From Halapricum desulfuricans (GTDB lineage: Archaea; Halobacteriota; Halobacteria; Halobacteriales; Haloarculaceae), in assembly GCF_017094525.1 (NCBI RefSeq), contig NZ_CP064788.1, forward strand, positions 744,001 through 808,000: a DNA stretch of 64,000 bases. Direction: 5' to 3'. The notes under the pieces were generated by a model that was not told where the DNA came from, did no database searches, and saw only the letters and a list, made by a program, of their open reading frames with translations. Position numbers and translations under genes: made by a program. Below are positions 1-64,000 of this stretch, piece after piece (within the stretch, counting starts at the first letter, position 1; the number at the start of each line of letters is the position of its first letter).

Positions 1-119
1 ATCTCCCGGGGCGTGTCGACGGTGACGCCGGCGATCAGCCCGACCGCGTCGACGCCGGCCGCGATCGCCGCCTCCAGGTCCGCCTCGCGGGTGAACCCAC
101 ACACTTTGACCCGCGTCAT
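1..119 (-). CDS. trpF: Phosphoribosylanthranilate isomerase, N-terminal part
   Basis: Only the first 39 codons are inside the window; the gene runs off the left edge. The reading starts MTRVKVCGFTREADL, the classic beta-1 strand and catalytic-Cys region (KVCG) of the TrpF TIM barrel, which isomerises phosphoribosylanthranilate in tryptophan synthesis. Its ATG overlaps the trpD stop in an ATGA arrangement (116-119), so the two genes are translationally coupled with trpD upstream. The call rests on the N-terminal motif plus the trpD neighbour. Confidence 0.85.
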   Translation of the reverse strand, partial: MTRVKVCGFTREADLEAAIAAGVDAVGLIAGVTVDTPRE

Positions 120-1117
120 GCGCTGGCCTCGCGGAGTTCGTCGAGTTTCTCGGCTGCCGCGCCCGACTCGATGGCCTGACGGGCGAGTTCGACGCCGTCC
201 GCCGGCGACGTCGCCTGTCCGGCGACGTAGGCGGCCGCCCCGGCGTTGGCCAGCACGATGTCCTGCTTGGCGCTGTTGACCGACCCCTCGACGATCCCTT
301 CCAGATCCGCGGCGTTCTCCTCGGGCGTCCCGCCAGCGACGGCCGAGATGTCGTGGCGGTCCAGCCCCACGTCCTCGGGCGCGATCGTGTACTGTTCGAC
401 ATCGCTGCCCTCGACCTCGGCGACAGTCGTCTCGTCGTGGACGGCGATCTCGTCCATGCCGGCCCCGTGGACGACCAGCGCGTGTTCGACGGGCATGCGC
501 GCGAGCGCGTCGGCGATCAGCGGGACCAGTTCGTCGTCGTAGACGCCGAGCACTTGCGCGTCCGCGCCGGCGGGATTAGTCAGCGGTCCGAGCACGTTGA
601 AGATCGTCTCGACGCCCAGCTCCTTGCGCGGGCCGATGACGGCCTTCATCGCGGGGTGGAACTCCGGGGCGTGCATGTACCCGATCCCCAGCGACTCGAC
701 GTGCTCGCGGACCGAGTCGGGATCGCTCTCCAGCGTGACGCCGACCGCCTCGAGCACGTCGGAACTGCCGGACGACGACGAGACGGAGTAGTTGCCGTGC
801 TTGGCGATCGGCACGCCCGCGCCGGCCGCGACGATGGCGGCCGTCGTCGAGACGTTGATCGTGTCGTAATCGTCCCCGCCCGTACCACAGGTGTCGACCA
901 GCGGCGACCGGTCGGGTTCGATCGTGCGCGCGGCCTCGCGCATCCCCTGCGCGAAGCCCGCGATCTCGGTCTCCGTCTCTCCTTTCGACCGCAACGCCGA
1001 GAGCAGTGCTCCGATCTGTGCCTCGGTGGCGTCCTCGAAAACCGCCCGTGCGGCCGCTCGTGCCTCTGCGACCGTGAGGTCCTCCCCGTCTGTGACGCGT
1101 TCGATGTATTCCTTCAT
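116..1117 (-). CDS. trpD: Anthranilate phosphoribosyltransferase
   Basis: Transfers the phosphoribosyl group of PRPP to anthranilate, the second step of the tryptophan branch. I place the start at the Met of MKEYIERVTDGEDL (333 aa), because the upstream in-frame extension to 1156 is low-quality sequence and 333 aa is the usual family length. The glycine-rich PRPP-binding motif VDTCGTGGDD lies near residues 74-83, followed by the NVSTTAA and KHGN motifs typical of the family. It is the first gene of a trpD-trpF unit whose genes overlap by 4 bp. Confidence 0.93.
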   Translation of the reverse strand: MKEYIERVTDGEDLTVAEARAAARAVFEDATEAQIGALLSALRSKGETETEIAGFAQGMREAARTIEPDRSPLVDTCGTGGDDYDTINVSTTAAIVAAGAGVPIAKHGNYSVSSSSGSSDVLEAVGVTLESDPDSVREHVESLGIGYMHAPEFHPAMKAVIGPRKELGVETIFNVLGPLTNPAGADAQVLGVYDDELVPLIADALARMPVEHALVVHGAGMDEIAVHDETTVAEVEGSDVEQYTIAPEDVGLDRHDISAVAGGTPEENAADLEGIVEGSVNSAKQDIVLANAGAAAYVAGQATSPADGVELARQAIESGAAAEKLDELREASA

Positions 1118-1343
1118 TGTGGTCACCAATGGACTGATTCGTATTGTAGTGTACAAATCCGTTCATCGACTTAAGCGTGTCGGGAAGCGGTGGGAGGACA
1201 GTACGGTCGCGAGGGGGCCAGCCGTGAATCACCGCGCTCGTCTGTCGGGAACCGTGGGGCACGTAGACAACCGCCGGAGGCGACGCCGTTTCGAAACCTT
1301 CAATTACCTCTGCCTGCAATCAGGAGATGCATCCGATCAGCGA

Positions 1344-1418
1344 GGGTTCGTGGTCTAGACCGGTTATGACACCTCCTTGACATGGAGGAGGCCGGCGGTT
1401 CAAATCCGCCCGAACCCA
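1344..1418 (+). tRNA. tRNA-Val (anticodon GAC)
   Basis: The 75-nt sequence folds as a cloverleaf. The 7-bp acceptor stem pairs 1344-1350 (GGGTTCG) with 1411-1417 (CGAACCC), and A1418 is the discriminator. The anticodon arm is CCTCC-TTGACAT-GGAGG with GAC at 1379-1381, and the T arm is GGCGG-TTCAAAT-CCGCC. There is no intron and no encoded CCA. The 3' end (1397-1419) is repeated exactly at 1509-1531, the pattern left by integrative elements that use a tRNA 3' end as attB. Confidence 0.95.
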
Positions 1419-1531
1419 TTTTCGGCGCGAGCAATCCGCGAGCGCCTGTTGTTTCTTCGGATTTGGACCAGACGAGTCGCGCGCAACGACGTGAGCACGT
1501 CTCGGCGAGGTTCAAATCCGCCCGAACCCAT
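1397..1531 (+). repeat. Direct repeat of the tRNA-Val 3' end (candidate att scar)
   Basis: A 23-nt segment covering the T-loop, 3' T stem and acceptor strand (1397-1419) recurs without mismatch at 1509-1531, 112 bp downstream, with only 89 bp between the copies. The intervening sequence has no integrase or other gene. This looks like attL/attR left after an integrated element was lost down to a short residue, or a tandem att created by a past integration. The repeat is seen directly; the integration history is inference. Confidence 0.7.
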
Positions 1532-1701
1532 CCGGGATTCTACACTGTCGGTACTCAACCGATCACCGTCTCCTGTACCGACCTCTCTGATCGCTGAGAG
1601 TCCGGTATCTCAGGCAATCGGGATGTCAGCGTCCACGAATCAAACGTCTGGGGTCCCACGGGAACGAAAGCGGTTTTTCCCGCGCTTCCCCGAGTAGACG
1701 T

Positions 1702-2454
1702 ATGGCCGACGAATTCGACGTCCCCGAGAGCCACCCGCGCTACGAGTCGTTGCTCACTCGTCACCGGATCGAGGCAGGGGTCAAGAAGGGGATCACGAGC
1801 ACACAGGGACTGATCGCCGAGGGGCGGGGCGAGGCCTTCGATTACCTGCTCGGCGAACGGACGACCGAGAGCGCCGACGAGGCCGAACGGGTCGCCGCCG
1901 CATCCCTGCTTTTGGCCGACCGTCCCGTCCTCTCGGTCAACGGTAACGTCGCGGCGCTCGTCCCCGGCGAGATCGTCGAGCTGGCCGAGGCGACCGGTGC
2001 CGACATCGAGGTGAACCTCTTCAACCGGACCGAAGAACGGATGGAAGCCATCGCAGACCACCTGTGCGAGCACGGCGCGAGCGAGGTCAAGGGACTCCGG
2101 GCCGACGGCCGGATCCCCGGACTCGACCACGAGCGCGCGAAGGTCGACGCCGACGGGATCGAGAGCGCCGACGTCGTGGTCGTCCCGCTGGAAGACGGCG
2201 ACCGGGCCGAGGCGCTCGATTCGATGGGCAAAACCGAGATCGTGATCGATCTGAACCCCCTCTCGCGGTCCGCCCAGGTCGCGGCCGTGCCGATCGTTGA
2301 CAACATCCTGCGCGCCGTTCCGAATATCACCGCCCACGCCCGCGAGTTGGCCGACGAACCCGCTTCGACGCTGGAGACGATCGTCTCGGAGTTCGATCCC
2401 GACGCAGCGCTGGCGGCGGCCGAGGAAGCGATTCGCCACGGCGACCTCCAGTGA
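1702..2454 (+). CDS. 4-phosphopantoate--beta-alanine ligase (archaeal phosphopantothenate synthetase)
   Basis: This 250-aa protein belongs to the archaeal PPS family (COG1701, DUF137), which joins 4-phosphopantoate and beta-alanine with ATP in the archaeal coenzyme A pathway. The diagnostic N-terminal block is SLLTRHRIEAGVKKGITST (near residues 15-33), followed by a nucleotide-binding Rossmann-like core with NVAALVPGE and the FNRTEER segment. The ATG at 1702 follows an AT-rich patch. Its TGA stop is also the first three bases of a decayed copy of the ~80-nt palindromic repeat described at 2454. Confidence 0.92.
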   Translation: MADEFDVPESHPRYESLLTRHRIEAGVKKGITSTQGLIAEGRGEAFDYLLGERTTESADEAERVAAASLLLADRPVLSVNGNVAALVPGEIVELAEATGADIEVNLFNRTEERMEAIADHLCEHGASEVKGLRADGRIPGLDHERAKVDADGIESADVVVVPLEDGDRAEALDSMGKTEIVIDLNPLSRSAQVAAVPIVDNILRAVPNITAHARELADEPASTLETIVSEFDPDAALAAAEEAIRHGDLQ

Positions 2455-2541
2455 TACTGTGGCTGTACGTTCGCAGAGACAGTCGGCACGCCATTGTGGC
2501 GAATCGGTTCGAGTCGGAACCGTGAAGGAGCCAACAGGAGA
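2454..2541 (+). repeat. Decayed copy of the ~80-nt two-tier palindrome (copy E)
   Basis: ATACTGTGGCTGTAC followed by GTTCGCAGAGACAG matches the 5' arm and spacer of the better copies at 43948 and 58085. The inner hairpin TCGGCAC-gccatt-GTGGCGA keeps six of seven pairs. The 3' outer arm is degraded to something like AGCC-AACAG. The first base of the element is the last base of the preceding gene's TGA stop. Confidence 0.5.
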
Positions 2542-2551
2542 GTGGAGAACG

Positions 2552-2836
2552 ATGAGCCCGACTGTTCACGAGATTCGGAACGCGATTCGGGCGGCGACGG
2601 GCCGCTTCGAGCGGGAGGTCGACGCGTCGTTCACGAAGGAGGAGCTACAGGCGATTTGTGAGGCGCTCGAGATCGATGCCAACGAGGCGGGGCGGCCGTC
2701 GACAGCGCGGATGCGCCGACTGATTCGGGCGCGGGTCGGCACCGCGGAGTCACCGGAGGCAGCCGACGACTCAACGTTCCGGAAGGCCGACCTCGAGGCG
2801 ATTGCCGAGGCGATCGGGGTGTCGTTCGAGCCGTAG
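2552..2836 (+). CDS. Small hypothetical protein with an internal repeat
   Basis: An acidic 94-aa protein of unknown function starting MSPTVHEIRN. Residues 27-43 (FTKEELQAICEALEIDA) and 76-92 (FRKADLEAIAEAIGVSF) are two copies of one short helical motif, separated by a basic stretch TARMRRLIRARVG (51-63) that could touch nucleic acid. The arrangement resembles a small two-repeat helical domain, but I do not recognise a named family. A longer in-frame extension upstream to 2297 overlaps the previous gene and is poor sequence, so the ATG at 2552 is preferred. Confidence 0.65.
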   Translation: MSPTVHEIRNAIRAATGRFEREVDASFTKEELQAICEALEIDANEAGRPSTARMRRLIRARVGTAESPEAADDSTFRKADLEAIAEAIGVSFEP

Positions 2837-2865
2837 TCGCCCGATCAGTCACCGTGCGAGGCTTT

Positions 2866-4566
2866 CTACTCGAGTCGGTACACTCGCGCCTCGTAGGGTC
2901 GCAGCGCCAGCGACCCCAGTTCCGTCCCGGGATCGTCGTAGTTGCAGGCCAGCACCGCCTGGACGGCCCCGCTGTCGGAGAGGTCGACTCGCGAGGTGCG
3001 GCCCGCCCAGTTGAGCGCGACCAGCAGCGTCTCGTCGTCCAGCGTCCGCTCGAACGCCCACACGCGCGGGTGATCCTCGGTGAGCAGGTCGTAGACGCCG
3101 TAGACCAGCGCGTCCTCGTCGTGGCGCAGCCCGATCAGGTCCCGGTAGTACGAAAGCACTGCGTCATCGCGGTCACGCTGGTCGGCGACGTTGATCGTCT
3201 CGCTGGCCGGATTGACCGGGATCCAGGGCTCGCCGTCGGTGAACCCGCCGTTGCGGTCGTCGGACCACTGGACAGGCGTGCGAGCGTTGTCCCGCGAGCG
3301 ATAGCGGACGACGTCCTGGACGTCCGAGAAGTCCTCGGCGCGACCCTCCTCGAAGGCTATCTCGACGCGGTTCGTGGCGTCGGCGTCGCGCATCTCCTCG
3401 CGCGAGGACCACGGGTAGTTGGTCATGCCGATCTCGTCGCCCTGAAAGCAGAAGGGCGTCGCCGGGAACGTCAGCAGGAGCGTCCCGAGCATCGTCGCCG
3501 ACTCGTAGTGATAGCGGTCGTCGTTGCCGAACCGTGAGGCGATCCGCGGCGTGTCGTGCGTGCCGAGATAGACGGTGTTCCAGGCGTCGGTTACCTCCAG
3601 CTGGCGGACCCACTCCGTCAGCGCCCCCCGGATCTCCGAAACCTCCCAGTCGACGATATCCCACCAGCCGTCCGCACCGTGATCGACCATCGTATGGTCG
3701 TAGTGATACACCATGTTCAGCCCGTCACCGGAGGGGCCGCAGTACCGCTTGGCTTCTCGTGGCGTGATGTCCATCCCCTCTCCGACGGTCATCACGTCGT
3801 AGCTCGAGAGCACCTCGTCGTAGAGGCCGCCGATATACTCGTGGATGCGGGGGCCGTCCGCGAAGTGTTCCATCCCCACCCAGTCATCGTCGGGGTCACC
3901 GTCTGGGTAGCCTTCCGGCTTGGACATGACATTGAACACGTCGAAGCGGAAGCCGTCGATACCCTTCTCCAGCCAGAACTCGACGACATCGTACATTTCC
4001 CGGCGAACGTCGGGGTTGCGCCAGTTCAGGTCGGGCTGTTTCTCGTGGAAGAGATGGAGATACCACGCCTCGCGAGTCTCGTCGTAGCTCCAGGCCGGGC
4101 CGCCGAACCCGGAGGTCCAGTTGTTCGGCGGTTCGTCGGGTTCGCCCTCGACCCAGTGATAGAAGTCCCCGTATCCGTCTTCCTCGTGGCGGGACTTCTG
4201 GAACCACTCGTGTTCGTCCGAGGTGTGGTTCAAGACCATATCGAGGATCAGCCGGATATCTCGGTCGTGCAGCGCCTCGAGCAGTCGCTCGAAGTCGTCC
4301 ATCTCGCCGAACTCCTCGAGGACCGAACGGTAATCGCGGACGTCGTAGCCGTTGTCCGCATGCGGGGAGTCGTACGGCGGGGTCAGCCAGACGACGTCGA
4401 TCCCCAGTTCGTCGAGATAGTCCGCCTTTTCGATGATTCCGGGAATGTCACCGATTCCGTCGCCGTCACTGTCGTTGAAACTCTGGGGGTAGATCTCGTA
4501 GACGACCGCTTCTTTCCACCAGGCCGGTTCGCCGTCGCCGATCGTTCCAGCGTCTGACGCGCACAT
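2866..4566 (-). CDS. GH13 alpha-glucosidase / oligo-1,6-glucosidase
   Basis: A 566-aa glycoside hydrolase family 13 enzyme of the oligo-1,6-glucosidase/alpha-glucosidase subgroup, predicted to release glucose from malto- or isomalto-oligosaccharides. The TIM barrel begins WWKEAVVYEIYPQSF. Conserved regions are DMVLNHTSDEH (109-119), GFRFDVFN with nucleophile Asp209, VGEGM with acid/base Glu263, and GTHDTPR with Asp338. No signal peptide is visible, so it is probably cytoplasmic. The calcium-like loop NDSDGDGIGD (31-40) matches this subgroup. It stands alone with no transporter next to it. Exact substrate is not decidable from sequence. Confidence 0.9.
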   Translation of the reverse strand: MCASDAGTIGDGEPAWWKEAVVYEIYPQSFNDSDGDGIGDIPGIIEKADYLDELGIDVVWLTPPYDSPHADNGYDVRDYRSVLEEFGEMDDFERLLEALHDRDIRLILDMVLNHTSDEHEWFQKSRHEEDGYGDFYHWVEGEPDEPPNNWTSGFGGPAWSYDETREAWYLHLFHEKQPDLNWRNPDVRREMYDVVEFWLEKGIDGFRFDVFNVMSKPEGYPDGDPDDDWVGMEHFADGPRIHEYIGGLYDEVLSSYDVMTVGEGMDITPREAKRYCGPSGDGLNMVYHYDHTMVDHGADGWWDIVDWEVSEIRGALTEWVRQLEVTDAWNTVYLGTHDTPRIASRFGNDDRYHYESATMLGTLLLTFPATPFCFQGDEIGMTNYPWSSREEMRDADATNRVEIAFEEGRAEDFSDVQDVVRYRSRDNARTPVQWSDDRNGGFTDGEPWIPVNPASETINVADQRDRDDAVLSYYRDLIGLRHDEDALVYGVYDLLTEDHPRVWAFERTLDDETLLVALNWAGRTSRVDLSDSGAVQAVLACNYDDPGTELGSLALRPYEARVYRLE

Positions 4567-4833
4567 GTCAGAGGCGACTCACCGACGGATTAAATCGGTT
4601 ATGAGACGTCTCCCGCAACTGACAGTCGCTCTGGGAGTGACTGGTCGCCGTCTACTCTGACGCCCGGATTTTGGGATTGTTGGGGCACTCTCGATCCTCG
4701 ACATCTACGGCGGCCTCGTCGGTTCGTTCTCGGCGTCAACCCGATTCTCACTGGCGTATCGCCACCGGTATACTCCAGTCCGGGCTCTCCGATCCGGAAT
4801 GGACTTACGAGTTGCCCTCCCAACAGCGGCCTG
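4567..4833. other. Intergenic gap, nothing supported
   Basis: This 267-bp gap lies between the divergent glucosidase and DUF420 genes and must contain both promoters. A 74-codon frame on the minus strand has no recognisable motif. I see no repeat or hairpin. Confidence 0.5.
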
Positions 4834-5397
4834 ATGCGAGCAACGCTTCGCCGTCACGTCCCGCTGGTGACTGCCCTGTTGACGATCGTCTCGCTGTTCG
4901 TCGTCGTCGCGGCCGTCAGGCAGTTCGTTCCCGAAGCGCTGTTGCCGGCGCTCCCGGAACCCGTTCTCAGCGCGATCCCGCACGCGAACGCGCTCATCAG
5001 CGCACTGGCGATCGGGACGATCACCTACGGCTGGCGCTCGATCCGCGACGGACGGCTGACGGACCACCGTCGGGCGATGGGTGCGAGCGTCGTGCTCTTT
5101 CTGTCCTTCCTCGGGCTGTACCTCCTCCGGGTCGCGATCGAAGGGCCGACCCCGTTCGACGGACCGCAGGCGCTGGAACTGTGGGTCTACTACCCCGTGC
5201 TCGGGATCCACATACTGCTGGCGATCGTCTGTCTGCCGCTGGTGTACTACGTACTCCTGCTCGCGCTTACGCACGCGCCGTCCGAACTCGGCGAGACGCT
5301 CCACCCGCGGGTCGGGCGCGTCGCCGCCAGTCTGTGGCTGGTCTCGTTCGCGCTTGGGATCGTCGTCTACCTGCTTCTGTACGTCCTCCAGGTCTAG
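4834..5397 (+). CDS. DUF420 family membrane protein (possible terminal-oxidase assembly factor)
   Basis: This 187-aa polytopic protein has about five hydrophobic segments (near 9-29, 46-63, 85-103, 122-147 and 161-184). Conserved histidines of the DUF420 family sit at 50 (IPHANALIS), 78 (DHRRAM), 126 (GIHILLAI) and 147 (ALTHAPSELG). DUF420 proteins (CtaM-like in Firmicutes) are linked to cytochrome oxidase maturation. No oxidase gene is adjacent here, so the role is family inference only. Confidence 0.78.
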   Translation: MRATLRRHVPLVTALLTIVSLFVVVAAVRQFVPEALLPALPEPVLSAIPHANALISALAIGTITYGWRSIRDGRLTDHRRAMGASVVLFLSFLGLYLLRVAIEGPTPFDGPQALELWVYYPVLGIHILLAIVCLPLVYYVLLLALTHAPSELGETLHPRVGRVAASLWLVSFALGIVVYLLLYVLQV

Positions 5398-5475
5398 CGG
5401 TGTTGCCGGAGAGAGGACACGAAATAACTGAAGTTATATCACTGGGTAGGCCCTGCAATTACACGGAGGATTCAC

Positions 5476-6642
5476 ATGGCATCCGCACACATCGCGGGGG
5501 TCGGCATGACCGAGTTCGGGGAGTTCCCCGAGCGGACCGGTCGCGACCTCTTCGGGGAAGCCGGCGGCACCGCTATCGAAGACGCCGGGATCGACCGCGA
5601 GGAGATCGACGCGCTGTACGTCGGTAACTTCATGGGCGAACTCTCGGAAAACCAGGGCCATATGGGCCCGCTGATGGCCAAGGCCGTCGGGATCGACGCG
5701 CCCGCCACACGGATTGAGAGCGCCTGCGCCTCGGGCGGGATGGCCGTCCGCCAGGCGGTCAAGGACGTCCGCAACGGCGAGGCCGACGTGGTGCTCGTCG
5801 GCGGCGTCGAACGCATGCACAACATGGGCACGACCGGCGCGACCGGCGGCCTGTCGGTCGCGGCCGACGACCTCTGGGAGATCCGTCAGGGGATCACTTT
5901 CCCCGGGGCGTACGCGCTGATGGCCCAGCGCTACTTCGCAGTCCACGGTGGCGACCGCGAGGATCTGGCCCACGTCGCCGTCAAGAACCACGCCAATGCC
6001 GCCAACAACCCGCTCGCGCAGTACCAGACCGAGATTTCCGTCGAGAAGGTACTCGACGCCCCGCCGGTCGCGTTGCCGATGGGGCTGTTCGACTCCTCGC
6101 CGATCACCGACGGCGCGGCCGCGACGGTGCTGGTCAGCGAGGCGTACGCCGAGGAACACGGACTGGAGACGCCGGTTGCGATCACCGGGACCGGGCAAGG
6201 GACCGACAATCTCGCGCTGGCCGAGCGCGACTCGATGGTCTGGACGCCCGCGACCGAGGACGCGGGTCGGCGAGCCTACGAGGACGCCGGCATCTCGAAA
6301 GACGACGTCGACTTCCTGGAGGTCCACGACTGCTTCACGATCGCTGAGGTGCTCGCGATCGAGGGACTGGGCTTCTACGAAGAGGGGGAGGGGATCACCG
6401 CCGCTCGCGAGGGCGAGACGGCCGCCGACGGCGAGTTGCCGGTCAACCTCTCCGGCGGGCTGAAGGCCAAGGGCCACCCGGTCGGCGCGACCGGCGTCGC
6501 CCAGATCAGCGAGATGACCAAGCTGTTCCGCGGCGACCACGTCAACAGCGACGCCGTCGAAGACGCTGAGGTCGGCCTGACCCACAACGCCGGTGGGACG
6601 GTCGCCTCTGCGGTCGTCCACGTTCTGGAGGTGGCAGAATGA
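5476..6642 (+). CDS. Thiolase-family acyl-CoA acetyltransferase
   Basis: The 388-aa protein has the archaeal thiolase fold. The nucleophilic cysteine is Cys84 in ESACASGG, and the distal catalytic motifs are HDCF and GHPVGATG near the C terminus. Archaeal thiolases of this type need a DUF35 Zn-ribbon/OB partner, and such a gene follows with a 4-bp ATGA overlap (6639-6642). In archaea the pair can act in acetoacetyl-CoA synthesis feeding mevalonate or in acyl-CoA degradation. The sequence does not tell which, and haloarchaea carry several paralogues. Confidence 0.88.
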   Translation: MASAHIAGVGMTEFGEFPERTGRDLFGEAGGTAIEDAGIDREEIDALYVGNFMGELSENQGHMGPLMAKAVGIDAPATRIESACASGGMAVRQAVKDVRNGEADVVLVGGVERMHNMGTTGATGGLSVAADDLWEIRQGITFPGAYALMAQRYFAVHGGDREDLAHVAVKNHANAANNPLAQYQTEISVEKVLDAPPVALPMGLFDSSPITDGAAATVLVSEAYAEEHGLETPVAITGTGQGTDNLALAERDSMVWTPATEDAGRRAYEDAGISKDDVDFLEVHDCFTIAEVLAIEGLGFYEEGEGITAAREGETAADGELPVNLSGGLKAKGHPVGATGVAQISEMTKLFRGDHVNSDAVEDAEVGLTHNAGGTVASAVVHVLEVAE

Positions 6643-7025
6643 GCGACGACGAAATCTCCAACGACGGGTACGATCAGGCGCTCGACGCGATCGAGAACGG
6701 CGAACCGTACGCGCTCGAATGTCCGGAGGGACACCAGTCGATGCCGCCCCGGCAGGTCTGTCCCGAGTGCGGTGCGAGTGACCTCGAGGAAGTCGAGATC
6801 CCCCTCTCCGGCGAGTTGCTGAGTTACAACGTCACGTACGTCCCGACGCCCGACTTCGGTGACGACGTTCCGTTCGTGCTTGGGGTCGCCGAGTTCGACG
6901 ACGTGCGCCTGACGGGCCGGGTTCAGGCCGATGCCGAGGACGTCGAGGTCGGGTCGGCGGTCGAAGTCGGACTAGGCGAATCCGAGACGACCGGGCGGCC
7001 GCTGGTCACCTTCGATCTGGCCTAA
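6639..7025 (+). CDS. DUF35 (Zn-ribbon / OB-fold) partner of thiolase
   Basis: This 128-aa protein has an N-terminal rubredoxin-like zinc ribbon (Cys28, His32, Cys41, Cys44 in CPEGH...CPECG) followed by an OB-fold with LLSYNVTYVPTPDFGDDVPFVLG. The architecture matches COG1545. Known archaeal members bridge acetoacetyl-CoA thiolase and HMG-CoA synthase and help carry the CoA substrate. The start overlaps the upstream thiolase stop, so stoichiometric translation is likely. Confidence 0.88.
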   Translation: MSDDEISNDGYDQALDAIENGEPYALECPEGHQSMPPRQVCPECGASDLEEVEIPLSGELLSYNVTYVPTPDFGDDVPFVLGVAEFDDVRLTGRVQADAEDVEVGSAVEVGLGESETTGRPLVTFDLA

Positions 7026-7067
7026 ACGAAGGCCGCATTTCTCGGCTGTATGGGTTGAACACGACCG

Positions 7068-7220
7068 TCACAGCATATCTGTGATTCCGTGGTTGTCGTT
7101 GTGCCTGACTTTCATCCGATACTCGAAACGGGTGACGAACAGGCCGGTGAGAACCAGCAACAGACCCACCACCGTGATCGGAACAAACCACACGTATGTC
7201 TTCCCGCCGGTGTGGCTCAT
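7068..7220 (-). CDS. Possible small one-TM membrane protein
   Basis: From the ATG at 7218-7220 the frame encodes about 50 aa: a short polar start MSHTGGKTY, one convincing membrane helix (FVPITVVGLLLVLTGLF) and a basic tail FEYRMKVRH. The same frame is open upstream to 7319 through two copies of a 36-bp tandem repeat, so the start codon itself has been duplicated. Small single-span proteins are common in haloarchaea, but there is no family match I can name, and the opposite strand also carries coding-like sequence. Confidence 0.35.
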   Translation of the reverse strand: MSHTGGKTYVWFVPITVVGLLLVLTGLFVTRFEYRMKVRHNDNHGITDML

Positions 7221-7276
7221 CCCGGCAGTGACACGCGCTGCGCCGGTGTGGCTCATCCCGGCAGTGACACGCGCTG
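7205..7276 (+). repeat. Perfect 36-bp tandem duplication
   Basis: Positions 7205-7240 and 7241-7276 are identical. Thirty-six is a multiple of three, so every frame crossing it stays open and simply gains 12 residues. The duplication looks recent because no base has diverged. Confidence 0.95.
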
Positions 7277-7544
7277 AGTCGGTCGTCTCGGTGTTCGTCA
7301 GCCCGCGGTTTCTCGGCACGGTCGCGCTCGCCGTGTGGATCGTCGCGCTGTTGCTCGGCCACGACGTCCGACAGCACCGACTGCAGGAGCGGCTGCCGAC
7401 AGTCGTTTCCTTCGAGGCCGGGCCGCCCGAGAACGTCCGCCGTCAAATCACGTGCACGGACTGGTATCGCGCAACGAGCGGTTCGATCCCCACCATATTG
7501 ACGATGTCGACGCCGTGACCGACGCGCTCGATCGCTACGTCTGA
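7277..7544 (+). pseudogene. Frameshifted remnant of a membrane protein C terminus
   Basis: Codon usage on the plus strand looks haloarchaeal. One frame encodes a hydrophobic helix (FLGTVALAVWIVALLLG) and then HDVRQHRLQERLPTV, up to about 7440. The continuation PHHIDDVDAVTDALDRYV lies in a different frame and ends at the TGA at 7542. This reads like a single C terminus broken by a frameshift near 7440. No upstream half is found: 7026-7200 is not coding-like in this direction. The protein family is unknown. Its tail overlaps the 3' end of the convergent phosphohexomutase gene. Confidence 0.35.
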
Positions 7545-8899
7545 GTGACGTCCGATACCGTCTCTTCGACGACCGACCGCACGTCCGCGAGCAACTCGTC
7601 GGCGGCCTCGCTCTCGACGTAGATCCGGACGTACGGCTCGGTCCCACTCGGTCGGACCAGCGTCCAGGACCCGTCCGGGAACGACAGGCGCACGCCGTAG
7701 TCGAGGGTGGCCTCGGCGTCGGGAAACGCCTCCGGAAGGCGCGTTTCGAGCCGGTCCATCACCGCCGACTTGTGCGCGTCCGGACAGCGTACCGGGTCTT
7801 TCCGGTAGGGTCGTTCGGTGACCGGTTCGCGCAACGTTTCGAGGCCGTTCGCGGCGACCAGACGCGCGAACACGGCCGCGCTGGCGACGCCGTCGATCCA
7901 CCCGCCCAGCCGGGGGTGGACGTGTTTCCAGGGCTCGGCGGCGAAGACGATCTCCGTCCCGTCGGCGGCCGTCGCCCGGATCTCGGCGATCCCCTCGTGG
8001 AGCACGCCGAGGCCCGTGCGTTCGATGCGGCCGCCGGCGGCCGCGACACGCTCGTCGATCCGCTCGGAGGCGTTCGGCGTCGTCAGCACGACCGGATCGG
8101 CCGCGTCGCTGGCGCTGACGTAGTGTTCCGCGAGGACCGCCAGCACGGTGTCCTCGTGAACGATCGCGCCGTCGCCGTCGACGATCACGATCCGGTCGGC
8201 GTCGCCGTCGTGACCGATCCCCAGCTCGACGGCGTCGTGCCCGGCGACGAACTCGCACAGGCCGGTCAGCGTCTCGGGCGTCGGCTTGCTCCCCCGGGCG
8301 TCGAAGTGACTGTCGACGTTCGCGTTGAGCGCTCGCACCTCGGCTCCGAGTTCGTACAGTACCTGTGGCGTCGCGAGCGAGGCCATCCCGTTCCCGCAGT
8401 CGACCGCGACGCCGAGCCCCTCAAGCGGTGCGCCGTGCCCGCGAGCGTACGCGGCGATCGCTTCGCGGTACGTCCCGAGCACGTCCGCACGTTCGACGGT
8501 CTCCCACTCGTCCCAGGGTGCCGGCTCGAGACCGCTCTCGACGCGTCGCTCGATCCGGTCCTCGGCGTCGCCGTCGAACTCGACGCCGTCGACGAACAGT
8601 TTGATCCCGTTGTCTTCGGGCGGGTTGTGACTTGCCGTGAGCATGACGCCGTACTGGCCGCGGGACGCCCACGCCAGCGTCGGCGTCGGCACCGGTCCCA
8701 GTCTTCGGACGCGAGCCCCCGCCGATTCGATGCCGGCCTCGACGGCCGCGGCCAGCGCGCTCCCCGACTGACGGCCGTCCCGACCGACGACTACCGTCTC
8801 CGCCTCGCGGCCGACGGCCTGCCCAACCGACAGTGCGAGTTCCGGCGTGACGGTCTCCTCGACGCGGCCCCGAATCCCGGCCGTTCCGAACAGCTCCAT
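7535..8899 (-). CDS. Phosphohexomutase (phosphoglucomutase / phosphomannomutase / GlmM family)
   Basis: The 454-aa enzyme of the alpha-D-phosphohexomutase superfamily interconverts hexose-1- and hexose-6-phosphates, feeding nucleotide-sugar synthesis. Motifs are FGTAGIRG at the N terminus, the phosphoserine loop TASHNPPEDNG, the metal-binding DGDADR and the phosphate-binding RPSGTEP. I choose the internal ATG (MELFGTAGIRG) over the track's longer form because a TATA-like TCTATTTACC lies about 26 nt upstream of it and the extra 30 residues are not family-like. Sugar specificity cannot be fixed from sequence. Confidence 0.88.
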   Translation of the reverse strand: MELFGTAGIRGRVEETVTPELALSVGQAVGREAETVVVGRDGRQSGSALAAAVEAGIESAGARVRRLGPVPTPTLAWASRGQYGVMLTASHNPPEDNGIKLFVDGVEFDGDAEDRIERRVESGLEPAPWDEWETVERADVLGTYREAIAAYARGHGAPLEGLGVAVDCGNGMASLATPQVLYELGAEVRALNANVDSHFDARGSKPTPETLTGLCEFVAGHDAVELGIGHDGDADRIVIVDGDGAIVHEDTVLAVLAEHYVSASDAADPVVLTTPNASERIDERVAAAGGRIERTGLGVLHEGIAEIRATAADGTEIVFAAEPWKHVHPRLGGWIDGVASAAVFARLVAANGLETLREPVTERPYRKDPVRCPDAHKSAVMDRLETRLPEAFPDAEATLDYGVRLSFPDGSWTLVRPSGTEPYVRIYVESEAADELLADVRSVVEETVSDVTQT

Positions 8900-8920
8900 A
8901 CCCGGCGTTGCTTCGCCGAC

Positions 8921-8930
8921 GGTAAATAGA
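8921..8930 (-). promoter_or_regulatory. TATA-like box of the phosphohexomutase gene
   Basis: On the minus strand TCTATTTACC is centred about 26 nt before the ATG at 8899, the spacing expected for a leaderless or very short-leader haloarchaeal transcript. Confidence 0.45.
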
Positions 8931-9006
8931 CTGTCGGCTGTGCCGTCTCCGAGCAATAGACCAGGTGTCATCGCGGGAGAGGCCCGCAAGACTGCAGACC
9001 CGCCGC

Positions 9007-9729
9007 CTAGATGTCGTAGTCGTCGTACGTCGTGATGTCGACGCCCTCGGACGTCACTTCGGCGACACAGAGTCCGTTCCCTGACCCGGTGTCACGCTCG
9101 GCGGCCGCCTCGATCGAGACGGCGGCGACCTCGGTGGCCTGCTCGATGCTCATGTCCGGTTCGTACCGGTCCTCGAGGGTCCCGTAGGCGACGGTCAGCC
9201 CGGACCCGGTGACGGTGTAGTCGTCCTCCATGACGCCACCGGCGGGGTCGATGCTGTAGACGTGGCTGCCCGCCTCGTCGATCCCACCGAGGATCGGGTT
9301 GATCGCGAGGAACGGCCCGCCGCGAGCGAAGTTACCCGCGAGCGTCGACAGGGCCTGCATGCTCATGTCCCGGTCACGGCGCGCCTCGTAGAGGTTGACT
9401 TCCGCGCGCAGCGTCCGGATGAACGACTGGGCACCGCCGACGCTACCGACGAGCGTGAGCGCGGCCGTCGGATGGATCTGTTCGACCTTCTGGACGTTCT
9501 TGTTCGAGACGAACCGCCCGCCCAGACTGGCGCGCCGGTCGGTGGCGACGACGACGCCGTCCTCGGTCGCGATGCCGATGGTCGTCGTCCCGGTCTTGTT
9601 GACGGTCTCCTCGTCGCGGTCGCCGCTGGGGAGCGAGCCCAGTTGCGGTTCGTAGGGCGAGTCCAGCTGTCGACCGCCGGTGTGGGGGCGGTCCTGTGAG
9701 AACTCCGGTCCCGAGTGTGGGTCGTGCAT
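9007..9729 (-). CDS. psmB: Proteasome subunit beta
   Basis: The proteolytic subunit of the archaeal 20S proteasome. The 240-aa precursor has a 47-residue propeptide, and predicted autocleavage at TG/TTTIG exposes catalytic Thr48. Asp64 (ATDRRAS) corresponds to mature position 17, and the SGNGLCVAEV region near the C terminus matches the family. The long acidic propeptide is normal for haloarchaeal beta subunits. It is monocistronic; the alpha subunit is not in the window. Confidence 0.95.
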   Translation of the reverse strand: MHDPHSGPEFSQDRPHTGGRQLDSPYEPQLGSLPSGDRDEETVNKTGTTTIGIATEDGVVVATDRRASLGGRFVSNKNVQKVEQIHPTAALTLVGSVGGAQSFIRTLRAEVNLYEARRDRDMSMQALSTLAGNFARGGPFLAINPILGGIDEAGSHVYSIDPAGGVMEDDYTVTGSGLTVAYGTLEDRYEPDMSIEQATEVAAVSIEAAAERDTGSGNGLCVAEVTSEGVDITTYDDYDI

Positions 9730-9788
9730 ACCCGACGGCTACTGGCCCGCCGTTGATAAAGGCTCCCGTTGTCGCCGCTCCGGTCCCA

Positions 9789-10397
9789 TCACCGCAGGTC
9801 GCCCATCGCGTAGTAGAACCGCTGGAGCGCGGTGACGTGACCGACGACCGCGAAGACGATCAGCAACCACCCGACGACCGTGAACTCGCGGATCGGGTCG
9901 GTGACGACGACGGCGAGCGCGCCGACGACGCCGATCAGCGCGAGCCGGTCGGCCCGTCCCAGGAGGCCGCCGTACACGCGATCGAGACCGACCGCCTGGG
10001 CCTGCGTTCCGAGATACGAGGTCATCAACACGCCCGTCACCGCGGCCAGCCCGAGGTCGTACCGGCCGATCCCGGCCGCGAGTCCGGCGATGATCAGGAT
10101 GTCGGCGTAGCGATCGAGGGCGTGATCCAGCAGGTCGCCGGCCTCGGAAGCGGCGTCGAGTCGGCGGGCGAGCGCGCCGTCGAGCAGGTCGAGCCAGCCG
10201 TTGACAAAGACGAGCACGGCGCCGACGCCGTACAACAGCGGCTCGTCGCCGCCGAGATAGAACGCTCCGGCCGCGGCCGCGGCCACGACGATCGCGAGGA
10301 CGCTCACGCCGTTGGGGGTGAGCCCGAGTCTCGCTGCGGCGGTCACGAACGGTTCGAGCGCGCGATCGGCGAGCGAGCGGTATTTATCCAGTGTCAT
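9789..10397 (-). CDS. CDP-alcohol phosphatidyltransferase family (archaetidylinositol-phosphate-synthase-like)
   Basis: This 202-aa integral membrane enzyme has the family signature D-x2-D-G-x2-A-R-x8-G-x3-D-x3-D, visible as DLLDGALARR, then EAGDLLDHALDRYAD. About six hydrophobic segments surround it. Archaeal members transfer inositol phosphate or other alcohol phosphates onto CDP-archaeol to make polar lipid head groups. It is followed upstream in the same direction by an AMP-kinase-like gene (16 bp away) and hisC, a conserved haloarchaeal neighbourhood. The alcohol acceptor is inference. Confidence 0.85.
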   Translation of the reverse strand: MTLDKYRSLADRALEPFVTAAARLGLTPNGVSVLAIVVAAAAAGAFYLGGDEPLLYGVGAVLVFVNGWLDLLDGALARRLDAASEAGDLLDHALDRYADILIIAGLAAGIGRYDLGLAAVTGVLMTSYLGTQAQAVGLDRVYGGLLGRADRLALIGVVGALAVVVTDPIREFTVVGWLLIVFAVVGHVTALQRFYYAMGDLR

Positions 10398-10412
10398 CGT
10401 GATCGATTGTCG

Positions 10413-10922
10413 TCATCGCAGGTAATCGGTGTAATCGACGGTGCCGGCACTCGGTTCGCGTTCGCCGGCGATCACGGCGTCGATCTCGGCCGCGACCGCC
10501 TCGGGCGTGCGATCGGTCGTGTCGATCTCGTAGACGGCGTCTTCACCGTGGTTCTGGACGGCGTGACCCAGGATCACGTCAAGCGCCTCACTTTCGGCGT
10601 TCTCGCGGGCCGACTCGGCCGACTCGCCGCGCTCGTGAAGCCGGCGTTCGATCACCTCGGGCGCACACCGCAGGACGATCACTCCATCGGCGTCGAACTC
10701 GTGAGCCAGATGGGACTCGACGACGACGTCCTCGCGGTCGTCCAGCCACGACGCGACGGCGTCCAGATCAGTTATCAGCGTGTCTCGCTCGTCGTCGCGC
10801 CCGGTCGTCAGCTCGCGCTCGCGGATGACCTCGTTGAGGTGGATCACCTCGAAGTCGGACGCGAGCAGGTCCGTCGCGGTCGTCTTGCCCGTCCCGGGCG
10901 TCCCGGTGACGGCGACTCTCAT
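10413..10922 (-). CDS. Adenylate kinase-like NMP kinase (Fap7/AK6 family)
   Basis: This 169-aa P-loop kinase has Walker A at VTGTPGTGKTT (residues 5-15) and the compact lid of the AK6/Fap7 family (COG1936). Members phosphorylate AMP and, in eukaryotes and archaea, also act in small-subunit ribosome maturation. Its start lies 6 bp after the hisC stop and its stop 15 bp before the phosphatidyltransferase start, so the three genes probably share a transcript. Confidence 0.85.
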   Translation of the reverse strand: MRVAVTGTPGTGKTTATDLLASDFEVIHLNEVIRERELTTGRDDERDTLITDLDAVASWLDDREDVVVESHLAHEFDADGVIVLRCAPEVIERRLHERGESAESARENAESEALDVILGHAVQNHGEDAVYEIDTTDRTPEAVAAEIDAVIAGEREPSAGTVDYTDYLR

Positions 10923-10928
10923 CCCAGG

Positions 10929-12011
10929 TCACCCCCGGACATCCGCCAGCACCTCGTTGATCGTCTCGACGGCGCGGGGCGTCTCCTCGCGCGTGCCGGT
11001 CGTGATCCGGATGTGTTCGGGCAGGCCGAAGCTCGTGCAATCCCGAACGATGACGCCCTCGCGCTGGCAGGCGTCGGCTACCGCCTCGGCGTTCCCGACC
11101 TTCGCGAGGACGAAGTTCCCGCCGCTTTCCCAGGTCTCGGCGTCGAGATGCTCGCGGATGTACGCCCGGCCCCAGCGGGCGGTCTCGATCGTCTCCTCGA
11201 GGAACGCCTCGTCGTCCAGCGCGGCCAGTCCGGCCCGACAGGCGATCTCGCTGGCGGCGAAGGGCGTGTTCACGCGGGCGTAGGCGTCGCCCCACTCCTC
11301 GGGAACGATCGCGTAGCCGAGCCGGATCCCCGCGAGCCCGTAGGCCTTCGAGAACGAGTGGAGCAGGGCCACGTCGTCGCGCTCGCGGACCAGCCCGATC
11401 TTGCTCTCCCGTTCGCTGAACGGCTCGTAGGCCTCGTCGACGACGACCAGCGTCTGCTCGTCGGTCGCCTCGGCGATCCGTTCGACCTCCGCTATCGTGA
11501 CCTCCGAGCCGGTCGGGTTGTGCGGGCTCGTCAGGTAGACGATCCGGTGGCCGTCGTAGGCCTCCAGCACGCGCTCGGGCGACTGGTGGAACCCGTCGGC
11601 CTCAGAGAGTTCGAACGTCTCGACGGTGCCGTGGTGGTACTTCGCGCTCATCCCGTGATAGGTGAAGTCGGGGTCGGGCACGAGCACGGCCTGACCCGGT
11701 TCCAGTAACGCACGCGAGAGGTAGTCGAGCGCACCGTCACCGCCGTTTGCCAGCCAGATCTGTTCGTCGCTGACGTCCCACGTCTCGGCGAGTTTCGCGA
11801 TCAGGTCGGTGTGAGAGGATTTCGGATAGTAGTGGACGGCTTCGGCGACGTCACGAATCGCTTCGACGGCCTTCGGCGAGGGGCCGAGGGAGTTCTCGTT
11901 CGAGGAGAGTTTGATCAACTCGTCCGGGTCCAGTCCCAGGTCCCGGGCGACTTCCTCGATTCCCCGTCCCGCCCGGTAGACCGAGTGCATCGAGAGGTCC
12001 CGTGGTTCCAT
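10929..12011 (-). CDS. hisC: Histidinol-phosphate aminotransferase
   Basis: The 360-aa fold-type I PLP enzyme converts imidazole-acetol phosphate to histidinol phosphate. Visible motifs are LIKLSSNENSLGPSP near the N terminus, VVDEAYEPF for the Asp/Tyr that contact PLP, and the lysine motif LHSFSKAYGLAGIRLGYA. The ATG giving MEPRDLSMHSVYRAG is preferred; the 21-residue upstream extension is not family-like. First gene of a hisC-kinase-phosphotransferase unit. Confidence 0.92.
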   Translation of the reverse strand: MEPRDLSMHSVYRAGRGIEEVARDLGLDPDELIKLSSNENSLGPSPKAVEAIRDVAEAVHYYPKSSHTDLIAKLAETWDVSDEQIWLANGGDGALDYLSRALLEPGQAVLVPDPDFTYHGMSAKYHHGTVETFELSEADGFHQSPERVLEAYDGHRIVYLTSPHNPTGSEVTIAEVERIAEATDEQTLVVVDEAYEPFSERESKIGLVRERDDVALLHSFSKAYGLAGIRLGYAIVPEEWGDAYARVNTPFAASEIACRAGLAALDDEAFLEETIETARWGRAYIREHLDAETWESGGNFVLAKVGNAEAVADACQREGVIVRDCTSFGLPEHIRITTGTREETPRAVETINEVLADVRG

Positions 12012-12147
12012 ACTCGGGGCAAGCGGGCGGTGGACCTTAAGGGTGCTCAAGCGGGCCGCACGCGTCGGTGGCAACGGTTCGCGTTCGACCGGGCACGTCG
12101 CCCGACCGAAACGACTACCACGCCCGACGGAGACTCACGGGTAGGGA

Positions 12148-12783
12148 ATGCCGCTGCTGATCGACATTCGGAAGCTCCGGATCATCAACACGTTGATGAA
12201 ACGCGGGACGGAGAACGTCACGCGATCGCTGTCGTCGCTGGCCGACGTCGACGCGGACGTCGAGATCACGAGCCTCTCGTTCGTCGAGCCCAGCGACATC
12301 GCCGCCGAGATCGGCACCGACGAGATCTACAGCGCGTCGATCGACCTCCGGGAGCCGCCCTACGGGGTCTTCCTGCTCACGTTCCCGCCCGAGACGGCCG
12401 TCGAGATCGCGACGCTGATGACCGGTTCGCCCGTCGAAGACGGGTTCAATCGACTCCAGAAGAGCGCCCTGCAGGAGATGTGCAACATCCTCACCTCGGG
12501 ATTCATCGACGGGATCGCGAACACGCTCGGGACGACCATCGATATGGAGACCCCGGAGTTGCAGTACTCCAACGGCCAGGTCGTCGCCGAGGAGACGCTG
12601 TCGCACGTCCGGACGGACGCGCTGTCGATCGTCCTCGACTCGATGATCGACGTCGCCGACGAGGACGCCGCGTTCAAGATCCGGGTCTTCCTGGTTCCCG
12701 ATCCCGGATCGTTCGTCAACCTCCTCGATCACCTCAGCGTCGATGAGATCTCCGATCGGACCGAGTCCGCCGGTTCGCTGTGA
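12148..12783 (+). CDS. cheC: CheC-family chemotaxis protein
   Basis: The 211-aa protein resembles CheC phosphatases, which remove phosphate from CheY-P. One recognisable active-site half (SALQEMCNILTSGFIDGIANTL, with the E..N pair near residues 114-117) is present. The second expected half (DALSIVLDSMIDVAD, about 152-166) lacks a clear E..N, so it may be a one-site or adaptor variant. No other chemotaxis gene is nearby. A 401-codon antisense frame over this gene is a codon-bias shadow. Confidence 0.75.
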   Translation: MPLLIDIRKLRIINTLMKRGTENVTRSLSSLADVDADVEITSLSFVEPSDIAAEIGTDEIYSASIDLREPPYGVFLLTFPPETAVEIATLMTGSPVEDGFNRLQKSALQEMCNILTSGFIDGIANTLGTTIDMETPELQYSNGQVVAEETLSHVRTDALSIVLDSMIDVADEDAAFKIRVFLVPDPGSFVNLLDHLSVDEISDRTESAGSL

Positions 12784-12828
12784 CCCGGATCCTCCACATT
12801 CAAGGACGCGCCGCCCTCGAACGCGAAT

Positions 12829-13290
12829 ATGGATCCTGAACTCGCCGGGCTGTACGCGTTGCACGTGCTGTTTGCCGGGCTCTGGACCGGCGCTGTCGTC
12901 TTCGTGACGTGGGCCGTCCTGCCGCTCGCTCGCGACGGTGACCTCGACGCACAGCCGCTCGAATCGATCGCCGGCCGGGTGAAACGCCTCTCGCGGATCA
13001 GTGCTGTCCTGCTGGCGCTGACCGGTGTCCGGATGGCGATGGTACTCGACTATACCGAGACGACCGTCCTTTTCGAGACGACGCGCGGGTACCTGCTGGT
13101 CGGGATGGTCACCCTCTGGCTGGTCTTGATGGGGCTCGTCGAGGTCGGTGCTGGCAAATTGACCGATGGGACCGGCCGCCGGAAGGTGCGCGAACCCGCC
13201 CGCAACGCCCGACCGTTCCTCCTCGGGGCGACGGTCGTCGCCGTGCTCTTGTTGGTCGACGCCGGCCTGCTGGCTGCCGGGACGCTGTAA
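12829..13290 (+). CDS. CopD-like four-helix membrane protein
   Basis: The 153-aa protein has four membrane helices (about 7-33, 55-73, 88-107 and 129-151) and the LHVLFAGLWTGAVVF start with His12 seen in CopD/YwaF-type copper-resistance membrane domains. It may bind copper or haem at the membrane. No metal-resistance partner is adjacent. The gap to cheC is only 45 bp, but co-transcription is uncertain. Confidence 0.6.
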   Translation: MDPELAGLYALHVLFAGLWTGAVVFVTWAVLPLARDGDLDAQPLESIAGRVKRLSRISAVLLALTGVRMAMVLDYTETTVLFETTRGYLLVGMVTLWLVLMGLVEVGAGKLTDGTGRRKVREPARNARPFLLGATVVAVLLLVDAGLLAAGTL

Positions 13291-13341
13291 GTCGTAACGA
13301 GCTAACTGATATTTTCTCATGCGAGCAGCGTTACATCTATA

Positions 13342-13360
13342 GTATTACAGCAGGTATTAC
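13342..13360 (+). promoter_or_regulatory. Direct repeat GTATTAC-N5-GTATTAC upstream of vapB
   Basis: Two copies of GTATTAC (13342-13348 and 13354-13360) start 12 bp apart, and the second ends 5 bp before the vapB ATG. A half-site pair in this position fits autorepression by an AbrB-fold antitoxin, and the AT-rich CTATAGTA overlapping it could be the TATA region. Function is inferred from position. Confidence 0.4.
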
Positions 13361-13365
13361 GAAGC

Positions 13366-13626
13366 ATGAGCGAGTCTACCCGCATCACGAAAAAAGGTCA
13401 GACGACGATTCCCAGGGACCTTCGCGAGAAGTACGACCTAGAGCCGGGTGACGAGGTCATCTGGATGGACACCGACGACGGCATCGTCGTCAAGAAGCGC
13501 ACGCGGACCAGCGGGCGCGGGATGCTCGTTCCCGACGATACTGCCGAGGAGAAGCGCCAGGAAATCGCCGAGGAGTTGGGACAGCGTATCCGAAACTGTC
13601 GGGACCGCAACTACGAGGAGACCTGA
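13366..13626 (+). CDS. AbrB/MazE-fold antitoxin (VapB type)
   Basis: The 86-aa protein begins with a swapped-hairpin DNA-binding domain, TRITKKGQTTIPRDLREKYDLEPGDEV (residues 5-31), typical of SpoVT/AbrB antitoxins. An acidic C-terminal tail rich in Glu and Arg would normally wrap around the toxin. Its expected PIN toxin partner lies 84 bp downstream but is internally deleted, so this antitoxin is probably an orphan. The TGA stop runs into a perfect 16-bp outer stem of a palindromic element. Confidence 0.85.
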   Translation: MSESTRITKKGQTTIPRDLREKYDLEPGDEVIWMDTDDGIVVKKRTRTSGRGMLVPDDTAEEKRQEIAEELGQRIRNCRDRNYEET

Positions 13627-13707
13627 TAGTGATTACTGTACCGATTTACCGGTACGACCGCACTACTTCGTGCGGTCGACTCGGAACAGACGTACAGTAA
13701 TCACTAT
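13626..13707 (+). repeat. 82-nt two-tier palindrome (copy F)
   Basis: The outer stem 13626-13641 (ATAGTGATTACTGTAC) pairs perfectly with 13692-13707. Inside it, CGACCGCAC (13655-13663) pairs with GTGCGGTCG (13670-13678) around a 6-nt loop. Total length, 16-bp outer stem and central hairpin match copies at 40450 and 43948, though the spacer sequence differs, so kinship is by architecture. It sits exactly between the antitoxin stop and the broken toxin. Confidence 0.75.
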
Positions 13708-13710
13708 GAG

Positions 13711-13967
13711 ATGCCGACGTACACGGCCGACGCCGTCTCGCTGTTGGTCTATCTCGTCGATGCGCTCCCACAGCGAGCCGACCGAATTTTCGCCGAAGCC
13801 GAAGCGGGAGAAACGATCATTCAGGCACCGAGTACGCGCACGTCGTTGACGAGTTCAGTATTCACGACGGGCTGATCGTCGCCAGCCACCGAGTACGAGA
13901 TACGGAGGCGATCATCACGACTGACGGGGCCATCGACGACGCGGGATACGAGACGCGCTGGGAGTGA
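13711..13967 (+). pseudogene. Gutted PIN-domain toxin (vapC remnant)
   Basis: From the ATG at 13711 the frame reads MPTYTADAVSLLVYLVDALPQRADRIFAEAEAGE..., the N-terminal strand-helix of a VapC PIN ribonuclease. After APS the sequence shifts frame and continues as EYAHVVDEFSIHDGLIVASH..., then ITTDGAIDDAGYETRW, the C-terminal part with the conserved HD and TTD acidic positions. The central helices, about 40-60 residues including the second acidic catalytic residue, are missing. A deletion plus frameshift has destroyed the nuclease. Confidence 0.75.
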
Positions 13968-13978
13968 CGGCGACCGGA

Positions 13979-15562
13979 TCACGTCTGTGATAGTGTCTCC
14001 TCGAGGCGATCCCCGATTCGGAGCGCGAGCGCCGCGATCGTCAGCGTCGGGTTCATCGCGCCCGCGCTGACGAAGACGCTGCTTGAGGCGATCCAGGCGT
14101 TGTCCAGGTCGTGGGTCCGACACTGCGAGTCGACGACGCTGGTCGCCGGGTTGTCGCCCATCCGGGTGGTCCCCATGTGGTGTGCGGCCGGCCCCGTCGA
14201 GTCCGGGCCGACGACCCACTCGATGTCGGCGTCGAGTTCCTCGAGGATCGACCGCTGGATCTCGGTCGCTCGCTCGACCGTGCGCCGGTCGCGGTCGCTG
14301 ATCGACCAGTGGACCTCCGGGACGGGGTTGCCGTGATCGTCAGTGCGGGCGGGGTCGAGCGTGATCCGGTTGTCCGGTCTGGCCTCCTGCTGGACGAGGC
14401 CGGCGACTTCGAGCGTGTTCCCGTAGGTCTCCCGTAGCGTCGCCAGCAGGTCGTCGCCCCAGTGGTCGGCTTCCAGCGCGGTCGCGGCGGGCGGCCGGCC
14501 GGCGTAGTTCAGCAGCTCGAGCTTGATCGGCGGGTGGTCGTCGCTGTCGTAGAACTGGTGGCTCTCGGTGGTGATGAACTCGACGTGGTGTTGACGAGTG
14601 GGCCGGTCGACCGTTCCGCCGACGCGCGCGCCGAGGTGTTCCGTGAAGTACCGGCCGACCAGCCCCGAGGAGTTCGCCAGCCCCTCCGGGTAGTGATCGC
14701 TCTTAGAGAGCAACAGCAGTCGCGGGATCTCCACGCCGCCGGCGGCGAGCACGAACTGCCGCGCCGCCTGTCGGTGTTCGGTCCCGTCTGGCGTCGCGTA
14801 CACGGCGGCCTGGATTCGATCGGCGTCGTGTTCGAGACGCTGGACCGGCGCGCGGTCAATCACGCGCGCGCCGCTGGCCTCGGCCCGCTCGACGTGCATC
14901 GGGGCGTCGTATTTCGCCCTGGTCGGACAGACCGGCTTGCACGTCCCGAAGCCCACGCACGCGCCGCGACCGTCGTACTCCTCGGAGTTGCGAGCGTTCG
15001 GTGCTGAATGGGTCGCGATCCCCAGGGACTCACAGGCCTCCGCGAAGATCGCGTCGCTGTGGGAGGGCGGGAACGGGGCCATCGGAAACGGCTCCTCGCG
15101 AGGCGGCCCGAACGGGTTGTCGTCGGCCCCGGCGACGCCCATCGCCCGTTCGGCCTGCGCGTAGTAGGGCTGGAGATCAGCGTAGTCGATCGGCCAGGGA
15201 TCGCCGCCGTTTCGCCCGTCGAAGTCCCGCTCGTGCAGGCGGACGACCATCCCCTGCCAGGCCAGGGTCGTCCCGCCGACGCCTTTCACCCGGGTGCGAT
15301 TCAGCGGGTAGTGGTCCGCTCCCGAGGAGGTGTAGGCGTCGCGCTGCCCGCCCACGTCCCACACCGACTGGGGTGCGTGTGCCGGCCGAAGCGACTGCTC
15401 CATGCGTCCGATCCGCCGCTCGCGGTCGAACCGCGGCCCGGCCTCCAGCACGACGACGTCGTAGCCCGCCGCCGCGAGGCGATGGGCCACGAGCGCCCCG
15501 GCCGGCCCGGCCCCGACGATACAGACGTCCGCGCGGTCGGACGGCGTTCGGTCGACTTCCAT
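13979..15562 (-). CDS. GMC-family FAD oxidoreductase
   Basis: This 527-aa flavoprotein has an N-terminal dinucleotide-binding motif VCIVGAGPAGALVAHRLAAAGYDVVVLEAG (residues 13-42) and the C-terminal GMC block NPTLTIAALALRIGDRL. A cysteine-rich insert ACVGFGTCKPVCPTRAKYD resembles the large subunits of membrane gluconate/fructose dehydrogenases and related GMC enzymes, suggesting sugar or sugar-acid oxidation linked to an electron carrier. No signal peptide is seen. Substrate unknown. Confidence 0.82.
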   Translation of the reverse strand: MEVDRTPSDRADVCIVGAGPAGALVAHRLAAAGYDVVVLEAGPRFDRERRIGRMEQSLRPAHAPQSVWDVGGQRDAYTSSGADHYPLNRTRVKGVGGTTLAWQGMVVRLHERDFDGRNGGDPWPIDYADLQPYYAQAERAMGVAGADDNPFGPPREEPFPMAPFPPSHSDAIFAEACESLGIATHSAPNARNSEEYDGRGACVGFGTCKPVCPTRAKYDAPMHVERAEASGARVIDRAPVQRLEHDADRIQAAVYATPDGTEHRQAARQFVLAAGGVEIPRLLLLSKSDHYPEGLANSSGLVGRYFTEHLGARVGGTVDRPTRQHHVEFITTESHQFYDSDDHPPIKLELLNYAGRPPAATALEADHWGDDLLATLRETYGNTLEVAGLVQQEARPDNRITLDPARTDDHGNPVPEVHWSISDRDRRTVERATEIQRSILEELDADIEWVVGPDSTGPAAHHMGTTRMGDNPATSVVDSQCRTHDLDNAWIASSSVFVSAGAMNPTLTIAALALRIGDRLEETLSQT

Positions 15563-15651
15563 CCGCGACGGGTTTAGGCAACCCTAAATTTAGGCGTTTC
15601 CATTCGGGGCGGGGACTCAGTCGTTCCGTTGCTTGCCGTGTCCGGGCACGT

Positions 15652-16380
15652 TCACGCGTCCTGTCGGACGTCGTGCTCGAGCGTGCCGATCCCCTCGATC
15701 TCTATCTCGACGTGGTCGCCGTCGGTCAGCGGGCCGACGCCTTCGGGGGTCCCGGTCGCGATCACGTCGCCCGGCTCGAGTGTCATGTACGTCGTGATCT
15801 CGGCGATCAGCTCGGGGATCGAGAAGATGAAGTGCTCAATCGAGGAGGACTGTCTCGTCTCGCCGTTCACCCGGAGTTCGACGGCGGCGTCGTCGGGGAT
15901 CTCCTCGGCCAGGACGGGGCCCATCGGGGCGGCGTTGTCGAAGGCCTTGCCCCGGACCCAGTTCTGTTCGCGCGACTGGTCGTCGCGGTTGGAGACATCG
16001 TTGAAGCAGGTGTACCCGCGGATCACGTCATCGGCGTCCTCGGGGTCGACGTCCTTGCACTGCTCGTCGATGACGACCGCGAGTTCGGCCTCGTGTTCGA
16101 TCTGCTCTTTGCCCGCCGGGAGCGTGATCGTCGAGCCATGGCTGGCGACGGCGTTTGGTGGCTTGAGAAAGAGCAGCGGTCGGTCGGGGACGTCCTCGCC
16201 GCGTTCCTCGGCGTGTCTGGCGTAGTTGCGACCGACACAGACGATCTTCGTCGGCTCGGCGGGCGCGAGGACGTCCACCGCCTCGAGGTCGTGGGCGTCG
16301 TCGCCGAAGTGGACGTGGTCGTCGTGCAGGAGGCCGTTTCGCACAGTGCCCGCGGGATCGCGGAATCTGATGTCGTGCAT
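15652..16380 (-). CDS. Fumarylacetoacetate hydrolase family protein
   Basis: The 242-aa FAH-domain protein (COG0179) is probably a hydrolase, hydratase or decarboxylase of a 2-oxo or acylpyruvate acid. The metal-binding triad lies in IEHEAELAVVID, and CVGRNYARHAEE and GDVIATGTPEGVG are family hallmarks. The internal ATG MHDIRFRD is chosen because the 29-residue upstream extension overlaps the divergent gene's promoter. Reaction cannot be assigned more precisely. Confidence 0.85.
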   Translation of the reverse strand: MHDIRFRDPAGTVRNGLLHDDHVHFGDDAHDLEAVDVLAPAEPTKIVCVGRNYARHAEERGEDVPDRPLLFLKPPNAVASHGSTITLPAGKEQIEHEAELAVVIDEQCKDVDPEDADDVIRGYTCFNDVSNRDDQSREQNWVRGKAFDNAAPMGPVLAEEIPDDAAVELRVNGETRQSSSIEHFIFSIPELIAEITTYMTLEPGDVIATGTPEGVGPLTDGDHVEIEIEGIGTLEHDVRQDA

Positions 16381-16454
16381 ACGCTCGCTATCGAGCGGCC
16401 GGGCAAAAGTCTGCGGGACCGACTGCTTTTGGCTGTCGGGGGTATACGGACGGC

Positions 16455-17054
16455 ATGGACGAGACACTGGCGGCCCGGGTGCTTCCGGACCCCGACGAGG
16501 ATTGGGCGAGTGCCGACCGGCGAACGGTCAGGTTGCTCGATCGGGACCGATACGAGCCGGTCGAGGTTCTGGTCGGGGATGGCGAGGAGTTGCGACCGGG
16601 GTATCTCATCGACGCGGACATCGAGTGGTCGGAGCCGGCCCGTCTCGAGGCGTTCTCGCTGCGACGGCCGACGCTGTATGCGTTTGCCGATGCGGTCGAT
16701 CCCGTCTTCGAAGTCGCGCGGGACCTCTGGGAGACGGCGCGGGCGAACGGCGACGGCATGCACAGCAGCGTCACCAGAAACACCGACGGCGAGGTCAACG
16801 GCGTCTGCTACGTCTTCGCCGACGGCGGCGCTGGGGATCGCTTTCGGGAGTTCCGTGACGGGACGCGCCCGCTCGAGCCGCTCGTCGATCGCGTCAACGA
16901 ACGCGAGGGCGCGGCACCGCGGGAGGTGTTCGTCCTCCGGCCGGACGACGGTGGCTACGTCGTGGTCACGATCGCGCTGACGAAAGGCGGGCACTTCGCC
17001 GAGACGCTCCGGGATACCTACGGGCTGGATCGGTCCGAGGGGTCGGTTGTGTGA
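16455..17054 (+). CDS. Conserved haloarchaeal hypothetical protein
   Basis: A 199-aa soluble acidic protein beginning MDETLAARVLPDPDEDW. It may correspond to the haloarchaea-specific DUF6663 family, but I recognise it only by general appearance. It has mixed alpha/beta character, a VEVLVGDGEELRPGYLIDADIEW segment and a C-terminal EVFVLRPDDGGYVVVTIALTKGG strand pair. It diverges from the FAH gene with 74 bp between starts. No catalytic motif is evident. Confidence 0.6.
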   Translation: MDETLAARVLPDPDEDWASADRRTVRLLDRDRYEPVEVLVGDGEELRPGYLIDADIEWSEPARLEAFSLRRPTLYAFADAVDPVFEVARDLWETARANGDGMHSSVTRNTDGEVNGVCYVFADGGAGDRFREFRDGTRPLEPLVDRVNEREGAAPREVFVLRPDDGGYVVVTIALTKGGHFAETLRDTYGLDRSEGSVV

Positions 17055-17084
17055 TTGTGGTGTTGGTGTTTTGGTGGTCGTCGC

Positions 17085-17420
17085 GAACTAACTCGGTGAA
17101 GATGTCTGCCATGACGGGTTCGACGTCAGTGATGGACCGTGAGAGGGTTGCCGAGACGGTGGACTCTCGAAGCCATACTGTCGCCAGACATCCTCGTTGT
17201 GGAGTCCCCACGCCATCGGACTAGGACCGAGGATATCGTGGTAGAAGCAGTGAAGGACCCCCTTCAGGAGTTCTGGGGCCCGTGAACCCGTGTTCGTCCC
17301 CACGGACCGGGGGAGAACACGGGATAGTCGGTGAGAAACGACAGATAGAGGTGTTCGAACAGTGCTGACGTCTCTGTTTCCAGTGCTTTGAAAAACTGTT
17401 CGGCTGTACCGTTGCTCGGC
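17085..17420 (-). pseudogene. Decayed transposase N-terminal fragment
   Basis: In overlapping minus-strand frames one reads FEHLYLSFLTDYPVFSP, then PPELLKGVLHCFYHDILGP, MAWGLHNEDVWRQYGFESPP and STVSATLSRSITDVEPVM. These align in order to residues 30-115 of the transposase at 24128 (FEHLDLQFLYKFPVFAP, ELFRGLLHCFYNSIYEP, MAQELTNDDVWR). Frameshifts separate the blocks and no C-terminal half remains. It marks the right edge of the core region and the start of the glycan island. Confidence 0.65.
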
Positions 17421-17503
17421 AGGACGAACTTACTGCTGGATACCTTAATTTCGACCTACCACTTTTTAGGAAGACTTCTACACCACGCCAACCGTGCAAC
17501 AGG

Positions 17504-18919
17504 CTATGGAATTGTTTGATCGATGACTCTGTGAAATTGTGCCCGTGCTTCGCTTGATCCGATCAGGAGACCGACGAAATAGACGGCGGCGCCGAATACG
17601 ACCAGAATGAGCGTTTCGATGTCCGTGAGTGGTTGTACTTGCTGGCGGATCCCCGTCACTGCAATAGCCATGACAATTGCACTGACGAATTGAACGGCGA
17701 TAATATCCCAATCGATCGTGAACCCGACGACGCGACGGAGGACGCGCATAGCCAGGATCGCACTTAAGAGCATCGTCACTGCAGTGGCAACTGCCGCGCC
17801 GATGGCACCGAACTGGCTGACGAGCACGACGTTCAACGTGATATTTGCTAGGATGAAAATCATCGAGATACGGAACGTGGCGTCCGGACGATCTATTGCA
17901 TTCAACGTCTGAAGTAGAAAGGTTTCGTATGATTGCCCGATTCGTCCGGCTGTCAATATCACCATGATTACGATCCCGCCCGCGAATTCTTCCCCGTATA
18001 TGGCTAAAACATCCTCTCCGATGACCACTGCACCCATAAGTCCTGGAATCGCGAGCATACCTGCGAACGTAGTCGAGGTTCGAAGTATGTTCGCGATCTC
18101 CTCCATCTGTTCATTTTCCGCGTGTTTACTCAGGTACGGAAAGGTCACTTTCGCCATTGCTGACGGCAACAAAATAAAAGCGGCAGTGATTCGCCAAGAT
18201 ATCTCGTAGATTCCAATGACAGAATCCGTCACGAAGAAACCGAGTATTACTACGTCCATCCAGGAGTACGCGAAGGGTTTGATCGCGCTCAACCAAGCAT
18301 ATTTTCCATAATCGTAGAGTCGTTGAAAGTGTTTCCAAGCCGGACGGGAGAGATGGAGGGATATTAATCCAACTGTGGCGATGGTAATCACTCCAGCGGC
18401 AGCAATCTCACCTGCCAACAAGCCGAATAGTTTGTACCCGAGGAGTATGAGTGCTACCTGCAACCCAATCCGGAGCAGCTCCCAGGAACCCCCTACCAGA
18501 GCGGCAAGTTCAACCCGGTGTTCTGCACGTAACACGGCCCTGAAGAACGTCCCAAGCCCTTTTAATAATATCAGTCCCGCGACCAGAAACGTCCCATCGA
18601 ATCCTAAATACCGGTTGACAGTCTCTCGGAAAAAGATTATACTTCCCAGCAAAAGACAGAGTATACAAAGCTGAATGAGCAGTCCGGCGGTGAAGAATTT
18701 GCCTTGATCCGTGTCTTCACTCACACGCTTTTGTACAGTTCCTCGGACACCTGCCGTCGGAATCATTACCCAGTTGACGACCGCGAGAGCCAGAAAATAC
18801 TGGCCAAGAGTTGCTGATCCAAGCGTTCGGGCGAAATAAATCATGGCAACGAATCCCGCAACAGTCTGGAGTAATTCGATCCCGAACTGGAGTGCCGAAG
18901 AACGTGCGTGCTTAGCCAT
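17504..18919 (-). CDS. Polysaccharide flippase (Wzx / MATE-like, COG2244)
   Basis: The 471-aa protein has about 12-14 hydrophobic helices and starts with the basic, amphipathic QFGIELLQTVAGFVAMIYFARTLGSATLGQYFLALAVVNW block common to RfbX/Wzx flippases, which move lipid-linked oligosaccharides across the membrane. GC content is clearly lower than in the housekeeping genes, consistent with horizontal acquisition of the glycan locus. It ends one base before the TMPK-like gene's stop boundary, so the two are in one operon. Confidence 0.85.
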   Translation of the reverse strand: MAKHARSSALQFGIELLQTVAGFVAMIYFARTLGSATLGQYFLALAVVNWVMIPTAGVRGTVQKRVSEDTDQGKFFTAGLLIQLCILCLLLGSIIFFRETVNRYLGFDGTFLVAGLILLKGLGTFFRAVLRAEHRVELAALVGGSWELLRIGLQVALILLGYKLFGLLAGEIAAAGVITIATVGLISLHLSRPAWKHFQRLYDYGKYAWLSAIKPFAYSWMDVVILGFFVTDSVIGIYEISWRITAAFILLPSAMAKVTFPYLSKHAENEQMEEIANILRTSTTFAGMLAIPGLMGAVVIGEDVLAIYGEEFAGGIVIMVILTAGRIGQSYETFLLQTLNAIDRPDATFRISMIFILANITLNVVLVSQFGAIGAAVATAVTMLLSAILAMRVLRRVVGFTIDWDIIAVQFVSAIVMAIAVTGIRQQVQPLTDIETLILVVFGAAVYFVGLLIGSSEARAQFHRVIDQTIP

Positions 18920-18920
18920 A

Positions 18921-19790
18921 TTAAAACTCGATATATGCCTGCCAGATTTCGTCGGTAATCTTCTCGTGAGTCTGTTCGATGGGTCGGGTCGTATCGATGA
19001 CAGTCACATCTTCACTCGCAAATCGGTGGAACAGTTCCCGTCGCGTACGGAGATACTCGATCGGTTCCTCGTCGATCCTGAGACGATCGAGCATTTCTTC
19101 TGTATCTTGTTTTCGCTCTTCTGCGACTTCCGCTGGAACGTCCATCAGAAACGTTGCGTCTGGTGTCGGTAACCACGATTCGATCAATGCGGCGGATCGA
19201 TCCCAATATAACCCGTCGTATTCCATTTCGACGAGCTGGTCAAGAATGTAGCGATCGATCACAACGACCTCCCCTTTACGAAGAGATGGATAAATATATC
19301 TGAAAAAGAATACAATGTGATCAACAAGGAGAAAATATCCCCAGAGTCGTTGAATTAGTTTGCTTTTGTGATAGTCCTTTCGCCGCCACCCGAGCATGAC
19401 GTAGAGGACGCCCATAAAGGGGTACGAGACGAACGGCCGCCACCTAGCCCAAACGTGCGTGGCATCAACTCCGTTTTCCTGTAGTTCGGAAACAACGGAC
19501 TTTGCTTCTGTCGTCTTTCCAGACCCATCAATTCCGGAGAAACAAACAAGTGCTCCTCCAGTTCCGAACGGACCAGCGTTCCCTGTCTGACGAGTCGCTG
19601 CGGCGATCTCCCCTAGAGAATTCTTGTGAGTGGATGGATACCTGAATAGTTTGTAACTTATCGGGGCAACGAAGAGTAACCCGGGTACACCGATGAGGGC
19701 CAGCGGGAAAAAAAAGACACCCCCAACGAGGCTAAGGAGTGGGGGGAGGAGCAGTCCGAAAGCGATAATGTAATCCCGTATTCGAGTCAT
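18921..19790 (-). CDS. Membrane-anchored thymidylate-kinase-like P-loop kinase
   Basis: The start at 19790 overlaps the upstream stop (ATGA, 19787-19790), giving 289 aa. Residues 1-60 contain two hydrophobic helices (DYIIAFGLLLPPLLSLVGG and FFFPLALIGVPGLLFVAPI). The rest is a thymidylate-kinase-like domain with Walker A CFSGIDGSGKTTEAKS (about 82-97) and the DR motif VVVIDRYILDQ. Similar TMPK-like genes in prokaryotic glycan clusters probably phosphorylate sugars, polyols or lipid carriers rather than dTMP. The membrane tether supports a lipid- or membrane-bound substrate (inference). Confidence 0.7.
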   Translation of the reverse strand: MTRIRDYIIAFGLLLPPLLSLVGGVFFFPLALIGVPGLLFVAPISYKLFRYPSTHKNSLGEIAAATRQTGNAGPFGTGGALVCFSGIDGSGKTTEAKSVVSELQENGVDATHVWARWRPFVSYPFMGVLYVMLGWRRKDYHKSKLIQRLWGYFLLVDHIVFFFRYIYPSLRKGEVVVIDRYILDQLVEMEYDGLYWDRSAALIESWLPTPDATFLMDVPAEVAEERKQDTEEMLDRLRIDEEPIEYLRTRRELFHRFASEDVTVIDTTRPIEQTHEKITDEIWQAYIEF

Positions 19791-20818
19791 GTTTCTCCCA
19801 ATAGGACTTTCGACGCCGCGGTCAAGTAATGCGACTGGAAATCCTTCCACGTCTCTCGCGGTGATAGTTGCCTTCTAGCTCGCGGGATGTGATGTCCAGA
19901 TGAAACTATTGTCGGCAGCCAGGTGGGAAATTCGATCGGGAACGAACGTGGTCGGTTGCGCTTCCACCATCTGTGAATTAATGTAATAGCCCAGGTATTT
20001 GGGATTGAATCGAATACTGCGGCCGGAACACGTTGTCGATCGGTCGCGGCAAGATACTCGTCTAACAATAGGAGATATGCGTACAACCCGTCGAGACAGC
20101 CGTACTCACGGGCCGAATCGATCGCGATCGACCAGTCAATTTCGTCTGTCTCGACGATGATCTGCACCCCGTGCAACAGTTCCGCGAAAGTCACCGACAG
20201 ATGAGAGTAGGCATGTGTGGCGACGAGATAAAGATCATCGGCCGGGGCCGGCGTCCGTTCACCACAGGGATCCGCTCGTTCGACGACTGCTTCCGCATCA
20301 CAGACGACCTTTCGAATCCACATGGCGTCGGGATAAATGTCTACGGGTCGTGGATCCTCGGCCGATTGCTTGGCCATAACCTTGCGGGGATGTGCCAACA
20401 GTCGGAACCGGTAAAACTCGAACCCTTCGTCTGCGAGTACTTTAGCTGCGGCAGCCTGTTCGCTGGGGTCCGGGATGAGGAGATCAACGTCGCTCATCAT
20501 CGCCATAGGCGTCCGGAGGTTTTTCATCGATGCGTAGGAGACACCAGCGTCGTTCAGAAGAGAGCAGATCCACTCGACGCGTTCGGCTCTCTCCTGGCGG
20601 TGTGATCGGTCCTTTGCTGCCTCTTGGAATCCTTGAAAACGATCAGAAATGTGCTCTCGCGACAGTTTGTTTTGCTGTAGATCGTTTGCAAGATCTTGTA
20701 TCTTGTCTGGAGAAACTCTCAAGTTTACCCGGGAATCCACGAGAGCCATAAGCTTCAGTGATTCCTGGGCATACGGGAAAGTATCTTCCGATTGTATCGA
20801 TAGTGACGGTCGCTCCAT
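19787..20818 (-). CDS. Nucleotidyltransferase-fold protein (PF14907-like)
   Basis: This 343-aa protein resembles the family of uncharacterised nucleotidyltransferases found in exopolysaccharide and peptide-modification clusters. The core is YASMKNLRTPMAMMSDVDLLIPDP (about 95-118), where MSDVDLLI supplies the two metal-binding Asp residues of the pol-beta fold, followed by FEFYRFRLLAHPRKVMA. A helical C-terminal half contains HAYSHLSVTFAELLHGVQII. It may transfer NMP to a sugar or a protein; the substrate is unknown. It overlaps the next gene by 4 bp, indicating coupled translation with the kinase. Confidence 0.65.
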   Translation of the reverse strand: MERPSLSIQSEDTFPYAQESLKLMALVDSRVNLRVSPDKIQDLANDLQQNKLSREHISDRFQGFQEAAKDRSHRQERAERVEWICSLLNDAGVSYASMKNLRTPMAMMSDVDLLIPDPSEQAAAAKVLADEGFEFYRFRLLAHPRKVMAKQSAEDPRPVDIYPDAMWIRKVVCDAEAVVERADPCGERTPAPADDLYLVATHAYSHLSVTFAELLHGVQIIVETDEIDWSIAIDSAREYGCLDGLYAYLLLLDEYLAATDRQRVPAAVFDSIPNTWAITLIHRWWKRNRPRSFPIEFPTWLPTIVSSGHHIPRARRQLSPRETWKDFQSHYLTAASKVLLGET

Positions 20819-20843
20819 TATTACTAGTTTATAGAAGGTTTCT

Positions 20844-21118
20844 TCAGAGATAACCGAGGTCGTTCAATCGCTGTTCGAGTTGTGGATTCTCGATTGTATC
20901 ACTTTCTCTCCGTTCGGCATGGTCTGTACGGTGGCTCACACGCCACTCAGCGAGTTTTGCTCGGAGCCTATTGGCTATTTTCGGTTCGTCCTCAATTAGG
21001 TTGTTGGTTTCATCCGGATCGTTCTGCAGATCGTATAGTTCTTCTTCTCCACCGTGGATGACGTGACAGCCATTCGTCTTTAGCTGCCATTCGTCTTTAG
21101 CTACTTGACTTCGCACGT
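20844..21118 (-). pseudogene. C-terminal fragment of a sulfatase
   Basis: The frame encodes VRSQVAKDEWQLKTNG, then HGGEEELYDLQNDPDETNNL and a LEQRLNDLGYL end, the standard tail of alkaline-phosphatase-superfamily sulfatases. The catalytic N-terminal domain is absent: the reading is cut at about 21100 by the inverted repeat of an internally deleted transposon. Within it a 17-bp near-perfect tandem repeat (21071-21087 and 21088-21104) encodes the overlapping KDEWQLKTN residues. It belongs to the same glycan-hydrolase group as the disrupted gene at 23055. Confidence 0.75.
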
Positions 21119-21497
21119 TAGACGAACATCCCATTGATTTGTTGCATTAGCCCGTCGATGCTGCGGTTCGGACTGGTCAGTGCCCACGAGAGAAGGTTCT
21201 GAACGCTTTCACGGAAGGATCGTTTGACGTCGTTTCGGAGTGAACTTGCGTGTCCGAGAATCGTTCCAAAGGCGCTGTGTGCAGCACCGAACTTGAGGAG
21301 ACTGTAGGCCAGCATCAGCAGGTGCCAGGCCGCAACAAGACCTGTGACGTAGGTTTTGGCATGATGTTTCTGCCGTGTTGAGAAACACTCGAACTGGTCG
21401 ATTGGTTCAGTACACGACAGGAACGACGTTATCGGCAGCATCCACGGTTCACACGCTCTATACGCGCTCAAACGAGATAACGTGCGAAGTCAAGTAG
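21101..21497 (-). mobile_element. Internally deleted IS701-like element (non-autonomous)
   Basis: A perfect 20-bp inverted repeat (21101-21120 and 21478-21497) bounds 397 bp. It encloses a 107-codon frame (21118-21441) that begins like an IS701-type transposase (MLPITSFLSC, then IDQFECFSTRQKHHAKTYVTGLVAA) and passes directly into the typical C terminus (WHLLMLAYSLLKFGAAHSAFG ... LMQQINGMFV). The catalytic middle, over 200 residues, is missing in frame. With intact ends and no transposase it could be mobilised only in trans. The similarity of the repeat extends about 10 bp outward with mismatches, so the exact boundary is uncertain. Confidence 0.65.
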
Positions 21498-21507
21498 TTA
21501 AAGACGG

Positions 21508-22104
21508 ATGCTCAGCGATGTCATGGTGTCTGGTCTCGCGGTGTTCGGTGTCGAAACCCATCTGGCGTATGTCGCGACGATCAGCGGCGGCCGAAGCGAA
21601 CAATTGCCCCCGAGTCAGTGGCCGACAGGACAGTACGAGCCACTGTTCGCGTTCGGTGAGTTCGATATGGTCGTTCGTGGCATCACTATCGTCGGTGTCG
21701 TCGCGCTCGCCGTGCTGGCCCGCTGGTCGGACGCCGAACACACCGACCGACTCGTGTTCGTCCTCGGACTGGTGACGATGGTGATCGTCACTCCCAGCCC
21801 CAACATCCACGTCCTCAACGTGCTGATCCCGGTCTAACTCCTGATGGCGGTCCACGAACTCGGCCGCGAGCGTCCCCGGATCGCACTCCTCGGCGTCTCT
21901 CTCGTGCTCGTACAGGTCGACCACCGTGCGATCGAGGCGATCACGAAACTCGGTCCGGAACTCCTTCTGGGGATCGAACGACACTTCTGGCTGATCGGCT
22001 GGCTCCAGCCTTCGGTCTACGGCGTCGCACTCCTCTTTGGGCTGATTGTCGTCCGACTGTTTCAGACGATCGACGTCTCGACTGACCTTGACCTGCCCGC
22101 CTGA
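21508..22104 (+). pseudogene. Truncated polytopic membrane protein with internal stop
   Basis: One frame encodes at least five hydrophobic helices (GITIVGVVALAVLARW, LVFVLGLVTMVIVT and, after a TAA at 21835, RIALLGVSLVLVQV and VYGVALLFGLIVVRLF). The frame is the same on both sides of the stop: NVLIPV-stop-LLMAVHEL reads like a single protein with one Tyr-to-stop change. The N terminus is missing, cut off at the deleted IS701-like element. It resembles the C-terminal half of a GT87/DUF2029-type mannosyltransferase, but that is only a general resemblance. Confidence 0.55.
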
Positions 22105-22115
22105 AGCTCTGGTCG

Positions 22116-23033
22116 TCACTCGGTGGCCGAGAAGGCGACGCGGTACCGTTCGCCTCCGTTCACAATCGCGGTGAGGGCCGTCGGCCACATCAACACCGGA
22201 TCGAGGAGGTCCACTCGTGGCGTATCGATTCCGCGGTCCGCAAGCCAGTACCGCAAAGAGTTTCGGAGTGCCCGTGGTGACCCGGAGTGTTCGATCTCGT
22301 CAGTCCGAAATCCTCCTGCCTCGAAAAACGACTGGAGTGCCTCTGGTGGCCAGTTGAAGACGTGCCGGGGAACTTCTCGTTCACACCAGTACTCGCCGAA
22401 CACGCGTGCCGCGATCGACGCTGGATTGGGTACTTCGATCACGACGGACCCGTTCGGTCTGAGAATCCGATGGACTTCCTGTCGGTATCCGATCGGGTCG
22501 GCGACGTGTTCGAAGGAGTGTTCGAAACAGACCACATCGAAGGCATCGTCAGGATAGGAGCAATCGGGGAGTCGTCCGATGTCGATGTCGTAGCCTCGGT
22601 CTGCCGCCACACGAGCGGCATCGCTAGACACGTCACACCCGGTCACGTCATACCCGAGTTCGTCGAGGTCTGCGAGCAGTTCACCACTGCCACAGCCGAC
22701 GTCGAGGACGGTTCCACTTTCGGCGATCTGATTGACGAACTCACTCAGATCGTCGAATCCCACCGCCTGATCGATCGTCGAGAGGAAGCGCCCGTACACG
22801 CGTTGGAGCCCTGACTGGGATGCTGACTGGTGGCTGTGTGGCGTGTACGTCGAGGGATAGAACTCATCCAGGTCTGCATCGCCGATCAGGGTCCGCTCCA
22901 GCCCGCAGATCTCACATTTCAGCACTTCGAAGCGGTCGTCCGGTGTCGTGTCGTACCGACGGTCGAGTGCAGTAGTGAATTCATCCATCTCGACAGAACA
23001 GACCGGACAGGTCGGAGCCTTGGGGGTGTCCAT
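22116..23033 (-). CDS. SAM-dependent methyltransferase with N-terminal zinc motif
   Basis: The 305-aa protein has an N-terminal pair of CxxC motifs (CPVC at 9-12 and CEIC at about 40-43) and then a class I methyltransferase domain. SAM motif I is VLDVGCGSGELLADL, and DVVCFEHSFEHVADP and LRPNGSVVIEVPNP follow. This layout is common among sugar or glycan methyltransferases in O-antigen and S-layer glycosylation loci. It lies 21 bp before the stop of the interrupted sulfatase on the same strand, so it was probably the next gene of that operon. Confidence 0.8.
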   Translation of the reverse strand: MDTPKAPTCPVCSVEMDEFTTALDRRYDTTPDDRFEVLKCEICGLERTLIGDADLDEFYPSTYTPHSHQSASQSGLQRVYGRFLSTIDQAVGFDDLSEFVNQIAESGTVLDVGCGSGELLADLDELGYDVTGCDVSSDAARVAADRGYDIDIGRLPDCSYPDDAFDVVCFEHSFEHVADPIGYRQEVHRILRPNGSVVIEVPNPASIAARVFGEYWCEREVPRHVFNWPPEALQSFFEAGGFRTDEIEHSGSPRALRNSLRYWLADRGIDTPRVDLLDPVLMWPTALTAIVNGGERYRVAFSATE

Positions 23034-23054
23034 CTGTGACAGTAATCACCCTGG

Positions 23055-24028
23055 TCAAATATATCCCATTGCATCGAGGCGCTCCTCAGTCGCACGATCG
23101 ACGCCTCGGTGCTCGCGACCGGTCGTATCGAGCGCTCGGTCGGTGATCCGATCGACGACCGATGCCGAATCGCCTCCAACGATACCGTCGTCACTCTGGT
23201 ACGTATATGACCCAGAGTGGTCGACGTATCCAGCCAGTCCCTCGTCGTACCGGTCGACCGTCTCTACTGCAACTCCTGCATCGAGCAGGGTGTTCCGTCT
23301 GGCGGGCAACAAGCCGTGATATTCGGTGTAGTGGCCCCCGGATGCGTCGTCGGTCGGTATGCTCTCCCGATCGTTTCCCGAGAGTAGTCGAACTAGCCCG
23401 TTCACGTCCCGGAGGGAGATCGGCTCCGGAACACGCTCGTCCATCCCAGAGACGACGAGCGGAATCTGCGTCAACTCCGGATAGAGCCCGTATTCGTGGG
23501 CCCAATGTCCGTATTCTCCGAGGAGTTCCCCGTGATCGCTAGTAGTAATGACGTATTCGAACTCCCGATCGAGCAGATCGAACATCTGCCGATAGCTCTC
23601 GCTCAGGTACTCGACGGCATCGTAATAGGCAGTTCGGTGGGCTTCGACCGACGGATCACCCGTTAGGGCGTCCACGAGGCCTGTGACCGAGGCGACCGTG
23701 CCGCGTTCCTGGTTCACTGGTGTATCGTACGGAGAGTGTGTTGTCGTGACGTTCACGAAGAGAAATTCGCCCGAGGAATCGAATGAGAGTCTTTCGAGAC
23801 ATTTGATCGCCCCGACGATGTCGCTTTCGACCCGATTGGGACCGAGCGGGCCGTCCGCATCAAGGGCCAGCCGTCCGCCACGCGCCAGGGTCCTGATGGT
23901 CGACTCCTCGGCGGTAATCGCCTCCCGGACTGCCCAGGCGTACCGGCCTGGGCCAGGGTCGTGTTCGTACAGGAACGCCCGCCAGTCGAATGCGTTTCGG
24001 GGACGGAACCGATTATCGAATCCCAGTT
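23055..24028 (-). pseudogene. Sulfatase-like protein, C-terminal part (split by nested ISs)
   Basis: This is the larger half of a gene whose start lies at 26947. Removing the insertion and one copy of its 9-bp target duplication rejoins the frame as FYELG-FDNRFRPRN, giving an uninterrupted 434-aa protein. The half carries TTTHSPYDTP, VITTSDHGELLGEYGHW with the metal-binding Asp-His pair, and a C-terminal EERLDAMGYI tail typical of alkaline-phosphatase-superfamily sulfatases. No local promoter is obvious, so it is presumably silent. Confidence 0.88.
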
Positions 24029-24127
24029 GGCGGGCGTGCAGAATAGTTAGCACGGCTCTACTGGCTGATCAGTGATTCTGGAGGATCGATAGGAACTCTC
24101 TCGGAGATGAGGCAGGGACAGTGAGAT

Positions 24128-24715
24128 GTGTCAACCACTACCCTGCCACACCAAGGTACGATCACAGAGGTCTTGAAATCACTGGAAACCGAGATAACAG
24201 CACTGTTCGAACATCTTGATCTCCAGTTTCTCTATAAATTCCCCGTGTTCGCCCCCGATCCGCGGGGGCGAACGCGGGATTTCCATCCACCTGAACTGTT
24301 TCGAGGATTGCTTCACTGCTTCTACAACAGCATCTACGAACCAGAAGCGATGGCGCAAGAACTCACCAACGATGATGTCTGGCGTGTCTGTGAGTTCAAG
24401 CGACCGCCGTCACGGCGGACGATTGGCCGGTTTATCGACGATCTTTCTGGTGTCGTTGAGGAAGTCTTCTCACGAATTCTTCAGCAGGTGCTTGTTCGGG
24501 TTGAGCTGGGTTCTTGCTTCCGGATTGACGGCACCGATGTCCGGGCGCCTCGCCCGGACGAGGATGCCTCGTGGAACTACGACAGTACAGCTGAGGAGAC
24601 GTACTACGGCTACGGTTGCTGTCTTGTGACGACCGACAACAACATCCCGATTGCCGCAGAGTTCACAGATGAGAAATCCGTGGACAAAGAGACGGCGAGG
24701 CGCATCACACAGGAT
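24128..24715 (+). pseudogene. Transposase of the outer IS, N-terminal half
   Basis: The frame starts MSTTTLPHQGTITEVLKSLE and runs through ELFRGLLHCFYNSIYEPEAM, a DVWRVCEFKRPPSRRTIGRF segment and CFRIDGTDVRAPR, which supplies the first catalytic Asp. It is interrupted at TARRITQD by the ISH3 insertion. Joining 24715 to 26182 restores ITQD-ALAVKLPVTFVGDAEFD in frame, so the transposase was intact until the insertion. Confidence 0.85.
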
Positions 24716-26176
24716 CGTTACTTCCCGAACGAGTCGAGAGGATGCTGCCTGAACGCCGCGAAACAATCACTTTCTGTATGATTTGGCGGTCAGTCTCGGC
24801 TGCTACCGCTGCGTAGATCAAGACAAGTCTAATTCACCACTCCAAACAGACGATCTCACCCGGACTTCGACGGTCTCTGCCGACAGCTGGTGCTCACCGC
24901 CCAACGAATAGGCTGTGGGCTGACCCCAGTCAGCCCGCTGCCGTTGCCTGTGACGCTGGCACACCAACCCCGTTCGCTTTGATCTTCCACCGGCGGTGTA
25001 ACTCCTCTTCCAGTTCGTGCCGAATCCAGTCACAGAACGTCTTGAACGTGAACTCCTCGGGCAGGTCGCGCCCGCCCCGCCGCGGGCGGGCGACGACCGC
25101 CCACCTCAGCACGAGCCACAGGTTCTCCAGCAGTGCCGCGACGAGCATAATCGCAAACCGCACGATTGGATCACGTGTCGTCGTGATCCCGCGTGCTTGC
25201 CGCAGCAAGCGATAGGTTGTTTCAATGCCTGACCGCTTCCTGTAGAGGCGTTCGACCTGCTTGGCCGAGCGATCAGTAACGCCGCACGCGACGTAGCCAC
25301 GGACAACCTCACCGTGCTTGCCGCGATCACCGTTTTGGTAGGAGACAGCGACCGCGAGCGGGAAGCGCAGTTCCCGCTCGCTGTCTTTGTACATACGATA
25401 GGTCGTCATGTACGACTTGTGGACGTCGAGTTTGTCCTTCATGCGTTCGCCCTTCTTGGGCACGTGAACGACCGTTGCGGCGATATCACGAGCACGGCGG
25501 ATGACGCGTTCGTTGTAGAATCCGCTGTCGGCAAGCAGCAGGTCGATCTCGAAGGGGTAGTTCTCGACGCGGGCGAGCACGCGCTCGACCGCGTCAGCCT
25601 CATCTTCGTCACTGCGGACATACGTCATCGCCAGCGTCACCGGCTTCTTGTTGGAGACGACGTAGGCCGTGCAATAGCGGTGGCAGGTAGTTGTCCCGTC
25701 CTTGGGAGCCATCGAGCAGAGTTCGCCGTCGTCGGCGTAGTGCTCGCCATGATAGGGGTTATCGATGAAGTCGATGGAGACGATTCTCGACCGGTCAGGG
25801 TCGAGAATCGTCATGGCGAGGCGTCCGAGCAGACGGTTAGCGACGAACTCGAGCCACGCTCGGTCGAGCGTATGGAGCCATGTGAAGACAGTGTCGTCAC
25901 ACGGCGTTCCGTTGGTGTCGTTGCAGGTTTCCCAGATTGAGGTCTGGTTGACGCAAGCCAAGATGACGACGAGCCAGATGTCGCCGGGGTCGAGGGGGCT
26001 CCCCTCGACACCCGGCAACGGGAGTGGAGTAATGACTTCTTCCGCTACGTCTTTCACGTCCGATGCCGAAAGGTAACCGTCTGGATCGGGGATCTTGAAC
26101 ACATCCAGATCCAGACACTTTCTCGTTGTTAACTCGGCGATTCAATTCCGCTGATTACGCCGGTTGGGAAGTACCG
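24716..26176 (-). mobile_element. ISH3-family insertion sequence (1461 bp)
   Basis: Imperfect inverted ends (CGTTACTTCCCGAACG at 24716 against CGGTACTTCCCAACCG read inward from 26176, 13 of 16 identical) are flanked by the 5-bp target duplication AGGAT (24711-24715 and 26177-26181). Length, target size and the 390-aa transposase fit the ISH3 family, widespread in haloarchaea. Both ends and the gene appear intact, so this copy may be active. Confidence 0.9.
24930..26102 (-). CDS. ISH3-family transposase
   Basis: The 390-aa DDE transposase starts MFKIPDPDGYLSASDV. Catalytic regions are VSIDFIDNPYHGEHY (first Asp), LLLADSGFYNERVIRRARD (second Asp) and KRSGIETTYRLLRQARG (Glu with the Y-R-E-K-like signature). 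The C terminus FCDWIRHELEEELHRRW is typical of ISH3 transposases. It is uninterrupted, fills most of the element, and is transcribed against the gene it interrupts. Confidence 0.9.
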   Translation of the reverse strand: MFKIPDPDGYLSASDVKDVAEEVITPLPLPGVEGSPLDPGDIWLVVILACVNQTSIWETCNDTNGTPCDDTVFTWLHTLDRAWLEFVANRLLGRLAMTILDPDRSRIVSIDFIDNPYHGEHYADDGELCSMAPKDGTTTCHRYCTAYVVSNKKPVTLAMTYVRSDEDEADAVERVLARVENYPFEIDLLLADSGFYNERVIRRARDIAATVVHVPKKGERMKDKLDVHKSYMTTYRMYKDSERELRFPLAVAVSYQNGDRGKHGEVVRGYVACGVTDRSAKQVERLYRKRSGIETTYRLLRQARGITTTRDPIVRFAIMLVAALLENLWLVLRWAVVARPRRGGRDLPEEFTFKTFCDWIRHELEEELHRRWKIKANGVGVPASQATAAG

Positions 26177-26181
26177 AGGAT

Positions 26182-26586
26182 GCGCTCGCCGTCAAACTGC
26201 CAGTCACGTTCGTTGGTGACGCAGAGTTCGATATGTTGGACTGGCACGACGACCTGATTGAAGCAGGTGTCGTGCCAGTGGTTCCGTACAATCCACGGAA
26301 CACAAATGATCCACCGGATATCGAGTACCGCATCCAGAAACGAATCAAGGAGCATAGCGACACTGTCCGCGTCTGGGAAAAGCAGCTTGAGGATACCTAC
26401 GATAACCGGTCACAGGTCGAAACAGCAATTGGCGTGTGCAAGGATCTCGGCCTCGGGACTCCGAAAGTCCGAGGCCGAGAACGGGCAAAAACTCACGTCT
26501 TCGTCGCTCTCTGTCTCCGTTTGGCTGTTGTCATCGCTAACCACGAACGAGGAGGTGACATCGCAAGTCCGATTGTTGAGCTATGA
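26182..26586 (+). pseudogene. Transposase of the outer IS, C-terminal half
   Basis: The frame continues ALAVKLPVTFVGDAEFDMLDWHDDL and includes the late catalytic Glu region YDNRSQVETAIGVCKDLGLG and the C-terminal HVFVALCLRLAVVIANHERGG. An apparent ATG start at 26164 lies inside the ISH3 right end and is not real. Without residues 1-195 the product cannot work. Confidence 0.85.
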
Positions 26587-26607
26587 GAACCCTTCTGCAC
26601 GCCCGCC

Positions 26608-26947
26608 ATCCCAGTTCGTAAAATTCGTCGAACCCACGATCGAAGTCGAACGCGCTCGACACGTGGACGTTGGCACTGATTCCTCGCGTCCGGTACTCCT
26701 CGGCCTGGAGACTCTCGGCGAGTGTCGGTGCATCGTGATCGAGCACTTTCCGTTTGGCATGCGTCTCGACTGTCGATGGGTACTCCCCGGTGAACAGACT
26801 CGCGTGGGCGGGGACGGTCCAGTTCGACGTCGACCAGGCTTGCTCGTACCGTGTCCCCGGGAGCCAATCGAAGTACTCGTCGAAGGCGTCCTTGCGAAGG
26901 GTATCGAGGACGACGATGGCGATATTGGGTCCAGCGCTCGACGTCAT
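26608..26947 (-). pseudogene. Sulfatase-like protein, N-terminal part (split by nested ISs)
   Basis: The start at 26947 overlaps the stop of the upstream AP-family gene (ATGA, 26944-26947). It begins NIAIVVLDTLRKDAF, the first metal-binding Asp of the superfamily. The position expected for the formylglycine Cys/Ser reads WSTSNWTVPAHASLFTGEYPS, with Thr instead of Cys (TVPAH, not C-x-P-x-R), so the original enzyme was probably a phosphotransferase or phosphodiesterase relative rather than a classical sulfatase. The reading breaks at FDEFYELG where the IS enters. Confidence 0.88.
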
Positions 26948-28482
26948 CGATCCGTGAGTGAGGACTGCTTGATCACCTGGGCGATCTCTTTGCGCTGGTC
27001 TCGCTCGCGGACCGGCCGTTCGGCGGGATCGCTCCCCGGCGCGAAGATATCCCGACGAACGTCACCGTCGATCGCGTCGGCTACTGGCAGGCCCATCGCG
27101 TGCAACACCGTCGGAGCCACGTCGAAGATCTCCAGGTCGGCCGACGCTCCGGCTTGAACGTCAGGGCCCGACGCGATAAATATGCCGGGCTTGGCGTGAA
27201 CACTCCAGCGGCCTTCCAGGTCGGTCGTGTTCCAGCAGTCGGACGCATACGCGGGACTCACGAAGCCATCGTCTCTGGGCAACAACAATATGTCGGGTAC
27301 CTCGTCGTCGTCGCGTGGCGGTGAATTCGACTCGTAGAGTTCTTCGGGTCGATACGCGTCGACGAGCACCGGATCGCCGGTTTCGGGCGAGGTGATCGAG
27401 CACAGTTGCTCCATCAGGTCCGTGCGGAAGGTCTCGTACCGCGATCCCAGCCGGTCGGCATTGAGGAAAATCCCTCCGCCGTACATGACCGCATCGCTAT
27501 CGTCCCAGACGATTCGCTCTGAGAGCTGATCAACGCCGATCTCACCGCGAGGGTTGGGGACTTTCCGACGGGTCTCGTCGGGGACGACCGTTCGCACGAC
27601 CCCCATCAAGTGGAGGCGGTCGAGCCATGATGCCAGTGTCTGTGTGTCGAGTGATAGCTTCTCGAACAGCCCCGACGCCCCACCGGCTTCGAGGGTAAGG
27701 TGTCCTTCGCGTTCGAGCCACCGATTCAAATAGAAGATTCCGGTGTCGAGACTCTCGAAGCCGTGATCGGAGACGACAAAGACGTTCGTGTCGTCGATTC
27801 GATCGAGGAGTTTGCCCAGTTCACGATCGACGTACTCCCACATCTCGTGGAGAATCTCCGGCTGATTCCAGAAGAAATGCTGGTAGGTATCGGTGTAGTA
27901 CATCGTCAACTGCAGGAAATCAAGATCGAGTTCGTCGACGGCGAACGTCGCGAGATCAAACCGGCTCTGCATGATCGAGCGGATCTGCTCGCGGGCGTCA
28001 GTTGTGTCGTCGGCGAGCAGTTCCGTGTGGACAGGAAATTCGACTTCCGGCCGATAGTCAAACTCGCGCTGCAGGCCCCCCTTAAGCTCAGGCGGGTAGA
28101 CCCAGTCCTCGCCGCCAATGACGTAGCCCGCCGTCATGAATCCATTGATCTCAGAGGCGGGATAGGTGGTCGGCATGTTGATCGAGGCGGCAGTTCGGCC
28201 CGCTTCGGAAACGTAGTTCCAGATTTCGGGAGCCGACGTCGACGCGGGTTCGAGGTCACCCTCCTGAAAGCTGAGGAAGCTGTGAAACCCAAGTTTCGTC
28301 GGGTGCTGGCCGGTCGAGTAACACTTCCAGGCAGGGTACGTCGCCGGCGGGACTGTCGAGTCGAGCGTGCCCGACACGCCGTTCTCGATGAGTCCGGCGA
28401 GCGTGGGGAGTCGTCCCTCCTCGATGAGACCCGAGAGAACGTTGTACGTCGCCCCATCGAGACCGATTACGAGCGCGTCCAT
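26944..28482 (-). CDS. Alkaline-phosphatase-superfamily phosphodiesterase/nucleotide pyrophosphatase
   Basis: The 512-aa protein (COG3379-like) opens MDALVIGLDGATYNVL, with the metal-binding Asp and the Thr/Ser-nucleophile region STVPPATYPAWKCYSTGQHP. Metal ligands follow at YYTDTYQHFFWN, and VFVVSDHGF holds the Asp-His pair. Related haloarchaeal proteins occur in surface-glycan clusters and may cleave or transfer phosphoglycerol-like groups. It was the first gene of an operon running into the disrupted sulfatase. Substrate unknown. Confidence 0.8.
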   Translation of the reverse strand: MDALVIGLDGATYNVLSGLIEEGRLPTLAGLIENGVSGTLDSTVPPATYPAWKCYSTGQHPTKLGFHSFLSFQEGDLEPASTSAPEIWNYVSEAGRTAASINMPTTYPASEINGFMTAGYVIGGEDWVYPPELKGGLQREFDYRPEVEFPVHTELLADDTTDAREQIRSIMQSRFDLATFAVDELDLDFLQLTMYYTDTYQHFFWNQPEILHEMWEYVDRELGKLLDRIDDTNVFVVSDHGFESLDTGIFYLNRWLEREGHLTLEAGGASGLFEKLSLDTQTLASWLDRLHLMGVVRTVVPDETRRKVPNPRGEIGVDQLSERIVWDDSDAVMYGGGIFLNADRLGSRYETFRTDLMEQLCSITSPETGDPVLVDAYRPEELYESNSPPRDDDEVPDILLLPRDDGFVSPAYASDCWNTTDLEGRWSVHAKPGIFIASGPDVQAGASADLEIFDVAPTVLHAMGLPVADAIDGDVRRDIFAPGSDPAERPVRERDQRKEIAQVIKQSSLTDR

Positions 28483-28524
28483 CGGTTTCGAGTTTCTGTT
28501 ACGAGAGTCAAAAACGTTCGTATC

Positions 28525-28725
28525 TCACTCTAGGTAGCCCAGGTCTCGGAGTTTGTCCATCACTTCGTCCTGATCGCCCGCGGTCGCGTCCGCCCGTCCC
28601 TCGAACTGGTCGAGGATTTCACTCAGTGCAAATGTGGCGTACTCGTCGACTGAGTCGAAGGACTCGGGATCGCGATGGTCATCGATACGATCGTGGAGAT
28701 CGTCCGGGATCGTGACTGTCGCCAT
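28525..28725 (-). CDS. Small ribbon-helix-helix-like protein
   Basis: The 66-aa acidic protein begins MATVTIPDDLHDRID, a beta strand and helix typical of CopG/Arc-type ribbon-helix-helix domains, followed by the helix VDEYATFALSEILDQFEG. The end DEVMDKLRDLGYL oddly resembles the C-terminal -LGYL tails of the neighbouring sulfatase-like proteins. It may be a transcription regulator of the glycan genes or an orphan antitoxin; no toxin is adjacent. The internal ATG at 28725 is preferred. Confidence 0.6.
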   Translation of the reverse strand: MATVTIPDDLHDRIDDHRDPESFDSVDEYATFALSEILDQFEGRADATAGDQDEVMDKLRDLGYLE

Positions 28726-28789
28726 GATTGAGTGCGCTCTCTCAAGCGGCAAATCCGTTTCGATCGCCGCCCCCGGCCGTTTCGACCCG

Positions 28790-29818
28790 TCACCGCACTG
28801 CCTCGACGTAGTCCGCGACGCCGTCGGCGAACAACTCTTGGACGCGGACGTCCGCTAACGCCTCGGAGAGGATCGTCCGTCGTCGCTTTTTTAGGATCGA
28901 GGGGTGGACGCGATGGTCGCCAGCGGCGAACGCGTACAGCGAGAGGTGATACTCCGTGGGATCGAGTTCCATGTCCGTCCCGGTCGCGATGCGGGCGGTC
29001 GCGTCGTCGGTCGCCAGCGTCCGCATCTTGGCGGTCCGGCCGCCGTTCAGGACGAACACGCGACCGATCGGGGCGCGATCGACCACGCTCTCGGCGACTG
29101 CCTCGGGGGGCAGATTCTCCGAGAGGTCGATCGAGAACGTGTGTAACAGTGCCGCTGAGAGCAGTTCCGAACGCCCGATCAAGCGCTTAAGCCGGACGCG
29201 CCGTCGAGCCCCTGCGGGAAGTTGGGTATCCTCAACGGCCGTTCCGGGGAACACGCCGAGTGTGGCCGGCCAGCCGTAAACTGTCCCCGACGCGTCGATC
29301 AAACAGATGTTGTCGCCCATGTATCCCAGATTGGCCGACTCGCGAAGCAACGTCAGTATCGTCGAGGTCTTTCCCATCCGCCCCATTGAGGTCAGCACTG
29401 TTGCGCGACCGTTCTCGACGATTGCCCCGGCATGTATCAGCGCGACACCGGCATCGAGTAGCGCAGCCGTTAGGATGCCTTCGACGATGTCACCGATTCC
29501 CGACTGGTCGCGGAATGCCGGCGTGAACAAGACCCGTGTCCGATCAGCTCCGAGGCCCGAAATTTCGAGAGCGACTGGCTTGCGGGTCGGAGTCGAGGGG
29601 TAGCGGACGGTCAGCGTGTCACCTTCGATCCAAAAGCGGTGACTTGCGAGTCGACGGGCGTTCGCGGGCGGTGAGGGTGACCAGTCAGTCCGGCACTCGA
29701 TCTCGATCACGCGGTCGGCAGCTCCGGACCCGCCGGCGAAGGCGTCGGGGATCGGCAGATCGGTGTTCGTCCTGACGCTCACGAAGTCGTGGATGTCGTA
29801 GGTCTCAGTTGCGTGCAT
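28790..29818 (-). CDS. HPr-kinase-like P-loop protein
   Basis: The 342-aa protein has a C-terminal HprK-like core: LIHAGAIVENGRATVLTSMGRMGKTST (a strand, then Walker A GRMGKT) and NLGYMGDNICLID, whose Asp matches the catalytic position of HPr kinase. The N-terminal half is a beta-rich region of unknown role. HprK-like proteins in bacterial polysaccharide loci are thought to modify sugars or proteins rather than HPr. The start at 29818 (MHATETYD) overlaps the upstream glycosyltransferase by 14 bp; an ATG 18 bp earlier is also possible. Confidence 0.65.
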   Translation of the reverse strand: MHATETYDIHDFVSVRTNTDLPIPDAFAGGSGAADRVIEIECRTDWSPSPPANARRLASHRFWIEGDTLTVRYPSTPTRKPVALEISGLGADRTRVLFTPAFRDQSGIGDIVEGILTAALLDAGVALIHAGAIVENGRATVLTSMGRMGKTSTILTLLRESANLGYMGDNICLIDASGTVYGWPATLGVFPGTAVEDTQLPAGARRRVRLKRLIGRSELLSAALLHTFSIDLSENLPPEAVAESVVDRAPIGRVFVLNGGRTAKMRTLATDDATARIATGTDMELDPTEYHLSLYAFAAGDHRVHPSILKKRRRTILSEALADVRVQELFADGVADYVEAVR

Positions 29819-30965
29819 GGGTTTGGGCGTGTTCATAGATCTCGACGAGTCTGTCGGCGGCCGCCGAGGGGCTGTATCGCTCGCGGATCGTCCGGCGAGC
29901 CGCCCTCCCGAGACGCTCGCACGCCCCGGAGTCGGATCGCAACGTCTGGAGGCGGTCGACAAGCGCCGACGGATCGCCAGGCTGAATGAGATACCCGTTC
30001 TCGGCATCGACGACGGCCTCGCCCATTGAGAGCGTATCGGTCGCGACGACAGGCCGACCGCTAGCCATCGCCTCCAGTAGCGTCAGCGGCGGATCGATCG
30101 CTGGAGCTCCCTCGACGCCCAACTCACGGAACGGGAACGTCCAGACATCGGCGGCAGCGTATGCGGCACGTTTCTCGGCATCGGAGAGGTTACCGGTGTG
30201 GACTGTTAGATGCTCTAGGTCGCGCACGTCGCGATCTTCAATCTGTTTTGTTACGACGAAGCCTTCAACGCTCGCGTTGGCGGCAAACGAATCTAATGCT
30301 TCCGCGACTGTATAGGGGAATCGCGACTCGTTGACGTTGCCAAAATAGCCCGCGACGAACGCGTCGTCCGGAAGATCGAACTGGTCGCGCGCAGCTGACT
30401 GATCTATATCGCCGAAGCGGTCGAGGAAGATCGGTGGGTCGATCCCGTGGCAGTTTGCCGCGGGAACGCCAATCGATTCGAGCGCTGTGAGATCGGCATC
30501 GGTCGTCGAGACGTACGCGTCGACCCGACTGGGCGTGTCCAGTGCCTCCAGCAGTCGACCGTGTTCGATGCCACCGAACGTTTGGGCGACGACGGCCGCG
30601 TCGCCGACGAGATCGTTCAATAACGAAAAGAGACTGTGGCTCGCGAATCCGAGATGGAGGACGTCGGGGTCATCTCGAGCGAGCCGTTTGCCGACCCGCC
30701 AAGCTAGACGGGCGAACATCACTGCATCCCGATTGTACCGGTAGCCACCGAGGGCCTCAACGAGATCGCCGAGTCTGGACTCATGGGCATATTCCATTTT
30801 GAACTCCCTCACAGGTGTCGCCCCGCGACGAATCGTCGAGACGCCGCGCACCTCGATGGGATAATTTGCGAGCGCTCGCATCTGATCACGGGTCAACACC
30901 CGGGTCCCCTCGCTCCATGGGGGATGCAAGCCGTACCCGACCACACAGACATCTGCCACGCTCAT
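29805..30965 (-). CDS. GT4 family glycosyltransferase
   Basis: The 386-aa retaining GT-B enzyme has an N-terminal acceptor domain and the donor-domain signature PPLTLLEAMASGRPVVATDT (E-x7-E type). GYFGNVNESRFPYTVAEAL begins the second Rossmann domain. It probably adds one sugar of the surface oligosaccharide. The start overlaps the upstream nucleotidyltransferase-like gene by ATGA (30962-30965). Donor and acceptor are not predictable. Confidence 0.85.
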   Translation of the reverse strand: MSVADVCVVGYGLHPPWSEGTRVLTRDQMRALANYPIEVRGVSTIRRGATPVREFKMEYAHESRLGDLVEALGGYRYNRDAVMFARLAWRVGKRLARDDPDVLHLGFASHSLFSLLNDLVGDAAVVAQTFGGIEHGRLLEALDTPSRVDAYVSTTDADLTALESIGVPAANCHGIDPPIFLDRFGDIDQSAARDQFDLPDDAFVAGYFGNVNESRFPYTVAEALDSFAANASVEGFVVTKQIEDRDVRDLEHLTVHTGNLSDAEKRAAYAAADVWTFPFRELGVEGAPAIDPPLTLLEAMASGRPVVATDTLSMGEAVVDAENGYLIQPGDPSALVDRLQTLRSDSGACERLGRAARRTIRERYSPSAAADRLVEIYEHAQTHARN

Positions 30966-32158
30966 CGGACGAGCCGGGTCTTGAGCCCGAACAACGTACC
31001 CATCACGCGCATGTACCAGGCGCGCAACGGGTGATACTTGTAAGCGGCCATCGCGGCGTCGCGCTGTCGCTTCGACCTGTCGCGGTTGTCCAGTGCCGTC
31101 CGATAGGCCTTAGGTGCTGTCACGGGTTCGTTCCCGCGGAGGCGCTTGTTGACTGTCACTGATTGGGGCAAAACGACTGTTCTGACGCGCCCTTCGCGGT
31201 AGTACTCGCAGGTCTTGCGCTCGGCAGTTGAGGCCGACCAGTCGGGCCGGAACTCGTTGTGGCGCGTTTCGTGAGATCGAACCGTCAGCTCGGTCGCCGG
31301 CACCTGCACACCGATGTCGGCGAGATGGGCGTTGAGGTGCTCGACGAACGCGAAACAGGCGGTAACGGCGTCTTGCAGCCGCTCGACCAGCAGCGTCTCT
31401 CGATCCGGCCGGTCCAACTCGAACCACCGCTCCCGGAGGTCGGTGATCGACGCGTCGAATGCGTCAAGCGTCGGCGTCTCGCGCTCGGTGATTTCCGAAA
31501 ACAGCATCATATCGTTGCGCAGCGAATTCATACGGTGGACTGCGAACCGTGTGTCCAGATCGACCGCAAACTGCTCGGCTATCGGCCCGGGGACGAGCAG
31601 GTCGAACGCGTCGCTCAGAACGATATTAAGACGGTGGTGATCAACCGACGGGCCCGGGAACAAGAGTAGTTCGAGGAACTCCATCGGGTAGGTCGTCATC
31701 ACCGAGTCGACTAGGTATACCAAGTAGTTGAACCGGTCTTGATTCTTTTGGTAATCGAGAGATTCACCGTAGTGATGTTGGAGGTCTTTGGGCATCGGGA
31801 GGACGTTGTAGTACTCGGGAAATGCCGATCGGGTGAGCACTTCGGGCCCGTGGAAGAAATAATACTCGTCGGTCTTCGCGGCTTCGATCCCCTCACGCAG
31901 TGCCGCCGGATCGTCGACTTCGTCCTCAACGACGACAATCAGGTCAATGTCGGAGATACCTGGCCTTGAGATCCCTCCCGTCCCGGACTCGTACACAGAG
32001 ACGACGCCCGGAACATCGGCGATACGTTCGAGAAACGTCTCACGGGCCTCTTCGTAGGCTTTTGGTGGCTCGTATCGCGGGTGGTCGTAGAACGCGTAGG
32101 TCAGATCGGCCGAGACCGCTTGGACGGCTTCGGAGGCGATACGACCGTTGTTTATCAT
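30962..32158 (-). CDS. Nucleotidyltransferase-fold protein of the glycan operon
   Basis: From the ATG at 32158, overlapping the previous stop (ATGA, 32155-32158), it encodes 398 aa. A minimal pol-beta nucleotidyltransferase motif is visible: VYESGTGGISRPGISDIDLIVVVEDE (about 55-80), where GISDIDLIV gives the paired Asp. The rest is helical and basic near the end (RDRSKRQRDAAMAAYKYHPLRAWYMRVM). It lies between two GT4 genes with overlaps on both sides, so it is an integral operon member. It is distinct from the fold at 19787. Confidence 0.6.
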   Translation of the reverse strand: MINNGRIASEAVQAVSADLTYAFYDHPRYEPPKAYEEARETFLERIADVPGVVSVYESGTGGISRPGISDIDLIVVVEDEVDDPAALREGIEAAKTDEYYFFHGPEVLTRSAFPEYYNVLPMPKDLQHHYGESLDYQKNQDRFNYLVYLVDSVMTTYPMEFLELLLFPGPSVDHHRLNIVLSDAFDLLVPGPIAEQFAVDLDTRFAVHRMNSLRNDMMLFSEITERETPTLDAFDASITDLRERWFELDRPDRETLLVERLQDAVTACFAFVEHLNAHLADIGVQVPATELTVRSHETRHNEFRPDWSASTAERKTCEYYREGRVRTVVLPQSVTVNKRLRGNEPVTAPKAYRTALDNRDRSKRQRDAAMAAYKYHPLRAWYMRVMGTLFGLKTRLVR

Positions 32159-33327
32159 CGAGACCACTCCTCGAACCGCTCGAACAGTCGATCCACGATA
32201 TGCTCCCAGGTGAACTGTTCTTCGATGCGCCGGCGGAGCGCCGCCCCGGTGTCAGTCTCGAATCCTTCGGCAATGGCATCGGCGAGGTCCTCGGGGTCAC
32301 CCGGCTCGGTGTAGATACCGTGCTCGCCGAGGACATCTGGTGCGCCCGCGACATCGGTCGCAACGACGGTCGACCCGCTTGCGGCCGCTTCGAGGACGTT
32401 GATCGGACACCCCTCTGAGAAAGCTGCTGAGACGGCCACGTCGGCGGTTTCGAACCATCCGAGTAGTTCCTCGCGAGGCACCCGTCCGGTCAGCGTCACC
32501 GCGTCCGCGACGCCGAGTTCGGCAATTCGGTCCTTGAGGTAGTCGGCGTAGCCCGCGTGGCCGTGGCCACCGACATGGACGACGTGTGCGTTTGGGTCGT
32601 GCTCGCGGAGCATCGGAGTAGCCTCAACGAGTGTGTGGACGCCCTTCCGGGGGATTGCACTGCCGACCGAGACTGCGACGGTCGCATCCTCCAGGCCGTA
32701 GGACGCGCGGACATCCTCAGCTGGGGTCTCCTGGTCGAACTCTGCGAGGCCGACGCCGTTGGGGATCGCGACCACCCGATCGGGGTCAATCCCCATCTCG
32801 GCGAGTTCGGGGACGGAGCGTTCGGCAACGGTGTGGACGTGATCGGCGAACCGGCTCCCGTACTTCTGGATCAGGTGATCGAGATAGACGCCCGTACAGT
32901 ACTTCCACTTCTGGTCGAAAGATGGGTAGTCCCGAAAGGATCGGATCTCGTTGAGATATGTTCCGTGAGCAGTCTCAATCAACGGGGCGTCGACCTTCCC
33001 GAGCAGGTCGGCGAGCACGGGCAACATGATGTAGTTCCCGTGCATATGAATCAGATCGAACTCGTGGGTGTCGTCCAATTTTGACAGTGTCGGGAGCGCG
33101 CGAACGGCAAAGGCGAGGATGTTCAGCGGAAATAGCCGGTCGGTACGCTTAATTGTCCGGATTTCCACGTCGTCGGACAGCTCCGGAGACACGTCCGATT
33201 CCCGCTCTCGATCGGTGATGACCCAGTTTTCGATGCCCCGGTCATCGAGTTCATCGACGATATTGCGGGCGACGTATGGTACCCCGCCATGCCGGTTGAA
33301 CGCCGGCGCAACTGTACAAACTTTCAC
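32155..33327 (-). CDS. GT4 family glycosyltransferase (first gene of operon)
   Basis: The 390-aa GT-B enzyme starts with GTG (MKVCTVAPAFNRHGGVPYVA). Typical GT4 features are the HGG acceptor loop, AVSVGSAIPRKGVHTLVEA, and FSEGCPINVLEAAASGSTVVATDVAG, which holds the E-x7-E catalytic region. It heads a tightly overlapping set (GT4, nucleotidyltransferase, GT4, HprK-like). A TATA-like box precedes it. Confidence 0.88.
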   Translation of the reverse strand: MKVCTVAPAFNRHGGVPYVARNIVDELDDRGIENWVITDRERESDVSPELSDDVEIRTIKRTDRLFPLNILAFAVRALPTLSKLDDTHEFDLIHMHGNYIMLPVLADLLGKVDAPLIETAHGTYLNEIRSFRDYPSFDQKWKYCTGVYLDHLIQKYGSRFADHVHTVAERSVPELAEMGIDPDRVVAIPNGVGLAEFDQETPAEDVRASYGLEDATVAVSVGSAIPRKGVHTLVEATPMLREHDPNAHVVHVGGHGHAGYADYLKDRIAELGVADAVTLTGRVPREELLGWFETADVAVSAAFSEGCPINVLEAAASGSTVVATDVAGAPDVLGEHGIYTEPGDPEDLADAIAEGFETDTGAALRRRIEEQFTWEHIVDRLFERFEEWSR

Positions 33328-33344
33328 AAACGCGTTTTTGCTGG

Positions 33345-33352
33345 GATTGATA
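33345..33352 (-). promoter_or_regulatory. TATA-like element before the glycan operon
   Basis: On the minus strand TTTTATCA is centred about 21 nt upstream of the GTG at 33327, in an AT-rich stretch with AATAATTC ahead of it. The spacing suggests a leaderless transcript. Positional inference only. Confidence 0.4.
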
Positions 33353-33734
33353 AAAGAATTATTGTCTCGACTCTACACGATCACTCTGCTTTGCACGTTG
33401 AAGTAGGGAACGTGACGTAGGCGGTATCAAGAACAGATGAGAGAGATCACGGACTTCCCTAAAGCTAACGTACAAAATGGGACGATAATAAAATTCCTTT
33501 ATTCCCCCATCGTAACATTCAATATGCATGATCAGCCTAAAATCAGGGTGCACCACGAGTCAAAGATGTAGATGTACCTTCGGACACCCACCTCTTCTTC
33601 CAGTTCTGTGGCCATCTCTCGGGGGCGATCGTACGTACTTTGTCTCCTTTCTCGTACTGGCGAAACACCAGTGAATAGGATGTTTTGTCGTCAGTGTAGA
33701 GCGAGTAGATAAGATTCCGGCCCCAAACTGGTTG
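33353..33734. other. AT-rich gap with a possible coding fragment
   Basis: The first ~190 bp are AT-rich with runs such as AATAAAATTCC and no gene. From about 33760 back to 33570 the minus strand encodes RNLIYSLYTDDKTSYSLVFRQYEKGD and PERWPQNWKKRW, which look like a genuine protein tail, but I recognise no family and no start. It could be the end of a gene destroyed by the adjacent transposon debris. Confidence 0.3.
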
Positions 33735-33972
33735 GTCGTCAGTGACGCTGATGAGGGTATCGTCACGGCATTTACCGACGAAAATCGCAATCACCAACTT
33801 GATTTTGTTCACGTCAGCCGGACGCTTGACTACAACCTCTGGGATGACGGTGTGTTCTCTCTGGACCAGCGGAACGAGATCGTCTCAGAGGTGATCGACG
33901 AGGTGTTCCATCTGAAGAACTCGGTCGCCAAACACCGTCCAGATGAAGGGTTCGCGGCGATCCACGGAATGA
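33735..33972 (+). pseudogene. Transposase fragment (unassigned haloarchaeal family)
   Basis: The plus-strand frame SDADEGIVTAFTDENRNHQLDFVHVSRTLDYNLWDDGVFSLDQR ... VFHLKNSVAKHRPDEGF resembles the middle of a mutator-like or ISNCY transposase seen in haloarchaea. No start, end or inverted repeat is attached. It abuts the C terminus of the IS630 remnant that reads in the opposite direction. Confidence 0.45.
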
Positions 33973-34109
33973 TCACTGTAACCTCTGAATATCTGGAAGG
34001 AACCTCTCGATCCAGTCAGCAGCGAAGCTGAGCCGATGGCTCAGAAGGAACGTCTCGGTGACGAACTCTCTGAAGTGGTCTTTCCCTTCGAAGATGGTTG
34101 GTGAAATCT
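33973..34109 (-). pseudogene. IS630-type transposase remnant A, C-terminal piece
   Basis: The minus strand reads EISPTIFEGKDHFREFVTETFLLSHRLSFAADWIERFLPDIQRLQ-stop, closely parallel to the end of the intact IS630 transposase at 35119 (APIIVEDEDEFHELVKDVF ... FAKDWCQKFL). It continues the fragment at 36631-36994. The ISH3-like element 34110-36630 splits them at REI/SP with a 5-bp duplication. Confidence 0.8.
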
Positions 34110-34293
34110 CAGTCGATCACATCGACAGCCGCGTAATCTTGTCTGATGGCGGTGAATTAGATCGAACTGGTTGTGGAGCGTCTTCGAAGCGCGGGTGGGC
34201 GTGATTTTCGGGATGGACCGTCGCTGTCGGCGGCGGACTGCCGCCGACGCGACAGCGTCGCCACTCACGACCGCTGTCCGGACCGGTGGACAG

Positions 34294-35112
34294 CTACCGG
34301 AAGAACCGGTCGTCGAGTGACTGGTTCGCTGGAACAGCTCTGCGCACACCAAGCGCTGTCCAGGCGGCCCGCAGCACCATCTCACAGAACTCCGTGAACG
34401 ACCACTGCCAGAGGCGGCGCCCCCCGCAGCGGGGCGCCGCCACGTACTTCCAGTGGAGATACCGCCAGCTGTTCTGAAGCAACAGACTCACGACGAACAT
34501 CACCAGCCGTAGTCCAGCGTCCTGAGAACTGGTGAATGCGAGGCTCTGCTTGGCTAATCGGTAGCTCGACTCGATGCCGAAGCGTTTGCTGTAGTGCTCT
34601 CGGGCATCCCGTGGCGTGTCGATGAACGGCGCGTCAGCGGCGTAGCCGTGACGCGCCACCCCGTGTTCGTCGTATCGTCCCTGCTGGTAGACGCAATCGA
34701 TGAACACGGGAAAGGTCACCTCGCCGGCGAGATCGTGTTCGATCTCGCGGCTCCAGCCTGTGCTGAGTTCCTCTTGAATCGTCTCGCCTCACTTGACGAT
34801 CGGCATTACGTAGGCGTAGTTGTGCGCAGACAGCAGTCCGAGACAGGTGCTGTTGTAGAATCCGCGATCGAGGTAGACGGCCTTGACGTCGAGGTCAAGG
34901 CCGTCGAGGAGTTCAAGAAACTCAGCGAGGACATCACTGGTGGTGTCGCCAGCGACGAGCTGGCGCACCGCCAGCGTGTACCGCTTGTTACGCACCCGCG
35001 CGTAAAGGGTCGCATACGCGTGAAATGCCGTTGTTCCCCGTTTCGCTTCCGAGAAGTACAGCGCTTCTGTTTCGTCTTCGTCGCCGTAGTAGGGATCGAG
35101 GTGGAGGTCGGC
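34294..35112 (-). pseudogene. ISH3-like transposase, C-terminal part, with internal stop
   Basis: Reading from 35112: ADLHLDPYYGDEDETEALYFSEAKRG, then DLDVKAVYLDRGFYNST with the second catalytic Asp, then MPIVK followed by TGA (34789-34791). The same frame continues GETIQEELSTGW and RFGIESSYRLAKQS, with the catalytic Glu, to 34294. The stop sits where Trp or another sense codon is expected. The N-terminal part is at 36259-36585. Confidence 0.85.
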
Positions 35113-36258
35113 TAATGATCAAGGAAACTTTTGCAGATTGAGGAACTTCTGACACCAGTCTTTTGCAAAACTGATTCGCTGTGTTACCTGATCGAACACG
35201 TCCTTGACGAGTTCGTGGAACTCGTCTTCGTCCTCGACGATGATCGGTGCCATCGTCCACTTGAGGTATTTCCAGACCTGCTCGATTGGGTTGAGATGCG
35301 GTGATCCTGACGGAAGGAAGATGAGATCGATCCCGAGTTGATGGGCACGCTTGCGCGTGTATTCACAGACGTGTGAACCGTGCTTATCCAAGACGAGCAG
35401 AATCCGCTTGCCGGGATTCTGCTCGCGGACCGCTTCTAACACCTCGCAAATCCGTTCCTTCTCCTCGGTTTCTTTCCAGCGAACCGTACTCTCCCCGTTC
35501 AGTGCGTAGAATCCAACCGCCGACTCTTCTGTCTTGACTAACGGCCGTTCGACGTGTGGATCGTCTACGTACCAGACACGGCGAGAATTATCGTACGGCT
35601 GCGGCTGTGACGCATCGAAAAATCCCAGAACAGTTCCACCATCTGTACAAACATCGTCGTCAACAGTCCACCCTTCTTCGTCGTCTCCTTCCTCTCTGTT
35701 GTGAGGGCCGTCATCCTCGTCGAGCGCGTCGGCGACGCGCTCGTCGAGAATCTCTTCTGGATTTTCCGGCCGATGTGGACGCTTCGGACGGGGTTTTGCG
35801 TAGGACAAGCCCAGATCACGGAGAAATTTCCCGAGGTAATCCGGATGATATTCGACACCGAACTCGTCTTTGAGAAGATGCTGAATCTCCTGTGATTTCC
35901 ACGGTTGGCCGTCCCGAAGCATCTCTAATAGCTCTTCTTGTTCGTCTTCGTCGAGTTTCGGGGGCCGACCGCCCCCGAAACTCGGCATCAATCCCTCAAG
36001 CCCACCTTCGTTCCAGGCGTCCGCCCACCGCCTCCCGGTCGCTGCCGACCGTCCCTCGCGGTCGGCAGCTTCCGCAATCGAATCGCCGTAATAGAGGTTC
36101 TTCAGAAACCCGAACCGCCCTTTCCGACGATCGTCCTCGGCTTCACGAAGTAACTCGTCGATTTCCTCCTCCGAAAGATGATACGTGATCTCTTTTCGAC
36201 GCTCTCCGCTCATTGCTTTGTAATCGAACGCGACCGACAAAGGTTTTCTCGCTCATTA
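35113..36258 (-). mobile_element. IS630-type element B, apparently intact
   Basis: The ends are related inverted sequences: TAATGATCAAGGAAACTTTT at 35113 against TAATGAGCGAGAAAACCTTT read inward from 36258. It carries one complete transposase. Removing exactly 35113-36258 rejoins the interrupted ISH3-like transposase in frame (PVEVV-ADLHLD). TA occurs at both ends, as expected for IS630/Tc1, but keeping one TA would break the frame, so the exact duplicated bases are uncertain. Confidence 0.8.
35119..36240 (-). CDS. IS630-family transposase
   Basis: The 373-aa protein has an N-terminal helix-turn-helix region (GDSIAEAADREGRSAATGRRWADAW), a proline/charged linker, and the IS630 DDE core: LGFFDASQPQPYDNS (first Asp), RILLVLDKHGSH (second Asp) and LPSGSPHLNPIEQVWKYLK (Glu). 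No stops interrupt it and both ends are present, so it is the youngest insertion of this nest and may be active. Confidence 0.9.
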   Translation of the reverse strand: MSVAFDYKAMSGERRKEITYHLSEEEIDELLREAEDDRRKGRFGFLKNLYYGDSIAEAADREGRSAATGRRWADAWNEGGLEGLMPSFGGGRPPKLDEDEQEELLEMLRDGQPWKSQEIQHLLKDEFGVEYHPDYLGKFLRDLGLSYAKPRPKRPHRPENPEEILDERVADALDEDDGPHNREEGDDEEGWTVDDDVCTDGGTVLGFFDASQPQPYDNSRRVWYVDDPHVERPLVKTEESAVGFYALNGESTVRWKETEEKERICEVLEAVREQNPGKRILLVLDKHGSHVCEYTRKRAHQLGIDLIFLPSGSPHLNPIEQVWKYLKWTMAPIIVEDEDEFHELVKDVFDQVTQRISFAKDWCQKFLNLQKFP

Positions 36259-36585
36259 AACGACCTCCACCGGTCGATCCGGCAGTGTCTCAAGCGCATC
36301 TCGTTGGAGGAGCGAGTCTCCAACCGCCTCAACAGTATCAAGATCGAACTTGTCGGTGAGATGTCCCCGGACAGTGTTGGCGTGCGGTGAGTCGTCTGTT
36401 GTTTCGCAGACGTGGTTGATCGAGGTCCCGCCGGCGCTGGCGCCGGCGAGGACCTCGTACAGTTTCTCCGTCGTGACTTCGACATTCTCACCGAGATCTA
36501 TCGCAAGTTCCTCGTCAAGGCTGTTGACGACAAAATTAAGCAGCTGCTCTTCCTCTATCTCGTTGTCTGCTTGGTTGGCTTCCAC
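36259..36585 (-). pseudogene. ISH3-like transposase, N-terminal part
   Basis: A GTG-initiated frame of 109 codons, MEANQADNEIEEEQLLNF ... SAGGTSINHVCETTDDSPHANTVRGH ... LPDRPVEVV, is the DNA-binding N terminus of the transposase continued at 35112. Together the parts make about 381 residues, the normal ISH3 length. Confidence 0.8.
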
Positions 36586-36630
36586 ACTCCTCCCAAGCAG
36601 ACGCTTACTCTAACCCGATGTGATCGACTG

Positions 36631-36994
36631 AATCTCGCGCTTGGGGTCTTTTCACAGCGGTTCGATCGCGTTCAGCGTCGGCGAGTACAGCGGGATGAAG
36701 ACGAACTCGATGCCGAGTTCGTCGGCCCGTTGTTGGGTGAGGTTCGCATGATGGGAGCCATAGCTGTCCGCCACGAGCAGAATCTGGCCCCGCGGATTCT
36801 GCTCGCGGATCTCCTCAACGATCGTCTCCTTGACTAACCGATCTTTGTACGTGATCACGCTCTGGCCAGTTAACGCATAGAAGCCAATCGACCGCCATGG
36901 CACCGCTACTAACGGTTTCTCTATCTGGACGGTGCGATCGTACGACCACATCCGCTGAGAGTTCTCGAAGGGCTGTGGCCACGCCTCATCGAAA
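36631..36994 (-). pseudogene. IS630-type transposase remnant A, middle piece
   Basis: Reads FDEAWPQPFENSQRMWSYD, ILLVADSYGSHHANLTQQRADELGIEF and IPLYSPTLNAIEPL, then TGA (36652-36654) where IS630 proteins have Trp, then KDPKREI. Two catalytic motifs survive but the nonsense codon and the missing N terminus show it is dead. The ISH3-like element interrupts it at REI. Upstream it is cut by the mini-element at 36995; a few matching codons (ALVVKLG) appear beyond it at 37492-37512. Confidence 0.8.
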
Positions 36995-37491
36995 GGCTGT
37001 GTCGAATCACTAGACTGCGGCGGAACGAGTCAGTAAATCAAAGGCGTTGAAGCGGGAGACCTGAGTTGTCCATGACACAAATCTCCCGCTTCATCGGAGA
37101 AGTTGTGCCGATTGCTAAAAGAGTCACTGGTGATGGTGACGAATCCGCCGCCCTAACGCGGGCGATCTGCGGTCTCTAGCCGCCGACAAAGGCTATGACA
37201 AGCAGTTACTCCGTGAATCACTGCGCGATATCGACATTAGACTGCTGATCAAACATCGTATCTTCGCACCGTACGACCACGCGCACAACGCCAGAATCGA
37301 CGAACAACGCTACAATCAGCGCTCTATGACGAGACTGTGAACTCCGCAGTCAAGCGCTCGCTCGGATTCGCCGTGCGAGCACGTTCATGGTTCCGTGAAT
37401 TCCGAGAGATTGCCCTGATGTGTGTCGTTTACAATATCAAGCGAGCCGTGAAACAGTGAAATCCAACGCCTTACAGCGATTCAACACAGCC
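36995..37491 (+). mobile_element. Internally deleted IS5/ISH1-like element
   Basis: Imperfect 18-bp inverted ends (GGCTGTGTCGAATCACTA at 36995 against GGCTGTGTTGAATCGCTG read inward from 37491, 15 of 18 identical) enclose 497 bp. Inside, MTQISRFIGEVVPIAKRVTG (37072 onward) is a transposase N terminus. It is joined by deletion and frameshift to LAADKGYDKQLLRESLRD, then AVKRSLGFAVRARSWFREFREIALMCVVYNIKR, the C-terminal catalytic region. I see no clear target duplication. It lies within IS630 remnant A. Confidence 0.65.
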
Positions 37492-37518
37492 CGAGTTTCA
37501 CAACGAGAGCCAGAAGTT

Positions 37519-38082
37519 TCATCTCGGATCGAGCCTCCGGAAAAGTAACTTCGCGGCCACGGGTCCGAACGTTGAGGGGTGCCTGCGGAGCAGGTATGTC
37601 GCCCACTCAATGTGCTCTCTCGTACTCATACCGATACCTGTATCCTCGTCGAAGTGAGGCACAGATTTGCGATCTAATCGCCTGACAGTCCCACCGACTT
37701 TCTCAACACGAATCGCGAAATCTGTATCACCACCGTGATGTCTCCGCTCGTCGAAACCCCCGACGCGCTCCCAGAGGTCACGGTGAAAAATCAGGAGCCG
37801 TCCGATAACCCAGCGGAGTGGAAGAAAGTCTGCCAATCCTGCCAGCGTCATTCGATCTATTTCATTGATTGTTTCGACAACAAGGTCAGACGGGAATCGT
37901 ATATCGTCGTCGGCGATTACGATCCAGTCCGACGCCGCCGCTTTCACGCCTTCGTTTCTAGCGACATTCAGCCCCTCGTCACGGCGGACAAGTACCTCCG
38001 CCTCTACTGGAACCGTCTCCAGCGTCACTACTGAATCTCTGTTCGTCGGTACGACGACCGATATGTCGTTGAAGTCGATCAT
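37519..38082 (-). CDS. Short GT2 family glycosyltransferase
   Basis: The 187-aa GT-A protein begins ISVVVPTNRDSVVTL, and the nucleotide-binding DxD-like region is DWIVIADDDIRFPSD. LIFHRDLWERVGGFDERRHHGGDTDFAIRVEKVGG is the GT2 acceptor-loop block. There are no membrane helices, so it is a compact soluble form. It starts 18 bp after the GT4 stop upstream and ends against transposon debris, but the end looks natural (LLFRRLDPR). Confidence 0.75.
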   Translation of the reverse strand: MIDFNDISVVVPTNRDSVVTLETVPVEAEVLVRRDEGLNVARNEGVKAAASDWIVIADDDIRFPSDLVVETINEIDRMTLAGLADFLPLRWVIGRLLIFHRDLWERVGGFDERRHHGGDTDFAIRVEKVGGTVRRLDRKSVPHFDEDTGIGMSTREHIEWATYLLRRHPSTFGPVAAKLLFRRLDPR

Positions 38083-38100
38083 AATTCTATATTGTCTCTA

Positions 38101-39165
38101 TCACAAGCCTTGATGGATATTTTGTCGACCCTGAAAGACCGATTCGATGTTGGATGTGACTGTATCCCACGACGTAGTGGAATCCGATTCGGGTTTTACT
38201 TTCGTTGCTTCGGTTATAGCATTGCTAACGTCTTTTGGGTCATTGGACTGCACCCCAATCACAGCAGGTGATTCGGTCCACTTCTCGAGAGCACCGTGTC
38301 GCCTGACGACACATTGTGTACCTGAAGCCAGTGCTTCGGCAACGGTCATCCCGTAAGCCTCGAACGTTGATAGTGTTAGGTAAACACGAGCACCGGAATA
38401 AAGGCTTGGGAGACGGTCGTCGCGGACATGACCCAAAAAGTCGACCCGGTCCAAGACGCCTTCCTGACGAGCCACCCGCACCAGTTCGTCTCGATACGGG
38501 CCGCTCCCGGCGATCACCAAATCGTACTCGGGTAACTCCGGTAACGCTCGAATCACATATTGTATTCCTTTGTACTCTTCAAGTCGACCGACACACAGCA
38601 AATATGGCTGTTCACGCTCTTCGGGGTCTGCGTTAGCAAATCGATCAATATCCAATCCATTCGGAACCACGGTTGCATCAACCTCGAAATCCTCGTGTAG
38701 CTGTTCCCGCTCCCACTCGCTCACGGCAATCACAACATCTGCCTGCTTGACTATCCACTTTCCGAGTGGTCGGTATACTCTTAGCAATCGATCCCGGTAT
38801 GCGCTCGCACTACCGCCGTGATAGTGTGTCGTCACGATGAACCGTTCGTCACTGACACCCAGTGCAGCGAACAACATAGGAAACGCATGATAATTATGAG
38901 CGTGCACGACATCTGCCTCAGTACGACGGACAGCCCACGCCATCTGTGGCGCGACGTAGAATGCATTACCCATACTGAAAGACCGAAACCGCTGTACGCG
39001 AACTCCACCATCGAACTCGCTGGATGGAACGTCTGAACCGGCATCTGCACTAAACACGGTCACATCGTGTCCACGGTCGACAAGTCGCGTCGCGATCTCG
39101 CGAACGTGCGTTTCCACACCACCAGTGCGTGGCGGATACCGGTGCGTAACGAACAGGATCTTCAT
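38101..39165 (-). CDS. GT4 family glycosyltransferase
   Basis: From the ATG at 39165, overlapping the upstream stop (ATGA, 39162-39165), it encodes 354 aa. MKILFVTHRYPPRTGGVETHVREIA is a textbook GT4 N terminus. LLCVGRLEEYKGIQYVIRAL opens the donor domain and LSTFEAYGMTVAEALASGTQCV contains the E-x7-E motif. The track's 91-residue N-terminal extension is the antisense of the upstream gene and is rejected. Probably mannosyl- or glucosyl-type transfer to the lipid-linked glycan. Confidence 0.88.
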   Translation of the reverse strand: MKILFVTHRYPPRTGGVETHVREIATRLVDRGHDVTVFSADAGSDVPSSEFDGGVRVQRFRSFSMGNAFYVAPQMAWAVRRTEADVVHAHNYHAFPMLFAALGVSDERFIVTTHYHGGSASAYRDRLLRVYRPLGKWIVKQADVVIAVSEWEREQLHEDFEVDATVVPNGLDIDRFANADPEEREQPYLLCVGRLEEYKGIQYVIRALPELPEYDLVIAGSGPYRDELVRVARQEGVLDRVDFLGHVRDDRLPSLYSGARVYLTLSTFEAYGMTVAEALASGTQCVVRRHGALEKWTESPAVIGVQSNDPKDVSNAITEATKVKPESDSTTSWDTVTSNIESVFQGRQNIHQGL

Positions 39166-40304
39166 TCGAACGCCTCTCGAAGCTCTTGATCCACGTCCCA
39201 CGTGCCGTCGCCGTTCCCGCGCAGCAGCTCCACGCTCGCCCGGAGCAGCGACACCTGCGTATCGAATATCGAATAGAGCGGTTGCAGCGGCCCGAGCAAG
39301 TCCTTCTGGCCGAGATAGACGAACCCGCCCACTGCAACGGGCAACGCGAGCCCAGCGATACCGAACAGCGACACTGCGGCCCCGGTTCCAACGACCAGCG
39401 TCACCGCCAGCAACCACGGCGAGACGATCATAAACCACCAGTTGAACGGCAACACGACTGTCCCGTAGCGGCTGTACTTCCCCAGCGCGTCCCGATGCTG
39501 CACCAACAACCGAATCAATCCCATCCCGCGGCGGTCTTTCTGCTTGCGTCGCTTCCGGAATGCCGAATGAGAGGCTTCCATATATCGTACGGCGGGGTCG
39601 AAGATGACTCGCTTCCCCTGTCGACGTATTTTCAGCGCCAACTCGGTATCGTCGGCCAGAGAGTTCGGATCGATCGGGACGATCGCGTCGTTTTCGAACG
39701 CCGAAAACGGCCCGTGGAAAATGAGCGTCGAATCGAGGTGTGACTCCAGTTGCTGGATGTGTGACTGGATCCCTCGATACCCCGATTCGACTTCGCTCCC
39801 GCCGAGCACGTCGACGTTTTGTCCCGTCACGGCGGCCACGTCATCGTCCGCGAGGTTCGCGACGGCTTCCCGGAGGACGTCGTCCGGCAGCTTCGAATCG
39901 CAGTCGGTTTTGACGACGATCTCGTTCGAAGCCGCCTCGTAGGCGTCGTTGAGCGCGGGTGCGAGCCCGCGGCGTTCGTCTTCCTCGAGAAGCACCAGTT
40001 CGGGCGACGCCAGATCGGAGAGGTAGTCCTGAATGATCTCGACGGTCTCGTCGGTCGAGGAGTCGACAACGACGAGTTCGATTTTGTCCATCGGGTACTC
40101 GAGCGCCAGCAAGTCATCGAGTTTCGTCGCAACGATCTCGGCTTCGTTGTACGTCGGGAGGACGATGCTCACTGTCGGCTCCCAGTCCTGCTTGTCCGCC
40201 GGCGAGCCCGCTGGCCGGGCCCACGCATAGATGACGAGATACCAGACGTACGGGAGTGCCGTCACCGCGAGCAACCCGAGGGCGACCGCAGAGAGGAGAT
40301 TCAT
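39162..40304 (-). CDS. Membrane GT2 glycosyltransferase
   Basis: The 380-aa processive-type GT2 has an N-terminal helix (LLSAVALGLLAVTALPYVWYLVIYAW). Its catalytic domain shows VSIVLPTYNEAEIVATKL, VVVDSSTDET and KTDCDSKLPDD (DxD position), then NSLADDTELALKIRRQGKR and a basic RKQKDRRG in place of QxxRW. Two C-terminal helices follow. Such enzymes build chains such as hyaluronan-like or dolichol-linked sugars. Start MNLLSAV at 40304 is preferred. First gene of this set, followed by GT4 with a 4-bp overlap. Confidence 0.82.
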   Translation of the reverse strand: MNLLSAVALGLLAVTALPYVWYLVIYAWARPAGSPADKQDWEPTVSIVLPTYNEAEIVATKLDDLLALEYPMDKIELVVVDSSTDETVEIIQDYLSDLASPELVLLEEDERRGLAPALNDAYEAASNEIVVKTDCDSKLPDDVLREAVANLADDDVAAVTGQNVDVLGGSEVESGYRGIQSHIQQLESHLDSTLIFHGPFSAFENDAIVPIDPNSLADDTELALKIRRQGKRVIFDPAVRYMEASHSAFRKRRKQKDRRGMGLIRLLVQHRDALGKYSRYGTVVLPFNWWFMIVSPWLLAVTLVVGTGAAVSLFGIAGLALPVAVGGFVYLGQKDLLGPLQPLYSIFDTQVSLLRASVELLRGNGDGTWDVDQELREAFE

Positions 40305-40449
40305 GCCGCTAGCTTCGACAGCTCCGGATAAAATTCCTCCGCTATATCGGTTTCGAGAGTGCACTACAAGCCCGCTTCGTATCGACTGCAGAACTCACAA
40401 AACGCAAATCGAACAGCAGTCCGTCCGCAAACCCGTGCAGGACAGTCTC

Positions 40450-40529
40450 ATACTGCCGGCTGTAACAAACTGAAGGAATTCGCCACCCCGGGGTGGCGAA
40501 TATCTTTACGAACTTACAGCCGGCAGTAT
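40450..40529 (-). repeat. 80-nt two-tier palindrome (copy A)
   Basis: The outer stem ATACTGCCGGCTGTAA (40450-40465) pairs perfectly with 40514-40529. The inner stem ATTCGCCACCCC (40478-40489) pairs perfectly with 40490-40501 with no loop. Read on the minus strand, the spacer after the first arm is GTTCGTAAAGAT, shared with copies B and C. It lies about 28 bp beyond the porB stop. Confidence 0.9.
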
Positions 40530-40557
40530 CAGTCCCGGGTGGGGACGCGACCGACGA

Positions 40558-41517
40558 TCAGGCGTCGAGGCCCAGATCCTCGGCGCGTTTGTCGATCCAC
40601 TCCTGCAGTTCCTCGATCGCGGCTTCGCCCTTCTCCTCGTCTTTGAACAGGTGCTTGAACCGGCCCTGCGGCTCGAGCCACTCGTCGATGGGCTCGCGGT
40701 CGCGGATCTTGTTGACGCTGGTGATCTCGCCGTCTTCCATCTCGAAGACCGGGAACAGCCCCGTCTTGACGGCCATCTCGGCCAGTTCGACGGTCTTCGC
40801 GGAGTCGAAGCCCCAGCCGACCGGACAGGGGGCGTAGACGTGGAGGAACTTCGGCCCGTCGATCTCCAGGGCCTTCTCGACTTTCTGCTTGAAGTCGTGG
40901 GGGTTGGAAATCGACGCCGTCGCGACGTAGGGGACGCCGTGATCGGCGGCGATCGAGGCCATGTCCTTCTTGTTGGTGTCGTTGCCGATGCTCTCCTTGC
41001 CGGCCGGCGAGGTAGTCGTCTCGGCACCGAACGGCGTCTGGCTGGAGCGCTGGACGCCGGTGTTCATGTACGCCTCGTTGTCGTACATGATATAGAGGAC
41101 GTCGTGGCCGCGCTCCATCATGCCCGACAGCGCGCGGAAGCCGATGTCGGCGGTCGCGCCGTCGCCGCCGATAGCGATGATGTTGAGGTCGTCCTCGTCC
41201 TGCACGTCGAGGTGGTCGGGGTCGCGCCGGTCGAAGGCCTGATAGGCGGCCTCGACGCCCGCGGCGACGCTGGCGGCGTTCTCGAAGATGTTGTGGATGT
41301 AGCTGGTGCCCCAGGAACTCTCGGGGTAGGGCGTCGAGATGACTTCCATACAGCCGGTGGCGTTGGCGACGATCGTGTTTTCGCCGGCGGCTTCAGTGAT
41401 GTATTTCATCGCCAGCGCGGGGCCACAGCCGGCACACGCGCGATGGCCCGGGTTCCACAGTTCGTCGTCGTGCTCGAGCTGGTCGGTGTAGTCTTGCTCT
41501 TCCAGGTCGGAACTCAT
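40558..41517 (-). CDS. porB: Pyruvate:ferredoxin oxidoreductase, beta subunit
   Basis: The 319-aa thiamine-diphosphate subunit of a four-subunit 2-oxoacid:ferredoxin oxidoreductase. HRACAGCGPALAM (Cys28, Cys31), TGCMEV (Cys56) and YAPCPVGW provide the [4Fe-4S] ligands. IAIGGDGATADIGF and MYDNEAYMNTG form the ThDP/Mg site. The sequence is closer to PorB than to the two-subunit haloarchaeal KorB type. It overlaps porA by ATGA and is the last gene of porGDAB. Confidence 0.9.
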   Translation of the reverse strand: MSSDLEEQDYTDQLEHDDELWNPGHRACAGCGPALAMKYITEAAGENTIVANATGCMEVISTPYPESSWGTSYIHNIFENAASVAAGVEAAYQAFDRRDPDHLDVQDEDDLNIIAIGGDGATADIGFRALSGMMERGHDVLYIMYDNEAYMNTGVQRSSQTPFGAETTTSPAGKESIGNDTNKKDMASIAADHGVPYVATASISNPHDFKQKVEKALEIDGPKFLHVYAPCPVGWGFDSAKTVELAEMAVKTGLFPVFEMEDGEITSVNKIRDREPIDEWLEPQGRFKHLFKDEEKGEAAIEELQEWIDKRAEDLGLDA

Positions 41518-42749
41518 AGGTCATCCCCTCCTTCGAGGAGTTCGGGACGCAGTTGCGGCCACGATTCGCTCTCTTTGAAGCTCATCTGCGGCGTCGCGGT
41601 CTTGACGTCCTCGACGATCTCCGCGATGTCTTCGGGCTTGACGTCACGGCCGGCCATCCCCAGCACGTAGCTCTTGATGGGGGGCTGGCTCTCGGCGTGG
41701 TAGAGCGCGCCCTTGATCTCGCCGGCGAAGGCGCTCTCGTAGCCGGGGGACATCTCCTTGGTCAGCACGGCGACGCTTTCGGCGTCGGCCAGCGCGTCGC
41801 GCAGTTCGGGGGCCGGGAACGGCCGGAACACGCGGGGCCGGACCATGCCGACCTTCTCGCCGTCCTCGCGGTAGGCGTCGACGACGTTGCGGATGGTGCC
41901 GGCGATCGACCCCATCGCGACGACGATGTGGTCGGCGTCGTCGGCGTAGTAGGTGTCCAGCATGCCGCCGTACTCGGTGTAATCGCGGCCGAACACGTCG
42001 CGGAACTCCTCGACGGCGTCGGCCCAGACCTCTCGCGCGTCCATCATCGCGCGCTGGATCTCGTAGCGGCTTTCCGTCCAGTGCTCGGGCCGGGCGTAGG
42101 CGCCCATCGTCTTCGGATCCGAGGGATCGAGCGTGTACTCCGGATCGCGCGGCGGGAGGAACTCGCTGACTTCCGCCTCGTCGGGGATGTTCGCGGGTTC
42201 CTGGACGTGCGTCAGGATGAAGCCGTCGAAGTTCGACAGCGCGGGCAGGTTGACCTGCTCGGCGACGCGGAAACCAAGCAGGACGTGATCGATCGCTTCC
42301 TGAACGTCCTCGGCGTGGAACTGGAGCATGCCGCCGTCCCGTTCCGCGAAGGCGTCAGTGTGGTCGGCCCAGATCGACAGCGGGGCCGACAGCGACCGGT
42401 TGGCGACCGCCATCACGATCGGCAGGCGCATCCCCGCGGCCGTAAAGAGGGGTTCGCTCATCAGCTTCAGGCCCTGACTCGAGGTCGCGGAGAACGCGCG
42501 AGCGCCGGCCGCCGACGCGCCGATGCACGTCGATGCGGCGTTGAACTCGCTGTCGACCTTGATGAACTCGCTGTCGAGTTCGCCGTCGGCGACCAGTTCG
42601 GAGAGCTTCTCGACGACGCCAGTCTGGGGCGTGATCGGGTACGCCGAGACGACGTCGGGGTCGGCGGCCATGACGCCTTTGGCGACCGCCGACGTCCCCT
42701 TCATCACTTCCTGTTCGTCCGAGGGGTTCTGCTGGTTTGCTTGCGCCAT
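41514..42749 (-). CDS. porA: Pyruvate:ferredoxin oxidoreductase, alpha subunit
   Basis: The 411-aa subunit has the pyrimidine-binding ThDP domain: KGTSAVAKGVMAADPDVVSAYPITPQTGVVEKL, FIKVDSEFNAASTCIGASAAGARAFSATSSQG, and domain II MVRPRVFRPFPAPELRDAL. The ATG at 42749 (MAQANQQN) is preferred; the 49-residue extension is antisense to porD. One base separates it from the porD stop, so translation is coupled. Confidence 0.9.
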   Translation of the reverse strand: MAQANQQNPSDEQEVMKGTSAVAKGVMAADPDVVSAYPITPQTGVVEKLSELVADGELDSEFIKVDSEFNAASTCIGASAAGARAFSATSSQGLKLMSEPLFTAAGMRLPIVMAVANRSLSAPLSIWADHTDAFAERDGGMLQFHAEDVQEAIDHVLLGFRVAEQVNLPALSNFDGFILTHVQEPANIPDEAEVSEFLPPRDPEYTLDPSDPKTMGAYARPEHWTESRYEIQRAMMDAREVWADAVEEFRDVFGRDYTEYGGMLDTYYADDADHIVVAMGSIAGTIRNVVDAYREDGEKVGMVRPRVFRPFPAPELRDALADAESVAVLTKEMSPGYESAFAGEIKGALYHAESQPPIKSYVLGMAGRDVKPEDIAEIVEDVKTATPQMSFKESESWPQLRPELLEGGDDL

Positions 42750-42750
42750 A

Positions 42751-43044
42751 TTATCTCTCCTCCCGTACCATTTCGATCGCGTCGGTCGGACACACTTCCG
42801 CGCAGATGCCACAGCCCTTGCAGTAGTCAAGATCGAACGCGTAGAAGTCCTCGCCCTCGACCGGCTTTGCGGCCTGGTCCGGACAGTACGTCTCACACTG
42901 ACCGCAGTTGATACAGGTGTCCGGGTCGACGACCGGCTTGTACTCCCGCCAGGAGCCGGTCTTGTTCGCGCGGGACGTGTTCGGTTCCGCGACGACGCCA
43001 GTCGTGATCTTCAGGTCTTCGTATGGGTCTTGCGTGTCGCTCAT
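42751..43044 (-). CDS. porD: Pyruvate:ferredoxin oxidoreductase, delta (ferredoxin-like) subunit
   Basis: The 97-aa protein carries two [4Fe-4S] motifs: CINCGQCETYCPD and CKGCGICAEVCPTDAI. It passes electrons from the catalytic subunits to ferredoxin. The N terminus GSWREYKPVVD is typical of PorD. Overlaps porG by 4 bp. Confidence 0.92.
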   Translation of the reverse strand: MSDTQDPYEDLKITTGVVAEPNTSRANKTGSWREYKPVVDPDTCINCGQCETYCPDQAAKPVEGEDFYAFDLDYCKGCGICAEVCPTDAIEMVREER

Positions 43045-43580
43045 GCGTGTACCTCCGTGTACGCGTCGGTCGTGGCCGCGACGTTCTTCTGGCCGATCTC
43101 GCCCTCGAACTTGCGGGTGATGACCGCCTCGAGGCTCTCGGTGCTCAGTTTGTCAGTCGCGCCCGCGAAGGCCCCGAGCAGCGCCGTGTTCATGATCGGC
43201 CGACCGAGGTTCTCGAGCGCGATCTCGGTCGCGTCGACGGTGACGATCTCGGCGTCGGTGTCGATGGCGACGTCCTCGGGGTCGGCGTCCGTGTTGACGA
43301 TCAGGATGCCGTCGTCGCTGAGCCCTTCCGTCACGTCAACGTACTCCAGCAGGCTCGTGTCCTGAACGATGACACAATCCGGCTGTTCGACGTGGCTTCG
43401 CTCGGTGATCTTCTCGTCGCTATACCGTACGTAGGCCTCGACGGGCGCTCCGCGTCGCTCGACACCGAACGACGGTGTCGCCTGCGACCAGATGCCGTCC
43501 TCGTGGCCTGCCTGTGCGAGCAGCTGGGCAAGCGTGACCGACCCTTGCCCACCGCGTCCGTGAATTCTGATTTGATACAT
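43041..43580 (-). CDS. porG: Pyruvate:ferredoxin oxidoreductase, gamma subunit
   Basis: The 179-aa subunit begins MYQIRIHGRGGQGSVTLAQLLAQAG, the glycine-rich CoA-binding signature of PorG, followed by FGVERRGAPVEAYVR and IMNTALLGAF. The internal ATG at 43580 is right by family length; the longer form adds 67 non-homologous residues. It is the promoter-proximal gene of the operon. Confidence 0.92.
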   Translation of the reverse strand: MYQIRIHGRGGQGSVTLAQLLAQAGHEDGIWSQATPSFGVERRGAPVEAYVRYSDEKITERSHVEQPDCVIVQDTSLLEYVDVTEGLSDDGILIVNTDADPEDVAIDTDAEIVTVDATEIALENLGRPIMNTALLGAFAGATDKLSTESLEAVITRKFEGEIGQKNVAATTDAYTEVHA

Positions 43581-43685
43581 TGTGTGTCCCTCCGGGATGA
43601 GATGGCCCCGTAATCGTTCCGACGTAGATCGTCGGTCTATGAGCCACCGTACCCTCTCATATGTTCTCCACCCATTCACCATTTG

Positions 43686-43703
43686 ACCCCCAAAATACGG
43701 GGT
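43686..43703. promoter_or_regulatory. Palindromic operator candidate (ACCCC...GGGGT) near porG
   Basis: ACCCCCAAAATACGGGGT is an interrupted palindrome about 106 bp before the porG ATG. A close relative, ACCCCCAATATATGGGT, lies at 43892-43908 in the same gap. Two similar sites in one regulatory region suggest a shared transcription factor. Confidence 0.45.
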
Positions 43704-43891
43704 GTTTAAGAGATAGGGGGAATATGCTTCAGGAACGTTCATCATTGTAGGGAAAACCGTTACAGTTTTTCGAATTATCAATTATCAACTTTTCTCCCCC
43801 CTCGACCCCGATAGCGGCCGATCTGGGATCGAGAGCGCCAGTCTTCACGGGCAGAACGCTCCCGAGAACGGCGATCGGGATAGCTGACCGG

Positions 43892-43908
43892 ACCCCCAAT
43901 ATATGGGT
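43892..43908. promoter_or_regulatory. Second ACCCCC...GGGT palindrome
   Basis: Matches the site at 43686 at the flanks (ACCCCCA and GGG..T) with an AT-only centre. Between the por operon and ppc, 40 bp before the two-tier palindrome. Confidence 0.4.
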
Positions 43909-43947
43909 ATGGTGTGTGGTACATCGTGGCGCAACCGCAAACGACTG

Positions 43948-44027
43948 ATACTGGTGGCTATACGTTCGTAACGATATCTGGCACGACGGCGTGCCAGATC
44001 AGTTCGAAATGGTATAGCCACCAGTAT
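43948..44027 (+). repeat. 80-nt two-tier palindrome (copy C)
   Basis: The outer stem ATACTGGTGGCTATAC (43948-43963) pairs perfectly with 44012-44027. The inner stem ATCTGGCACG (43976-43985) pairs with 43990-43999 around a 4-nt loop. The 5' spacer GTTCGTAACGAT matches copies A and B. Outer stem bases differ from copy A at several positions but always in both arms together, preserving pairing. Confidence 0.92.
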
Positions 44028-44113
44028 GATACGGTCGGTTGTACGTCTGTTCCAGATCGATCGGGTATGCGATCGTACCGGTAACTCGTTACACCCGACC
44101 GTATGACGCCGGG

Positions 44114-44141
44114 AAATATTATAATAAGATATATTATATTA
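44114..44141 (+). promoter_or_regulatory. AT tract in the ppc upstream region
   Basis: A 28-base stretch with a single G, containing TATA-like words such as ATATTATATT, in otherwise GC-rich DNA, about 145-172 bp before the ppc start. It may be a promoter or a DNA-unwinding site. A second AT-rich word TTGATATATC lies nearer, about 50 bp before the ATG. Confidence 0.4.
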
Positions 44142-44285
44142 GGATAGATGTGATATCCAGAAACGCGCGTTTCAGTCCGGACGACCACTGTCGATTCGTG
44201 TTACGACCGATCTTTAATGAACATCCCTTTGATATATCCGGTCAGATCCGCCAACGTTATACCCTAGCCCCTGTCAGAGGGTGGT

Positions 44286-46985
44286 ATGACTTTGCACGCC
44301 AGAGAGATAAACCAGGACGTCAGGGAACTGGGCGAGCTCCTGGGATCGGTCATCAAACATCAAAGCTCCGAGGAGGCGTTCGACCTCGTCGAGACGGTGC
44401 GCAACGCGGCGATCAACTACCGGCGCGGCGACGCCGACAGTCGCGACCCGATCCACGACACGCTCGATCGGCTGTCTCCGGAAAAGCAGGACGTCGTTGC
44501 ACGTGCGTTCACGACCTACTTCGAACTCATCAATCTCGCCGAAGAGCGCGAACGCGTTCGGGAGATCCGAGAGGGCAGTCAGGACGGCGTGCTCGGCGAC
44601 AGCGTGGAGGAGACCGCCGAATACCTCTACGAGCACGACGTCGACCCGGAGACCGTCGAGTCGATCCTCGAGGACGTGTTGATCCAGCCGACGTTCACGG
44701 CCCACCCGACCGAAGCGCGGCGCAAGACGGTCAAGGCGAAGCTCCGTGACATCGCCGGCAACCTGGAGGAACTGGACGAGGTACGGCTGACGGAAAACGA
44801 GGACCGACGGGTCCGCCAGAACGTCCGCGCGCAGGTGACGAGCCTCTGGCAGACGCCACAGGTCAGAGACCGCCGGCCGGAGGTCACCGACGAGGCACTG
44901 AACGTCCAGTGGTACCTCGAGAACGTCCTGTTCGACGTCATCGACGAGGTCTACGAGGAGTTCGAGTGGGCGCTTGACGACGTCTACGAGTCCGAGATCG
45001 ACGTGCCCAAGCTCTACGAGTTCCGCTCGTGGGCCGGGTCCGACCGCGACGGGAACCCGTACGTGACCCCCGAAGTCACCGCCGAAACGCTCGAGCGACA
45101 GCGCGACGTCGTGCTCCCGCTGTACCGTGACCGACTGAAGGAACTGTCGGGCGTGCTGACACAGGACGGCCGCCAGATCGACGTCGGAGAGCGCTTCCAG
45201 GAGCGACTCGACGCGCACCGCGAGCGGCTGCCTGGTATCGCTGCCGAGGCCAAAGAGCGCTATCCGAACGAGCCCTACAGACAGAAACTCAAGCTGATGC
45301 GCGAGTCGGTGCTGCGGGTTTCGGACGTCCGCTCTGGCGGATACAGCGACGAGGATGAGTTCCTCGAGGATCTGCGAGTGGTCGCCGACAGCCTCGAACG
45401 AAACGGCGCCGGCCAGATCTCCGAAACCTACGTCGAGCCCCTGATTCGGAAGGTCGCGACGTTCGGGTTCAGCCTCGCCAGCCTCGACCTGCGCGACCAC
45501 CGCGGGATGCACACCGACGCGATCGCTGAGGCGGTCGACCAGCAAGAGGACATCGACTACAAGGGCATGGACGAACAGGAGCGCCAGGAGTTCCTGACCG
45601 AGGCGATCCTGCAGGACGAGCCGATCATCGACATCACGGACAGAGCGGGGCTCTCCGACGACGCCGAGCGCGTGCTCAGGCGCTTCGAAGAGGCGGCCAA
45701 CTGGCAGCAGGAGTTCGGCGTCGACGCGATCGACACCTACGCGATCAGCTGGTTCGAAGAGCCGAGCCACGGGCTGGAGGTGCTGTTCCTCGGCGATCAG
45801 GCCGGGATCGTCGACCTGCCGGGCTACTGTGGGTTCGACATCGTCCCGCTGCTCGAGAGCGAGTACGCGCTCTCGGGCGCACGGCGGATCATGGGGACGC
45901 TGTTCGAGAACGAGGCCTACGCACAGGCGCTGGAGGCGCGCAACGACACCCAGGAGATCATGCTGGGGTATTCCGACTCCAACAAGGAGAACGGCTATCT
46001 CGCGGCCCAGTGGTCGCTGTACCGCAACCAGAAGCGACTTGCGGCGATCCACGACGACTACGATATCGACCTGCGGCTGTTCCACGGTCGCGGGGGTTCG
46101 ATCTCCCGCGGCGGCGTGCCGATGCACGAGGCGATGCTGGCGCTACCCAACGAGACCTGCAACGGACAGATCAAGTTCACCGAACAGGGCGAGGCCATCT
46201 CCGAGAAGTACGCCAACGACAGTATCGCCGAGCGGAACCTCGAACAGATGGTCAACGCGCAGGTCAAGGCGCGTCACAACGCGATGCACGAGCCGATCGA
46301 GGAGGTCCCCGACGAGTGGATGTCGGCGATGGAAACCGCGTCCGACGCCGCCCGCGAGGAGTATCAGGGACTGCTGGAGACCGACGGGTTCGTCGAGTTC
46401 TTCGGGCAGGCGACGCCGATCGGCGTCATCGAGGACCTGAACCTCGGCTCCCGGCCCGCCTCGCGAAGCGGCGAACGCAGCGTCGAGGACCTGCGCGCGA
46501 TCCCGTGGGTGTTCTCCTGGACGCAGGCCCGCTGTATCATCCCCGGCTGGTACTCGCTGGCGTCCGGGATCGAGGCCTACCTCGAGAACGGCGGCGACGT
46601 CCAGACGCTCCAGACGATGTACGAGGAGTGGCCGTTCTTCAACACGATCCTGGACCACGCCGCGCTGGCGCTTGCCCGTACCGACATGGAGATCGCCCAG
46701 CAGTACGCCGACCTGGCCGACGACGAGTTGCGCGAGAAGATCTTCCCGACCATCCGGAACGAATACGAGAGCGCAGTCGATCTCGTCCTCAAGATCACCG
46801 GTCGCGACGAACTCACCCATCGTGACTGGCTCGAAGAGAACCTCGAACGCCGCAACCCGTACGTCGACCCGCTGAACCTCCTCCAGATCCGGCTGCTGGC
46901 CCAGAGCCACCTCACCGAGACCGAACAGCAGACGCTGCGGCTCACTGTCCACGGCATCGCTGCCGGGATGAAAAACACCGGATAA
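44286..46985 (+). CDS. ppc: Phosphoenolpyruvate carboxylase
   Basis: The 899-aa bacterial-type PEPC carboxylates PEP to oxaloacetate (anaplerosis). TAHPTEARRKT carries catalytic His140, GYSDSNKENGYLAAQWSLY is the PEP/lysine region, and FHGRGGSISRGG is the glycine-rich catalytic loop. The C terminus QQTLRLTVHGIAAGMKNTG matches the family's tetramer end. Antisense frames of up to 617 codons over it are codon-bias shadows. It lies opposite porGDAB, so pyruvate oxidation and PEP carboxylation may be controlled together. Confidence 0.95.
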   Translation: MTLHAREINQDVRELGELLGSVIKHQSSEEAFDLVETVRNAAINYRRGDADSRDPIHDTLDRLSPEKQDVVARAFTTYFELINLAEERERVREIREGSQDGVLGDSVEETAEYLYEHDVDPETVESILEDVLIQPTFTAHPTEARRKTVKAKLRDIAGNLEELDEVRLTENEDRRVRQNVRAQVTSLWQTPQVRDRRPEVTDEALNVQWYLENVLFDVIDEVYEEFEWALDDVYESEIDVPKLYEFRSWAGSDRDGNPYVTPEVTAETLERQRDVVLPLYRDRLKELSGVLTQDGRQIDVGERFQERLDAHRERLPGIAAEAKERYPNEPYRQKLKLMRESVLRVSDVRSGGYSDEDEFLEDLRVVADSLERNGAGQISETYVEPLIRKVATFGFSLASLDLRDHRGMHTDAIAEAVDQQEDIDYKGMDEQERQEFLTEAILQDEPIIDITDRAGLSDDAERVLRRFEEAANWQQEFGVDAIDTYAISWFEEPSHGLEVLFLGDQAGIVDLPGYCGFDIVPLLESEYALSGARRIMGTLFENEAYAQALEARNDTQEIMLGYSDSNKENGYLAAQWSLYRNQKRLAAIHDDYDIDLRLFHGRGGSISRGGVPMHEAMLALPNETCNGQIKFTEQGEAISEKYANDSIAERNLEQMVNAQVKARHNAMHEPIEEVPDEWMSAMETASDAAREEYQGLLETDGFVEFFGQATPIGVIEDLNLGSRPASRSGERSVEDLRAIPWVFSWTQARCIIPGWYSLASGIEAYLENGGDVQTLQTMYEEWPFFNTILDHAALALARTDMEIAQQYADLADDELREKIFPTIRNEYESAVDLVLKITGRDELTHRDWLEENLERRNPYVDPLNLLQIRLLAQSHLTETEQQTLRLTVHGIAAGMKNTG

Positions 46986-47106
46986 CGCCGTCGCGGTCCG
47001 TCTGGCCCGCCGCTGCAGTCGTTCGCCCCACGCCCGTTCGTCGCCGCCAGCCGGAATCTTCTCCGGGGTATAATTCTACACATAGAAGTGGGCAAAAATA
47101 GAACCA

Positions 47107-47114
47107 TTTATTTA
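47107..47114 (+). promoter_or_regulatory. TATA-like box of the uspA gene
   Basis: TTTATTTA is centred about 30 nt before the ATG at 47141, giving a very short leader. The upstream stretch is AT-rich compared with its surroundings. Confidence 0.45.
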
Positions 47115-47140
47115 CGTCCGGGTAAACATATCCGACAGGA

Positions 47141-47596
47141 ATGACGCTTCATACGATCCTGCTGGCAGTCGGACCGGACGACAACCACCGCGCGGAGGAG
47201 CTCGCCGAGGCCGTCGTCGAGATCGGGAAACCGGCCGACGCGGAGGTCGTCATCGGTCACGTGTTCACCGAAAGCGAGTTCCGGCGAGCGGCCGAGCGCC
47301 TGGACTTCGACGACGACCTGGCAGACCCCAACGAGGTCGCAAAGCGCCACCAGACGGTACGGACGATGACGGAGCTGCTCGACGAGGCCGGCGTCGACTA
47401 CACGATCCGCGGAGAGGTCGGCGAACACGCCGAGGAGATCGTCGAACTCGCGACGAAAGTCGAGGCCGATCGCGTCGTCGTCGGCGGTCGCAAGCGCTCG
47501 CCGACCGGCAAGGCCGTGTTCGGATCGACCGCGCAGGCGGTCATGCTCGACGCGCCCTGTCCGGTGACGTTCGTGCGCGGCGAAGACAAAGAGTAG
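47141..47596 (+). CDS. Universal stress protein A family
   Basis: The 151-aa UspA-fold protein has an N-terminal strand (TILLAVGPDD), and the ATP-binding-type motif appears as VVGGRKRSPTGKAVFGSTAQAVMLDAPCPV (G-2x-G-9x-G-S/T). Convergent with glpC, 4 bp between stops. Role not specified by the sequence. Confidence 0.85.
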   Translation: MTLHTILLAVGPDDNHRAEELAEAVVEIGKPADAEVVIGHVFTESEFRRAAERLDFDDDLADPNEVAKRHQTVRTMTELLDEAGVDYTIRGEVGEHAEEIVELATKVEADRVVVGGRKRSPTGKAVFGSTAQAVMLDAPCPVTFVRGEDKE

Positions 47597-47600
47597 CCGA

Positions 47601-48926
47601 TCAGTCGATCAGCGCGGCTTCGATGAGTTCGAGCGGGTGGCGGACCTCGTAGCCGGTGCCGTGTTCCATCTGGCTCGCACAGGTGGGACACTCGGTCATG
47701 CCGGTCGTCCCCTCGGATTCCTCCATGTGCTCGAACATCTCCGAGCCGATCTCCATCGACTTCTCGTATTTCTCGGACTTCCAGCCGTAGGTGCCCGAGA
47801 TGCCCGAGCAGGACTCGCCGACGTCCTCGACCGCGACGCCGTCGAGATCGCGGAAGAGCTCGATCGCCTGGCGTTCCAGCCCCTGATTGCGGGCGTGACA
47901 CGGCGCGTGGTAGGCGAACTCCTCTTCGAGTTCGCCCGAGACTTCGGCCGCTTCGAGTTCCTGGCGGACGTCGGTGTGGATCCGGAGGTACTCGACGGCG
48001 TCGTAGGTGTGCGCGGCGAGGTCGTCGATCCCGTCGATGTCGAACAGCTCGGGGTACTCGTTGCGCAGCGCCATCGAACAGGAGGTACAGGAGGCGACGA
48101 CGTCGGCCCCCTCCTCGATCGCGGCCGTGAGTTCCTCGACGTTGGTCTCGGCGTGGCGGCGGGCGTCGTCGAGCATCCCGTTTGCGAACATCGGCGTCCC
48201 CGAGCACTTCTGGGGCGGGACCATGACCTCGTAGCCGAAGTGCTCGTAGATGCGGACCAGTGCCTTCGCGACCTCGGGCGTGTTGTAGTTCGAGTAACAG
48301 CCGTGGAAGTACGCGATCTTCTTGTCGTCCGAGTGGACTTTCGCGCCGCCGCGTTCGGACCACCACTGGCGGAACGTCTGGGTGGCGAACTCGGGGAACT
48401 CCCGCTCGCTGGGGACGTGCAGCACCTTCTCCATCGCCCACCGGACCGGACCGAAGTTCATGAAGAAGTTTGCCGTCCGCGGGAACATGCTCGCGAAGTA
48501 CGCGGAGGTCCGGTAGTTGGCGAGGATCCGGTTGCGGATGTACTTGACCGAGAGCTTCGACATCTGGTTGTCGACGTACTCCCCGCGGGCGGTGTTGTGC
48601 ATCTGGGCCAGATTGACCCCGGAGGGACAAGACGTATCACACCGAAGGCAGTTCGAACACTCCGAGATCGACGGATCGATCTCGTAGTCGTCGTCCGTCT
48701 GTTTGAGCCGCCACTGTTCGGGGCCCTGGAACTTCGGCCCCGGGAAGTCGTCGTCGACTTCCGCGACGGGACAGTTAGTATCACAGGTCGAACACTTGTA
48801 ACACGAATCCGCGCCGGGACGGAGGTCGAAATCCTCGTCGTCGGGGAAGACCTCGAGCGGTTCGTATTCCTCGCCCGTATTCGGTACGACTGGGTCGAAC
48901 TGCGTTGGGTCTCTAGCGTCGCTCAT
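47601..48926 (-). CDS. glpC: Anaerobic-type glycerol-3-phosphate dehydrogenase subunit C
   Basis: The 441-aa membrane-associated Fe-S subunit has two ferredoxin motifs, CYKCSTCDTNCP and CSNCLRCDTSCPSG. Two CCG-type cysteine domains follow (HGCYSNY ... SCTSCSM and HAPCHARNQG ... ESCSGISGTYG). It passes electrons from GlpA/GlpB to the quinone pool. The start overlaps the glpB stop (48923-48926). Last gene of glpABC. Confidence 0.92.
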   Translation of the reverse strand: MSDARDPTQFDPVVPNTGEEYEPLEVFPDDEDFDLRPGADSCYKCSTCDTNCPVAEVDDDFPGPKFQGPEQWRLKQTDDDYEIDPSISECSNCLRCDTSCPSGVNLAQMHNTARGEYVDNQMSKLSVKYIRNRILANYRTSAYFASMFPRTANFFMNFGPVRWAMEKVLHVPSEREFPEFATQTFRQWWSERGGAKVHSDDKKIAYFHGCYSNYNTPEVAKALVRIYEHFGYEVMVPPQKCSGTPMFANGMLDDARRHAETNVEELTAAIEEGADVVASCTSCSMALRNEYPELFDIDGIDDLAAHTYDAVEYLRIHTDVRQELEAAEVSGELEEEFAYHAPCHARNQGLERQAIELFRDLDGVAVEDVGESCSGISGTYGWKSEKYEKSMEIGSEMFEHMEESEGTTGMTECPTCASQMEHGTGYEVRHPLELIEAALID

Positions 48927-50197
48927 TGTGCCTCCTGTGCCGCGAGACGGCCAGCGTGATATCCTGTCGCGATCGAGACGCCACTGCCGGATTTCTCGGC
49001 GGCGAAGTCGTGCCCACCGAGGACCGAACCGGCGGCTCGCAGGTTTTCGAACTCCGGCGAGCCGCCCGAATCGAGTGGCCGCAGTTCGGTGTCGGGATCG
49101 ACGCCAAATCCGGCGAACGGGTGGTCACCGAAGACGGCCTCGTCGAACCAGTCGTATCGGTCCTCCGAGTGTTCGACATGACAGTCGAAGATCGGTTCGT
49201 AGACGTGCTCGCGGTCGGACTCGACGCCCTTGCCGACGAGGCCACCGGTGGCGAGCACGAACTGGTCGGCGCTGTAGGGAATCCGCGCGCTCTGCTTGTC
49301 GACGTAGACGGTCTCGACGCGGTTCTGTCCGTCAAACGAGACGACGGGGTTGCCGCTCTCGAAGTTGCCGCCGGCCTCGTCGAACGCCTCGAAGAGCCGA
49401 TCCTCCAGTCGGACGCCGGGTAGCGACGGTGGCGTCGCCGGCACCTCGAAGACCTCGACGCCGAGCTCCGCTTCGAGCGCTGCCCGGACGCCGGCGGCGT
49501 CGGCATCGCCGAGGACTGCCGGCAGGCCGACGCGCTTTTCGTCCTCGATCAAGGGGTTGAGGCGTTCGACCAGCGCGTCCCGGGCCCCGCGCTCGCGGCC
49601 GCGCACTTCGACGGGACCGTTCTTCTCGAGCAGTTTCGCGTATCGGGTCACCTTGGCGTCGTCCTGGAGATCGCCGGGGAACTGGATCGTCTCCCCGCGC
49701 ACGTCGAACGGCACGCCCGCGGCCTCGAGGTGGGCCGCGACGTGGGGCGCGTCGAAGTCGGGCATCGCCTCGAACCCGACCAGCAGGAGGTCGCGGTCGT
49801 CGCTGGCGAGCCCGGCGGCCGCACCGTCGGGGTACCGAGCGGTCGGCTTGACCGTCCCGCCGTAGGTCGGCAGCAGGGCATTGGTGTCCGTGTGTCCGCC
49901 CCGGTAGGTGTCGACGACCTCGTCGAACATCGACATCGCCTCCCTGACAGTATCCTCGCCGAGGAGCCGATACGGGTGCTCGTCGGGGAGTTCGGGGATG
50001 GCGCTGTAGGGGTCAGTCAGTGGCCCCTCACCGTCTGGGGTGTACCCGAGTACGTCGATCAGCCCCGACGCCTGCCGGAGCGTGCTCTGTTTGTACGTGA
50101 CCAGTCGCACGTCAGCGCCCTCGCGCGCGGCCGAGATCGCACTCGACAGCCCCGCGAGACCGCCGCCGATCACCAGCACGTCCGATTCAATAGCCAT
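48923..50197 (-). CDS. glpB: Anaerobic-type glycerol-3-phosphate dehydrogenase subunit B
   Basis: The 424-aa flavoprotein has the dinucleotide fold [30 protein letters not shown] and a C-terminal [18 protein letters not shown]. The ATG at 50197 (MAIESDV) is preferred, overlapping glpA by 11 bp. It completes the GlpABC complex that oxidises sn-glycerol-3-phosphate (or glycerol-1-phosphate-derived product) to DHAP. Confidence 0.9.
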
Positions 50198-51935
50198 CCC
50201 GCTCACCCCCGTCGGCCGCGACGTCGGCACCGCCCGGCTCGCCGGAGGCGTCGGCCCCGGCGTCGAACGCGGCGAAGTCGATCGGCTCGCCGTCTGCGGG
50301 GTCGTTGTCGCGGTTTTGGGTGGTCGCGTGGAGCGCGTAGTTCAGCATCGCCTGGGAGAGTTGCTGGCCCCAGAGGGCGTGGCGCTGGCCCTTCCAGCGC
50401 TCCTGAAGCAGTTCGTCCCAGGCCTCGCGGGCGACGGTTTCGTCGAAGGTTTCGCCGTCGACGTTGGCCTCGTGGAGTTCACTCGCCAGCCGGTGGACGC
50501 ACATGCCGCCCTGACAGTTGCCCATCGAGGCGCGGGTCCTGATGCGGACGGCGTTGAGATCCGAGCCGGACTGCTCGATGGCGTCCTGGACCTCCGCGCG
50601 CGTGACGCCCTCACACTCACAGATCACCGGGTTCGGGTCGTCGGTCGTGAGCACCTCGTCCGCGCGCGAGCCGAGTCGCTCGACGCTGCGCCGCCCGACC
50701 GGCGATCGAAGCCCGAACTCCTCCATGTAATCGCGCAGGACCGAGAAGTCCTCGCTGCCCGGCAGCGGTTCATCGGCGGTCCGGCACTCGCGCTCGATGC
50801 CGAACTGCTCGCAGACGTGGTCGCTGATCTTCTCGGCCATCAGCCGGTAGGTCGTGAACTTCCCGCCGACGATGCTCGTCATGCCCGGCAGGTCGTCGCG
50901 CTCTTCGTGGTCCAGCAGGAAGAAGTCCCGCGTGATGTCTGTCGGGTCCTCGCTGCCGACGTCCGGCGGTTCGTACAGCGGGCGCACGCCCCAGAAGGAG
51001 CGGATCGTCCGCGCCTCATCGAGCATCGGCACGAGTTCCTTGAGCGTGTCGATCATCAGGTCGACTTCCCACTGTTCTTCGGGGTAGTCCTCGGGGTCCT
51101 CGACCTCCTCGTCGGTCGTCCCGAGGATCGCGGTCGTCTCGTGGGGCACGACGATGTCGGCGTCGCCCTTCGGTCGACAGCGGTTGATGACCGTGTCGAC
51201 CTGCCGGATGTTCATGATCGTCATCACGCCTTTCGACGGTCGGACCTCGATATCGACGTCGGCCATGTCGCCGATCTGTCCCGCCCAGGCCCCGCTGGCG
51301 TTGACGACGTAGTCGGCGCGGATCTCTTCGGTCCCGCCTTCGGTCCCGTGGACGCGGATCCCGGGGCCGGACTTGTGCTCGACCTCGACGCCGACGACCT
51401 CGCCGTCCTCGATCAACAGGTCGGTCACCGGCGAATGGGTCTCGATACGCGCGCCGTGCTGTTCGGCGCTGGCGGCGTTGGCGACCACGAGCCGGAACGG
51501 ATCGATCGCCCCGTCCGGCACGGCGATGGCCTTGTCGATGTCCTTCGCGAGGTGTGGCTCGCGCTTGCGCGCCTCCTCGCCGGAGATTACTTCCGCCGGG
51601 ATGTCACACTCCCGGCACCCGTCGAGTTTCTTCTGGAAGTACTCCTCCGAGTCCTCCGGGCGCTTGACGAACATCCCGCCGGTCATCTCGACGCAGTGGG
51701 ATGCGATGTCTCGGAGGACGCGATTCTCCTGAATACACTCCTTCGCGCTGGCCTGATCGGAGACGGCATAGCGGCCGCCGCTGTGAAGCAGGCCGTGCAT
51801 TCGGCCGGTCGTCCCGTGGGTGAGGTTTCCCTGCTCGACGAGCGTCACGTCCAGATCGCGCATCGCGAGATCGCGCGCGATACCGATACCGGTCGAACCT
51901 CCGCCGATCACGACAACGTGTGGTGTAGAAGCCAT
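50187..51935 (-). CDS. glpA: Anaerobic-type glycerol-3-phosphate dehydrogenase subunit A
   Basis: The 582-aa catalytic FAD subunit shows [30 protein letters not shown] (residues 7-36), [14 protein letters not shown], and [17 protein letters not shown]-terminal BFD-like [2Fe-2S] domain shows [16 protein letters not shown] and GNCQGGMC. The track start at 52115 extends into the promoter; the ATG at 51935 (MASTPHVVV) is correct by family. Divergent from glpK across 240 bp. Confidence 0.93.
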
Positions 51936-52138
51936 TCGATGAAGCCACATCTGTCCTGAACGTACTTTATTGTTACTACTATTCCCGAACTGCCGATAAA
52001 GAAATGAGCTACCCCCGCAAAACAGGTAAGTGTGAAGTAATATTTCATCGTAATCGACCCAGAGAGGGGATTTCTCTCGAATTCGCGAGCAAGTTTGCGG
52101 CAGATTTATAATCAATCACTGTGAGTTTTACTACCAAC

Positions 52139-52164
52139 ACGGCACTATCCGTAAAGTGTGCCGT
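52139..52164. promoter_or_regulatory. Inverted repeat just upstream of glpK
   Basis: ACGGCAC (52139-52145) faces a GTG-TGCCGT arm ending at 52164, about 12 bp before the glpK ATG. The site fits an operator or 5' UTR hairpin controlling glycerol kinase. Arm pairing is 6 bp plus a shifted GTG, so support is modest. Confidence 0.35.
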
Positions 52165-52175
52165 GGGCACAAATC

Positions 52176-53708
52176 ATGTCAGACACATACGTCGGTGCGA
52201 TCGATCAGGGGACGACCGGCACCCGCTTCATGGTCTTCGACCATGACGGGACGGTCGCTGCAAGCGCGTACGAAAAGCACGAACAGATCTATCCGGAACC
52301 GGGTTGGGTCGAGCACGATCCGATGGAGATCTGGGAAAACACCAAAGACGTCGTCATCGAGGCGCTGGCGCAGGCTGGAATCGAGGCCAGTCAGCTCGAA
52401 GCGATCGGCGTGACAAACCAGCGTGAGACGACGATCGTGTGGGACGCCGAGACAGGCAAGCCGGTCCACAACGCCATCGTCTGGCAGGACCGCCGGACGA
52501 CCGACCGCGTCGAGGAACTGCAGGAAGAGGACAAAGTCGAGTGGATCCGCGAGAAGACCGGTCTGGAAGTTGACGCCTACTTCTCGGCGACCAAGGTCGA
52601 GTGGCTACTCGAGGAGGGCGATCCGGTGAAGATGCAGCGTTCGCGTCCGCAGGACAACAAGGAGCGCGCCGAAGCCGGCGAGCTCATGATGGGGACGCCG
52701 GACGCCTGGATCATCTACAACCTCACGGGCAACAACATCACGGACGTCACCAACGCCTCGCGGACGATGCTGTACAACATCCGCGACATGGAGTGGGACG
52801 AGGAACTCCTCGAGGAGTTCGGCGTGCCCGAGGTCATGCTGCCCGAGGTTCGCCCGTCCAGCGACGAGGACTACTACGGCCACACCGACGCCGACGGGTT
52901 CCTCGACGCCGAGGTGCCGGTTGCCGGCGCGCTCGGCGACCAGCAGGCGGCGCTGTTCGGCCAGACCTGCTTCGACGCCGGTGACGCGAAGAACACCTAC
53001 GGGACGGGTTCGTTCTTCCTGATGAACACCGGCGAAGAGGCCGTCAAAAGCGATCACGGCCTGCTGACGACGGTCGGCTTCCAGCGCTCCGGTGAGCCCG
53101 TCCAGTACGCCCTGGAGGGGTCGATCTTCATCACCGGCGCTGCGATCGAGTGGCTCGAGGACGTCGAACTCATCGACGACCCGACGGAGACGGCCGAACT
53201 CGCGCGGTCGGTCGACTCGACCGACGGCGTGTACATGGTGCCCGCGTTCACCGGGCTCGGTGCGCCACACTGGGACGGTCGCGCACGCGGGACAATCGTC
53301 GGGATGACCCGCGGTACCCGTCGCGAGCACATCGTGCGGGCGACGCTGGAGTCGATCGCCTACCAGACCCGCGACGTCGCGGAAGCGATGGAGGCCGACT
53401 CGGGCGTCGAGATGACGAGCCTCAAGGTCGACGGTGGCGCGGTCAAGAACAACTTCCTCGTCCAGTTGCAGTCTGACATCATCCAGACGGAGATCGCACG
53501 CCCACAGGTCGACGAGACCACTGCGCTGGGCGCGGCTTACGCGGCCGGGCTCGCGGTCGGTTACTGGGAGACACTGGACGAGCTCCGACAGAACTGGCAG
53601 GTGGATCGCTCCTTCGAGCCCGAGATGGACCCGAACAAGGCGGACAAACTGCACGACCGCTGGGAAGACGCCGTCGAGCGCTCGCTCGACTGGGCACGGG
53701 AGGAATAA
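52176..53708 (+). CDS. glpK: Glycerol kinase
   Basis: The 510-aa FGGY-family kinase phosphorylates glycerol to glycerol-3-phosphate. YVGAIDQGTTGTRFMVFDHDG is the phosphate loop, AIGVTNQRETTIVWD and IVWQDRRT follow, and YGTGSFFLMNTG, FTGLGAPHWDGRARG and LKVDGGAVKNNFLVQ are conserved. The ATG at 52176 is preferred over the longer frame. It is followed three bases later by a membrane protein gene that is likely its transport partner. Confidence 0.95.
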   Translation: MSDTYVGAIDQGTTGTRFMVFDHDGTVAASAYEKHEQIYPEPGWVEHDPMEIWENTKDVVIEALAQAGIEASQLEAIGVTNQRETTIVWDAETGKPVHNAIVWQDRRTTDRVEELQEEDKVEWIREKTGLEVDAYFSATKVEWLLEEGDPVKMQRSRPQDNKERAEAGELMMGTPDAWIIYNLTGNNITDVTNASRTMLYNIRDMEWDEELLEEFGVPEVMLPEVRPSSDEDYYGHTDADGFLDAEVPVAGALGDQQAALFGQTCFDAGDAKNTYGTGSFFLMNTGEEAVKSDHGLLTTVGFQRSGEPVQYALEGSIFITGAAIEWLEDVELIDDPTETAELARSVDSTDGVYMVPAFTGLGAPHWDGRARGTIVGMTRGTRREHIVRATLESIAYQTRDVAEAMEADSGVEMTSLKVDGGAVKNNFLVQLQSDIIQTEIARPQVDETTALGAAYAAGLAVGYWETLDELRQNWQVDRSFEPEMDPNKADKLHDRWEDAVERSLDWAREE

Positions 53709-53711
53709 CGT

Positions 53712-54854
53712 ATGGCTGTCGAGCTCGTCGATCCGGCACTCGTAGCCGATACGACGGACATCGTACTGCAGACCGAACAGACATGGGGCGGCATCGAAGA
53801 CGTCACCGGCGTCCTCGTCGACAACCCCGAGATCTGGCTCGGTGCCGCGGCCGGCGGTGCCTTCGGTGCCGCGCTCGGTGCACTCCCGGCGTTCGTCTTC
53901 ACTGGCTTTCTCGTTCTGGCCGGTATGGCCGGCGGTGGCATGGTCGGCGTCGGGTTCGGCCCGGTGTTCGGTCCGCACATCTCATTCGCCGGCGGTGCGG
54001 CAGCGGCCGCCTACGCCGCGAAGAACGGCATCATGGAGTCCGGTATGGCATACCATAACGGGAAAGACATAACATTCGCGTTAGGGACGCGACCTGACGT
54101 ACTCACTGTCGGTGCGGCGTTCGGGTTGTTCGGCATCGCGCTCGAACAGACGTTCCGTAACCTCGCCGTGCCGACTGACCCCATCGCGTTCACCGTCGTC
54201 GCCAGCGCGTTCCTGCACCGGGCGGTCTTCGGCTACTCGATCCTCGGTGTCGTCAGCGACAAGGCGAGCGGCCGCTTCGACATGGGGCCGTTCGAGCGCG
54301 AAGAGATGGGCAACAACCACAACTTCGGCGACGGCGAGAAAGACAACTCCGAGATGCTCGCCGTCGAACCGTGGCTGGGCCACCAGTACAAGTGGAGCCA
54401 CGTCGCCACGATCGGCGCCTTTGCGGGGGCCGCAGCGGCCTACGCGGGGCTGCAGATCGCAGGAGCTTACGACGGCGCAGCCGCACCCGCAGTGTTCTTC
54501 GGGTTCGGGCTGAGTGCCGCGTCGCTGCTGTTCCTGAACCTCGGCGTCGCGCAGATCCCGGTGACGCACCACATGACGCTACCGGGCGCGACTGCGTACT
54601 TCGCGGTCACACTGGATGTCGGTAACGGCGCTATATTGTCCGGTGCGGATCCGATCGTCGGTATCCTTATGGCAGCCATCTTCGGGCTGCTCGGCGGAGT
54701 CGTCGCCGAAGCCGGCCAGCGGATCTTCTATGCGCACGGTGCGACCCACGTGGACCCACCGGCGTTCGCGATCTTCATCACGATCTCGATAATTTGGCTG
54801 CTTGCGTTCCTGGGCGTCTTCGAGACGTCCGTGTGGGTCCCCGGCGGACTCTAA
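53712..54854 (+). CDS. Polytopic membrane protein next to glpK (candidate glycerol transporter)
   Basis: The 380-aa haloarchaeal protein (resembles DUF7973-type proteins found after glpK) has about eight hydrophobic segments (roughly 43-90 as two, 129-145, 158-181, 229-251, 259-280, 312-333 and 350-372). Small-residue-rich helices such as GAAAGGAFGAALGALPA suggest tight packing. A conserved polar loop GPFEREEMGNNHNFGDGEKD lies mid-protein. It is not an aquaporin: no NPA box. Its ATG follows the glpK stop by 3 bp, so the pair is one operon; glycerol uptake is inference from context. Confidence 0.65.
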   Translation: MAVELVDPALVADTTDIVLQTEQTWGGIEDVTGVLVDNPEIWLGAAAGGAFGAALGALPAFVFTGFLVLAGMAGGGMVGVGFGPVFGPHISFAGGAAAAAYAAKNGIMESGMAYHNGKDITFALGTRPDVLTVGAAFGLFGIALEQTFRNLAVPTDPIAFTVVASAFLHRAVFGYSILGVVSDKASGRFDMGPFEREEMGNNHNFGDGEKDNSEMLAVEPWLGHQYKWSHVATIGAFAGAAAAYAGLQIAGAYDGAAAPAVFFGFGLSAASLLFLNLGVAQIPVTHHMTLPGATAYFAVTLDVGNGAILSGADPIVGILMAAIFGLLGGVVAEAGQRIFYAHGATHVDPPAFAIFITISIIWLLAFLGVFETSVWVPGGL

Positions 54855-54877
54855 ACGAAAGCAGCTGCTCTGACGCT

Positions 54878-54885
54878 TCTTTTTT
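54878..54885 (+). terminator. Oligo-T terminator after the glpK operon
   Basis: TTCTTTTTT follows the membrane-protein stop by about 24 bp in GC-rich DNA. Archaeal termination relies on such T tracts. The next gene is convergent. Confidence 0.5.
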
Positions 54886-54895
54886 GACGAGTGAA

Positions 54896-55330
54896 CTACG
54901 ACGGTAGCGCCGTCCGCAGAAGGACGAATAGAACTGCGCCAACGGCGAGTGCAACGCCGAGCGCGCCGTAGACGGCGCTGGTCGTACCAGTGGCGAAGAT
55001 CTCGTGAACTGAGGGTCCGGCCACCAGGGCTGCCAGCGCGGCGAACGACGCGACGACCAGCGCGATCCCGGCCGCGCCGTGGTGGTAGTTGCCGGTCAAC
55101 TCGTAGGACTGGCTGGCGATGCCACCGCTGTCCTCGCCCCAGACGCTGACGTGGTACGGGACGTAAATCCTGACACCGATAGCACCGAACGCCGCGACCA
55201 CTGCGCTGAGCTGAAAACTCTCAGTCAACAGCGTCGCTAGTCCGAACATCCCCATCGCGAAAAACAGCGCGATGACCTTGCTCCACCGGTCGGCTTTTAC
55301 CAACGCGTCATCGACCTGCTGGTTGGACAT
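54896..55330 (-). CDS. Hypothetical four-helix membrane protein
   Basis: The 144-aa protein starts MSNQQVDDALVKADRWSK and has four hydrophobic segments (near 18-36, 40-59, 86-105 and 115-140). GNYHHGAAGIAL contains two histidines at a helix start. No family recognised. The internal ATG at 55330 is preferred, because the 32-residue extension is GC-shadow-like. Confidence 0.55.
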   Translation of the reverse strand: MSNQQVDDALVKADRWSKVIALFFAMGMFGLATLLTESFQLSAVVAAFGAIGVRIYVPYHVSVWGEDSGGIASQSYELTGNYHHGAAGIALVVASFAALAALVAGPSVHEIFATGTTSAVYGALGVALAVGAVLFVLLRTALPS

Positions 55331-55474
55331 ACCTGCGAGACAGTACCCCCACCCGCTTAATTGTTGGCAGGACATCCCCCGCGCCGCGAACGGAGAGGGG
55401 GCGACCTCTCCGGGAGGGACGAGCACCGTATCGGAGTCGCGCGAGTTGTGGCGACCAGTCGAGGACGGCGACAG

Positions 55475-56752
55475 CTAGTCGACCGGTTCGGGCGTTGCTG
55501 TCGATGCCCCCGACTGGTCGGGCACGTCGCCCTCGCGGATCGGCGTCGCGAACGCGTACAGCAGCGCGGCACCGGCCAGGAAGCAGGCCCCGAGTGCCGC
55601 GACAGCGGCGATCGGCGTGAACAGATCCGCGAACGCGCCGCTTCCGACGCGGAACGGGATACCGGCGACCGCCCGAACCATCGCAATCGCGGAGATGACC
55701 GTCGCACGACCGACTGAGCCGATGTGATCGTTGATGTACCGACTCGAGATCGGGAATATCAGACTGTTCGACCCCTTCATCACGAAGAACATCGGGAAGA
55801 CCGCGACCGGTGCGAACACGGGGACCAGATAGAAGACCGCGATCCCGACCGGCAGCAGCAGCATCGCTTTGCGGACGCCGAGCCAGGACTCGATCTCGGC
55901 GGCGTAATCGCTCCCGATGGCCGAGACGCCCATGAACGTGGCGTAGAAGAAGCCCAGCGTCGCGGCTTCCTCGACGCCGTAGGTCGCAAGCACTGCACCG
56001 AACGACTGTTCGAGCGCGTCGCGAACCACCGGCTGGATGTACATGTCGGCGGTCATCAACGCGCCGGAGAACAGCGACAGGTAGACCACGAACCACCGCA
56101 GCTCCCGGCTCGTGATCCGATCCCTGATCGTCGGTAACGCCTCGAGCATCGAGAGGCTCTCGCCCTCGGCCTGTCGCTCGTCGCCGGTGGCGTAGGCGGC
56201 GTTCTTCGGGAGGCGGACGACGAGGCTGATGTTGAGTACGCTCAGGGCCACCGCGGCGTAGAACGGATAGTACGGGTCGGCGACGTACAGCAGTCCCCCG
56301 GCGATCATCGTGACCGCCCGGACGCCTTTCGAAATCGCGCCTGCACGGCCGGAGATCCGCGTGTACTCGCCCTCGATGTCGTGTTCCTGCAGGGTGTCGT
56401 ACAGCCAGGCGCTTCCGCTTCCGGAGACGAACGTCTGCCCGAACGAGAGCGTCCCGAAGACGAACAGGAACCCCCAGAAGTCGGTGGCGAGTAGATAGCC
56501 CACGTTGGAGATCAGGAACATGACGGCCGCGATAACGAGGCTGTTGCGACGCCCGATCCGATCGCCGACGTACCCAGTCGGGATCTCCCCGCCGACGACG
56601 ATGAGCGCCTGTATCGTCGCGATGATCCCGATTTCGGTGTAGCTCAGGCCGTTCAACAGCAGAAAGAGCGTGTAGATCGGATAGGTAAAGCCCGGGCCGC
56701 TGGTCGCGCGGTACAGGTAATACTTCAGAACAGTAGGGGACGGATCTGACAT
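55475..56752 (-). CDS. Major facilitator superfamily transporter
   Basis: The 425-aa protein has about 12 membrane helices and the MFS motif A as GYVGDRIGRRNSLVIAA after helix 2. It begins LKYYLYRATSGPGFTYPIYTLFLLL. The substrate is not evident. It sits between unrelated genes, not in the glycerol operon. Confidence 0.85.
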   Translation of the reverse strand: MSDPSPTVLKYYLYRATSGPGFTYPIYTLFLLLNGLSYTEIGIIATIQALIVVGGEIPTGYVGDRIGRRNSLVIAAVMFLISNVGYLLATDFWGFLFVFGTLSFGQTFVSGSGSAWLYDTLQEHDIEGEYTRISGRAGAISKGVRAVTMIAGGLLYVADPYYPFYAAVALSVLNISLVVRLPKNAAYATGDERQAEGESLSMLEALPTIRDRITSRELRWFVVYLSLFSGALMTADMYIQPVVRDALEQSFGAVLATYGVEEAATLGFFYATFMGVSAIGSDYAAEIESWLGVRKAMLLLPVGIAVFYLVPVFAPVAVFPMFFVMKGSNSLIFPISSRYINDHIGSVGRATVISAIAMVRAVAGIPFRVGSGAFADLFTPIAAVAALGACFLAGAALLYAFATPIREGDVPDQSGASTATPEPVD

Positions 56753-56779
56753 CTGTCGTGTCGGGGGGTTTTGCTTTCG

Positions 56780-57346
56780 TCAGTCCAGCCAGTCTTCGGC
56801 GAGCATCCCGTATCGGCGGCTGTCGACGTACTCGCCGTCGTAGAACGTCTCCTTGCGGAACGATCCCTCCTGCTCGAAACCCAGCGATTCGAGGACGGCC
56901 TGGGAGGCGTCGTTGGGCTCGATCACCATCGCCCAGACCTTGTTGAGCCGTCGCTGGCCGAAGGCGTGATCAAGCAGGAGCTTCGTCGCTTCCGTGGCGT
57001 ATCCGTTGCCCTGCTGATCGGGCGCGATCCAGTACATCAGCATTCCGGACCCGTGTGGCTCGTTGATCCACGGGATGCCGATCTCGCCGACGCGAGTCAG
57101 TCCGTCTTCGTCGCCGGTTCGCATCGCCTCGCGATCGCCCGCGCAGATCAGAAACGCCATGCCGTCGTCGTCGTACACCCGCTCTTCGAAGTGCTGTTCG
57201 ACCTGTTGCCGGTTCCGCGGCGCGACGTCAGTCAGCGGCCGCCGGATCGCTTTCTCGTTGCGGTGCCGTTCGAAGAACTCGTAGTCCTCTTGCTCCCAGG
57301 TGTGGAGGCTGACAGACTCACCACGAAGGAACGCGGGGCCGGGCAT
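56780..57346 (-). CDS. GNAT-family N-acetyltransferase (RimJ/RimL type), copy 2
   Basis: The 188-aa protein has the acetyl-CoA motif YWIAPDQQGNGYATEATKLLLDHAF (Q/R-x2-G-x-G/A type) and the C-terminal NDASQAVLESLGFEQEG. It starts at the ATG of the TGATG overlap with the upstream gene (57344-57348). The two adjacent genes are paralogues: both start MPGPxF and share the same order of motifs. Confidence 0.85.
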   Translation of the reverse strand: MPGPAFLRGESVSLHTWEQEDYEFFERHRNEKAIRRPLTDVAPRNRQQVEQHFEERVYDDDGMAFLICAGDREAMRTGDEDGLTRVGEIGIPWINEPHGSGMLMYWIAPDQQGNGYATEATKLLLDHAFGQRRLNKVWAMVIEPNDASQAVLESLGFEQEGSFRKETFYDGEYVDSRRYGMLAEDWLD

Positions 57347-57879
57347 CAGCGATCCCTCCACTCGGATTCGAGCAGTCCATAGCGGAGCGTGTCGACGTAC
57401 GTTCCGTTCTGGAAGACGGCCTCGCGGAACCGCCCCTCCCGGGAGAAGCCAAGCGACTCGAGCAGGCCGCGGGAAGCGTCGTTCGTGGCGAGACAGTCCG
57501 CGCGGACACGGTGGAGGCGCAGTTCCTCGAAGCCGTATTCGAGCAACAGCGAGACCGCCTCTCGGCCGAACCCCTCGCCCTGGTGTTCGGGTAGGATCCA
57601 GTAGGCGAGATCGGCCACGCCGTCACCTTCCCGGAGGTCGGGGAACATCACTGCGCCGACGGTCGCTTCGTCCGCCGACACGACGAACCAGCGACCGTCG
57701 CCGCCGGAGATCGTCTCCTCGTGGAACTCTTCGAGCGCCTCGCGGTTCTGCTGCGTGTCGAGACACAGCGGCACGCGCAGATCCGGATCGCTTCGGGCGC
57801 GGGCGAACGCGTCGAGATCGTCTTCCTCGACGGGGCGGAGGGACACGCGCTCGCCCGACTGGAAAGTCGGACCGGGCAT
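57346..57879 (-). CDS. GNAT-family N-acetyltransferase (RimJ/RimL type), copy 1
   Basis: The 177-aa paralogue of the next gene, with YWILPEHQGEGFGREAVSLLLEYGF and NDASRGLLESLGFSREGRF. Overlaps its partner by one base. The substrate is probably a protein N terminus or small amine; not determinable. Confidence 0.85.
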   Translation of the reverse strand: MPGPTFQSGERVSLRPVEEDDLDAFARARSDPDLRVPLCLDTQQNREALEEFHEETISGGDGRWFVVSADEATVGAVMFPDLREGDGVADLAYWILPEHQGEGFGREAVSLLLEYGFEELRLHRVRADCLATNDASRGLLESLGFSREGRFREAVFQNGTYVDTLRYGLLESEWRDR

Positions 57880-58084
57880 ACCACTCTGTTCTGAAGGGGC
57901 GTAGAAAGCATTTGTGGAGTCGTGGCGCGTGTTACCGCCTACCTAGGCCCATTCCGCTCGAGACCGCGCCTGTTCGCTCCTCGGTTCCGACTGGACACCC
58001 GTCACCCATAGGTATGCGCTCGGGTCCCTCCAGATTGACCTCGGGGCGGCACCGGCCGGCGCGTCGAACCCGGTTCGAGACATC

Positions 58085-58160
58085 ATACTGCCGGCTGTAC
58101 GTTCGTAAAGATATTCGCCGCCCCGGGGTGGCGAATTCCTTCAGTTTGTTACAGCATCAG
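58085..58160 (+). repeat. ~80-nt two-tier palindrome (copy B), 3' end truncated
   Basis: ATACTGCCGGCTGTAC, spacer GTTCGTAAAGAT and the inner palindrome ATTCGCCGCCCC/GGGGTGGCGAAT (58113-58136) are nearly identical to the reverse complement of copy A. The 3' outer arm keeps TTACAGC (58149-58155) and then diverges. It lies between ptsI's stop and the GNAT genes. Confidence 0.88.
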
Positions 58161-58173
58161 GACGCGCCCGGTG

Positions 58174-59862
58174 TCACTCTTCGAGTCGTTCGTTCACCTG
58201 TGCTTTCGTTTCACTCGCGAGCGCCTGCTCCGCGAACTCACGTGCCTCGGCCGTGTCGATCTCGACGACGTTTGCCTTCACGTCCGGGATCGTGACGGCA
58301 CTCATGCTCAACTCGTCGAGTCCGAGGCCGACCAACAGCTCCGTCAGTTCCGGGTCGCCTGCCATCTCGCCACACATCCCGATCCAGGCGTCGCCGGCGT
58401 GAGCCGCATCGACGGCGCGGTCGATCGCGCGCAACACGGCCGGATCGCGCGGGTTGTGGAGGTGTGCGACGGCCTCGTTCTGGCGTGACGCGGCCATCAC
58501 GTACTGCGTGAGGTCGTTGGTCCCGATGCTGAAGAAATCGAGCCGCTCGGCCAGCTGTTCGCCCATGAACACCGCGGCCGGCGTCTCGACCATCACGCCC
58601 AGTTCGGGCATCTCGTAGGCGAGCCCGTCCTCGTCCAGTTCCGCCCGCACGTCCTCGATCACGGCGAGACTCCGGTCGACTTCCTTGACCGTCGCGACCA
58701 TCGGGAACATCACGGCCAGCTCGCCGTCACCCTCGGCACCCGCCCGCAGGAGCGCCCGCAGCTGGGTCCGGAACAGCTCCGCGTCGGGCCCGAGCGACCG
58801 ACGGATCCCCCGCGTCCCGAGGAACGGGTTTTCCTCCTCCTCGGCGTCGACGTAGGGGATCGGCTTGTCGCCGCCGATGTCGAGCGTTCGCACGACCACG
58901 CGCCCCTCCGGGAACGCGTCCAGCGCCTCAACGTAGGTCTCGAGCTGTTCGTCCTCGTCCGGCGGCGTCGCCCGGTCGAGAAACAGGAACTCCGTCCGGA
59001 ACAGTCCGACTGCATCGGCGCCCTGCGCGACTGCCCCCTCAAGCTCCGCGGCGGTGCCGATGTTGGCTGCGACCTCGACGGGCTCGCCGTCCGCCGTCGC
59101 GACGCGTTCGGTCCGGATCTCGACGTCTCGGCTCTCCGCGGCGCGCTCGCGGGTCGCCTCGTCGGGATCGACGACCACCTCGCCGGCCTCGCCGTCGACG
59201 ACGATCTCGGCGTCGGCCTCGATCTCCAGCAGTTGTTCGCCGACGCCGACGACGGCGGGGATCCCGATCGACCGGGCGAAAATCGCCGCGTGAGAGGTCC
59301 GTCCGCCCTTCGCGGTCGCGAAGCCGGCCACGCGCTCGGGGTCGAGCTGCGCGGTGTCGCTGGGCGTGAGCATCTCCGCGAGCAGGACCGTGCCCTCGGG
59401 CAGTTCCGACAGGTCGAGGCGCTCGGAGTCGGTGACGATCCGGAGCAGCCGGTCACGGATATCGCGCAGGTCGTCCGCGCGTTCGGCCATCCGGCCGCCC
59501 GCCGCTTCCATCTGCTCGATCGCGCCCTCGAACCCCTCCCGGACGGCGTGCTCGGCCGGCAACCCCTCATCGATGGCGTCCTCGACGGCACCCGTGATCT
59601 GGGGGTCGTCAAGAAACTGCAGATGCGCATCGAAGATTGCCGCCTCGTCCTCGCCGACTTCCTCGGCCGTCCGGTCGCGCTCGGCCTGGAGTTCCTCGCG
59701 AGCGGCGTCCAGCGCCGTCTCGAAACGGTCGTGTTCGGCGTCGGGGTCGACCTCGTCGGGCGCTGGCGGTTCCGGGAGGTCGACCTCCTGGTCGTACCAG
59801 ATGACGGTGCCGACGCCCGAGAGAGGCGTGACGCCGGTCCCCTCGAGGCGGCGTTCACTCAT
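58174..59862 (-). CDS. ptsI: PTS enzyme I (phosphoenolpyruvate-protein phosphotransferase)
   Basis: The 562-aa EI takes phosphate from PEP onto its active histidine, His191 in AKGGRTSHAAIFAR, and passes it to HPr. Further motifs are AVGLFRTEFLFLDR, LDIGGDKPIPY, and FFSIGTNDLTQYVMAASRQN with the cysteine region IGMCGEMAGD. The start overlaps ptsH by 8 bp. No EII component is in the window, so the phosphate acceptor after HPr lies elsewhere. Confidence 0.94.
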   Translation of the reverse strand: MSERRLEGTGVTPLSGVGTVIWYDQEVDLPEPPAPDEVDPDAEHDRFETALDAAREELQAERDRTAEEVGEDEAAIFDAHLQFLDDPQITGAVEDAIDEGLPAEHAVREGFEGAIEQMEAAGGRMAERADDLRDIRDRLLRIVTDSERLDLSELPEGTVLLAEMLTPSDTAQLDPERVAGFATAKGGRTSHAAIFARSIGIPAVVGVGEQLLEIEADAEIVVDGEAGEVVVDPDEATRERAAESRDVEIRTERVATADGEPVEVAANIGTAAELEGAVAQGADAVGLFRTEFLFLDRATPPDEDEQLETYVEALDAFPEGRVVVRTLDIGGDKPIPYVDAEEEENPFLGTRGIRRSLGPDAELFRTQLRALLRAGAEGDGELAVMFPMVATVKEVDRSLAVIEDVRAELDEDGLAYEMPELGVMVETPAAVFMGEQLAERLDFFSIGTNDLTQYVMAASRQNEAVAHLHNPRDPAVLRAIDRAVDAAHAGDAWIGMCGEMAGDPELTELLVGLGLDELSMSAVTIPDVKANVVEIDTAEAREFAEQALASETKAQVNERLEE

Positions 59863-60127
59863 CGTACTCGTCCTCCGGCGTCGTGAGGACCTCCTCCAGC
59901 GCGTCGAGCGCTGCCTCGGCGTCGGGCCCGTCGGCGATCAACCGAACGTCCTCGCCCTGTTCGGCAGCCATACTTGATACGGCGAGCATGCTGCGCGCGT
60001 CGACGGGCTCCTCGCCGCCGGCGGCGATCTGCAGCTCGGACTCGAATTCGTTGGCCGTTTCGACGAGTTTCGAGGCGGGTCGAGCGTGCAGCCCGGCCTC
60101 CGGGACGATGGTGACAGTTCGCTCCAT
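59855..60127 (-). CDS. ptsH: PTS phosphocarrier protein HPr
   Basis: The 90-aa HPr carries active His14 in EAGLHARPASKLVE. A serine at position 46 (DARSMLAVSSM) occupies the regulatory site that HPr kinase modifies in Gram-positive bacteria, though that regulation is not established in archaea. It overlaps ptsI. Confidence 0.94.
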   Translation of the reverse strand: MERTVTIVPEAGLHARPASKLVETANEFESELQIAAGGEEPVDARSMLAVSSMAAEQGEDVRLIADGPDAEAALDALEEVLTTPEDEYDE

Positions 60128-60251
60128 ACCACAAGTCGACGTGGAGGGACGTTACCTTTTTCGGCGATTGCGTCGCCACAGCAGTACGTGCGATACGATC
60201 CGGGAGCGTATCTCCGATACTTCGTTCGGAGACACGCCTTTTCGGCAGGTC

Positions 60252-60320
60252 ATACCGGTGGCGATACGTTCGGAGAGATATTCGGCACCCCGTCGTGCCG
60301 AACGGTATAGCCTCCAGTGT
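60252..60320 (+). repeat. Shortened two-tier palindrome (copy D)
   Basis: ATACCGGTGGCGATAC, spacer GTTCGGAGAGAT, inner hairpin TTCGGCAC-cccgtc-GTGCCGAA (60281-60302), then GTATAGCCTCCAGTGT. The outer arms match at 12 of 16 positions and the 3' spacer is reduced to about 3 nt. The last base is the first base of the fruK stop codon read on the plus strand (TGA on minus). Confidence 0.75.
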
Positions 60321-61231
60321 CAGCTTCGAAGCGTCCAGACCCGGACGTCGTCCATCAGTTCTGTCGGATCGAGATGCTTGACGCCGGTCCCGGAGTGGCC
60401 GACGACCGTCGCCGAGGTCGCCACGCCGGCGCGCAGCGCCCGCTCGTCGTCCCAGCCCTGTTCGTAGGCCCACATGACGGCGGCGAACATCGAGTCGCCG
60501 GCCCCGACGGTATCGACCACGTCGACATCGAGGGACGGCGCGTAGAGCGTTTCCTCGGGCGTCACCATCATCGCGCCTTCCGCGCCGAGCGACGCGATGA
60601 CGCGCTCGAATCCATCGCTCTGGAGTTGCCGGGCAGCTTCCGCGCAGTCGTCGATGTCCTCGATCGCAATCCCGGTCGCATCTTCCAGTTCGACCTCGTT
60701 GGGCTTGACGTACTCGTAGGTCCCGTCCAGCGCGATCATGTCGTTGCCGTGGATGTCCAGCGCAGTGTCCCACTCGCCGGCACCCGCGAGTCGGTCGATA
60801 TCCGCGGGTTCCATGCCCGGCGGGAGGCTCCCCCCGATGTTGACGATCGATGGCTGGTACTCCTGAAGGACATCGACGAGTTCGTCGATGACCTCGCTAT
60901 CGACTTCGGGACCGGACTGGTTGAGTCGGTACTGGTGGTTCGGCGCGAGGATCGCCGTGTTCATCCGGGTCGGCTCCTCGACCTCACAGAAGTCCGTCGG
61001 GACGTCGAACGACGCGAGGTTCTGCTGGATGAAATACCCGGTGAAACCGCCGATGATACCGGTCGCGAGCGTCTCGTCGCCGAGCGCCGTGACGAACTGC
61101 GAGACGTTGATCCCGTTCCCGCCGGAATCAAACCGTGTTCCGGTCGATCGCTGGACGCTGTCGGCTTCGAGCGGTTCGTCCATGTCGATGGTCTGGTCTA
61201 CTGCCGGATTCGGTGTTACTGTCAGTATCAT
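60320..61231 (-). CDS. fruK: PfkB-family 1-phosphofructokinase-type kinase
   Basis: The 303-aa sugar kinase of the LacC/FruK subgroup begins MILTVTPNPAVDQTIDMD, then FDSGGNGINVSQ (GGKGINV position with Asn) and the ATP/catalytic motif VDTVGAGDSMFAA. It probably phosphorylates fructose-1-phosphate made by a fructose PTS. Next to ptsH-ptsI but separated by 192 bp and copy D of the palindrome, so a separate transcript is likely. Tagatose-6-phosphate-kinase activity cannot be excluded. Confidence 0.8.
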   Translation of the reverse strand: MILTVTPNPAVDQTIDMDEPLEADSVQRSTGTRFDSGGNGINVSQFVTALGDETLATGIIGGFTGYFIQQNLASFDVPTDFCEVEEPTRMNTAILAPNHQYRLNQSGPEVDSEVIDELVDVLQEYQPSIVNIGGSLPPGMEPADIDRLAGAGEWDTALDIHGNDMIALDGTYEYVKPNEVELEDATGIAIEDIDDCAEAARQLQSDGFERVIASLGAEGAMMVTPEETLYAPSLDVDVVDTVGAGDSMFAAVMWAYEQGWDDERALRAGVATSATVVGHSGTGVKHLDPTELMDDVRVWTLRS

Positions 61232-61315
61232 GGCTAGACATAGACTGTCATACAGCGCAGGCTACTAGCCGGTGATAACTCATCGGGGGTTGATAAACGG
61301 GTCGATACGCGCGTG

Positions 61316-62296
61316 CTACAGTTGCTCGATGACGGCTGCGGTGAACGCCTCAGTCGAGGCGTCGCCACCCAGATCCGGCGTGTGCGGCCCCTCGGCCAGC
61401 ACTGTCTCGACGGCGTCGGTCACGCGAGTCGCCTCGTCGTCGTAATCCAGGTGATCGAGCATCATCGCGGCCGAGAGGATCATCGCCGAGGGGTTGGCGA
61501 CGCCCTGGCCCGCGATGTCGGGCGCCGAGCCGTGGACCGGCTCGAACAGCGCGTTGTCGTCGCCGACGTTCGCGCTGGGCAACAGCCCCAGCCCGCCGAC
61601 GAGCCCCGCAGCCAGATCCGAGAGCACGTCGCCAGCGAGATTCGGCGTGATGATCACGTCGTAGTCCTCGGGATACATCACGAGTTTCATCGCCAGCGCG
61701 TCCATCAACTCGGTGTCGTAGTCGGCGCCGCGCTCCTCGGCGACCGCCTCGGCGGCCTCGAGAAACAGGCCGTCAGTCTCCTGCATCACGTTCGCCTTGT
61801 GCGCGATCGTCACGTTGTCGTAGCCGTGTTCCTCGGCGTATTCGAAGCCGTACTCGGCGATCTTCCGGGAGGCCTCGCGCGTGACGACGCGGGTCAGCGT
61901 GGCGAGGTCGTCGGTGAGCTGGCTCTCGATCTGGGCGTACACCCCCTGGGTGTTCTCGCGGATGAAGACGAGATCGGTCTCGGGCTTGACCGCTTCCAGC
62001 CCGGGGTAGGCTTTCGCCGGCCGGACGTTGGCATAGGAGCCGACGACTTCTCTGAGCGGGAGGATGATGTCGGCCGCGCGCTCGCCGGCCGCCCCGAACA
62101 GCGTCGCGTCGGACTCCCGTGCGAGTTCGATCGTCGCTTCGGGCAGCGGGTCGCCGGTCTCCTCGGCGACGCGGTCGCCGGCTTCGCCCTCGCGGAACTC
62201 GAAGTCGACCTCCAGAGCGTCTAGCACGTCGATCGCCGCGGGCGTCACTTCCTGGCCGATCCCGTCGCCGGGTATCACCGCGATCTGATGACTCAT
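61316..62296 (-). CDS. leuB: 3-isopropylmalate dehydrogenase-type oxidoreductase
   Basis: The 326-aa beta-decarboxylating dehydrogenase begins [39 protein letters not shown] holds the substrate loop, and [40 protein letters not shown] is the metal/NAD core. [18 protein letters not shown] ends the signature. The ATG at 62296 is preferred. No other leucine gene is in the window, so homoisocitrate- or tartrate-type activity remains possible. Confidence 0.88.
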
Positions 62297-62449
62297 ACCT
62301 CGTGTTCGCGCGGGCGACAGAAAAGAGGATGTCGATCCACCGTTTTCCGCGTCGGGGTCGCGCCCGATGGTCGCGGCCCGCTCGCGCAAAAAGCTGGATC
62401 AAAAAGCTCGACCTCGCTTCGTTCGAGGGCAAACAACTGACTTTCGCCG

Positions 62450-62911
62450 CTACTGATAGTCGACTTCGCCTTCGCCCTCGCCGATCCAGGCACCGCGGTC
62501 CGGTTCGCGAGCGGCAAGCGGGTCGATGTCCTTGTACCACGGGACGTTCTTGAGCTGTTCCTTGTTGTAGGCGAGTTCGTCTTTCGTGTCGGCGGTGAAC
62601 TCGAAGTTCTGGGTCAACAGGATCGCGTCGACGGGACAGACCTCCTCACAGAGCCGACAGTAGATGCATTGGCCGATGTGGAGGTTGTACTGCTCGCCGT
62701 TGCGCTGGTCGTCCTGAACGATCTGGATCGTGTCGTTCGGACAGACGCTCTCACACTGGCGACACCAGATACACCGCTCCTGGCTGAACTTGTGGACCCC
62801 GCGGAACCGGGGGCTCACTTCGGGTGTGTCTTCGGGATACTCGACGGTAAAGGTCTGGCCGTCGAGCGCGTGTTTCATCGTCGTTGCCATCGATTTGAGC
62901 ATGCCGATCAT
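62450..62911 (-). CDS. nuoI: NADH dehydrogenase-like complex subunit I
   Basis: The 153-aa protein has two [4Fe-4S] motifs, Cys47-50-53-57 (CIWCRQCESVCP) and Cys82-85-88-92 (CIYCRLCEEVCP), of the N6a/N6b clusters of complex I. The N-terminal MKHALDGQTFTVEYPED and C-terminal WYKDIDPLAAREPD match archaeal NuoI. It follows nuoH with a 28-bp gap. Confidence 0.93.
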   Translation of the reverse strand: MIGMLKSMATTMKHALDGQTFTVEYPEDTPEVSPRFRGVHKFSQERCIWCRQCESVCPNDTIQIVQDDQRNGEQYNLHIGQCIYCRLCEEVCPVDAILLTQNFEFTADTKDELAYNKEQLKNVPWYKDIDPLAAREPDRGAWIGEGEGEVDYQ

Positions 62912-62939
62912 TGGGTATCACCGTGGGTTAGCCGCGCCG

Positions 62940-63998
62940 TCATACGCCGACCACCCCGACGATGACGGCCGTCAGAATCAGATTGGCGAAGCTCAACACG
63001 AGCAGTCCTTTCCAGCCGATCTCGATGAGCTGGTCGATGCGCACGCGCGGGAGCGCCGAGCGCGCCCACTGCGTGAACAGGAACACGGCCCAGATCTTGA
63101 TCGTGAACCAGACGATTCCCGGAAGTACCGGGCCGGCCGGCCCGCCGAGGAACAGCGTGGCGATGAGCGCGCCGCCGAGGAAGATGTGGATGAACTCCCC
63201 CAAATAAAAGAGGACGAAGTAGACGCTCGAGTACTCGGTCTGGTAGCCGGCGACAATCTCCGTCGGGGCTTCCGGGATGTCGAAGGGGTTGCGCCCGACC
63301 TCCGCGAGGTTCGCGACGACGAACAGCGCGAAGGCGAAGGGGTTGAGAACAGCGAACCACGCCGGGATCGCGACCGGGCCGAGCTGGAGCAGCGTCTCCT
63401 GCTGGGCAGCGACGATCTCGCTCATCTGGAGCGAACCAGCAAAGAGGACGACCGACGCGCCGGTCAGCACCAGCGGGATCTCGTAGGCGAGGTTCTGTGC
63501 GACCGCGCGCAGCCCGCCCAGAAACGAGTACTTGTTGTTCGAGGAGTAGCCGGCCATCACCAGCCCCAGCGAGGCGATCGAGGCCACGGCGAAGACGTAG
63601 GCGAGTCCGACCTCGGGGTCGGCGACCTGAATGCCGTTGCCCATCGGGATGACGGCGAAGCCGAGCAGCGCCGATCCGGCGAGCACGAGCGGCGCGAGAT
63701 CGTACGCCGGCCGATCAGCGCCTTCGGGAATGATCAACTCCTTGCTGAGCAGGCGCACCGAGTCGACGATAATCGTTCCCAGGCCCCACGGGCCGACTCG
63801 ATTGACCGAGATCCGGTCGGTGAACGACGCCGTGATCTTCCGCTTGGCCCACGGCCCGGCGACGGCCGTGTTCAACAGCACGAAGGTTCCCACCAGACCT
63901 GCGGCGAGCAACCCGGCGAGGAACTCCCCGGCGACGCCGAACCCCTCGAGGCCGAGCAGTTCCGAGAACGTCTCGGGCAGGGGTGCCGACTCGACCAT
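62940..63998 (-). CDS. nuoH: NADH dehydrogenase-like complex subunit H
   Basis: The 352-aa membrane subunit shows KRKITASFTDRISVNRVGPWGLGTIIVDSVRLLSKE (quinone-site loop), LVMAGYSSNNKYSFLGGLRAVAQNLAYEIPL and EVGRNPFDIPEAPTEIVAGYQTEYSS. The ATG at 63996-63998 lies at the window edge; the protein looks complete by length. It is part of the haloarchaeal Nuo operon, whose upstream genes fall outside. Confidence 0.93.
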   Translation of the reverse strand: MVESAPLPETFSELLGLEGFGVAGEFLAGLLAAGLVGTFVLLNTAVAGPWAKRKITASFTDRISVNRVGPWGLGTIIVDSVRLLSKELIIPEGADRPAYDLAPLVLAGSALLGFAVIPMGNGIQVADPEVGLAYVFAVASIASLGLVMAGYSSNNKYSFLGGLRAVAQNLAYEIPLVLTGASVVLFAGSLQMSEIVAAQQETLLQLGPVAIPAWFAVLNPFAFALFVVANLAEVGRNPFDIPEAPTEIVAGYQTEYSSVYFVLFYLGEFIHIFLGGALIATLFLGGPAGPVLPGIVWFTIKIWAVFLFTQWARSALPRVRIDQLIEIGWKGLLVLSFANLILTAVIVGVVGV

Positions 63999-64000
63999 CA

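Follow-up and report, generated by a model that had tools for sequence, protein, structure and literature searches.

An HPr-kinase-like protein and a divergent PF14907 nucleotidyltransferase in an insertion-damaged glycan island of Halapricum desulfuricans

Introduction

The closest described systems are the tailoring pairs of lasso peptides, in which a PadeK/PsmK-type kinase is paired with a PsmN-type nucleotidyltransferase. According to two reviews, the kinase and a nucleotidyltransferase have already been examined by expression and knock-out (PMC8498205, PMC9266682). In the case of pseudomycoidin, these reviews state that the kinase phosphorylates a serine and that PsmN then adds one or two hexoses there (PMC8498205; PMC9266682); an alternative given in one of them is that PsmN might only nucleotidylate, with a host enzyme carrying out the glycosylation (PMC9266682). 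The view, put forward in a sequence-only reading of the locus studied here, that the chemistry of such proteins is wholly unsolved was thus too broad. For the HprK/PF14907 pair outside lasso peptides, the portions of the literature searched contained no account of the chemistry, and no archaeal HprK/nucleotidyltransferase glycan pathway was described in them. Our search found no paper naming NTP_transf_5 or PF14907, a family that Pfam still titles "Uncharacterised nucleotidyltransferase." Here, we analyze a 64-kb stretch of the Halapricum desulfuricans chromosome (64,000 nucleotides, referred to as the window) and compare it with these systems.

Results

A low-GC3 glycan island lies at about 17.2 to 40.4 kb of the window, in a haloarchaeal chromosome (Table 1; ORF, open reading frame). 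It contains glycosyltransferases, a flippase, phosphodiesterase-superfamily enzymes, and four proteins, namely, TMPK-like, NTaseA, HprK-like, and NTaseB, which had been described from the sequence as interleaved with glycosyltransferases. This description applies to the half at 28 to 33 kb, which holds the HprK-like and NTaseB genes, but not to the half at 19 to 21 kb, where the TMPK-like and NTaseA genes lie beside the flippase gene and a broken phosphodiesterase-superfamily gene. The two halves are kept apart by insertion-sequence debris (about 21 to 26.6 kb). The ATGA overlaps mentioned in the same reading were found at four joints (NTaseA/TMPK, GT32155/NTaseB, NTaseB/GT29805, and PDE/AP-N-terminus). 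The island is a foreign block, cut up by insertion sequences and partly damaged. Formylglycine sulfatases carry the signature C/S-x-P-x-R. A Thr stands in place of its C/S in window piece 26537 and in three members from genome G002, and T-x-P-x-H is present in piece 26537 and in L033 16615-18012. Sulfation by the island was dropped, since none of these proteins matches the signature.

Table 1. Features of the glycan island, with positions in the window
Feature	Position	Strand	Evidence
Wzx-type flippase (Polysacc_synt / MurJ family)	17504..18919	-	PF01943 43.8 bits; 65% identity with G002 counterpart
TMPK-fold kinase, N-terminal membrane hairpin	18921..19790	-	PF02223 80.8 bits; hydrophobic segments; ATGA overlap with NTaseA
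NTaseA, divergent PF14907 nucleotidyltransferase	19787..20818	-	PF14907 37.5 bits; alignments with G002, G109, canonical PF14907
Alkaline-phosphatase-superfamily (PF00884-type) C-terminal remnant	20844..21134	-	G002 counterpart intact
SAM methyltransferase	22116..23033	-	PF13489 90.9 bits
Phosphoesterase-superfamily C-terminal part, gene split by insertion sequences	23055..24053	-	PF00884 32.1 bits; intact homologue L033 16615-18012
Transposase genes and fragments between halves of split phosphoesterase-superfamily gene	24128..26586	.	PF01609 for 24930-26102; rest by ORF reading
N-terminal part of same split gene as 23055..24053	26537..26947	-	Candidate nucleophile Thr in T-x-P-x-H
Type I phosphodiesterase / nucleotide pyrophosphatase family protein	26944..28482	-	PF01663 119.4 bits
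HPr-kinase-like P-loop protein	28790..29836 (start 29836 or 29818)	-	Profile match to HPr kinases; tree; conserved residues
GT4 glycosyltransferase	29805..30965	-	PF13692 62.4 bits
NTaseB, putative nucleotidyltransferase, orphan family	30962..32158	-	Motif only
GT4 glycosyltransferase	32155..33327	-	PF13692 100.7 bits
Insertion-sequence genes and debris	33732..37500	.	PF13358 for 35119-36240; rest by ORF and sequence reading
GT2-like protein	37519..38082	-	PF00535 28.2 bits
GT4 glycosyltransferase	38101..39438	-	PF13439 113.3 bits; listed ORF start probably too long
GT2 glycosyltransferase	39162..40364	-	PF00535 76.1 bits

The TMPK-like protein scored 80.8 bits with the thymidylate kinase family PF02223 (cutoff, 27) and has two hydrophobic stretches within its first ~46 residues, in line with its initial description as a TMPK-like protein with membrane helices; as its start, the ATG at 19790 is preferable to 19850. 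With the TIGR00041 dTMP kinase equivalog, it reached 71.6 bits, below the NCBIfam cutoff of 83.25. It shares the fold family and the P-loop with thymidylate kinase (Tmk) but has a membrane anchor and lacks the TREP-like thymidylate kinase motif that is present in the genome's own housekeeping enzyme (L138). A TMPK search of the class, which missed the TMPK-like protein of G043, gave matches in 81 of 292 genomes, with 660 bits in G000 (the window genome), 424 in G002, and 51 in the next; judged from these scores, most are probably housekeeping enzymes and only G000 and G002 stand out. Among 22 plasmid matches, the single one examined (Haladaptatus) was not in a glycan cluster. A supply of dTDP-sugars by the TMPK-like protein was dropped, since the island genes scanned gave no family match for such genes.

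The assignment of NTaseA to PF14907 was likewise borne out (37.5 bits; cutoff, 31.2), although the protein is divergent; its counterparts in G002 and G109 scored 31.8 bits each. Compared with the canonical KG ... D-x-D arrangement, K and D-x-D are kept, Gly is lost, and the loop is about 11 residues shorter; the third acid, D160, was assigned by eye. NTaseB is a putative nucleotidyltransferase, named from a motif read by eye (SGTG...SDIDLIVV). It had no Pfam match and no usable PDB sequence match. A single-sequence model reached a pLDDT of 47, too poor to use, and matched AAD(9)/AadA adenylyltransferases only at E values of at least 0.055; hhalign of NTaseB against NTaseA gave a probability of 2%, over a nonmotif stretch. 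NTaseB, whose start is probably 32158, is an orphan family: searches of 292 genomes of the class and of 186 genomes of the phylum each gave two genomes, the same ones (G000 and G002). For neither NTaseA nor NTaseB were relatives found in 72,556 plasmids or confirmed by two peptide patterns in a genome-contig collection, an insensitive scan.

The HprK-like protein had no Pfam match, including to PF07475 (HPr kinase/phosphorylase). However, when a profile of 11 relatives was compared with 177,635 solved-structure sequences, only HPr kinases were matched (1jb1, 2qmh, 1knx, and 1ko7; E values of 0.0033 to 0.009), with the similarity around the P-loop. By profile comparison, its identification as HPr-kinase-like, in the HPr kinase-fold superfamily, thus holds at the level of a remote match. 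Translation probably begins at 29836 or 29818 rather than at 30007. In an alignment of 41 sequences, His, the Walker A GK, and the first Asp were kept in all, whereas the second Asp of "DD" was kept in 39, the window and G002 proteins having Asn instead. The window also encodes HPr (59855-60127, 97.4 bits), 30 kb from the HprK-like gene, as well as enzyme I and a PfkB kinase.

We then considered co-occurrence. Across 292 Halobacteria, 25 strong PF14907 hits were considered (L083-L107, at least 149 bits; 38 genomes were over the cutoff in all), and 22 of them have an HprK-like gene in the vicinity; 18 of the 25 were viewed in 20-kb loci, whereas for 7 the view was confined to flanks of 1.5 kb. 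The chance estimate for this count presupposes that a 3.5-Mb genome holds no more than four randomly placed HprK-like genes, a value that was assumed rather than measured, and the genomes are related. In plasmids, 16 PF14907 matches were obtained and 15 viewed (H14 was left out as an apparent repeat of H15); an HprK-like gene was nearby in 9 of the 15 loci, 5 of these 9 being without detected lasso genes. One of the 15, H2, is the plasmid copy of L117 (Halopiger xanaduensis) and is hence counted among the Halobacteria as well. The pairing of HprK with PF14907 is genuine and recurrent, far beyond chance co-occurrence. In bacteria, PF14907 was found in annotated polysaccharide clusters, as anticipated in the sequence-only reading: in Azospirillum TSH100 and, together with an "HPr kinase," in Crinalium. 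These share PF14907 beside glycosyltransferases with the island but are bacterial, have other export machinery, and carry no annotation of a membrane TMPK-like protein or of NTaseB.

The survey of all four families gave a narrower picture, the complete set being confined to G000 and G002. Distant versions of three (HprK, PF14907, and TMPK) are found in G043, and G109 has two (HprK and NTaseA), neither TMPK nor NTaseB being matched there. Of the 292 genomes, three contain NTaseA, and exactly these three contain the close HprK type (E <= 1e-20); the chance figure of 2.4e-7 for this coincidence ignores shared descent or island transfer. G219 was left out of the NTaseA genomes (E 9.4e-4, three internal stops). 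In these three genomes, each locus combines glycosyltransferases with a gene of PF01663 or PF00884 type, and an alkaline-phosphatase-superfamily gene adjoins HprK in all of them. A GT4 gene directly precedes HprK in the window and G002 and also in G043 and G212. The NTaseA and TMPK genes, ATGA coupled in the window, are adjacent in G002, and a distant PF14907-TMPK pair lies inside the G043 HprK locus. A single transfer may lie behind all of the homologous islands, and therefore co-occurrence in three genomes does not amount to three independent events.

The HprK class search gave 27 matches, of which 25 entered the tree and the neighborhood count (G229 and G195 had no profile match in their loci); in 14 of these 25 broad-group loci, no glycosyltransferase was within reach. 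In Halobacteria, HprK with PF14907 is mostly a lasso-peptide tailoring module, with PqqD/B2/cyclase profiles matching 16 of 18 examined PF14907 loci. The comparison with the island can be summarized as follows. (i) The island has the same two fold families as the lasso pair, also paired, and the HPr-kinase core (His, GK, and Asp) is common to the lasso kinase and the window protein. (ii) PF14907 comprises the haloarchaeal lasso nucleotidyltransferases and NTaseA, which differs from them in its shorter loop and missing Gly; the comparison with PsmN itself presumes that PsmN is a PF14907 member. (iii) In contrast to lasso loci, no PqqD (B1), B2 protease, or asparagine-synthase-like cyclase was matched at E <= 1e-5 in the 64-kb window, 40 kb of G002, or 60 kb of G109, and the pair is set in a glycan island. 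(iv) The window HprK falls in a clade separate from the lasso HprKs.

Discussion

The observation in the sequence-only reading is partly confirmed and its interpretation partly supported; the neighboring genes make a role in decorating a surface polymer plausible. We propose, with a probability of roughly 0.4, that a glycan precursor is phosphorylated by the HprK/NTaseA pair, which joins a second group to it through that phosphate. Several observations speak against this proposal: both window proteins are remote from their lasso counterparts, Asn replaces the second Asp of the HprK "DD," 14 of the 25 broad-group HprK loci lack a glycosyltransferase within reach, TMPK and NTaseB are unmatched in G109, and AglB is unlinked in this genome. 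From the observed gene content, families, gene order, and homologous islands, we infer six functional steps. (i) Glycosyltransferases would assemble the precursor on the inner membrane face. (ii) The HPr-kinase-fold protein would place a phosphate on a hydroxyl group, either in the glycan or in a small acceptor, as its lasso relatives do on serine. (iii) NTaseA would form a phosphodiester by linking a group derived from a nucleotide or a sugar to that phosphate. (iv) The TMPK-fold kinase with its membrane anchor, encoded by a gene that overlaps the NTaseA gene, would supply or extend phosphate on a membrane substrate. (v) Phosphodiesterase-superfamily enzymes would trim or transfer phosphoesters. 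(vi) The flippase would export the product, presumably a lipid-linked surface glycan with a phosphate-based modification. NTaseB may be a second transferase. The wider idea, namely, that a re-tooled peptide-tailoring pair, a membrane TMPK-fold kinase, the orphan NTaseB, and phosphodiesterase-superfamily enzymes together form a previously undescribed archaeal pathway for inserting phosphodiester-linked sugars or nucleotides into a lipid-linked surface glycan, is rather unlikely as a whole. Through the island, the tailoring of lasso peptides and the polysaccharide islands are connected by one portable module of two enzymes, and the location of the pair in a compact archaeal glycan island, with an intact homologue elsewhere, makes the phosphodiester-sugar question directly testable.

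A less likely alternative is that the four enzymes are unconnected accessories serving separate activated-sugar or lipid-carrier steps, since islands accumulate genes. The restriction of the full set to two genomes, with two of the four in G109, and the typical patchwork of a low-GC3, insertion-sequence-rich island are consistent with this, but the strength of the HprK-PF14907 pairing across Archaea and Bacteria, the overlapping or adjoining NTaseA and TMPK genes, and the distant PF14907-TMPK pair of G043 argue for a connection.

It appears unlikely that we are looking at remnants of a transferred block in decay, with the product of the island no longer made in this strain. Two phosphodiesterase-superfamily genes are broken, one split by transposases (23055-24053 and 26537-26947) and the other reduced to its C terminus (20844-21134), and therefore the pathway may be altered or dead there; G002 has intact versions of both. 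Nevertheless, the reading frames are open over their full length for the two nucleotidyltransferases, the two kinases, the flippase, and the glycosyltransferases, and no damage is seen in the phosphodiesterase gene at 26944.

A regulatory role for the HprK-like protein is unlikely, and we consider it highly improbable that it is a true HPr kinase controlling a sugar phosphotransferase system and present in the island by accident. In favor of such a kinase, HPr, enzyme I, and PfkB are encoded in the same window, the HPr has a Ser aligned with that of bacterial HPr in the SIM context, and the HprK profile has no other match in the genome. The protein shares the nucleotide-binding core with HPr kinase/phosphorylase (best E value, 0.0033) but lacks a PF07475 match and, by reading, the E-x-R-G signature, a motif of HprK/phosphorylase; its close type is restricted to 3 of 292 genomes, each of which has it in a glycan locus together with NTaseA, and its gene overlaps that of a glycosyltransferase (29805..30965). 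Finally, it is scarcely credible that the island is a degenerate lasso-peptide cluster with surviving tailoring genes, since, although its pair is the haloarchaeal lasso tailoring pair, the lasso genes were unmatched in the 64-kb window, 40 kb of G002, and 60 kb of G109 and the HprK clades are separate; a lasso peptide as the island product was dropped on these unmatched genes.

The position of AglB may also be mentioned: it lies 920 kb from the island in this genome and is linked in G109 and G212.

Setting and condition of the glycan island

An HprK/PF14907 module sits in an archaeal glycan island. The sequenced source is one chromosome of 2.89 Mb, of which the window spans bases 744001-808000. 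A genome in its order-level group has a PF14907 gene 99.7% identical to a copy on a Halopiger xanaduensis plasmid, which places the source among the haloarchaea. Third-position G+C is mostly 0.55 to 0.79 within the island versus mostly 0.82 to 0.92 in its flanks, as expected of acquired DNA. The island's genes, mostly on the minus strand, encode a flippase, a TMPK-like protein, the nucleotidyltransferase NTaseA, a methyltransferase, phosphodiesterase-superfamily enzymes, an HprK-like protein, NTaseB, and five glycosyltransferases; the N-glycosylation transferase AglB is unlinked to it in this genome. This copy is damaged: one phosphodiesterase-superfamily gene is split by transposase gene insertions and only the C terminus of a second is left, and both have intact counterparts in another haloarchaeal genome, G002. 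The phosphodiesterase/alkaline-phosphatase superfamily enzymes of the window and G002 carry Thr at the nucleophile position and lack the sulfatase signature.

Coordinates of features in the window and in extracted loci
Feature	Source	Position
Glycan island	window	~17.2-40.4 kb
TMPK-like	window	18921-19790
NTaseA	window	19787-20818
Transposase genes and debris	window	~21-26.6 kb; 33.7-37.5 kb
Split phosphodiesterase-superfamily gene	window	23055-26947
HprK-like	window	28790-29836
NTaseB	window	30962-32158
Phosphotransferase-system genes (HPr, enzyme I, PfkB kinase)	window	58174-61231
575-aa protein	L038 (G212)	5401-7128
PqqD, B2, PF14907, then GT4, phosphoesterase-superfamily, GT2, and flippase genes	L131 (G002)	8862-10629
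Overlapping HprK-PF14907 units (Ensifer, Sinorhizobium, Novosphingobium plasmids)	L155	7821-10026
	L157	7755-10023
	L158	7719-9963

Identity of the four enzymes

The sequence-only reading had placed four nucleotide- or phosphate-transfer enzymes in the island, of which three are upheld by profile matches. (i) The TMPK-like protein matches PF02223 (80.8 bits, Pfam), scores 71.6 bits, under the dTMP-kinase equivalog cutoff of 83.25, and has two hydrophobic stretches at its N terminus. TREP and DRY are motifs meaningful in thymidylate kinases; the genome's own Tmk has both, and the island protein retains the P-loop and DRY and lacks TREP. (ii) NTaseA matches PF14907 (37.5 bits, Pfam); aligned with canonical haloarchaeal members, it keeps the K and D-x-D; its loop is shorter and the Gly is missing. 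(iii) In a PDB search, a profile of 11 HprK-like relatives matched HPr kinases and no other proteins (E, 0.0033 to 0.009). The His, GK, and first Asp are conserved in all 41 HprK sequences compared, and the second Asp gives way to Asn in just the window and G002 proteins. (iv) NTaseB, in contrast, is a putative nucleotidyltransferase by motif, and Pfam and PDB sequence searches and comparison of its predicted structure assigned it no family. A protein in G212, whose locus also has HprK, GT4, flippase, and AglB genes, likewise shows a nucleotidyltransferase-like motif by eye and has no Pfam family.

Co-occurrence across Halobacteria

We surveyed 292 Halobacteria genomes, one per species and some related to each other; beyond the phylum, searches for NTaseA and NTaseB covered peptide patterns or plasmids only. 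HprK-like proteins were found in 24 genomes, PF14907 above the cutoff in 38, and window-type NTaseA in 3 (3/146 within the family), plus one broken weak match. An HprK match reaching a rounded E ≤ 1e-20 (1.3e-20 in G109) occurs in exactly these three genomes. Co-occurrence holds for HprK and PF14907, with HprK-like ORFs close to 22 of 25 strong PF14907 matches in Halobacteria (HprK profile search) and to 9 of 15 PF14907 loci in plasmid records. NTaseB is present in only 2/292 genomes.

The whole island recurs in G002 (HprK, NTaseB, NTaseA, TMPK, flippase, and glycosyltransferases, 57 to 86% identity), and the two islands are one lineage. G109, of another genus, has the order PF01663-HprK-NTaseA-GT4-PF01663, adjoining AglB; its HprK and NTaseA are 25% and 35% identical to the window's. 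G043 combines GT4-HprK with a flippase and also has PF14907 paired with TMPK. Within the window-HprK group, GT4 or GT2 genes were in reach at 11 of 25 HprK loci and at none of the other 14; an alkaline-phosphatase-superfamily gene was also present at 8 of those 11. Another HprK-like subgroup (L039, L040, L042) adjoins two probable secreted or Tat-type proteins.

Relation to lasso-peptide clusters

Most examined haloarchaeal PF14907/HprK loci are lasso-peptide clusters, with PqqD, B2, or cyclase genes at 16 of 18 examined 20-kb PF14907 loci; at L117, the cyclase (611; cutoff, 525) and B2 (90.5; cutoff, 33) both pass NCBIfam. Whole or partial clusters of PqqD, B2, cyclase, HprK, and PF14907 occur in many haloarchaea (L116-L126, L128, L130, L131, L134, L135), and several lie beside glycan islands that encode a flippase, GT4, and phosphoesterase-superfamily enzymes. 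L131 is a lasso/glycan hybrid at which cyclase and HprK were undetected. Among the nine HprK-bearing plasmid loci, lasso genes were detected at four and undetected at five. In Sinorhizobium and Ensifer, HprK and PF14907 form overlapping two-gene units; no lasso or glycan genes were detected near those of L155, L157, and L158.

Among the 41 HprK sequences, those from the window, G002, and G109 form a cluster in the tree (0.983), separate from the lasso clade (1.000). Searches of the 64-kb window and of 40 kb around the G002 island and 60 kb of G109 turned up no PqqD, B2, or cyclase gene.

Proposed role of the module

Passages of two reviews (PMC8498205, PMC9266682) attribute phosphorylation of the C-terminal Ser of lasso peptides to an HPr kinase homologue and, from gene knockouts, credit the nucleotidyltransferase PsmN with adding one or two hexoses to the phospho-Ser of pseudomycoidin; a passage of one (PMC9266682) still allows for nucleotidylation by PsmN, followed by sugar addition by a host glycosyltransferase. 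By analogy, we infer that the island's HprK-like kinase may phosphorylate an acceptor, that NTaseA would join a group to the acceptor's phosphate, and that the phosphodiesterase/alkaline-phosphatase superfamily enzymes could trim or transfer. A regulatory role for the HprK-like protein rather than glycan tailoring would find its partners at hand, since enzyme I and an HPr in which the expected His and Ser are both in place are encoded within the same window, yet we consider it very improbable. The HprK-clade neighbors in the window, G002, and G109 are glycosyltransferases and phosphodiesterase/alkaline-phosphatase superfamily enzymes.
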